From NCBI GenBank assembly GCA_001777015.1, contig MFCV01000020.1, positions 1 through 33,203 of the forward strand: a stretch of DNA of 33,203 nucleotides, given 5' to 3'. The stretch comes from Candidatus Daviesbacteria bacterium RIFCSPHIGHO2_02_FULL_36_13 (GTDB lineage: Bacteria > Patescibacteriota > Microgenomatia > Daviesbacterales > UBA10151). This document shows, piece after piece, positions 1 to 33,203 of the stretch (its first letter is position 1; each line of letters opens with the position of its first letter). The position numbers were made by a program, and so were the translations under genes. The notes under the pieces are model-generated. The model did not search any database and was not told where the DNA came from. It worked only from the letters and a program-made list of their open reading frames with translations.

Positions 1-1
1 A

Positions 2-148
2 GATACAACTGATCAACGAGAATTCTCTAAAAGAACATTAATTGGATATGTTGACGAGGTGGTACTTGCTGAAAATCCTGTAACCACCGCCAATCTTCTG
101 CAGAGTGGTTTCAATAATGCAAATAATATTACTACAACCGAACCATAA
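2..148 (+). CDS. C-terminal fragment of an unidentified protein (DTTDQREFSKRTLIGYVDEVVLAENPVTTANLLQSGFNNANNITTTEP*), likely chromosomal flank
   Basis: Open frame from window edge to TAA at 146-148; no family recognised. Confidence 0.5.
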   Translation, partial: DTTDQREFSKRTLIGYVDEVVLAENPVTTANLLQSGFNNANNITTTEP

Positions 149-158
149 TCACTCGTGT

Positions 159-241
159 GCCGGGAACAGGACTTGAACCTGCAAGCTTTTTACAGCACAA
201 CCACCTCAAGGTTGCGAGTTTACCAATTTCTCCATCCCGGC
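159..241 (-). tRNA. tRNA-Leu (anticodon GAG)
   Basis: Minus strand GCCGGGA...TCCCGGC acceptor, anticodon arm CAACC-TTGAGGT-GGTTG, long variable arm, T arm CAGG-TTCAAGT-CCTG. Confidence 0.93.
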
Positions 242-862
242 TTGTTTGGCTATTATAGCTAATGCTAACAGAATTTTCGAGCGCTTTCTTTTAAGAAATG
301 GTATATTTTCTTTGTAATATATTATTTTAAGTAGCTTAATCGAGGCCGCCTTAGCATAAACGAGCTGGTAAATAGATTTCCCTGAAAATTTAATTTTTCC
401 TTCAACTTGATAAAGTTTTTGAATTCTTTCTTGAATCCATTCTAAATGGATAGAACTGGCAGAAACAAAAGTTGTATAAAACATAAAGCTGCTTTTCCAG
501 CGCTTGTCCCAATAAGAATAAGTACATCCATCTCCATCTAAATGTCCCCTAAGAAAATCGGCAAAATAGCGTTCAGGAATAGCTATACTACCAATACTTT
601 TAGTCTTGTGGGGAGTTAATCCTATTTTCAAAAGGAATCTATAGAATTTTACGTTGCCAAATTGAATTTGAAAATATTCTTTATCCTTTTTCGCAGAACT
701 GTACTTTATACCTATTTTATTCTTAAGAACTAATATTTCTGCAAAAGTTTCTATTTGATCTATGTCTTTAGAGGTTAAATTAATATGTCTGCCATCTTTA
801 GATAAATTACCATCAGTCGTTATTAACCCGATTGCATAGGAAAGTTTGGCACTCCATCTCAT
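206..862 (-). CDS. LAGLIDADG homing endonuclease, two motifs
   Basis: YAIGLITTDGNLS and FLRGHLDGDGC motifs in a 218-aa ORF; last 11 codons overlap tRNA-Leu(GAG). Confidence 0.88.
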   Translation of the reverse strand: MRWSAKLSYAIGLITTDGNLSKDGRHINLTSKDIDQIETFAEILVLKNKIGIKYSSAKKDKEYFQIQFGNVKFYRFLLKIGLTPHKTKSIGSIAIPERYFADFLRGHLDGDGCTYSYWDKRWKSSFMFYTTFVSASSIHLEWIQERIQKLYQVEGKIKFSGKSIYQLVYAKAASIKLLKIIYYKENIPFLKRKRSKILLALAIIAKQAGMEKLVNSQP

Positions 863-965
863 TAATTTATAATAGCATGCCTCAAGGATATAGTGTATAC
901 CATTTCCCCTGTGTTAACTTTATTCTATTCCACCTTCGGAGACCATAGCATCCCTCTTGTGCACT

Positions 966-1556
966 CTATGGAACGATGTTCGAACCTGCTTGAGATTCAA
1001 CAACATAATATAGTCTTAATGCTCCAAGATCAGGATTGTTATAACCTACAGCACGCATTCTAATAAATAGCGGTAGTATATATTCGTAAAGGGCTAAATC
1101 ATCTCTATTTCTTCGCATCTGTTCCATTTTCTCAATATCTAAGTGTTCTTCTTGGACTCCACCTCTGATAGCTTCATAAAACTGTTTGGGAGACTGATTG
1201 AATTTAAACTCGGATGTGCCTTCTTGGATGCCAGAATGTTCTCTGTACGGCTTTTCCCACTCGTTGCTCTTTCTAGCATTATTTTCAAATGTATAAGACT
1301 CTGCTTTTGCCGGATCAAGAGGTAAATCAAACATGAAATGCTCCAATGCAATTAACTTTGCATTTCTTTTTATTCTTTCAAGTTGTTCAATTTGTTCAGG
1401 TCTAGTAGGATTGAATGATTTGAGTTTCTCATATCTAGTACGAGCGTCATCACAATTATGGGAATTCCAATATAATTCCATTTCCTCTTCAACTCGTTTA
1501 GCAGTTTCCTCCAATAGAACTTGTTCAACATTCACCGAAATTTCAGGGTCACTCAT
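966..1556 (-). CDS. Hypothetical protein
   Basis: 196-aa ORF, charged and compositionally protein-like; no family recognised. Confidence 0.6.
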   Translation of the reverse strand: MSDPEISVNVEQVLLEETAKRVEEEMELYWNSHNCDDARTRYEKLKSFNPTRPEQIEQLERIKRNAKLIALEHFMFDLPLDPAKAESYTFENNARKSNEWEKPYREHSGIQEGTSEFKFNQSPKQFYEAIRGGVQEEHLDIEKMEQMRRNRDDLALYEYILPLFIRMRAVGYNNPDLGALRLYYVVESQAGSNIVP

Positions 1557-1612
1557 TGAACATAATGTAAACCTAGGACCTTACAAAAGTCAATTTTTGA
1601 TATAATCTATAT

Positions 1613-1894
1613 ATGTCAGGCAGAGAAGCCTTTTTAGGCCCCAAGCATACAATCACTGGAATTCCTGAGGGTAATCAATCTGTTGGAGAATTTAAGGCTC
1701 CTCCTACTGAACTTGAAGAGTTAGCTTTAAAATGGCCGGGCTTAACAGTGGAGCAAAAGGATGAAGTAATATGGGGCCAGTTAACAGATGCAAATAGAGC
1801 ACAATTTATAAATATACTGCCGCCCGTAGAACCCCCAGCACCGGAATTCTTTCAGGAAATATTTGACAGAATTAAAAGAGAAAGAGGCCTCTAA
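1613..1894 (+). CDS. Hypothetical protein, 93 aa
   Basis: ORF with TATAAT at 1601-1606, 6 nt before ATG (leaderless arrangement). Confidence 0.6.
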   Translation: MSGREAFLGPKHTITGIPEGNQSVGEFKAPPTELEELALKWPGLTVEQKDEVIWGQLTDANRAQFINILPPVEPPAPEFFQEIFDRIKRERGL

Positions 1895-2060
1895 AATAGC
1901 CCTCTATTGTGCACCATCTGGAACGATGTCGGAACCTATTTGACCTCAAACATCAGTCCCAAAGAAAAAACTGAGCTCATTGTAGCAATTAACTATTTCA
2001 AAGAAGAATGGTGAATAGTAAGTTTGCTAATTACCCAGTAATATATTACTCTCTCTTCTT

Positions 2061-2756
2061 ATGGCTAGTCCAGATATTTTTATATCTCCCTATGCTCTAA
2101 AAATAATGGGTATATTAGGAGATCCAGTAAGATCTACTATTTTAAATGGATTTCATCCTGATATTAAAGCCAGTATTGGGGAAGTAGAGGAATGGGTAAG
2201 ATCTAATCGCCCAAGAGTACAAATACCTACCTTATATCGTATGTGTGATGAAATGGAAGGTGATAATCTTCTTGAGAGAAGGGCCCGTGGTGTATTTGAA
2301 CTTACACCATTTGGCATAACTGTAATAGAATCATCCAGAGTTTTTCATAATAGCATTAAGGCGTCTCTTTTCGACTCACGAATGAGACCAACAATCGAGT
2401 TTCAATACAATAAAGAGTATGCTGATGAAAGGGAGCAGGATTTCTTGCAAACTGACCAACCAACTAGAGAGACACGTAGAGTAATGGGTCTCTTAAAACA
2501 TCCTATTCGTGTTAGAATGATGCTAGTTTTATCTGAAGCTCCGGCAGAATTGTTACAACCCCAGTTAGTGCTTGATAGAGTATCAGAACTCCAAGGTAAA
2601 AAGGTTCCAAGTATCTATAAATATACAACTGAATTAGAAGGAGAACGTTTATTGAAAAGACTATATCCCAGAGTAGACCCTCAACTTGCGATAACCTCTC
2701 TTGGGGTTGCTGCTACAGAAGGCTTTGTAGAATTTCAAAAAACTTTGACTACTTAA
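2061..2756 (+). CDS. Transcriptional regulator with two tandem winged-helix domains
   Basis: Internal duplication: LGDPVRSTIL...IPTLYRMCDEMEGDNLLERR...LTPFGITVIE versus LKHPIRVRMMLVL...VPSIYKYTTELEGERLLKRL...ITSLGVAATE. Confidence 0.7.
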   Translation: MASPDIFISPYALKIMGILGDPVRSTILNGFHPDIKASIGEVEEWVRSNRPRVQIPTLYRMCDEMEGDNLLERRARGVFELTPFGITVIESSRVFHNSIKASLFDSRMRPTIEFQYNKEYADEREQDFLQTDQPTRETRRVMGLLKHPIRVRMMLVLSEAPAELLQPQLVLDRVSELQGKKVPSIYKYTTELEGERLLKRLYPRVDPQLAITSLGVAATEGFVEFQKTLTT

Positions 2757-2886
2757 CTATTATAAGAGCGTAGTTATCTAATTGTGCGGACGGGAGTTCC
2801 TATTTTGAACCGCTCCTACCGCAAATACTCTCCCATTTTAGCAACTTAATGGAGGCATATCAAGCTAATGAGGAGGTAGAAGAGAC

Positions 2887-3339
2887 ATGAGCTCAACTCT
2901 GTTTAACTCCCAGCTTCATGATGAAAAGACATTTTATCAAAAGTTCTTAACTGATCTTGAAGGCTGTACTAATGAAATAATCATAGAAAGCCCCTACATT
3001 ACCACAGAAAGAATGAGAACTTTTGATCGTTTATTTAAAAAACTACTTCAAAAGGGCGTTAAAATCTATATTTTTACCAGAGATCCAAGAGAACATGATG
3101 AATACATGGAGCCACAGTCAGAAGATGCTATAACCTGGTGTGAACAGGAGGGAATACAGGTTTTACTTTGTATTGGAAACCATCACAGGAAATTGGCAAT
3201 TTTAGACAGGAAAATACTCTGGGAAGGCAGCTTAAATATTTTAAGTCAAACTTTCAGCCGAGAGATTATGAGAAGAATAGAAGGGCAGGAATTGGCTTTA
3301 CAGATGTTTAATTTTCTAAAACTCGAAAAATTCCTCTAA
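2887..3339 (+). CDS. Single-domain phospholipase D-like nuclease family protein
   Basis: IIIESPYIT and HRKLAILDRKILWEGSLNIL (HxK(x4)D plus GS/N) motifs. Confidence 0.8.
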   Translation: MSSTLFNSQLHDEKTFYQKFLTDLEGCTNEIIIESPYITTERMRTFDRLFKKLLQKGVKIYIFTRDPREHDEYMEPQSEDAITWCEQEGIQVLLCIGNHHRKLAILDRKILWEGSLNILSQTFSREIMRRIEGQELALQMFNFLKLEKFL

Positions 3340-3361
3340 ATCTGTTATATTCAGGCTATAA

Positions 3362-3634
3362 ATGAGCAAAATTAATATTCCAGCTATGGATTCCTTACCC
3401 TGGGATGAAATAGATAATATGATCCAAGCAGATCGCCACCAGGAAGTAATTAAAAAGATCAGTAAAAGCACCTTAAGGTATTTATCTAGTGAAAAAAGTC
3501 GCCCGGAACTGATTGAATCTGCACTAAATTATTTACAAAAGAATAATCCTGAGCAAGCTACACCAAGTAGAGCTGTAAATGCAGTGGATATAATTCAGAA
3601 CTTTGCTAAATTAGCTTTAGAATCAAAGACCTAA
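3362..3634 (+). CDS. Hypothetical protein, 90 aa
   Basis: ORF with TATATT at 3346-3351, 10 nt before ATG; 3' end overlaps the XRE gene. Confidence 0.55.
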   Translation: MSKINIPAMDSLPWDEIDNMIQADRHQEVIKKISKSTLRYLSSEKSRPELIESALNYLQKNNPEQATPSRAVNAVDIIQNFAKLALESKT

Positions 3635-3847
3635 TAGATCTTCTGCTTTTACATTTAAAAGCTTGGCAATGTTTCTAAGCACCTCTCTTGTAGGATTATC
3701 TTCCTTGCCACGTTCAATACGAGAAATATAACTGACATGTTTGCCAATTTCATCAGCAAGTTGTTGCTGGCTTAATTCAGCATCTTCTCTGGCTTTCTTG
3801 ATGATCCTTCCAAGTTGTACTTTTGAACTCATACGCATATTATACAA
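3623..3847 (-). CDS. XRE/Cro-type HTH regulator
   Basis: LGRIIKKAREDAELSQQQLADEIGKHVSYISRIERGKEDNPTREVLRNIAKLLNVKAEDLL. Confidence 0.92.
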   Translation of the reverse strand: MYNMRMSSKVQLGRIIKKAREDAELSQQQLADEIGKHVSYISRIERGKEDNPTREVLRNIAKLLNVKAEDLLGL

Positions 3848-3910
3848 CTTTTTGGCTAGTTTTCGATTCTAGTATCTTATAGCTCTTGTTTTTGCTAGAA
3901 TTGAAATCAA

Positions 3911-4981
3911 ATGGCTCAGAAAAATTTACAGCTCGCTAAACAAAAGAAAACAGATGAATTTTATACTCAGCTTGTTGATATTGAAAAGGAACTAAAACAT
4001 TACAAAGACCAATTTCGTGGTAAAGTGGTTTATTGTAATTGTGATGATCCGTTCGAAAGTAACTTTTTTAGATATTTTGCAGCAAATTTCAACACACTAG
4101 GTCTCAAAAAACTTATTACTACTAGTTATGTTAAATCTCCAATAGCTGGTGGACAGTTACCTCTATTCGAAGTAAAGGGATTAAAGCCGAAAGGAAAAGA
4201 GCCTTTTAAAATCGAAATTAATGAGGTCTTAGATTCTAATTCTGATGGCGCGATAGGATTATCAGACGTTGAATGGCTACTTAAGCACGATGCAAATGTT
4301 TCAACGCCTCTCAAAGGAGATGGTGATTTTCGTAGTCAAGAATGTATTGAGCTGCTCAAAGAAGCAGACATAGTAGTTACCAATCCTCCCTTTTCACTTT
4401 TTCGAAAATATGTTGCACAACTTGTTGAATATGACAAAAAGTTTCTAATTCTTGGTGATCAAAATGCAATTACCTATAAAGAGATATTCAAGTTAATTAA
4501 AGAAAATAAACTTTGGTTCGGGTATGATAACGGTGGAACAAAATGGTTTCAAGTTCCTGATGATTATGACATACCAACAGAATCAAGAAAGAAGATTGAA
4601 GATGGAATCCAATATTTCAGTATGGGAAGGGTCTTCTGGTTTACAAATCTAGACACAATTAAACGTCATGAAGAACTTACCTTATATAAAAAGTTTAGTC
4701 CAGAAGAATATCCAGAGTTTGACAATTATATTGCAATAAGTGTAGGTAGATACATGGATATTCCTATGGATTACGATGGTGTAATTGGTGTACCAATTAC
4801 ATTTCTAGATAAATATAATCCTGAACAGTTTGAAATCGTTGGAAGTGACTATAATATAAAGGAGGGTTTATTGCCCCAATTAGTTAATCCAAATTGGCAA
4901 GGAAAAACAGATCGAGCATATTTAAAAGGAAAAAGATTATATAGCCGTATCTTAATTAAAAATAAAAGATTAAAAAAATAA
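3911..4981 (+). CDS. EcoRI-methylase-like adenine-specific DNA methyltransferase
   Basis: DEFYTQLVDIEKEL, VYCNCDDPFESNFFRYF, motif IV IVVTNPPFSLFRKY, FLILGDQNAITYKEIF. Confidence 0.88.
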   Translation: MAQKNLQLAKQKKTDEFYTQLVDIEKELKHYKDQFRGKVVYCNCDDPFESNFFRYFAANFNTLGLKKLITTSYVKSPIAGGQLPLFEVKGLKPKGKEPFKIEINEVLDSNSDGAIGLSDVEWLLKHDANVSTPLKGDGDFRSQECIELLKEADIVVTNPPFSLFRKYVAQLVEYDKKFLILGDQNAITYKEIFKLIKENKLWFGYDNGGTKWFQVPDDYDIPTESRKKIEDGIQYFSMGRVFWFTNLDTIKRHEELTLYKKFSPEEYPEFDNYIAISVGRYMDIPMDYDGVIGVPITFLDKYNPEQFEIVGSDYNIKEGLLPQLVNPNWQGKTDRAYLKGKRLYSRILIKNKRLKK

Positions 4982-4982
4982 T

Positions 4983-6074
4983 ATGCAAATTGATTTACAT
5001 AAAATAAAAATTAGAGATGTGATTTCTGGATACAAAGACAGCGCCGAAGAGGGTGTGGTGGCTTATGGAGGAAAACTTGATATTCGACCAAAATATCAAC
5101 GAGAATTTGTGTATACAGGAAAACAGCGTGATGCTGTAATTGAAACTATAAAAAACGGATTTCCACTTAATGTTATGTATTGGGTCAAAACAAATCTAGG
5201 TAGTTTTGAAGTTCTGGATGGTCAACAAAGAACTATAAGTATAGGGCAATATGTAAATGGCGATTTCTCACTTAATAATTTTTATTTTGGTAATTTGACT
5301 AAAGAAGAACAAGACCAAATTCTGGATTATGAATTGATGATTTATTTCTGTGAAGGTACTGACAAAGAAAGATTAGATTGGTTTAGGATTATCAACATTG
5401 CTGGCGAAAAGTTAACAGACCAAGAAATACGTAATGCTGTTTATACAGGACCATGGCTTAGCGATGCTAAATTGAAATTTAGTAAAACTGGTTGTGTTGC
5501 ATATTTACTGGCTAGTGACGGAGGACAACTTCTTAGTGGTTCGCCAATCCGACAAGAATATTTAGAAACCACACTTTCATGGATCAATGATGGAAATATT
5601 GAAGATTATATGGGTCAACATCAACATGATTCGCATGCTGACGAATTGTGGAAATATTTTCAAAATGTCATTGCATGGGTCAGAAATACTTTTACCAACT
5701 ACAGACGAGAGATGAATAATGTAGCGTGGGGGGTCTTATATAATGAATTTAAAGATTCAAAGTACGATAGCAAAAAATTAGAAAGTGAAATTAAAGAACT
5801 AATGCAAGATGAAGATGTAACTAAAAAATCAGGTATTTATCCCTATATTTTAACTAGGCAAGAAAAATACTTATCAATTAGAGAGTTTACAGACAGGATG
5901 AAACGTGAATCATTTGAGCGACAGAATGGAAAATGTGTGAAATGCAAAAAAACATTTACTATAGAAGAAATGGAAGCGGATCATATAACACCCTGGCATG
6001 AAGGCGGGAAAACTATTACTGATAATTGCCAAATGCTATGCAAGCAAGATAATAGAACTAAATCGGGAATATAA
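4983..6074 (+). CDS. DUF262 (GmrSD-like N-terminal) protein with C-terminal HNH nuclease domain
   Basis: DIRPKYQREFVYTGKQRDAVIETIKNGFPLNVMYW...FEVLDGQQRTISI; HNH RQNGKCVKCKKTFTIEEMEADHITPWHEGGKTITDNCQMLCKQDNRTKS. Confidence 0.9.
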   Translation: MQIDLHKIKIRDVISGYKDSAEEGVVAYGGKLDIRPKYQREFVYTGKQRDAVIETIKNGFPLNVMYWVKTNLGSFEVLDGQQRTISIGQYVNGDFSLNNFYFGNLTKEEQDQILDYELMIYFCEGTDKERLDWFRIINIAGEKLTDQEIRNAVYTGPWLSDAKLKFSKTGCVAYLLASDGGQLLSGSPIRQEYLETTLSWINDGNIEDYMGQHQHDSHADELWKYFQNVIAWVRNTFTNYRREMNNVAWGVLYNEFKDSKYDSKKLESEIKELMQDEDVTKKSGIYPYILTRQEKYLSIREFTDRMKRESFERQNGKCVKCKKTFTIEEMEADHITPWHEGGKTITDNCQMLCKQDNRTKSGI

Positions 6075-6139
6075 CTCCTTAGAAAAAATCTTACATTACC
6101 TATCTTATAAGGCTAGTTTCTGGTAAAATTGACCCCATC

Positions 6140-7042
6140 ATGCCCCCCATTCCAAAAATTGCAGATATAGATGCTACGTTCAACTCGTGGGCAAAAAGTC
6201 CGAGTACAACTGAACAAGAAAAATGTGACAATTCGGTACGAGCTGTTAAACAAGCTGTAGTGAGTTTTGAAGGATTTAATGATAAAGATGTGAGCGTTTT
6301 TGCTCAAGGTTCATTTAGAGATAGAACAAATATTAGTTCTGAAAGTGATGTGGATGTTGGAGTACTATGCACGGATACTTTTTATTACGATTTACCGGAG
6401 GGTACCACTAAGGAGGATTTCGAAATTAGTGCAGCTGGATATGAGCATCCTCAATATAAAGACGATTTGCATCAGGCTTTGAACGACCATTTTGGGGAAA
6501 GTGCTGTAGTAAGGGGTAATAAAGCCTTTGATGTCCATGAAAATTCCTACAGAATTGATGCTGATGTCGTACCTCATTTTGAGTACAGATTGTATGATAA
6601 GTATGGCTCGTATCGAACCGGTACAGCCTTTCTTACAGATGATGGTAACAGAATAGTTAATTGGCCAGAACAAAACTACAGTAATGGTGTGACTAAAAAT
6701 GATGAAACAAAAGGATCATTTAAAGCTGTTACACGAATCATCAAAAATCTGAGGGTTAAAATGGAAGAGGATGGAATAGCTGCTGCAAAACCAATTCCCT
6801 CATACTTAATTGAGTGTTTAGTATGGAATGTCCCTAATCCAGGTCTTATGCACGATACTTACAAAGAAGATGTTAGATATGCATTGGCACATCTATTCAA
6901 TGATACTAGAGAGTTTGAAAGCTGCAAAGAATGGGGAGAGGTAAATGAGATAAAATATCTTTTTAGAGATTCTCAACCATGGAGAAGGGTTCAGGCAAAT
7001 GCCTTTCTTGATGCTGCTTGGAACTATTTAGGATTCGAATAA
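6140..7042 (+). CDS. CBASS CD-NTase (cGAS/DncV-like nucleotidyltransferase)
   Basis: GSFRDRTNISSESDVDVGV (GS...DxD) plus downstream acidic strand RIDADVVPHFEYR; adjacent Cap15-like effector. Confidence 0.88.
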   Translation: MPPIPKIADIDATFNSWAKSPSTTEQEKCDNSVRAVKQAVVSFEGFNDKDVSVFAQGSFRDRTNISSESDVDVGVLCTDTFYYDLPEGTTKEDFEISAAGYEHPQYKDDLHQALNDHFGESAVVRGNKAFDVHENSYRIDADVVPHFEYRLYDKYGSYRTGTAFLTDDGNRIVNWPEQNYSNGVTKNDETKGSFKAVTRIIKNLRVKMEEDGIAAAKPIPSYLIECLVWNVPNPGLMHDTYKEDVRYALAHLFNDTREFESCKEWGEVNEIKYLFRDSQPWRRVQANAFLDAAWNYLGFE

Positions 7043-7713
7043 TGAAAAATATAAAAGAAGAATTATCAATGTGGTTTAATATTGTTCCCTTTATTACTGT
7101 TTGGTATTTTGTTTGCTATTTTTACAATATACCATTCGGTACTAAAGAAGCGTTGTGGAAATTACCTGACGTTGTATTTATTTTAGTGATCCTCAAGGTC
7201 TTATTTTCTAATTGGATTTGGCGATTTTCTATACTTCAGGGTTGGTTAATTAAATACCCTGATTTACAAGGCACATGGGAAGGTTCATTACAAACAAACT
7301 GGCGAAATCCTGAAACGAGTGAAATACCAGGACCTATCCCCATGATTTTAGTTATAAAACAGACTTTTAATTCAATTAACTGTGTTATGCATACACAGGA
7401 GTCTACAAGTTACAGTAACGCTTCTATGCTTAATGAGGATGATGATAGCGGTATTCAGAGACTAAGCTACAACTATACTAATACTCCGGATACAACCATC
7501 CGAGGAAGAAGCGCAATACATTATGGGGCAGCAACTTTAAGAATTGTTAAAGAAAGAAATAAATACACTCTTCAAGGTGAATACTGGACAAGTCGAAGTA
7601 CTGCTGGAAGCATATCATTAAAATTTAGGACAAGAGAATTACTAGGTGCATTCCCAGAAGACTTGATACCTAAAAAGAAATCCGAGACAAAAGTTACAAA
7701 GAAAAGTAAATGA
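7042..7713 (+). CDS. cap15: Cap15-like CBASS effector (N-terminal TM segments plus beta-barrel-like domain)
   Basis: Two N-terminal hydrophobic segments then LQGTWEGSLQTNW...LVIKQTF...LSYNYTNTPD...HYGAATLRI...LQGEYWTSRSTAGSISLKF; ATG overlaps CD-NTase stop (TAATG). The tracked TTG start at 7018 is less likely. Confidence 0.8.
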   Translation: MKNIKEELSMWFNIVPFITVWYFVCYFYNIPFGTKEALWKLPDVVFILVILKVLFSNWIWRFSILQGWLIKYPDLQGTWEGSLQTNWRNPETSEIPGPIPMILVIKQTFNSINCVMHTQESTSYSNASMLNEDDDSGIQRLSYNYTNTPDTTIRGRSAIHYGAATLRIVKERNKYTLQGEYWTSRSTAGSISLKFRTRELLGAFPEDLIPKKKSETKVTKKSK

Positions 7714-7853
7714 ATCTTTTTAAGAAAGAAGAAAAGAAACCAATTAGTTTTGCTTCAGTTGAGATGAAGAAAAACTCCAAAGGCTCTGGTTGGTGGACTG
7801 TAATTTTACTCCTAGCAGTTATAGTTTTAGTAATTTTTATACTAACAAGATAG
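7710..7853 (+). CDS. Small single-pass transmembrane protein, 47 aa, overlapping Cap15 by ATGA
   Basis: MNLFKKEEKKPISFASVEMKKNSKGSGWWTVILLLAVIVLVIFILTR*; 4-nt overlap with Cap15 stop; absent from ORF track because it is <60 aa. Confidence 0.7.
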   Translation: MNLFKKEEKKPISFASVEMKKNSKGSGWWTVILLLAVIVLVIFILTR

Positions 7854-7895
7854 CTTCTTCTTTGGTAAAATTAGCTACATAAAATCAATCTTCCT

Positions 7896-9125
7896 ATGCC
7901 AAGTCAGTTTAAAAATAATCACTATGTTCCCGAATGGTACCAGAATAGATTTTTGCCTGCTTCCCAAACAAACAAGGAGCTCTACTATCTACATCTAAAG
8001 CCAGAAATATTTATTGATTCTAAAGGTATCGCCCACCCAACAAAAGGAGTTTTTAAACAGGGTTTTAGAAAATGTTTCGCTCAAGATGATTTATATACAC
8101 TTAAACTAGGACCTGTTGAATCTACTGAGATCGAACAAAAGTTTTTTGGGGATATTGATAGAAATGGCCAGAAAGCTGTTGAATTTTTTACTAACTTTAC
8201 TCATTCTTCGCCAGGTCATGCTCATTATGCTCCCATGGTGCTGTATATGAGCACTCAAAAACTCAGAACCCCTAAAGGACTGGATTGGTTAGCTACACAA
8301 GTTGATACTGGTGACTGGAATCAACTTCTAGCTTTTATGGTAAAACTCAGGAATCTCCATAGTGCAATTTGGACAGAGTGTATTTGGCAAATTACAGATG
8401 CTTCTCAATCTCCAACAAAATTTATAATTTCTGATCATCCAGTTACAGTATACAATCGCGTGTGTGGACCTCGCTCACAATATTGCAAAGAAGCAAATGA
8501 CCCAGATATTCGGCTCCATGCAACTCAAACCATATTTCCATTATCTATAGATAAATTGCTTATCTTAACTAACTTATCGTGGGTCAGGAATCCTTATCAG
8601 TCGGAAGTTAAATTTAGACCAAATCCAAACCCTTTTAGAAATTCTGTATTCAACTTTTTGGATATACAAATTGGACGTCAGTTAAGTGAACAGGAGGTAA
8701 GGGAAATTAACTTTATCATTAAAAGTAGGGCTTACAATTATATTGCGGCTGCAGAAGAAGATTGGTTGTTTCCAGAAAAATATGTATCAAAGTCAAATTG
8801 GAATAAGTATGGAGATGGGTATTTATTAATGCCTGATCCTAGAGGGGTAAATGCAGGTGGAGAACTTTATTGGGGTAATAATGATGGTACAACTGGTGGA
8901 ATAGATCCATATGGTCGACTACCTGGTGACCCAGATTTCAGTAAAGAAAGCGATGAAGGAATAGAATTTGCCACCCTGCATAAATTTAAAGGTGAGTTTG
9001 CTACTAAATTTGGGCCAGTAAGAAGAGGTTGGAATTTCGATATGGGAAGTTTTATTAAAAAAGACACCGATGAAATGTATAAATATCATTTAAGTCTATT
9101 CAAGAAGAAAAAATATCCACATTAA
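7896..9125 (+). CDS. DUF4238-family protein
   Basis: NNHYVPEWYQNRFL start, GFRKCFAQDDLYTL, TKFIISDHPVTVYN, HATQTIFPLSIDKLLILTN pattern. Confidence 0.75.
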   Translation: MPSQFKNNHYVPEWYQNRFLPASQTNKELYYLHLKPEIFIDSKGIAHPTKGVFKQGFRKCFAQDDLYTLKLGPVESTEIEQKFFGDIDRNGQKAVEFFTNFTHSSPGHAHYAPMVLYMSTQKLRTPKGLDWLATQVDTGDWNQLLAFMVKLRNLHSAIWTECIWQITDASQSPTKFIISDHPVTVYNRVCGPRSQYCKEANDPDIRLHATQTIFPLSIDKLLILTNLSWVRNPYQSEVKFRPNPNPFRNSVFNFLDIQIGRQLSEQEVREINFIIKSRAYNYIAAAEEDWLFPEKYVSKSNWNKYGDGYLLMPDPRGVNAGGELYWGNNDGTTGGIDPYGRLPGDPDFSKESDEGIEFATLHKFKGEFATKFGPVRRGWNFDMGSFIKKDTDEMYKYHLSLFKKKKYPH

Positions 9126-9742
9126 TTAGAGTTTCCCGAGCCTAAGAATGTCCTGGGATTTACAGGAATTCCAAATACCCTTACTTCAAAATGAAGATGG
9201 GGTCCTGTTGACCAACCTGTACTACCTTCTCTTCCTATAACTTGTTTTGTATCTTTTATTTCTTGCCCTTTAATAACAAATATTTTATCTAAATGGGCAT
9301 AGACAGTTGTAATATTATTTCCATGATCCATAATAATGTGCTTGCCATATCCCCAGAATATTTCACCGGCATAGATCACTTTTCCAGGTAACATAGGATT
9401 TATGGGATCTCCTACTTTCCCTTTGGCATTTGCTACATCTATTCCTGTATGGAAAATCTGATATCCACTGCTTTGTGCAAACTCCAAAGTGATAACTCCT
9501 GTGGTAGGCCAAGCAGCTTTAACTTCAATTGGGGTGGCTTCACCAGTTAAAGGATCATGTATTTCAACCTGTTGAGTGACTTCATTAACTGTTGCTAACT
9601 TATCAGAGATAATATCAACACCAATCTGGGTTAGAAGAATGACAGCAATTATGGGAACAAGAAGTGCCAGTCCAAATGCCAAAGCCACATATTTTAAGTC
9701 TTGTTTAAAGGAAAACAGTGTTAAAAATAATTTTGGGTTCAT
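9122..9742 (-). CDS. Membrane-anchored M23-family peptidoglycan peptidase
   Basis: N-terminal TM; HTGIDVANAKGKVGDPI...GYGKHIIMDHGNNITTVYAHLDKI...GWSTGPHLHFEVR. Confidence 0.92.
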   Translation of the reverse strand: MNPKLFLTLFSFKQDLKYVALAFGLALLVPIIAVILLTQIGVDIISDKLATVNEVTQQVEIHDPLTGEATPIEVKAAWPTTGVITLEFAQSSGYQIFHTGIDVANAKGKVGDPINPMLPGKVIYAGEIFWGYGKHIIMDHGNNITTVYAHLDKIFVIKGQEIKDTKQVIGREGSTGWSTGPHLHFEVRVFGIPVNPRTFLGSGNSN

Positions 9743-9822
9743 CTGCCTACGAGGCAGGTAGGGCTATTATAACCTATTTGAAGCTGTAGGTACTTTCTTC
9801 TTCCTACTGTTATAATCCAATT

Positions 9823-10524
9823 ATGGATGAACTTGTAATTAAAGCAGCTCAAAATAACGCTGATTGGTGTGATGTTGTGTGTAGAACTCATGGAGTACCA
9901 GGAGAATTTTTAGAAAATGTATGGATTAACCAACATGAAGTTCCTGCTTATTACCCAAACGCAGTAACAATTAAACCTTTATCTAATAATGATGTTACTG
10001 ATGCTCTAAAAAAGATCTCTTTGGAAGCGTATGCAATAAAAGATAGTTTTAATGAATTAAATGAAGATGAAATAGGATGCAAAATTTTATTTGAAGCTGA
10101 ATGGATTTCTTACTCTCAAGATGAATCAAAACGTAAAAGTACAATTGATAACTGGACTATCATAAAAAATGATGAGGAATTAAAAAATTGGGAAAGGGTT
10201 TGGAATAATGCTAACCCAACGGATAAAAAAATCTTTTTACCAAATATTTTATCTTCCGAAGGCGTATTTTTCCTAGCCAAATATAAAGATAATCAGATAG
10301 TCGCGGGAGGAATTGTAAATATCTCTCACGATGTTGTTGGCTTATCAAATGTATTTACTAAAGGATTAGTTAATAGCAACATATATTCCGAGTTGGTTTC
10401 TTTTATTAAAGAAAAAATATCTACAATACCTATTGTTGGGTATGAAAAAGATAAAGAACTAGAATTAGCACATGAGGCAGGTTTTAAAACAATTGGAAAA
10501 TTAAAAGTTTTATTAAAGATATAA
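9823..10524 (+). CDS. Hypothetical protein with GNAT-like C-terminal region
   Basis: WCDVVCRTHGVPGEFLENVWINQHEVPAYYPNAVTI; FFLAKYKDNQIVAGGIVNIS; leaderless TATAAT 9811-9816. Confidence 0.55.
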   Translation: MDELVIKAAQNNADWCDVVCRTHGVPGEFLENVWINQHEVPAYYPNAVTIKPLSNNDVTDALKKISLEAYAIKDSFNELNEDEIGCKILFEAEWISYSQDESKRKSTIDNWTIIKNDEELKNWERVWNNANPTDKKIFLPNILSSEGVFFLAKYKDNQIVAGGIVNISHDVVGLSNVFTKGLVNSNIYSELVSFIKEKISTIPIVGYEKDKELELAHEAGFKTIGKLKVLLKI

Positions 10525-10546
10525 ATTTTTAGGTTATAATTTAATT

Positions 10547-11026
10547 ATGGCTGAAGGATCAGGTATAGAAATTCATCAATATCAATCTAGTGATTTAGAA
10601 GGGGTTAAAAATTTAAATTCCAAAGCAATAGAAGAATTTGGAGATTCTTTCAGAAGACCTACTTTTCCAGACCTAGATCAGATTGAAAATACTTACTTAA
10701 ATAATAATGGAGATTTTTTAGTAGCTACTAATGAAGGCAAGGTTATTGGCATGGGGGCCTTAATGAAGGTTTCTGATGATAAGGCCGAAGTTAAAAGAAT
10801 GAGAGTATCTCCCGATTCACAAAGACAAGGGTTAGGTAAGGCAATCTTAGATAGGTTAGAACAAAGAGCAAAAGAATTAGGATATAAAACACTTGAGTTA
10901 GATACATCCATTAACCAACCAGCAGCACAAGAATTTTATATGAAAAATGGTTATGTTGAGGTTAGAAGAGAGGGTCCAGAACAAGGTTGGCCTGTGGATA
11001 CCATTTTCTACGAAAAATCTCTTTAA
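10547..11026 (+). CDS. GNAT-family N-acetyltransferase
   Basis: VIGMGALMKVSDDKAEVKRMRVSPDSQRQGLGKAILDRLEQRAKELGYKTLELDTSINQPAAQEFYMKNGYVEV. Confidence 0.92.
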   Translation: MAEGSGIEIHQYQSSDLEGVKNLNSKAIEEFGDSFRRPTFPDLDQIENTYLNNNGDFLVATNEGKVIGMGALMKVSDDKAEVKRMRVSPDSQRQGLGKAILDRLEQRAKELGYKTLELDTSINQPAAQEFYMKNGYVEVRREGPEQGWPVDTIFYEKSL

Positions 11027-12864
11027 TTTAGAACTATTCTTTCTGCTGGATTTGTAGTTATAAGTGGGTGTTCTTTAGATGAAGCCACAACTTTTAAAGC
11101 TACATGGTTTTGGTCTGCAATTATTAGAGCTTCACCTTTATCACAGGTTAATAAAAACTTCTGCTCATATTCTGAGAGATTAAATTCTTCAGCTACTTTT
11201 TTAATAGTGGTGGTATCTTGCCTCATTAAAATTCTAAGTGAGGCTTGGGAAGCTATGGCTTTGCCATGTTCACTACTTAGAAAATCACTGGCTTGTTGGG
11301 ATATAACTGAAACTCCCAAGTAATATTTTCTAGCTCTTCTTGTTAGTCCTGATACAAAATTAGCTGTTTCTTCATGTTTTAGAAGCATCCACCCCTCATC
11401 AATAACTAAAAGTCTTTTGACCGGATCTTTTTTAACCTGGTTATAAACAAATGAGGCTACTGTAAACATCATTATCTGTCTTAGGCTTTCAGTTAAATCT
11501 TTAATATCAAAGACAACTAATCTATTATTTAGTTCAATATTGGTCTTGGAATCAAATACTCCTGATAATGATCCTCTGATGTATTTAGAAAACCTTGTAC
11601 ATAGCTTTTTCTGGCCCATTTGTCTTAAAGTCTTATATAGATCCTTTAGGATTGGATAATCTCTCATCTTTCTTGGCCTTCCTCTTTTTACTTTCTTCTT
11701 TCTCTTATTCTTCTTGGTAATTTCTTCTTCGGTTTCTTCCTTCAATGAATGGTGAAAATGTTTATATGTTTGGATGATAGCTTTATCAACCACTGCTTTC
11801 TCCTCTGGGTTTAATCCATCTGCCATTAAAGAAATTAATTGTGTTAAATCCTGGATATGTTCAGCTAAAGAGCCTTCTTCAGAAGAAGACAGGGAAAAAT
11901 CAAATGGGTTGATTTTCTCTTTGGATCTAACTGATAGCTTAATATAGGTTCCACCAACTGATTCAGCCAGTTTTTTATATTCTCTCTCAGGATCAATCAC
12001 TATTACTTTTGTGCCTTGCATAAGATGTCTTAATATCTCTACTTTTGCTGTAAACGACTTACCTGATCCTGACTGAGCGAAAATAATTGAGTTTGAATTA
12101 TTAAGAGAAAATCTGTCTATCATTACCAGGGAATTATTAGATTTATTGATTCCATATAATATTCCTGATTCCTGAACCAGTTCTGATGAGGTAAAAGGAA
12201 AAGTTAGAGCTGTAGATGATGAATCTAAATTCCTTTTTTGATTAAGCAGATTTTCAGCTCTGGGCAGAACAGATTGTAATCCTTCAAGCTGTTGGAACGA
12301 AGCAGTCTTGGTATAAAATAGCCTGGTAGATAAAGTAGTTTCTAAAAGGGTAGTGATCTTATTTAGTTCTATCAAAGAATCAGCGGATAGACTAATAATA
12401 ATTGATATTTGAAATAGCTTCTCTTGCCCTCTCTGGATTTTATTTTTAAGTTCTATAGCACTCTCAAGAGGATCAAGGATTTCAGAACCTATTAGTTTCC
12501 CTGATTGCTGCATGGCTCTTTTGGTTGATTCCAGCTCTGTTATTTTTCTATTTAGCTTAGGTAAAGCCAGTCTTGGATCAGTCTGTTCAATGTGGTAGGA
12601 AATATCTGCATTATGGTTAAAATTAATAAGGTGTGCTAACCAGCCAGTTGAAGCTATATATGGGTATCCGGAGATAAAAAGTGTTCGTATATACTTATTA
12701 CCCATAATTAAGTAATTAGCTTGTTCTTGTAATCCAGAGTATGAAATGAGATCAATTTGATCTTGAGAAGCATAATTAAACTTCACCATCCTTTGCTTAT
12801 CTTTTTTAGTCTTTCTTTTATTTTGATATTCTTTCCAAAGATTAATTAACATAGGCTCCTTCAA
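11023..12864 (-). CDS. VirB4-like T4SS ATPase
   Basis: Walker A FAQSGSGKSFTAKVEILRHL, Walker B RLLVIDEGWMLL, RRARKYYLGVSVISQQASDFL. Confidence 0.9.
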   Translation of the reverse strand: MKEPMLINLWKEYQNKRKTKKDKQRMVKFNYASQDQIDLISYSGLQEQANYLIMGNKYIRTLFISGYPYIASTGWLAHLINFNHNADISYHIEQTDPRLALPKLNRKITELESTKRAMQQSGKLIGSEILDPLESAIELKNKIQRGQEKLFQISIIISLSADSLIELNKITTLLETTLSTRLFYTKTASFQQLEGLQSVLPRAENLLNQKRNLDSSSTALTFPFTSSELVQESGILYGINKSNNSLVMIDRFSLNNSNSIIFAQSGSGKSFTAKVEILRHLMQGTKVIVIDPEREYKKLAESVGGTYIKLSVRSKEKINPFDFSLSSSEEGSLAEHIQDLTQLISLMADGLNPEEKAVVDKAIIQTYKHFHHSLKEETEEEITKKNKRKKKVKRGRPRKMRDYPILKDLYKTLRQMGQKKLCTRFSKYIRGSLSGVFDSKTNIELNNRLVVFDIKDLTESLRQIMMFTVASFVYNQVKKDPVKRLLVIDEGWMLLKHEETANFVSGLTRRARKYYLGVSVISQQASDFLSSEHGKAIASQASLRILMRQDTTTIKKVAEEFNLSEYEQKFLLTCDKGEALIIADQNHVALKVVASSKEHPLITTNPAERIVLN

Positions 12865-13483
12865 AAAGTGGTTTTAGATTTTCTGCTTTTAATGGTTGGG
12901 ATTTAATCTGGTCTGGATTATAGAAAGTATAAAATAATTCTAAAACTTCCAAAGAATCTAGAACTCTGGTTTTCATGCCTAGTTTTTCTAAACCCTTAAC
13001 AATAATATCTTGCCTAAGCTGTATCTGTTCTTTAATCAGTTCAAAGTCACTCTTTTTATCTAATACATCATAGGGAATAATTACATAAAACTTTCTTGAA
13101 AGGATTTTGTTACCTGAAACTAAATCAGATATAAATTCACAATAGTTTTGGATCTGATCCTTATAAACTTGGCTTTCTTCGTTCTCCTGCTTTTTGGTAA
13201 AGTCTTCCAAATACTTATCAATATCAACTTCCCTTACTCTGATAAGTATTTGAATATTGGCAGGAAGAGAATTTAGGAAGTTTTGAAAGTTATCTATAAT
13301 CTGATCTTTTTCTTCTTCTGATCTAAGTTCAAAATTAACAGCTGATGTTTCAATAATACTTCTGTACCTATTGCCGGGCAGTATCAGAATTCCCTCTTTT
13401 ACCTCCTTAATCCTAATCTGTTTTCTGGATGATGATTTTTTACCTCCGTTGGAAGAGTTAGTTTTTGACCGGCCAAATAGCAT
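12842..13483 (-). CDS. VirB4/TraC N-terminal-like domain encoded as a separate cistron
   Basis: LPGNRYRSIIETSAVNFELRSEEEKDQIIDNFQNFLNSLPANIQILIRVREVDIDKYL; overlaps start of the VirB4 ATPase ORF. Confidence 0.75.
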   Translation of the reverse strand: MLFGRSKTNSSNGGKKSSSRKQIRIKEVKEGILILPGNRYRSIIETSAVNFELRSEEEKDQIIDNFQNFLNSLPANIQILIRVREVDIDKYLEDFTKKQENEESQVYKDQIQNYCEFISDLVSGNKILSRKFYVIIPYDVLDKKSDFELIKEQIQLRQDIIVKGLEKLGMKTRVLDSLEVLELFYTFYNPDQIKSQPLKAENLKPLFEGAYVN

Positions 13484-13970
13484 CTACTGTACCTCCTTTG
13501 CCAAATTTTAAGTCTAATTTGCCTCTATGCAGTGCCAAAATCTTTTCCAGTTGTCCAAAGTCGGAAATTACACCATCAGCAGTTTTAGCCTTTATAGTAG
13601 CCTTCTCTTCTTGGATAGTTTTTTTCTTAATAAGTTGTATTTCAGGAAGATAAACTATGTCCCTAAGATACGAATCATTTTTATCAAAGACATATAATTT
13701 TGGTCTTATAAAATATCCAGATAAAAGTAAAATCCAGTTTAATAACACCCTGCCCTTTATTCTAAAAGAGAGGGTAAAACAGGAAAGAGTTGTAAATGTA
13801 ATCAGAGGAATTTTATAAAGGTTAAATTGTAGCTTTTCAGGTAAAACTGCAAAGATGGCTACCCCAATAAATAGAGCTGAGGCAATCAGAACAATTTGGG
13901 TCATGTTTAAATTAGCCACAATCTTATCCTCAACTGTGGTGATTTGTGCCGGAACTATAGTAGTCCTCAT
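13458..13970 (-). CDS. PrgI-family membrane protein (T4SS)
   Basis: TTVEDKIVANLNMTQIVLIASALFIGVAIFAVLP... two TM segments; position directly upstream of VirB4 genes. Confidence 0.75.
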   Translation of the reverse strand: MRTTIVPAQITTVEDKIVANLNMTQIVLIASALFIGVAIFAVLPEKLQFNLYKIPLITFTTLSCFTLSFRIKGRVLLNWILLLSGYFIRPKLYVFDKNDSYLRDIVYLPEIQLIKKKTIQEEKATIKAKTADGVISDFGQLEKILALHRGKLDLKFGKGGTVDAIWPVKN

Positions 13971-15271
13971 GCAGCCACCATCTTTCTACCTGCTTGTGTT
14001 TCTTTATCAGGAGAAGCCAGTTTCTTTTTCATGCTAGCTTCTCTGGATGAAGCAGATATGACATTCATAATCTGTCCTCCCACTTTTCTAATAACCATCT
14101 TGCCAGTGTTGTAGAAGATAAATTGCATCATAATTGATGAAGTTTTTAAAAGTGTTGTTAAAAGTCCAATTCCTATAAGGATTGATATTAAAGAATTAGT
14201 ACCGGTCTGCCCTGGAATTGTTAAGAAAGCTGAAGCCAGCTGAATAATAACTATGTGAACAAAGACAGAAAAAATAGCTACCAGATAGCTTTTAAATGCT
14301 ACCTCAGCAGTATCAGCAAACTTAGGAATTGCCCAAAGAAGGCAAATTAAAGGAGCAAGTACAGCTCCTAAAGCAATAGTGATAAGCCTGGTTATATAAA
14401 AAAGCAAAAGCACTATGGATAAGATTACAAATAGGATTATAAAAATTAAAGTTATTAAGGCCATACCTCCCAGACCAATACTAGCTGGATCAATAGCAGT
14501 ATTAATAATCCAGGCATTTTCTAACCCTCCTGTTACATTAAGGAGTGCTTTAACTAGAGTATTACAAAGCAAGACTAACCAATCTGCCAAAAAGATTGAC
14601 ATATTAGCTCCTAAAAAGGCAAGACCGATTCTGGGAAGGAGATGCTTAAACTCAATCTCTTCAAATCCAAAAGTAGTGGCAGACATAAAATGAAATCCCA
14701 AAGCCACAATGACAAAAAGGAATAAAGAATCAGCAATGGCTAAGATAATTGCCCAGTATTGAAAGATGACAGAGTTGGAAAGGATAGAAGGAGTGGTAGT
14801 TAAAAAGGTGATGATGGCATCAGTTAAAGGTTTAACAGCAGACTGGGATATATTTTGTAGAAAGCCTGCAACAGCATCAAGTAAAACTTGAGTTAAACCA
14901 TCTGACGGTTCAGCAGGTTCAATATTTGTTAGCTGAATCTGGGTTTGGGTAGTAGATGAGGTAGGAGTATTAAAGGCGTTTTGAAGTAAAGATGAAATAA
15001 CAGCAGCTCCGATAACTAAAGCCAAACCAATTAAGGCATTTCTGATAGTCAGTTTTGCATGATCTAGGGAATCAGGATTATTAGCTGAAGTGATATACCC
15101 ATAACCGCCTTTAACTAAAAAGAAAGTAGCAGCTAGTGTGGCAAAGACTAAAAGGGTATTTAAAGTTTGATTGGTAAAATTATTTACATCTGAATTGGTG
15201 GTAGCTGCAAAAACTGCGGAAGGAAAAAAGAAGGTTATAGAAATTAAAAATAAAGAAGCAATGAACTTCAT
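13967..15271 (-). CDS. VirB6/TrbL-like polytopic protein with an N-terminal pilin-like segment
   Basis: Signal-peptide start MKFIASLFLISITFFFPSAVFAATT; many TM helices; N-terminus aligns with adjacent VirB2-like pilin. Confidence 0.78.
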   Translation of the reverse strand: MKFIASLFLISITFFFPSAVFAATTNSDVNNFTNQTLNTLLVFATLAATFFLVKGGYGYITSANNPDSLDHAKLTIRNALIGLALVIGAAVISSLLQNAFNTPTSSTTQTQIQLTNIEPAEPSDGLTQVLLDAVAGFLQNISQSAVKPLTDAIITFLTTTPSILSNSVIFQYWAIILAIADSLFLFVIVALGFHFMSATTFGFEEIEFKHLLPRIGLAFLGANMSIFLADWLVLLCNTLVKALLNVTGGLENAWIINTAIDPASIGLGGMALITLIFIILFVILSIVLLLFYITRLITIALGAVLAPLICLLWAIPKFADTAEVAFKSYLVAIFSVFVHIVIIQLASAFLTIPGQTGTNSLISILIGIGLLTTLLKTSSIMMQFIFYNTGKMVIRKVGGQIMNVISASSREASMKKKLASPDKETQAGRKMVAA

Positions 15272-15314
15272 ATTTAGATAGACAGACTGGCAGAAAAACT
15301 TAGGCAGGAGAAAA

Positions 15315-15641
15315 TCAGCCACCAAAAGCAGTTTTGGCAGCAGATGAGACAATCTGCATAATGACGTAAGCTGCGATAACAATAACCAGACCAATCAAAG
15401 AGTTAGCTATAGTCCTTTTAGCTCCATCAAGATGTTCTGGATTATCATTTGCACCCATATACTTAAATCCTCCATATACTAAAAATCCAGCTGCAACAGA
15501 GCCAGCAAGAAATGTTAAGTAACTTACTATAGTTTTAATAAAGGATTCAACTTTACCTATATCAGCACTTTGTGCAAATACCGGAGAGGCAAATATTAAT
15601 GCGGTCAGTAATAATGAAGATGTAAAGATTACTTTTTTCAT
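15315..15641 (-). CDS. VirB2/TrbC-like T4SS pilin
   Basis: Signal peptide plus two TMs, GGFKYMGANDNPEHLDGAKRTIANSLIGLVIVIAAYVI; SD GGAGGTGAGGT before ATG. Confidence 0.85.
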   Translation of the reverse strand: MKKVIFTSSLLLTALIFASPVFAQSADIGKVESFIKTIVSYLTFLAGSVAAGFLVYGGFKYMGANDNPEHLDGAKRTIANSLIGLVIVIAAYVIMQIVSSAAKTAFGG

Positions 15642-15715
15642 ACCTCACCTCCAATCTTTTTAGGCAGAGGCAGAAAATCTTAAGCAGTAAATTTAAGATT
15701 TAGCAGTGTAGCGCG

Positions 15716-15744
15716 AATATAATCCTTCCAAAGAAAAATGTCAA
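15716..15744 (-). promoter_or_regulatory. Sigma70-type promoter for the T4SS operon
   Basis: Minus strand TTGACA(15744-15739)-17 nt-TATATT(15721-15716). Confidence 0.75.
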
Positions 15745-15793
15745 GGCTTGGTACACAAGTGTCATCTTCACGCACTTAACAAATAAGACAATG

Positions 15794-15823
15794 TTGACAA
15801 ATCCAGTTTAGACTACATATACT
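15794..15823 (+). promoter_or_regulatory. Sigma70-type promoter for leaderless ORF at 15833
   Basis: TTGACA 15794-15799, 18-nt spacer, TATACT 15818-15823; ATG at 15833. Confidence 0.72.
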
Positions 15824-15832
15824 AAGCTCAGT

Positions 15833-16431
15833 ATGTCTGAACCAGTAGATAGTTCTAAAAACGAAGCGCCGAGAGAGAGAGAGAGAGAGAGAGTAACGAG
15901 GACAAGAGAAAAAGAGTCTGGGAACCCACTGTTAGAGCTCATCAAGAAGGTTTAGACCTTACCCCTGAACAACAGAGAGCAATAGAACTACGAACTACAA
16001 GTCTTTCATTTGTGAACGCCTTAAATCAGCTTGTTGAAGACCCTGATATTAAAGAGGATGCAGCAAAAGAGGCAGAAGTAACAGCACAGTATTGGCAGGC
16101 ATTGCTTAAGTTACAAGACTTAGGTATTGAAGAAAATATGCATGTTGGTAAACCACAAGAATTCTTTGATGATCCTAAAAATGTTGCAGAATATGTAGCT
16201 GGACAATTAATTGGAATTGAAGGAGATAAAATTCCTAATGTCAGACAAGCCTTGTATCAAGTCAAAGAACATTCAGAAGACCCACTCAAAATAACTGAAG
16301 AAACTAGTATGTATACAATACCTACTGAAAATATATCTCCAACATTAAAAAATTGGATGGTACTCCGAAGTATGGTTAATATAGCTCATATGTTTCTTGC
16401 TTCAGATTTAGATAGGCCTTCTAAAACTTAA
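15833..16431 (+). pseudogene. Hypothetical gene with frame interrupted at a (GA)11 tract (phase-variable gene, pseudogene or sequencing indel)
   Basis: ATG frame MSEPVDSSKNEAPRERERER goes out of frame (stop 15953-15955); removing one GA unit joins it to the downstream ORF SNEDKRKRVWEPTVRAHQEGLDLTPEQQRAIELRTTSLSFVNALNQ... Confidence 0.7.
15871..15892 (+). repeat. (GA)11 dinucleotide microsatellite
   Basis: gagagagagagagagagagaga read directly. Confidence 0.97.
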
Positions 16432-16456
16432 TTCTCCTCTCTTATTAAGAGAACAT

Positions 16457-16485
16457 TTTTACCTTCCTTCGGAAGGTCGTTATTT
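16457..16485. terminator. Hairpin ACCTTCC-TTC-GGAAGGT, candidate terminator; copy 1 of an identical 29-bp repeat
   Basis: ttttaccttccttcggaaggtcgttattt downstream of the ORF ending 16431. Confidence 0.6.
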
Positions 16486-16510
16486 TTCAAAACTTTGTTA
16501 TACTCTTGTT

Positions 16511-17395
16511 ATGAATTTAAACGAATTTAGTAAAAATAAAAATGAGGTCTTAAAAGTTATGTTTAAAGCTAGCGAAATGGCTTGGCAAAAAGCGATTAAG
16601 CCTAGAATGAAAAAAATCCGAGAGGATTCTGTTGATAAAAGTTCTATAAAAGGCGGGGGGACAGACTTTTTCACTGAGGCTGATACAGAAAGTGAAAGAG
16701 TAGTTAAAGAAGAATTAATTAAAAGATTTGGTAAGGATGTTTTTAGAATATTCGGAGAAGAAGAAAATGGTTATATAGGGAATTTAGAATCAGATATAAC
16801 AATCCGTATAGACCCAATTGATGGCACAGAAGCATTTAAATTTGGGAAGCCCAACTGGAGTATTCTGATTGGAGTATATAGTGGTAGGGATGATCAAGAG
16901 AAACAATTGTTAGCTACAATCTATTATCCTGAATATTACAACGAAATGCTCTACTTCCTTGAAGGCAGCGGTATATTTCTCCAAAATATGTCAACTGGAG
17001 AAAAACAGGAAATAACTAACATAGAGGATCAGGATAGTTTAGAAAATATTATTGTGGCATATTGGAAAAATTCAAATCTTCAAAAAAGAGGTAGGATAGA
17101 TGAGATCTTAGATGAATTAGAAAAAAATGGGGCAAGAGTCAGGAGTATCTCGCCTACTGAAGTTAAAGAAGCTCTTATAACCCATGGTAAAAGAGCCATG
17201 ATTATGGATGGTGATTATAATCAAGTCGACTTTATTTCATATTCACTACTAATAAAACTTGGCTATAAGGTTTATGACTGGAATGGATCTGAATATAATA
17301 TAAATGATCCAGGCTTAACTGATAAAAAACTTGTAATTATTCCTCCAGGAAAAGCAGGTAAGCAAATATTAGAGATTGTTAATCAAAATAAATAA
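16511..17395 (+). CDS. Inositol monophosphatase / 3'(2'),5'-bisphosphate nucleotidase (CysQ-like) family protein
   Basis: DFFTEADTESERVV, IFGEEENG, IRIDPIDGTEAFKFG, MDGDYNQVDFISYSLLIKLGYKVYDWNG. Confidence 0.8.
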   Translation: MNLNEFSKNKNEVLKVMFKASEMAWQKAIKPRMKKIREDSVDKSSIKGGGTDFFTEADTESERVVKEELIKRFGKDVFRIFGEEENGYIGNLESDITIRIDPIDGTEAFKFGKPNWSILIGVYSGRDDQEKQLLATIYYPEYYNEMLYFLEGSGIFLQNMSTGEKQEITNIEDQDSLENIIVAYWKNSNLQKRGRIDEILDELEKNGARVRSISPTEVKEALITHGKRAMIMDGDYNQVDFISYSLLIKLGYKVYDWNGSEYNINDPGLTDKKLVIIPPGKAGKQILEIVNQNK

Positions 17396-17397
17396 AG

Positions 17398-17426
17398 TTT
17401 TACCTTCCTTCGGAAGGTCGTTATTT
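17398..17426. terminator. Hairpin ACCTTCC-TTC-GGAAGGT, candidate terminator; copy 2 of the 29-bp repeat
   Basis: Identical to 16457-16485; directly after the ORF ending 17395. Confidence 0.6.
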
Positions 17427-17517
17427 GAATATTAATCAAGATAGTGGAAGATGTTTACCTACACTCGCACTATTAGTACCATTTGCAATTTGTCCCCAAA
17501 TTAACCATACTTAAATC

Positions 17518-17871
17518 ATGGATCCAGAAGCTTATAGGAAGAAACTTGAGTTGGATATTCTTACAATTATTGAGGAGAAATTAAGAAATGGACAGATGGA
17601 TGCTGAAAGAGCCAAAGCTATTGCTAGAATGGTTTTAGATAAACTTCATCCTCCCCTTACTTTAGAGCAAATCCATCAAATTGCCCCAACGCTTGATGAC
17701 CATTTTGCAGAACTTGCAAAAGCAGTCATGCCCATAATTCATGACCATGAAGAAGAAGTTAAAAAAGTTGTTTCAGAACATGCTTCCAAACTCATCAAAT
17801 CTGGTAAGATTGATGAGGCCTTATCAATTCTGAAACAAGCAACACAAAAAGGAATAGAAGTTAAAACATAA
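17518..17871 (+). CDS. Hypothetical helical protein, 117 aa
   Basis: ORF whose stop overlaps the next ATG (ATAATGG). Confidence 0.6.
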   Translation: MDPEAYRKKLELDILTIIEEKLRNGQMDAERAKAIARMVLDKLHPPLTLEQIHQIAPTLDDHFAELAKAVMPIIHDHEEEVKKVVSEHASKLIKSGKIDEALSILKQATQKGIEVKT

Positions 17872-19670
17872 TGGAAATAACCGCAGGAATAAAACCAACC
17901 CTAGAGAATACTGGTTCTGAAAGTCCAAAAGGACATATAAAAGCCCGTACAGAGAAACCGGATACCTATCCCGAAAGAGCACCTGTATCAGATGGAGTAT
18001 CATGGGAGACAATTGATAAAAGTAAATATCACCCACCATATTTTGTAGATAATAGGGTTTTAGCAAACGATCGAACAAAAGACCCCAAAAATAAAAAATT
18101 GTGGGCAGATCCGGAAGATATTTCGCTACTTGAAGACAAAAAATTCCTAAGCTACGAGGGAGAGGTACGGCTTGATGAGAAAGGTAGGCCACTTAATCCA
18201 AGAGGTCCAACAGGAATTGAGGGAAGAGGAGAACTAGGAAGATGGGGAGCAAATAAAGCTGCGGATCCAATAGTTTTCCGTACAAATGAAGACGGTTTTA
18301 TGGAAATGATTACTATAAAGCGAAAAGACACTGGAGAGTGGGCTATCCCTGGAGGAATGGTGGATGAAGGAGAACGGGTGACTGCTACCCTAAAGAGAGA
18401 ATTAGGTGAAGAGACTTCTGCAAATCTAGACTTTGAGGATGCCCAACCGATTTATCAAGGGTATGTGGATGATCCACGGAATACCGATAACGCATGGATG
18501 GAAACTGATGCTTTCTATCTCTATTTGCCAGAAGGTACAAAGACTAATCTTCAAGCAGGAGACGATGCTTCAGATTCGAAGTGGATGGTGTTAAACGAAG
18601 AATCAGTTAATTCGTTATACGCCAGTCATGCGGATCTTGTTCAAAGAGCTATAAGATCCTGGCAAGAGAAAACAGGTTTTGTTGTTGATAAAGAAGGAAA
18701 TATCAAAAAATCAGCAGAGGGAGAAATAGTCAGTCAAATCACGGAAGCTCGCGCGAACGGAAACAATTCAAATCCTGATGATGTATTGGAAGAAATTGTC
18801 TCATCTGGTGCAGAAATATTATCAGCATCAGAGCCTACTATTGAAAGCTCCTCTGAACAATTACAAAGCTATCTCGTAACAGAGGCTAAAAGTGCGTTGG
18901 GACAACCCACTTTTAACACAAGGAATGAGCTCATGGGAAAAGCAGTTGGTCTTGAATCCTCCTTATTAGCAGCAAAGTCTATTGGTAAGCCAGAAGTAGC
19001 TGATAAATTAAGAGGTGTTTTCACCCAAGCTGCTGAAGAATCAGGAAAAACTTTTGCAGGTGCATTTGATGAAACTGGTAAAAAAATGGAAGATAAAAAT
19101 GGTGAATACGATACTGCGATGAAAGCCGCCGGAGAAGTTGCACTCCAACATCTTCCGGATGCGTTGAAAGTAGCTGGTATTAATGTTGACATTCAAAAAG
19201 TCTTAAGAGATGCAACATTCAATGATGTTTTAAGAGTAACAGCAAAAGAATTGGGCCAACCTGAACCCGTGGGTATAGATCCAGATCAGGTTAGACAAAC
19301 CCTACATAGCATGGTACCAAATAATGAATATGGTGTAGAACATATTGATACGATGCCATTTGATGAAAATACCCCATTATCAGAACAGGAACAAAAAGCA
19401 TTAGATGTAGCTGTAAGACTCGCAAATGCAACATGGAAGGTGGGACAAGTTCATAGAGCAGCTTGGGAAGGCAATGATGGTAGAATCAATCCTGATGTCA
19501 GAGAGGTGTTTAATCCATTTGATTTATTAAAGAAAACTCAATTTGACAGAGTTATACAGGAAGGACGACAACCTCAAGAAGCATTAACAAGAGTGGGTTT
19601 TGAAATTTATAAAGATGTAGCTCAACTTAAACCACTTGTTGCTCAACCCCAACCAGGACCAGCTCGTTAA
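17871..19670 (+). CDS. NUDT9-like ADP-ribose pyrophosphatase (NUDIX) domain fused to a ~330-aa unknown C-terminal region
   Basis: PRGPTGIEGRGELGRWGANKAADPIVFR, GEWAIPGGMVDEGERVTATLKRELGEET, GYVDDPRNTDNAWMETDAFYLY, AGDDASDSKWM, LYASHADLV: the NUDT9 signature set. Confidence 0.88.
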   Translation: MEITAGIKPTLENTGSESPKGHIKARTEKPDTYPERAPVSDGVSWETIDKSKYHPPYFVDNRVLANDRTKDPKNKKLWADPEDISLLEDKKFLSYEGEVRLDEKGRPLNPRGPTGIEGRGELGRWGANKAADPIVFRTNEDGFMEMITIKRKDTGEWAIPGGMVDEGERVTATLKRELGEETSANLDFEDAQPIYQGYVDDPRNTDNAWMETDAFYLYLPEGTKTNLQAGDDASDSKWMVLNEESVNSLYASHADLVQRAIRSWQEKTGFVVDKEGNIKKSAEGEIVSQITEARANGNNSNPDDVLEEIVSSGAEILSASEPTIESSSEQLQSYLVTEAKSALGQPTFNTRNELMGKAVGLESSLLAAKSIGKPEVADKLRGVFTQAAEESGKTFAGAFDETGKKMEDKNGEYDTAMKAAGEVALQHLPDALKVAGINVDIQKVLRDATFNDVLRVTAKELGQPEPVGIDPDQVRQTLHSMVPNNEYGVEHIDTMPFDENTPLSEQEQKALDVAVRLANATWKVGQVHRAAWEGNDGRINPDVREVFNPFDLLKKTQFDRVIQEGRQPQEALTRVGFEIYKDVAQLKPLVAQPQPGPAR

Positions 19671-19723
19671 TCCGAACCTCTGAATTGATTGACTCCTCAA
19701 ATCAAAAATGAAACAATGTTGAT

Positions 19724-22249
19724 ATGGATTCTGAAGCAGCAAGTGCTGGTACGGCTAAAATAGCAGCTGCAGAAGCTGCAAAAGGGACTGAGCCAAAGAC
19801 CCAGGAAGCAGGCTCTCCTCACTTACAACCTCAAAAGGATGCTGACGGAACGTTGCCTCCTGCTCCCAATAGTGAGACACCAAAAACTACACAAGCAAGA
19901 TTAATCGAAATTGCACAAGTTGCAGATGCTAATCCTAGAGAACAACAAGGAGTTCCTAATAGTGAACAAGAGCTACAATTAATTGACACTCAACTCGGAC
20001 AGTCAATTCATAATAGCGAAATAGCAACTATTGCATCAAGATATTTGAGAGATAATGAGAAAACAGATATCCAGACCTTATTGCGTAATAAAGATACAAG
20101 ACCTCTTGTTATTGACCAGCTAGGAAAAATCTCTGATCGTGCATATCGTTCTTTAGTAAGCTCATTGGTAGAAGGCCCCGAAGAAATCAATGCTATTGGA
20201 GGTGTACAGGCAAGCGTTGACGTATTAAGTCGGGAGATGATGACTAGGGGTTCTGCAATTTTTGAAAGAGGAAAATTTAACTTACCGAATGATCCAGACT
20301 ATTGGGTAGATGAAACACGTTTTATAGACACAAGAAAAACCAGTGGTGATAGTAGATGGTTGGTGTGGGATGTTAATAATCCTGAGCATAGAGCAGCAGC
20401 AGAATCAATTCTTGCAGAAGCAAGAGGATTAGAAGATGGGTTGGGAACCTTTCTAGATCAAATTAGACAAAGAGCTGGTTTGGCAGAAGGAGCATTTGTA
20501 AATATTTCCCACAGGACTAAAGGAGTAGAAAGCTTACTTAATAAAACTGGCAAGTTTAGAGAAACTGAGTGGGGAAAAGATGCGACTATTGCAGATGCAG
20601 TTGATCTACTTGGAGGAAGGATTGTTGTGCAAGATCTTACTTCTTTAGAAAAAATAATGACAACACTTGAATCAACCGCCGAAGGTACTCCAGGAGTTCA
20701 AATACTCAGGAAAGAGAATAAATTTATTGCAAATCATGAAAAACCTGATCCATATAGAGCCATCCAATATATTGTTACTATCCCAGGTGAAGGAGGAAAA
20801 CTACATACCTTTGAGTTGCAGCTTAAGACATTTTCTTCAATGGTAGCTTCAGATTTGTTTCATAATGCTGTTTATAAACCGGATGTATTAAATTTACCGG
20901 CAGAACTACAGCAAGTTGTTAGAGAGTATAACTGGGAAAGTGATGAGCGAGAAATGATGGATTATCTAGATGTAAAAACCGGTGTTACAGCAGAACTAAC
21001 TCCTGATCAGCAAATCGAAAAAGCAATTTCTGAACTCGATTATAATGCTTTTTATGATTTGGTATTGAGCAAGGTTGATCCTGGTAAACCCTTAGACGAA
21101 GCAGCCAGACAAAGGTTGCAACTCTTCCATCAAAAAGAAGTAGCAAAGTTTCAAGGATTACAAGATAGAGATGAATCTGCTGTATTAGAATTAGCGGGTG
21201 CTGCCCATGATAGTTATTATCAAAAAGCTGCAAAGGATTTAGTGGAAAATCCAAAATCGGATCAACTAGGAAATAGTATTCCCGAAGCAGCTTTACAATA
21301 TCTTAGTCCTGAAGCACAGGCAAAATATAAGGCAAGGTATGAGACATTTAATGGTAGGAATAACAAGCTTTCTGTAGAGGACTTACAGTTGTATAAACTT
21401 ACAGATGAGCAACTAACTCAATTCCTGACTGCTGCCGGTAAGGATTTATCCACTGATGGCACAAAAGTAAGCGCTTTAGTTGAAAAAGTGAAACAATTTA
21501 GGGGTGAAGATGAGGTTTCAAAAGCAGAACGCCAAAAAATGAATGTAATGAATCTATATCACGCACCATTTGAACAATTAGTCAGATTAACACAAGAGAG
21601 CTCACCTGATGCTATTCAAGATCCTCAAGTTAGAGAACTTTGGAAACAGACTCTAATATCAAGCCAAATCAAAGCCATAGCTACATCCTCTATTCTAACT
21701 GAGGTGGGAGGGTATGATAGCGTGGGAAATTTAAGAGATTTAAGTAGAGAAGTTATTCAAGGCAGCGGATATTCACAAAGAGAAATGTTAACTTTCCTAT
21801 TTTTCACATCTGCTGATAGATCTAGTTCAGAGTTTGCAAATACGTCCTACCAAGAGTTTGCTACATCGGAACAAACAGCTTGGGCAAGAGATTTTGATAG
21901 GACAATGGATAGAGCCATACTGACTAAATTAACTGCTATACAGCTTCAATCCATTGACCAAGCTATGGCGGGTGAACCAAGTGCCGTTTATATGGCGAGA
22001 TATCAGAAAGCTAGGTATGAACTTATGAATAAATATATACGCTCTATGGTAGCAAATCCCTATTTAGCAGATCGGGTTTCTCCTTCTATCACTCAAAGAA
22101 GTAGAGAAGAGGTTGGTTTGCTACTCGAAGGAAGTGAAGAATCCCTGGAACTTGCCGCAAAAATAAAAGATCCAGCAGCATTTCAAGAATTTTCAACTTT
22201 TATAACTACAGAAGCTGGAGTACCTAATATTGTTCTACAAAGGAGTTAA
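19724..22249 (+). CDS. 841-aa protein with embedded RelA/SpoT-like synthetase domain
   Basis: ISHRTKGVESLLNKTGKF, IADAVDLLGGRIVVQDLTSLEKIM, PYRAIQYIVTIPGEGGKLHTFELQLKT; remaining regions unassigned. Confidence 0.75.
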   Translation: MDSEAASAGTAKIAAAEAAKGTEPKTQEAGSPHLQPQKDADGTLPPAPNSETPKTTQARLIEIAQVADANPREQQGVPNSEQELQLIDTQLGQSIHNSEIATIASRYLRDNEKTDIQTLLRNKDTRPLVIDQLGKISDRAYRSLVSSLVEGPEEINAIGGVQASVDVLSREMMTRGSAIFERGKFNLPNDPDYWVDETRFIDTRKTSGDSRWLVWDVNNPEHRAAAESILAEARGLEDGLGTFLDQIRQRAGLAEGAFVNISHRTKGVESLLNKTGKFRETEWGKDATIADAVDLLGGRIVVQDLTSLEKIMTTLESTAEGTPGVQILRKENKFIANHEKPDPYRAIQYIVTIPGEGGKLHTFELQLKTFSSMVASDLFHNAVYKPDVLNLPAELQQVVREYNWESDEREMMDYLDVKTGVTAELTPDQQIEKAISELDYNAFYDLVLSKVDPGKPLDEAARQRLQLFHQKEVAKFQGLQDRDESAVLELAGAAHDSYYQKAAKDLVENPKSDQLGNSIPEAALQYLSPEAQAKYKARYETFNGRNNKLSVEDLQLYKLTDEQLTQFLTAAGKDLSTDGTKVSALVEKVKQFRGEDEVSKAERQKMNVMNLYHAPFEQLVRLTQESSPDAIQDPQVRELWKQTLISSQIKAIATSSILTEVGGYDSVGNLRDLSREVIQGSGYSQREMLTFLFFTSADRSSSEFANTSYQEFATSEQTAWARDFDRTMDRAILTKLTAIQLQSIDQAMAGEPSAVYMARYQKARYELMNKYIRSMVANPYLADRVSPSITQRSREEVGLLLEGSEESLELAAKIKDPAAFQEFSTFITTEAGVPNIVLQRS

Positions 22250-22260
22250 GATCTAAATTA

Positions 22261-22920
22261 CTAAGCTGCTCTAACACTTTCTAAAGCAGCATCCAATTTA
22301 TCTTGCAATGAGGAATCAATACTTGCTAGTTCAATAAAATATTTTTCTGTCTCTACTAAATACCTATCACTAAATTCTTTAGTTCCTACATTATTAGGTG
22401 ATGTCGTAAGCAAAAGTATTGAATACAAATTATCAATTCGATCGTAGACTTTAATTCTCCTAATATAATTTGGGGAGGAGGGTGATTTTAAAACATTAAA
22501 ATATTCATCCGTATCTTTTTTATTTCCAGTACTTGCAATGGTTTTTGATAAAGCTGCTACTCCTTGAGAAATTTCATTTCCAAAATTGGTATTTAAATCA
22601 TCTGTAGTTAATGTAGGACAATCTTCTAGAGTGTCGTGCATAACTGCAACAGCAACTGCCTCTAAGGGTTGACTGCCTTCTTCAAGGAGACGTAGAGAGA
22701 CTCTTAAGGGATGTAGGATATAAGGTGTTCCCTCTTTCCTCTTTTGTCCAGTGTGTGCTGACTCAGCAGTTTCAATTGCTCTTGTAACCAATCCAAGAGA
22801 ATCTTGAGCTGCAACCCTATGTAATAAGATACCTTTAAGAATGTCAGGATCTTTAATTAACATAAATTCTGGATTGGTTGAGCTCATTTCTAAGTAATGA
22901 TCAGATATAGTACGTTCCAT
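22261..22920 (-). CDS. Stand-alone HD-domain (p)ppGpp/ppApp hydrolase-like protein (SAH/MESH1/SpoT-HD type)
   Basis: ETAESAHTGQKRKEGTPYILHPLRVSLRLLEEG...AVAVAVMHDTLEDCPTLTTDDLNTNFGNEISQGVAALSK...IRRIKVYDRIDNL. Confidence 0.88.
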   Translation of the reverse strand: MERTISDHYLEMSSTNPEFMLIKDPDILKGILLHRVAAQDSLGLVTRAIETAESAHTGQKRKEGTPYILHPLRVSLRLLEEGSQPLEAVAVAVMHDTLEDCPTLTTDDLNTNFGNEISQGVAALSKTIASTGNKKDTDEYFNVLKSPSSPNYIRRIKVYDRIDNLYSILLLTTSPNNVGTKEFSDRYLVETEKYFIELASIDSSLQDKLDAALESVRAA

Positions 22921-22975
22921 TAGGTGATATTATACTAAATTGCATAATAAGAGGCTCATGAGACTTATTTTTAAA

Positions 22976-23278
22976 TTAAAAGAAAGGGATTAGGAAATAG
23001 AAGATTATCATAACTAAATTTAAGACTAAACAAGCTATTGCCAGTTTCAAGTATTTATCCTTGCTTTGTAATTGTGCAATCCCTGAAAATAAATTTATTA
23101 ACCCGTAACTAACAAGAGCAACGGAGATAACATAGGTCATGGGAGTTTGCAATTTTAATATTTGACTGTTTGTTTGGGTAAGGGATAATCTTGCTGCATT
23201 CAATAAAAATAGACCAGACTGTAATGATATTACAATTCCAAACAATATATTAAAAATTCCAATTAATTTATTCTTCAT
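22976..23278 (-). CDS. Small membrane protein, three predicted TM segments
   Basis: Three hydrophobic stretches in 100 aa. Confidence 0.55.
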   Translation of the reverse strand: MKNKLIGIFNILFGIVISLQSGLFLLNAARLSLTQTNSQILKLQTPMTYVISVALVSYGLINLFSGIAQLQSKDKYLKLAIACLVLNLVMIIFYFLIPFF

Positions 23279-23326
23279 AGTAATTAAATACTAGCATAAT
23301 AAATTCCAATTGCTATTAATGAAGAT

Positions 23327-23383
23327 TCATTTAAGCTCTCCCCTTATTGGGTCATTCGGAGATTGATCAACAGGTTCAGACAT
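23327..23383 (-). CDS. Possible 18-aa peptide MSEPVDQSPNDPIRGELK
   Basis: ATG two nt after stop of upstream gene; N-terminus resembles MSEPVDSSKNEAPRERE at 15833. Confidence 0.3.
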   Translation of the reverse strand: MSEPVDQSPNDPIRGELK

Positions 23384-23385
23384 AT

Positions 23386-23871
23386 CTATTTAGTTGGTTG
23401 AGCAGGAGGTGGGGTTGGTGGTAAAGGTTCTGCGGGTGTGTGATTTACTCCCTCTTGATGTTCCATGCCCATTCTAAAAGCGAGTAATTGATCGTGAGCA
23501 AAAGCTAATGCTATCCGAGACTCTTCTGTTGGATTTGTATGATTAACTTGTAAAACTCTTCTAAAATTATTAACATTTGCCATTAGACCGTTAAAGACAG
23601 GAAAATCTCCTTCTTCCACAATTAGACTTCCAGAAGGTTGATTCTCTGGATGAATGCCCACTTCTGCTCTTCTGGCATCTCCCATTGTTTCTTGGCGTAA
23701 TCTTACTTTGCCTGAATTGAATCTTGGAACCGGAATATTCATTTCTGTTAGCTCATTTATTGTATCAATGTAAATCTTGTAATCCTCTTTACTATTTAAA
23801 GGTATCTCTTTTGATGGAGCTTCACCAACTTCCATATGATGAAAAAATCTAGCATCGGGTACTTCAGCCAT
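23386..23871 (-). CDS. Hypothetical protein with Pro-rich C-terminal tail
   Basis: Likely start MAEVPDARFF; tail EPLPPTPPPAQPTK. Confidence 0.6.
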   Translation of the reverse strand: MAEVPDARFFHHMEVGEAPSKEIPLNSKEDYKIYIDTINELTEMNIPVPRFNSGKVRLRQETMGDARRAEVGIHPENQPSGSLIVEEGDFPVFNGLMANVNNFRRVLQVNHTNPTEESRIALAFAHDQLLAFRMGMEHQEGVNHTPAEPLPPTPPPAQPTK

Positions 23872-24025
23872 ATTAACTACTATAATAATACTTACTTTTG
23901 GGATAGTCAACCGCGTATGTTTTCACTCTAAACATATGGAATACTTAAATCCTATTTTTAATTCCTCATGGCAGTAGAGTTTAACCCTCCTTCACAATCT
24001 GACCCCATAGGAATTTTACAAATTA

Positions 24026-24592
24026 CTATTTAGTTGGAGTGGGAATAGGGGTAGGAGCTGTTGCAGCAGCAGCTTGTGGAGGTTGTGTAGGTCTGTAAGT
24101 TTCATCAAAAGATTTTTTGTCAATAATATAGATATCATCCAAGTTACCTGGTACTTCTGTTACAACATCTACTGTGGTAGCTACCATACAATCGGGTTCA
24201 CCATATTGGTATCCACCCCATGCTGGTACAATAGCTATTTTTTCTGCGTGTGGGTTAGTTACAGCTCTAATTTTTCCAAAGGCTTCAAAAGTACCGGGTT
24301 TCTCTTCAACTGGTCTGTATCTTGCTTGAAACTTGTTAGCGGCTAAAACATATTGCTCACCTTGGGGGCCAGTAATAACATAATCACCAGGATTTGCAGT
24401 ATTCCTTGTTTCTTCTTTTCCTTGAATGTGAGTTACAACTTCTTCTGTGGCTTCAGCAACCCTTGCAGAAACTTCACCAAACTTTGTATAAACAGGAGCT
24501 TCAGTTAAAGTTTCTCCCATACCTTCAGCTTTTAGGTCATGATAAGCAAAACCTGGTTCTACGTCCATTGGTGGTTGTCCTCCTGCTTCCAT
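24026..24592 (-). CDS. Hypothetical protein with Pro/Ala-rich C-terminal tail
   Basis: TTGACA-17-TTAACT-6-ATG; tail PTQPPQAAAATAPTPIPTPTK; phosphoribosyl-unrelated, no family recognised. Confidence 0.62.
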   Translation of the reverse strand: MEAGGQPPMDVEPGFAYHDLKAEGMGETLTEAPVYTKFGEVSARVAEATEEVVTHIQGKEETRNTANPGDYVITGPQGEQYVLAANKFQARYRPVEEKPGTFEAFGKIRAVTNPHAEKIAIVPAWGGYQYGEPDCMVATTVDVVTEVPGNLDDIYIIDKKSFDETYRPTQPPQAAAATAPTPIPTPTK

Positions 24593-24681
24593 ATCTTCAG
24601 TTAACTCTATTCTTACAGGATTGTCAAGACAGCTATTTTAGGGGATTGACAGTTATGTTAAAGAAATAGTTAAATTAAAAT

Positions 24682-25194
24682 ATGTCAGAGGGTACAGATG
24701 GTATAGAGCAATCAGAACAAACTCAAGAGGTTAAGTTATCCCCAGAAGAATTAAAAGAAAATGCCCAAACATTGTTAGGTTCATACCTAAATCATGAAAC
24801 CGTAAAAAGTGCAAAATTTCAAGAGACCGTAGACTCAACAAATAAAGATAGAGTTATTAAACGTAGTACTCTTTACGGAGGAACAGGTTTAGACCGTGAT
24901 CAAAAAATAACCATTGTAGAGATTAAGGGTCAGCCAGTACAGGTAACGCATGAAACTTCAGCTGGAGGAGTAATGCCTTCTAGGAAAGAGATCCACATAA
25001 CCTCGGATCCTGACGGAAAAAATAGTATTCAAGCATTTGATTTTGGTCCAGGGGGTAGTTATCGTGGATCGCGTTATATTGAGCCCAGAATAGAAAAACA
25101 AGGGATAGATAGTAATATAGCAGTAGGAATGGCTGAAAATATGCTGGCGAAAATACCTCAACCCGTGAAAGTAGCCGCCCCTGTTGCTGCCTAA
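24682..25194 (+). CDS. Hypothetical protein, 170 aa
   Basis: ORF divergent from 24592(-), TTGACA upstream. Confidence 0.6.
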   Translation: MSEGTDGIEQSEQTQEVKLSPEELKENAQTLLGSYLNHETVKSAKFQETVDSTNKDRVIKRSTLYGGTGLDRDQKITIVEIKGQPVQVTHETSAGGVMPSRKEIHITSDPDGKNSIQAFDFGPGGSYRGSRYIEPRIEKQGIDSNIAVGMAENMLAKIPQPVKVAAPVAA

Positions 25195-25223
25195 TTAAAT
25201 TTCATGAATAAGTACATATTTTA

Positions 25224-25754
25224 CTACTCTTTAGCCTGTTTTTTAGGCTTGCCTAAAATGTCAAAACGTACGATTCCAGTAACTACTGATAGGAAAATAA
25301 ATATTTCTGTAGCCATGCCAGCATAGGAACCAACAATAAGGTTATATATAAACCATAAAGGTCTTGGAGCTAACATAATAAATCTGATGGCTCTTGGGTT
25401 TGTTTGCCAAACCGCAATTGTTCCGAATATTTGAGCTAAAACAGGGAAAGAATCTACCCAGGATTTTGAAGTAACTGCTCCTGCAATAATAAAAAGAGAG
25501 ATAAAAAGGTATGGCCAAAATTTTTGCTGTGCCCACAATCTAGTTTCTTTTTTGAAAGCTACAAACACCATCCCAGCTTCAATTAAGTTCATCAATGCAC
25601 CTATCCATGCACCAAGTAAGCTGTAATGGACTACAAATAATAAGAGACCAATAAGCATAAAAGACAATAAGGCAAGCCTTTTATTTTTTTGGAACGAGAA
25701 GATAACAAAAAGAAGAGCTACAAAGCCTATACCCTGAATAACTACTTGGTCCAC
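25224..25754 (-). CDS. YgjV-like inner-membrane protein
   Basis: GFVALLFVIFSFQKNKRL...VVHYSLLGAWIGALMNLIEAG...IFGTIAVWQTNPRAIRFIMLAPRPLWFIYNLIVGSYAGMATEIFIFLSVVTGIVRFD; GTG start 6 nt after TATAGT. Confidence 0.72.
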   Translation of the reverse strand: MDQVVIQGIGFVALLFVIFSFQKNKRLALLSFMLIGLLLFVVHYSLLGAWIGALMNLIEAGMVFVAFKKETRLWAQQKFWPYLFISLFIIAGAVTSKSWVDSFPVLAQIFGTIAVWQTNPRAIRFIMLAPRPLWFIYNLIVGSYAGMATEIFIFLSVVTGIVRFDILGKPKKQAKE

Positions 25755-25799
25755 AAATTTACTATAGCAGAATCATAATTAGAATGTACTTCTTTCTAA

Positions 25800-25914
25800 A
25801 GGGGTTGCACCCCTCAGATTACAAGGGTCTAGATAAACGAGGTCGTTGCCTCGCCCTTGTAATCCTCACCCCGCTTAAAAACTTCAGGTATTGGTAGCAG
25901 GCAGGCTGCTACCA
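25800..25914 (+). other. Highly structured intergenic region: candidate cis-regulatory leader RNA/ncRNA or oriT
   Basis: Three hairpins: AGGGGT-TGC-ACCCCT (25800-25814); GATTACAAGGG(25817-25827)...CCCTTGTAATC(25854-25864) enclosing CGAGG-TCGTTG-CCTCG (25838-25853); TGGTAGCAG-GCAGG-CTGCTACCA (25892-25914). Confidence 0.65.
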
Positions 25915-25959
25915 GAAAAAATATTTTCTAGGTAAAGGCCAGGAAAGGAGGTGAACTAA

Positions 25960-26268
25960 ATGCAACTTTTGACAAAAGAATTAACAACAAAGTTACCCTT
26001 TTTATATACGCAGGAAGATGAAGATGACCCCATTGTTATCTGTAAATTCTTTGCTGTCTGGACTAACTGGACATGGTACGCCATAGAATTTGACGGAAAA
26101 GATACCTTCTTTGGTTATGTTATTGGTCATGAGAATGAGTTAGGATATTTCACTCTTTCCGAGCTACAAGGATTAAAAGGTCCTATGGGTTTAGGTGTTG
26201 AAAGGGATATGTACTTTAGACCGTGCAAGCTTTCAGAAATTAAAAGGCTACACGAAGGACAGTATTAA
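25960..26268 (+). CDS. DUF2958-like mobile-element protein
   Basis: LLTKELTTKLPFLYTQEDEDDPIVICKFFAVWTNWTWYAIEFDGKDTFFGYVIGHENELGYFTLSELQGLKGPMGLGVERDMYFRP; SD aaaggaggtgaac. Confidence 0.82.
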   Translation: MQLLTKELTTKLPFLYTQEDEDDPIVICKFFAVWTNWTWYAIEFDGKDTFFGYVIGHENELGYFTLSELQGLKGPMGLGVERDMYFRPCKLSEIKRLHEGQY

Positions 26269-26275
26269 TATTTAG

Positions 26276-26303
26276 ACCTGCCGCTGTTTCCCCGGCGGCA
26301 GGT
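26276..26303. terminator. Bidirectional hairpin terminator between convergent genes
   Basis: ACCTGCCG-ctgtttccccgg-CGGCAGGT stem between stops at 26268(+) and 26304(-). Confidence 0.65.
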
Positions 26304-27083
26304 TTACTCTTCTGGTCTAATTTCTTCCCAATTAACTTGACCTGTCCTTATTTCCCTTTTAGTAGTTAAAAATAGGTCAATATCATCTCCTATATTTTTA
26401 GTTAAAATTGCCTGGCTGAACATTTTAATATGGTATTTCCTCTTATCTGAGGGGAGAACAAACAGAATGGTAGGAAAAGGAGCATTATTAGTATTTGCCT
26501 GCCAATCACCACCTTTGCAGTAGTTAAGATAATAAGTAACTCTTTCTGTTATGACCTTGTGAGGGGTATAATCGTCATAGTAGTCTAGAAAATATCTGTT
26601 AGTATCAGCACCATCTATTTCCTCAATATAGGCAGTTGGCAATGGGTCAGGAAAATATTCACAACTGCCAAGTTCTTGTTTAGTAAAAAAGTTTAATACC
26701 TGCCCCTTTGTTTTCCTGGATAGAAAGAAGAGGAATATATCTGCAATAAATAAATTTCTTTTGATAAATGGGACCTCTTTTGTTTTTTCTTTATATAACC
26801 TGTCCAAAAAGTCCTCATCAATATTACTATCTTCTTTGCTGCTTTCTTCTTTTAAGATGTACCTTGCCTTTGTATCCAGACAATAAATATAACCATCTGC
26901 AATTTCTTTATCCTCTATATAAGTTATAAACTTTTTGCTGACTAAATCATTTAATGCAATTTGTAATCTTTTTTTATCTTTATGTTCAAATAATTTTATT
27001 AGTTGTTTAATAAGTAAGTATCTGAATTGATAGAGATAGAAAATAATATCATCTTGTTTTTTAGAATGAGGTGGTATTTCCAT
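26304..27083 (-). CDS. Replication-relaxation (Replic_Relax/MobC-like) wHTH family protein
   Basis: KKQDDIIFYLYQFRYLLIKQLIKLFEHKDKKRLQIALNDLVSKKFITYIEDKE...YCLDTKARYILKEE; next to coupling ATPase. Confidence 0.68.
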   Translation of the reverse strand: MEIPPHSKKQDDIIFYLYQFRYLLIKQLIKLFEHKDKKRLQIALNDLVSKKFITYIEDKEIADGYIYCLDTKARYILKEESSKEDSNIDEDFLDRLYKEKTKEVPFIKRNLFIADIFLFFLSRKTKGQVLNFFTKQELGSCEYFPDPLPTAYIEEIDGADTNRYFLDYYDDYTPHKVITERVTYYLNYCKGGDWQANTNNAPFPTILFVLPSDKRKYHIKMFSQAILTKNIGDDIDLFLTTKREIRTGQVNWEEIRPEE

Positions 27084-27266
27084 GTAAGTATTTTTAATAG
27101 TTCGTTTTAGGTTTTTATTTTAAGATTAGGGTAGGAGTTTTAATAGACTAAATAAGAGGGCAGATTAAACTAATCTAGTAGTATATATAAAGAAAGGATG
27201 TGTTTTTGTCAACTTTAGCTTCATTTTTAGTCAATTTTAGCCCTAACCCCTAGGGCATAATTATTA

Positions 27267-30053
27267 TTACCTGTTCTTCTTAGGTAAACCACCTTTAGGA
27301 GTTGTATTTGTGGTATTTTTATCTAATTTATCATTAGCTGGTTTAGTATTTTCTTCTTTTACTTCAACTTTTTTCTGAGCTCTTACATATTTTATGGCAT
27401 AATTTTTTCTGGATGAGTCAATAAGTTTTTTAATAAGTTCTAAATCCTTATCTATTTTTATCTTAATGGTTTCACCGGAAAAGGCTGCCTCTGCATCAGT
27501 TGCTGAAACCTTAATATAGAATTTATATCTTGGTAAATTCATAATTTGTCCCATCTTTACAGCCGGTGCAAATTGAGCAAGCATTAACTCTTCATCTTCT
27601 GGATTCCCTGTTTTAAAACTAATTAAAGTAGTTACATTAGCTAAGATGGTACTGACAATATTGTCATCACTTTGTTGGGCAGTTGATTGCTCTGCCATAC
27701 AAATATCCATTCCATATTTTCTAACCCTCGATAACATCTTGGCAAAAGATAATGTGGCAAAGTCCTGAAACTCATCAACATATAAGTGGAATTGTTTTCT
27801 ATCTTCCTCAGGTATCTCTGCTCTTCTAAGGGCTGCTTGTTGAATTTTAGTTAGAATTGTTGTCCCAAGTAACTTTGATGTATCTTCACCTAGTTTTCCG
27901 GCTGATAAATTACAGATTAGAATTTTGCCATTTAATATCTCATTAAAGTTGATAGTAGATTTTGGCTGCTCTAAAATTCTTTTGGCAATGGGAGAAAATA
28001 AAAATCTACCAATTTTAGCTGTTACTCCACCTACCATTTTAACTATCTGGTAATCACCAGCCCTACCAAATTCATTCTTCCAGAAATCTAATAAATCAGG
28101 ATCTTCTAAGGTTTTAATAACAGATTTTAAATAGGTTGGATTATTTAGCAGTTTATAAACTGTAAATATTGTCCTATCTGGGATAGTAAAAGCAGTATGA
28201 ATGGCATTTCTTAGGATATATTCAATTCTGTGAGCTTCTATTCTTTCATCTTTGGAGAATACTTTTCTAAATAAAGAGATAACCCCTTCTGCCACTACTT
28301 CTTTTTCCAAATCTGCCTCATTTTCAGATAATCCCGGTGTCAGCTCTAAAAGGTTAATACCGATTGGGTTATCCATATCACGGGGATTAAAGTAGACAAA
28401 ATCATTTATCCTTTCCTTTGGAATAGAAGATACTAAAAGCTCAGATACATCACCATCTGGGTCAATAAAAGCCAAACCTTCACCTTTTAGAATGTCCTGA
28501 ATAGCCATTGAAGACATCAGAGTGGTTTTACCTCCACCAGTTCTTCCTATAATATAGGCATGAGTTTTTCTTTCCTCTTCAGTTAGTCCAATTGGTGTTT
28601 CATCACCCCCATACCTATTTACTCCAAACACCACTGCTAAATCCCTGCCTTGTTTTAAAGACAAAGGAGCTGATAAATCATCAGAGTATGATTTAACAAT
28701 ATTTTCTGTTTGAGTAGTCCTGGTAAAGGGAAAATGGTAGAAACTTGATACTTCTGAAGCAGATAGCAGTGATGAACCATTATCAGAAACTAAAGACAGC
28801 AATCTTTTCTGGAAATTTAACATCTTTAGTTTTCCAAAGACTAAATCATAAATTAAGGGAATATTGTTTTTAACAATTATTGATTGATATTTAGGAACAG
28901 AAAAAGAAGTCATAGTTGAGGTAAAGCCCTTAGTTCTTTGATTTAGTGATTTTTTATCTGAGACTATAGCTAGTAATCTAAGTGATGTTTCAAATAAAGG
29001 CTGATCAATCTTTTCCTTAATTGATTTAACAGTTTCTTCTTCAAATGGAGTGATTACTCTGGCTGGCCTAAGTTGCATTTGGTATTGAAATTGGTTTTGC
29101 TGAAATTGGTAATCAGGAGATGCAGCATATGAAGGTCTAGCTTTACTATGAGCAATAGAATTTAGAAACCATTCCACTTGTTTACCTATCTCAAGGCACA
29201 TCTTTATTAAAATACTAATAGTAAAAGTAATTGGAATAAGGAATGCTGGATATCTAATTCTATCTAAATACTTTAAGACATTTTCATTACCCAAAATCAT
29301 GTTATTGATTTTGTTTGTTTCATTAGTTTTAGTTGGAGAAATAACAATTTGAAAGGAAATTAACTCATCAGGGGATAATTTTGTCATCATACCTGTTAAA
29401 AAAGCTATTGGGTCATGCTCTATAAACATATCCAGTTTTTGCAGTGGATAGGCAAAATGTTTTTTAAGACCGAATTCTAAAACTTTTTTCCTCAAGCCTT
29501 TTTTCTTTTCAATATAATCCTCAACCTCTTTAATCTTTAAAGAAGACATAAATGAGGTTAGGTGTTTTTTAACATTAGGTGCTTCATTAGGTGTAGTTCT
29601 AACCAAGTATCTTATACCTGTATGTAAACTTGATACTATTTCAAATGAGAGCTTCAACTTTCTTCCTAATAACTTATCCATCCATGATCTGTCCCAATTA
29701 AGCTCCTGGTGGAGGATCTCAAATAACCTCTGGGTAGTATAAGCTGATTTATCAATATATGCAGGAGGGGTTATTTCTAAAAGCACTGATTCTTCATTAA
29801 ATATCTTTTTAAGTCTTAGAATTAAACGGATTGCCAGTAACCCTAAAACAAAAACTACTAATAAATATAAATAAGGCAAATAAGAGAACAAGTTGATTAT
29901 AAATCCTACAAAATCTGAGATAGGCTTGGTTATAAAAGGAGGAAAAAAAGTCCAGACAAGTAAGAAGAAGTCTTTTATAACAGCTAAATAATTCCCGTCA
30001 GAGAAGTTTTTAAGAAGTTCTTTGGAATAAATGTCCGCAGGCTTATCTACCAT
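27267..30053 (-). CDS. Type IV coupling protein-like ATPase (VirD4/TraD/HerA-like)
   Basis: Walker A YIIGRTGGGKTTLMSSMA, FIDPDGDVSELL, Walker B FHLYVDEFQDFATLSFAKMLSRVRKYGMDICMAEQS; start reassigned to MVDKPADIYS. Confidence 0.88.
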   Translation of the reverse strand: MVDKPADIYSKELLKNFSDGNYLAVIKDFFLLVWTFFPPFITKPISDFVGFIINLFSYLPYLYLLVVFVLGLLAIRLILRLKKIFNEESVLLEITPPAYIDKSAYTTQRLFEILHQELNWDRSWMDKLLGRKLKLSFEIVSSLHTGIRYLVRTTPNEAPNVKKHLTSFMSSLKIKEVEDYIEKKKGLRKKVLEFGLKKHFAYPLQKLDMFIEHDPIAFLTGMMTKLSPDELISFQIVISPTKTNETNKINNMILGNENVLKYLDRIRYPAFLIPITFTISILIKMCLEIGKQVEWFLNSIAHSKARPSYAASPDYQFQQNQFQYQMQLRPARVITPFEEETVKSIKEKIDQPLFETSLRLLAIVSDKKSLNQRTKGFTSTMTSFSVPKYQSIIVKNNIPLIYDLVFGKLKMLNFQKRLLSLVSDNGSSLLSASEVSSFYHFPFTRTTQTENIVKSYSDDLSAPLSLKQGRDLAVVFGVNRYGGDETPIGLTEEERKTHAYIIGRTGGGKTTLMSSMAIQDILKGEGLAFIDPDGDVSELLVSSIPKERINDFVYFNPRDMDNPIGINLLELTPGLSENEADLEKEVVAEGVISLFRKVFSKDERIEAHRIEYILRNAIHTAFTIPDRTIFTVYKLLNNPTYLKSVIKTLEDPDLLDFWKNEFGRAGDYQIVKMVGGVTAKIGRFLFSPIAKRILEQPKSTINFNEILNGKILICNLSAGKLGEDTSKLLGTTILTKIQQAALRRAEIPEEDRKQFHLYVDEFQDFATLSFAKMLSRVRKYGMDICMAEQSTAQQSDDNIVSTILANVTTLISFKTGNPEDEELMLAQFAPAVKMGQIMNLPRYKFYIKVSATDAEAAFSGETIKIKIDKDLELIKKLIDSSRKNYAIKYVRAQKKVEVKEENTKPANDKLDKNTTNTTPKGGLPKKNR

Positions 30054-30089
30054 ATTACCTTTAAATTGGCAGGTAGGCAGATTAGCCCG

Positions 30090-30117
30090 ATTATATACCC
30101 TGAACATAAAATTGCAA
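30090..30117 (-). promoter_or_regulatory. Candidate promoter for coupling-protein gene
   Basis: Minus strand TTGCAA (30117-30112)-16 nt-TATAAT (30095-30090). Confidence 0.6.
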
Positions 30118-30156
30118 CAGGGCAAATTAGGCTTAATCTTCTTACAATTCTCTATC

Positions 30157-30197
30157 TTGACAACTGACCATATATGGTTATATACTAGTCATATATG
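30157..30197 (+). promoter_or_regulatory. Promoter for integrase operon with two overlapping palindromic sites
   Basis: TTGACA 30157-30162, 18 nt, TATACT 30181-30186; CATATATG palindromes at 30169-30176 and 30190-30197. Confidence 0.65.
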
Positions 30198-30239
30198 ATT
30201 AGTTTAGCCTCAATTTTAACCATTTTCAGGACTTAAACT

Positions 30240-30599
30240 ATGGAAACTGCCGAACAACAATTACTTATAACAGAAGAACAAATTGTTACACCTGCAATAG
30301 AGATTTTAAATGAAGTATCACCCCTTGTAGAAAAGACCCCTAGTCAACAATTAGAAAGCTCAAAAGCTGTAGTCAATGTCCTAGATACCTTATTTCCAGA
30401 GCAACAATTTGATGAAAAGAATATCCAAAAAGCTAAGGAGATATTAGGATCATTAACTGAAAGTTTAAGCCCTCAACAACTGAGAGATACAGTAGCGGAA
30501 TTTCAATACCTGGTGAATAGTTGGTTGGATGATTTTGAAAGAGAAATTTTCAAAGGGAAAACTTTAAAAGAACTTCTTCACGAGAAAGGGGGCGTATGA
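30240..30599 (+). CDS. Hypothetical protein co-transcribed with the serine recombinase
   Basis: 119-aa ORF; stop overlaps recombinase ATG (ATGA). Confidence 0.65.
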   Translation: METAEQQLLITEEQIVTPAIEILNEVSPLVEKTPSQQLESSKAVVNVLDTLFPEQQFDEKNIQKAKEILGSLTESLSPQQLRDTVAEFQYLVNSWLDDFEREIFKGKTLKELLHEKGGV

Positions 30600-32134
30600 G
30601 TTTTGGGCAAAATGTAATTCATGCTGACGGGAAAAGAGCCATAATTTATCTCCGGGTCTCAACAGAAGAACAAGTTGATAATTTCTCATTAGATACTCAA
30701 GAAGATTTATGTAGAAAAGAAGCTGAAAAAAGGGGCTATGAAATCATTGAGGTTTTTAGAGAAGAAGGCAGATCAGCTAAAACTATTTTAGGAAGACCCG
30801 TACTCATAAACCTCCTTGAATATTGCCGAAAGAATAAAAATAAAATTCAAGCTATGTTTGTCTATCGAATTGACAGAATTTCTAGGCAAACAGCAGATTA
30901 CTTAGCTATCAGAAAAAAACTATCTGAAAATGGAGTAACAATCATTTCTTCAACAGAACCTACTGGGGATAGCCCCACTGAAAAGTTAGTAGAAACAATT
31001 CTGGCTGGTTTCGCCCAGCTAGATAACGATATAAGATCAGAAAGAGCTAGAAATGGACTTAGAGCTAGGTTTCTCTCAGGAAGAATTGTTACGGGCATGG
31101 TTCCACTAGGTTATACAGTTCAGGCTGGATATGCGGTAAAAGATCCTGCTATTTGGGATAAGATGGTTGAGGCTTGGAATTTAGTGGCTACCGGAACCAA
31201 ATCAATGGAGGAAATGGCAAATATTATGACTGATTGGGGCTTAAAACATAAAAGAGGTAAAAGAGAATACTCCTTAATCCGTCAAAGAGTTAATGAAATT
31301 TTTAGAAATAAATTCTATATGGGTGTTTTAACTTCTGGAGTTTATAAAGAAGAGGTTAAAGGTCAACATGTGCCTATGATTACAGAAGAGATATTTTATA
31401 AAGTCCAGGCAATTCTAGATGGTAGAAACCCTAATAAGCTAGCTTTAGCAACTAGAAAACATCTAAATCCTGATTTTCCTTTAAGAAGGGTGATCAAGTG
31501 TGGTAAATGTGGGATGGGCTTAACAGGTGGATGGAGTCAAGGAAGGCATGCGAAATATGGATATTACAGGTGTGGTGGACACTGTACAACTGCCTCAATT
31601 AAGGTTGAGGACTTAGATAATGCACTAATTAAGGTTTTGAAAGAGACAACACCTAAAAAGGAGTGTTTAAATCTCTTTATTGAGTTTATGTATAAAAATT
31701 ACCATGAGAGATTATTAAGGTTAAATAAGATAAGAGGCGAGGCTGAAAACGAAATAATAAGATTAAAAGCTCTTAGAAAAACTTTAGTTGACAAAAACCT
31801 ATCCGGGATTTATTCAGACGAGATATTTAAGGAACAAAGTAAGGAGATAGAAAATCAGATTACAAAGGCTCAGATAGCCAAAGAAGATGCACTATTTGAT
31901 AAATACAATATTGATAAGCTGACTTCTTTTATAAAGACACTACTAGCAGACTTAGGAGAAACTTACAAAAGATCGAGCTTAGGACAAATAAAAGTGCTTA
32001 TTGGTTCAATCTATCCCACTGGGGTTGCTTGGAGCTACAATGGCACCTTGAATCACCAGATTAGCCCATTATATCAAGCTATTCTGGGGTTCGATAAAGT
32101 CACTAGACTTCCGTGTGCCGAGGAGAGGATTTGA
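30596..32134 (+). CDS. Large serine recombinase / integrase
   Basis: RAIIYLRVSTEEQVDNFSLDTQ, YRIDRISRQTADY, recombinase domain GMVPLGYTV, zinc ribbon KCGKCGMGLTGGW...YYRCGGHC, C-terminal coiled coil; ends inside tRNA-Leu. Confidence 0.96.
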   Translation: MSFGQNVIHADGKRAIIYLRVSTEEQVDNFSLDTQEDLCRKEAEKRGYEIIEVFREEGRSAKTILGRPVLINLLEYCRKNKNKIQAMFVYRIDRISRQTADYLAIRKKLSENGVTIISSTEPTGDSPTEKLVETILAGFAQLDNDIRSERARNGLRARFLSGRIVTGMVPLGYTVQAGYAVKDPAIWDKMVEAWNLVATGTKSMEEMANIMTDWGLKHKRGKREYSLIRQRVNEIFRNKFYMGVLTSGVYKEEVKGQHVPMITEEIFYKVQAILDGRNPNKLALATRKHLNPDFPLRRVIKCGKCGMGLTGGWSQGRHAKYGYYRCGGHCTTASIKVEDLDNALIKVLKETTPKKECLNLFIEFMYKNYHERLLRLNKIRGEAENEIIRLKALRKTLVDKNLSGIYSDEIFKEQSKEIENQITKAQIAKEDALFDKYNIDKLTSFIKTLLADLGETYKRSSLGQIKVLIGSIYPTGVAWSYNGTLNHQISPLYQAILGFDKVTRLPCAEERI

Positions 32135-32198
32135 ACCTCCACGAGCTTACGCTCACTATCGTCTGAGGATAGCGTGTATACCGTTTCACCACCTCGGC
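32117..32198 (-). tRNA. tRNA-Leu (anticodon CAG)
   Basis: Minus strand GCCGAGG...CCTCGGC acceptor, anticodon arm CTATC-CTCAGAC-GATAG, long variable arm GAGCGTAAGCTC, T loop TTCAAAT. Confidence 0.94.
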
Positions 32199-32252
32199 AG
32201 ATTGAACCTATTTTATCATCCCTTCATTTGTAATGATATAATACACAGTTAA

Positions 32253-33203
32253 ATGGCAACTAACGGTAAGACATATTCATTTAAACAAAAAATTGTCACT
32301 TTTGGTGGGGGAACAGGTCATTTTTCCCTTCTTAGGGGTTTAGTTGAACTAAACCAGCCTGAAAATATTACTGCTATTGTTGGAACCTGGGATTCTGGTG
32401 GATCTTCCGGCAAGCTTAGGACAGAATTGGGAGTGCTGCCTCCTGGAGATATCAGACAGTGTCTTTTGGCTTTAATGGAAGATAGTAAACAAAGACAGGT
32501 TGCCCAAAAGCTTTTTGAAGACAGGCTGATTGATATAAAGGGCCCTCTTCGTGGTCATAGCATGGGTAATTTAATTGCAGCCAGACTTGAACAAATTTAT
32601 AAAGGACCAGACAGAGGCACAGAAGCTGAAAGACTGCTTTTTAGAATCAGAGCTAAAGTTTTACCTGTCAGTATTTCTGAACTCAATTTAATGGCTCACT
32701 TAGAGGGTGGCAAAGAAATTAATGGGGAATCAAAAATAGATTTAAGGGGCCAAGATAAAAATTATAATCCAAAAGAAAAAATAAACAGAATTTATTTTGA
32801 AACAAATGCTGACCCAAATCCAGATGCTATTCAGTCTATTACTGAGGCAGATAAGATTGTTTTTTCTGCAGGGGATTTATATACCTCTATCTTGCCTCAC
32901 CTGTTGGTTGGAGGAATAAGAGAGGCTATAGAAAGCTCAAATGCCAAAATCATTTTGATTTTAAATTTAATGACTAAAGTAGGGGAAACAGATAATTTTA
33001 AGGCCTCTGATTATCTTAAGGCTTTTATTTATTACCTGGGAGGAGACAAGAATATTGATATCATGATTGCCAACTCTAATGGATTGGATAAGGAAGTCTT
33101 AAAAGTATACAAAAAGGATAAACAACAGCCTGTGGAAGTTGATTCTGAAATCTGCTCTAAAATTGCCCCAGGCATTAAGATTATTAAAGAACCACTTGCC
33201 ATC
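32253..33203 (+). CDS. yvcK: YvcK/CofD-like protein, truncated by window end
   Basis: IVTFGGGTGHFSLLRGL, TWDSGGSSGKLRTELGVLPPGDIRQCLLAL, GPLRGHSMGNL, GDLYTSILPHLLVGGI; TATAAT 32237-32242. Confidence 0.93.
   Translation, partial: MATNGKTYSFKQKIVTFGGGTGHFSLLRGLVELNQPENITAIVGTWDSGGSSGKLRTELGVLPPGDIRQCLLALMEDSKQRQVAQKLFEDRLIDIKGPLRGHSMGNLIAARLEQIYKGPDRGTEAERLLFRIRAKVLPVSISELNLMAHLEGGKEINGESKIDLRGQDKNYNPKEKINRIYFETNADPNPDAIQSITEADKIVFSAGDLYTSILPHLLVGGIREAIESSNAKIILILNLMTKVGETDNFKASDYLKAFIYYLGGDKNIDIMIANSNGLDKEVLKVYKKDKQQPVEVDSEICSKIAPGIKIIKEPLAI

What the first reader, a model, noticed from the sequence alone, without database searches (positions are those of the whole stretch)
17871..22920. Candidate undescribed nucleotide-signalling/conflict module: NUDT9-like ADPR pyrophosphatase, 841-aa RelA/SpoT-like protein, and stand-alone HD alarmone hydrolase
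Three consecutive genes carry domains acting on nucleotide signals. Two are on the + strand, and the HD gene is convergent with only 11 nt between stops. A synthetase-like protein beside a small HD hydrolase resembles toxSAS/ATfaRel-type toxin-antitoxin pairs, where the hydrolase neutralises the alarmone. Here the synthetase domain sits inside an unusually large protein, and the preceding gene encodes an ADP-ribose hydrolase fusion. Domain identities rest on motifs; the joint function is inference.
Basis: partly seen in the sequence, partly recalled or inferred. Interest (0 to 1): 0.78.

Follow-up and report, generated by a model that had tools for sequence, protein, structure and literature searches.

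The report
Alarmone enzyme pair on mobile element
A mobile DNA element in a tiny uncultured bacterium that has no other detectable alarmone enzymes carries an unusually large alarmone-synthetase-like protein next to its matching hydrolase, probably a toxin and its off-switch, plus an unrelated ADP-ribose-cutting enzyme of the human NUDT9 type.

Summary
The three genes are real and their domains check out. The 599-aa protein carries a full NUDT9-type ADP-ribose pyrophosphatase domain with an intact Nudix box. The 841-aa protein holds an internal RelA/SpoT (small alarmone synthetase type) domain with all but one ATP-donor-site residue kept. The convergent 219-aa protein is a stand-alone alarmone-hydrolase-type HD enzyme. 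They are not a three-gene signalling system. They are cargo of a ~31.9-kb conjugative-type element (VirB4, VirD4, VirB6, pilin, large serine recombinase) inserted between two tRNA-Leu genes of a Patescibacteria genome that has no other detectable RelA/SpoT or HD gene. A related element carries unrelated cargo at that position. Synthetase plus hydrolase adjacency recurs in 2 of 7 other unusual CPR synthetase loci. One of these is a 1253-aa synthetase-domain protein whose neighbouring HD protein is the closest relative found of the window's. NUDT9 homologues were never found beside either; elsewhere they occur alone or inside giant phage proteins, some with ADP-ribosyltransferases. Best reading: a toxSAS-like toxin with an alarmone-hydrolase antidote on a conjugative-type element, and an independent ADP-ribose hydrolase as a second conflict gene. 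No activity has been shown. New variant of a known kind.

The parts
17871..19670 (+). 599-aa protein: NUDT9-type ADP-ribose pyrophosphatase domain (residues about 21-260, 17931-18650) plus an uncharacterised ~330-aa C-terminal region ending in a Pro-rich tail
19724..22249 (+). 841-aa protein with an internal RelA/SpoT synthetase domain; the rest predicted mostly helical (low-confidence model), with no relatives found
20510..20878 (+). RelA/SpoT synthetase domain (residues 263-385); R264, K266, S270, K274, D294, R299, Y344, E364, Q366 kept, His of the G-loop replaced by Q348
   Evidence: residue comparison with FaRel2 as given in PMC11782079
22261..22920 (-). 219-aa stand-alone HD alarmone hydrolase (SAH type), convergent, 11 nt from the synthetase stop; HD signature H70, H95-D96, E99-D100, D160, N164 present
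17518..17871 (+). 117-aa small ORF whose stop overlaps the NUDT9 start by one base (same operon); no known domain
242..32114 (.). approximate extent of the inserted conjugative-type element between tRNA-Leu(gag) 157-241 and tRNA-Leu(cag) 32115-32198; left edge uncertain by up to about 0.7 kb
   Evidence: empty site in L225, two tRNAs 2 nt apart next to yvcK
11023..15641 (-). T4SS genes: VirB4 11023-12864, TraC-N-like 12842-13483, PrgI 13458-13970, TrbL/VirB6 13967-15394, TrbC/VirB2 pilin 15315-15641
   Evidence: 49-83% identical set in L215
26304..30125 (-). coupling protein TraG/VirD4 (27267-30125) and Replic_Relax-like protein (26304-27083, below Pfam cut-off)
30596..32134 (+). large serine recombinase, C-terminus overlapping the 3' end of tRNA-Leu(cag)

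Best explanation
Cargo of a conjugative-type element. The 841-aa protein is most likely a large toxSAS-like enzyme that uses ATP to pyrophosphorylate a purine nucleotide or a tRNA 3' end and so stops growth. The convergent 219-aa HD enzyme removes the product and acts as its antidote, making a synthetase-hydrolase toxin-antitoxin or defence pair that the element keeps for itself. The NUDT9-type protein upstream is a separate enzyme that cleaves ADP-ribose or a related signal, most likely another conflict gene of the element (protection against NAD/ADP-ribose-based defence). Shown: domains, catalytic residues, element context, recurrence of synthetase-HD adjacency. Inferred: all activities, toxicity, neutralisation, and what triggers the large protein.
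For: Synthetase residues of the ATP donor site are kept apart from FaRel2 R77 -> K, as is the G-loop Tyr. Fold nearest to small alarmone synthetases RelP/RelQ, with CapRel among the matches. HD signature intact. The own genome (96% complete) has no other RelA_SpoT match and no other HD of this kind. Synthetase-HD adjacency recurs in L130 (1253-aa protein with the synthetase domain at its C-terminus, HD about 310 nt downstream; that HD is the closest found to the window's, 37%, 5e-22, next best 2.5e-16) and L175 (167-aa SAS convergent with 185-aa SAH, 20 nt). The known FaRel operon has an SAH antitoxin that neutralises toxSAS products (PMC11782079). Element context with CBASS and restriction-modification genes, a tRNA-Leu empty site and variable cargo in L215. 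NUDT9 domain joined to ADP-ribosyltransferase and head protease in phage proteins.
Against: The G-loop His is Gln, and Asn-Gly is Asp-Pro, so substrate or activity may differ. No homologue of the 841-aa protein outside the synthetase domain was found. 5 of 7 other unusual synthetase loci have no HD neighbour. The genes are convergent, not an operon, unlike most TA pairs. The protein is far larger than any toxSAS known to me. No activity data.
Confidence: 0.5

Rival explanations
1. Polyvalent-type effectors: the 841-aa and 599-aa proteins travel through the element's T4SS with the DNA and act in the recipient, the synthetase shifting its nucleotide state and the NUDT9 enzyme destroying ADP-ribose-based immune signals; the HD gene protects the resident cell.
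For: RelA/SpoT domains are known in polyvalent proteins of phages (PMC5512222). Foldseek finds close viral matches inside 1000-1300-aa phage proteins, and one in a 981-aa model named ART-PolyVal-like. NUDT9 sits in giant phage proteins with head protease and, in two, ADP-ribosyltransferase. A Streptomyces T4SS-linked synthetase is reported (PMC12691689). Pro-rich C-terminal tails in 3 cargo proteins of the element (3 of 9 against 6 of 256 control ORFs).
Against: No typical polyvalent domains found in either protein. The tail signal is weak and absent from the 841-aa protein. PMC5512222 lists RelA/SpoT only in phage-type, not conjugative, polyvalent proteins.
Confidence: 0.2
2. Anti-phage sensor like CapRel: the long helical regions of the 841-aa protein sense infection and switch on the synthetase; the HD enzyme limits leak or aids recovery.
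For: CapRel among fold matches; the element also carries CBASS and restriction-modification genes; the nearest relative L129 joins two cyclic-nucleotide-binding domains to the same synthetase domain, so a sensor-plus-synthetase design exists.
Against: No CapRel-type antitoxin/sensor domain detected; PADLOC only gives a weak match to candidate PDC-S33 (6e-6).
Confidence: 0.15
3. Split stringent-response set: the element supplies a host that lacks RSH enzymes with a regulated (p)ppGpp synthetase and a hydrolase, for ordinary regulation of growth or transfer.
For: No other RelA_SpoT or HD gene detected in this genome; only 8 of 45 genomes of the family carry a RelA_SpoT match.
Against: No regulatory ACT/TGS domains; catalytic domain is SAS-like and very divergent; G-loop His lost.
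Confidence: 0.08
4. Unlinked cargo: three accessory genes that happen to lie together in the element's variable region.
For: A relative of the element carries glycosyltransferase, P-type ATPase and iron permease there instead; NUDT9 is never next to the other two elsewhere; 5 of 7 other synthetase loci lack an HD neighbour.
Against: Synthetase-HD adjacency in L130 and L175, and the special similarity of L130's HD, are unlikely by chance (roughly 0.002 for 2 of 7 if 1% is expected; the 1% is my estimate). Likely right for NUDT9, unlikely for the pair.
Confidence: 0.15

Closest known systems
toxSAS toxin-antitoxin modules (FaRel/ATfaRel, FaRel2/ATfaRel2, PhRel, CapRel)
   Same: ATP-donor-site residues, SAS-type fold, and, for FaRel, a small alarmone hydrolase as one of the antitoxins
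   Different: 841 aa instead of roughly 200-400; synthetase domain internal; G-loop His replaced by Gln; hydrolase gene convergent; no YXXY-type antitoxin found
Small alarmone synthetases RelP/RelQ (SAS2/SAS1)
   Same: Best structural matches and the H-x3-YK motif after the catalytic Glu
   Different: Only about 17-20% identity; embedded in a long protein; on a mobile element
Small alarmone hydrolases (MESH1/SAH) and RSH HD domain
   Same: Complete HD signature, 219 aa, stand-alone
   Different: Paired with a synthetase gene on a mobile element; closest to the HD protein of L130
NUDT9 / TRPM2 NUDT9H ADP-ribose pyrophosphatase
   Same: Domain alignable over its length including the N-terminal region, intact RExxEE
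   Different: Bacterial, with a 330-aa unknown extension, on a conjugative-type element
Polyvalent proteins of phages and conjugative elements
   Same: Large proteins with nucleotide-acting domains on transfer elements
   Different: No second known domain in either protein; RelA/SpoT so far reported only in phage-type ones (PMC5512222)

Membership tests
toxSAS | SAS-type synthetase domain with intact ATP donor site | tested here: met
   R264, K266, S270, K274, D294, R299, Y344, E364, Q366; FaRel2 R77 is K; fold
toxSAS | G-loop with conserved Tyr and His | tested here: inconclusive
   Tyr kept, His replaced by Gln; other unusual CPR synthetases also vary here
toxSAS | Encoded beside an antitoxin or immunity gene | tested here: met
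   Convergent HD gene 11 nt away; adjacency recurs in L130 and L175; that it is an antitoxin is inferred
toxSAS | Toxic; makes (p)ppApp or pyrophosphorylates tRNA | not testable with these tools
   needs expression and nucleotide analysis
toxSAS | Small protein (about 200-400 aa) | tested here: not met
   841 aa, single uninterrupted frame; so 'toxSAS-like', not filed as a member
Small alarmone hydrolase (SAH) | Stand-alone HD domain with H..HD..ED..D metal and catalytic residues | tested here: met
Small alarmone hydrolase (SAH) | Hydrolyses (p)ppGpp/(p)ppApp | not testable with these tools
   biochemistry needed
NUDT9 ADP-ribose pyrophosphatase | Full-length NUDT9 domain including the region before the Nudix fold | tested here: met
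   residues 21-259 against 1q33, E=5e-43
NUDT9 ADP-ribose pyrophosphatase | Intact Nudix box (RExxEE) | tested here: met
NUDT9 ADP-ribose pyrophosphatase | ADP-ribose hydrolysis | not testable with these tools
   biochemistry needed
Polyvalent proteins | Two or more conflict-related domains in one polypeptide | tested here: not met
   One recognisable domain in each protein
Integrative conjugative element | Integrase, T4SS with VirB4 and coupling protein, defined insertion site | tested here: met
Integrative conjugative element | Relaxase | tested here: inconclusive
   Only a sub-threshold Replic_Relax match; hence 'conjugative-type'

The most novel reading that the evidence does not exclude
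A conjugative element of ultrasmall bacteria uses a large alarmone-synthetase protein, sent or switched on during transfer, together with a resident hydrolase and a NUDT9-type ADP-ribose hydrolase, as a coordinated nucleotide-signal weapon and shield in hosts that have no stringent response of their own.
Probability: 0.12. Interest if true: 0.82.

Novelty: new variant of a known kind. Interest (0 to 1): 0.5.

Why it matters
Patescibacteria mobile elements and their weapons are little known. Here a conjugative-type element carries what seems to be the only alarmone chemistry of its host, in an architecture (large synthetase-domain protein plus separate hydrolase) that recurs in a distant CPR genome and that the polyvalent-protein survey had not seen in conjugative elements. 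It gives a testable case of alarmone enzymes as element weapons or guards in cells without a stringent response. It also shows that NUDT9, known as the ligand-binding module of the TRPM2 channel, is a recurrent and partly conflict-linked domain in bacteria and phages.

Tried and rejected
Full-length search with the 841-aa protein found no relative in 185 related genomes, genome contigs, IMG/VR or phage records, so neighbourhood tests had to use the synthetase domain alone. Single-sequence AlphaFold2 of the 841-aa protein was uninformative (pLDDT 39). Alignment-based scans of viral contigs for the synthetase and HD families found nothing. NUDT9 had no match in the phage records and only 36-45% identical actinobacterial plasmid homologues. 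L131 (G468) was a false lead: a fibronectin-like surface-type protein without a synthetase domain (by eye). L129's neighbour has an HD-like motif by eye but no Pfam match, so it was not counted as an HD partner. The idea that the T4SS is only the housekeeping one of Patescibacteria was rejected: the genome has a second coupling protein on contig C23, and the window set sits with a recombinase between two tRNAs that are adjacent in a relative. No 20-nt direct repeat marks the element ends, as expected for a large serine recombinase with a short crossover site.

Full report
Observation. The 599-aa protein matches human NUDT9 over residues 21-259 (E=5e-43) and the NUDT9H domains of TRPM2 channels, and keeps the catalytic Nudix box. 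Its last 330 residues match nothing. The 841-aa protein has a Pfam RelA_SpoT domain at residues 263-385 (E=1e-8, above cut-off). The 219-aa protein is an RSH-type HD hydrolase. The 599-aa gene overlaps a 117-aa ORF by one base and is followed after 53 nt by the 841-aa gene, so these three + strand genes look like one operon; the HD gene converges on it.

Catalytic state. Aligned with CPR Rel proteins and small synthetases, the window domain keeps the five columns invariant in 49 sequences (K266, K274, D294, E364, Q366) and R264, R299, Y344. These correspond to FaRel2 ATP-site residues (R64, K66, S70, K74, D90, R95, E145, Q147) and the G-loop Y128 listed in PMC11782079; FaRel2 R77 is a Lys here, and the G-loop His is a Gln. 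The H-x3-YK motif after the catalytic Glu is that of small alarmone synthetases rather than long RSH enzymes. AlphaFold2 with this alignment gives pLDDT 80.5 and pTM 0.78; the best PDB matches are RelP and RelQ, followed by RSH and CapRel. The alignment contained Rel proteins, so the model is supporting evidence, not independent proof; the Pfam match alone is significant. The HD protein keeps H70, H95-D96, E99-D100, D160 and N164, the residues that in MESH1 (own knowledge) bind metal and act in catalysis.

Context. The window is a whole contig of a genome of 963,675 bases (96% complete). It holds VirB4, PrgI, VirB6/TrbL, VirB2-type pilin, a TraG/VirD4 coupling protein and a large serine recombinase, plus a CBASS pair, an EcoRI-type methylase and a restriction enzyme. 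In relative G036 the genes tRNA-Leu(gag) and tRNA-Leu(cag) lie 2 nt apart beside yvcK; in the window the same two tRNAs are separated by about 31.9 kb, with yvcK beside the cag gene, so the element lies between them. The recombinase reading frame runs into the 3' end of tRNA-Leu(cag). Genome G012 has the same element family (VirB4 83%, recombinase 55% identical), again near yvcK, but with glycosyltransferase, PQ-loop, P-type ATPase and iron-permease genes in place of the window's cargo. The own genome has a second coupling protein elsewhere, so the window T4SS is not the only one. A relaxase was not firmly identified.

Host. No other RelA_SpoT match and no other such HD gene was found in this genome; only 8 of 45 genomes of the family have any RelA_SpoT domain. 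The element therefore seems to bring the host's only alarmone enzymes; the genome is 96% complete, so a missed gene cannot be excluded.

Is it a module? The full 841-aa protein has no relative in the collections searched. With the synthetase domain as query, a few unusual CPR relatives appear. L129 has two cyclic-nucleotide-binding domains and then the domain (38% identity). L130 is a 1253-aa protein with the domain at its C-terminus, followed by a 91-aa ORF and a 204-aa HD protein; its domain is found with the window sequence as query but falls below Pfam's threshold. L175 is a 167-aa synthetase convergent with a 185-aa HD protein at 20 nt. L129, L171, L172, L234 and L235 have no recognised HD neighbour. 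Thus 2 of 7 other loci show the pair; if 1% adjacency is expected by chance the probability is about 0.002 (the 1% is my estimate). L130's HD is the nearest relative of the window HD among the stand-alone and neighbouring HD proteins compared by blastp (37%, 5e-22; next best 2.5e-16). The pair is therefore a plausible functional unit. The NUDT9 gene is not part of it by this test: none of 25 NUDT9 loci from bacteria and viral contigs has a synthetase or HD gene in its flanks.

NUDT9 elsewhere. The closest homologue is a stand-alone 263-aa protein in a Shapirobacteria contig (54%, L092), which also shares the window's PLD nuclease gene (56%). In viral contigs the domain lies in proteins of 983-1520 aa with head maturation protease and, in two, ADP-ribosyltransferase (L112-L114), and inside frames of 2144 and at least 5576 aa (L116, L115). 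This fits the view that Nudix enzymes of phages counter ADP-ribose-type signals (PMC9503650).

Mechanism. Most likely: the large synthetase protein blocks growth through a pyrophosphorylated product; the HD enzyme removes it; the element benefits through maintenance, defence or competition. In the FaRel operon an SAH neutralises toxSAS products (PMC11782079). The NUDT9 enzyme separately removes ADP-ribose or a relative. Only the sequence features and the genomic pattern are shown; activities are inferred. Rival readings (transferred effector, CapRel-like sensor, split stringent response, unlinked cargo) are listed with refuting tests.

Novelty. Each domain is known; a RelA/SpoT domain in a large protein of a conjugative-type element with a separate hydrolase is, as far as the papers read show, not described. 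[quoted passage not shown] Hence a new variant of a known kind, not a new class, and not an undescribed three-enzyme module.

Noticed in passing
6140-7713 +: Two-gene CBASS-like pair (CD-NTase and Cap15-type 2TM effector) carried by the element.
   Followed up: partly
3911-6074 +: EcoRI-type adenine methylase followed by a GmrSD-N/HNH protein that PADLOC scores as a type II restriction enzyme (3e-135).
   Followed up: partly
16457-16485 and 17398-17426: Identical 29-bp copies of a terminator-like hairpin flank an inositol-monophosphatase-family gene (16511-17395), as if that gene were an inserted cassette.
   Followed up: partly
C-termini of ORFs ending at 19670 (+), 23386 (-) and 24026 (-): Pro/Ala-rich tails in three cargo proteins (3 of 9 cargo ORFs against 6 of 256 control ORFs of the genome); could be a T4SS signal or just linker-like sequence.
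   Followed up: partly
L104:4620-11216: Candidatus Omnitrophus magneticus: one 2199-aa frame joins two nicotinate phosphoribosyltransferase regions, an isochorismatase-type domain, NUDT9-type Nudix, CN_hydrolase and NAD synthase, apparently an NAD salvage pathway in one protein.
   Followed up: no
L129:3-2687: CPR protein joining two cyclic-nucleotide-binding domains to a RelA/SpoT synthetase domain.
   Followed up: partly
L112, L113: Viral contigs with head maturation protease, NUDT9 domain and ADP-ribosyltransferase in one protein.
   Followed up: partly
157-241 and 32115-32198: The tRNA-Leu gag/cag pair beside yvcK looks like an insertion hot spot: G040 (L217), G025 (L226) and G020 (L227) also have extra DNA between the two tRNAs.
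   Followed up: partly
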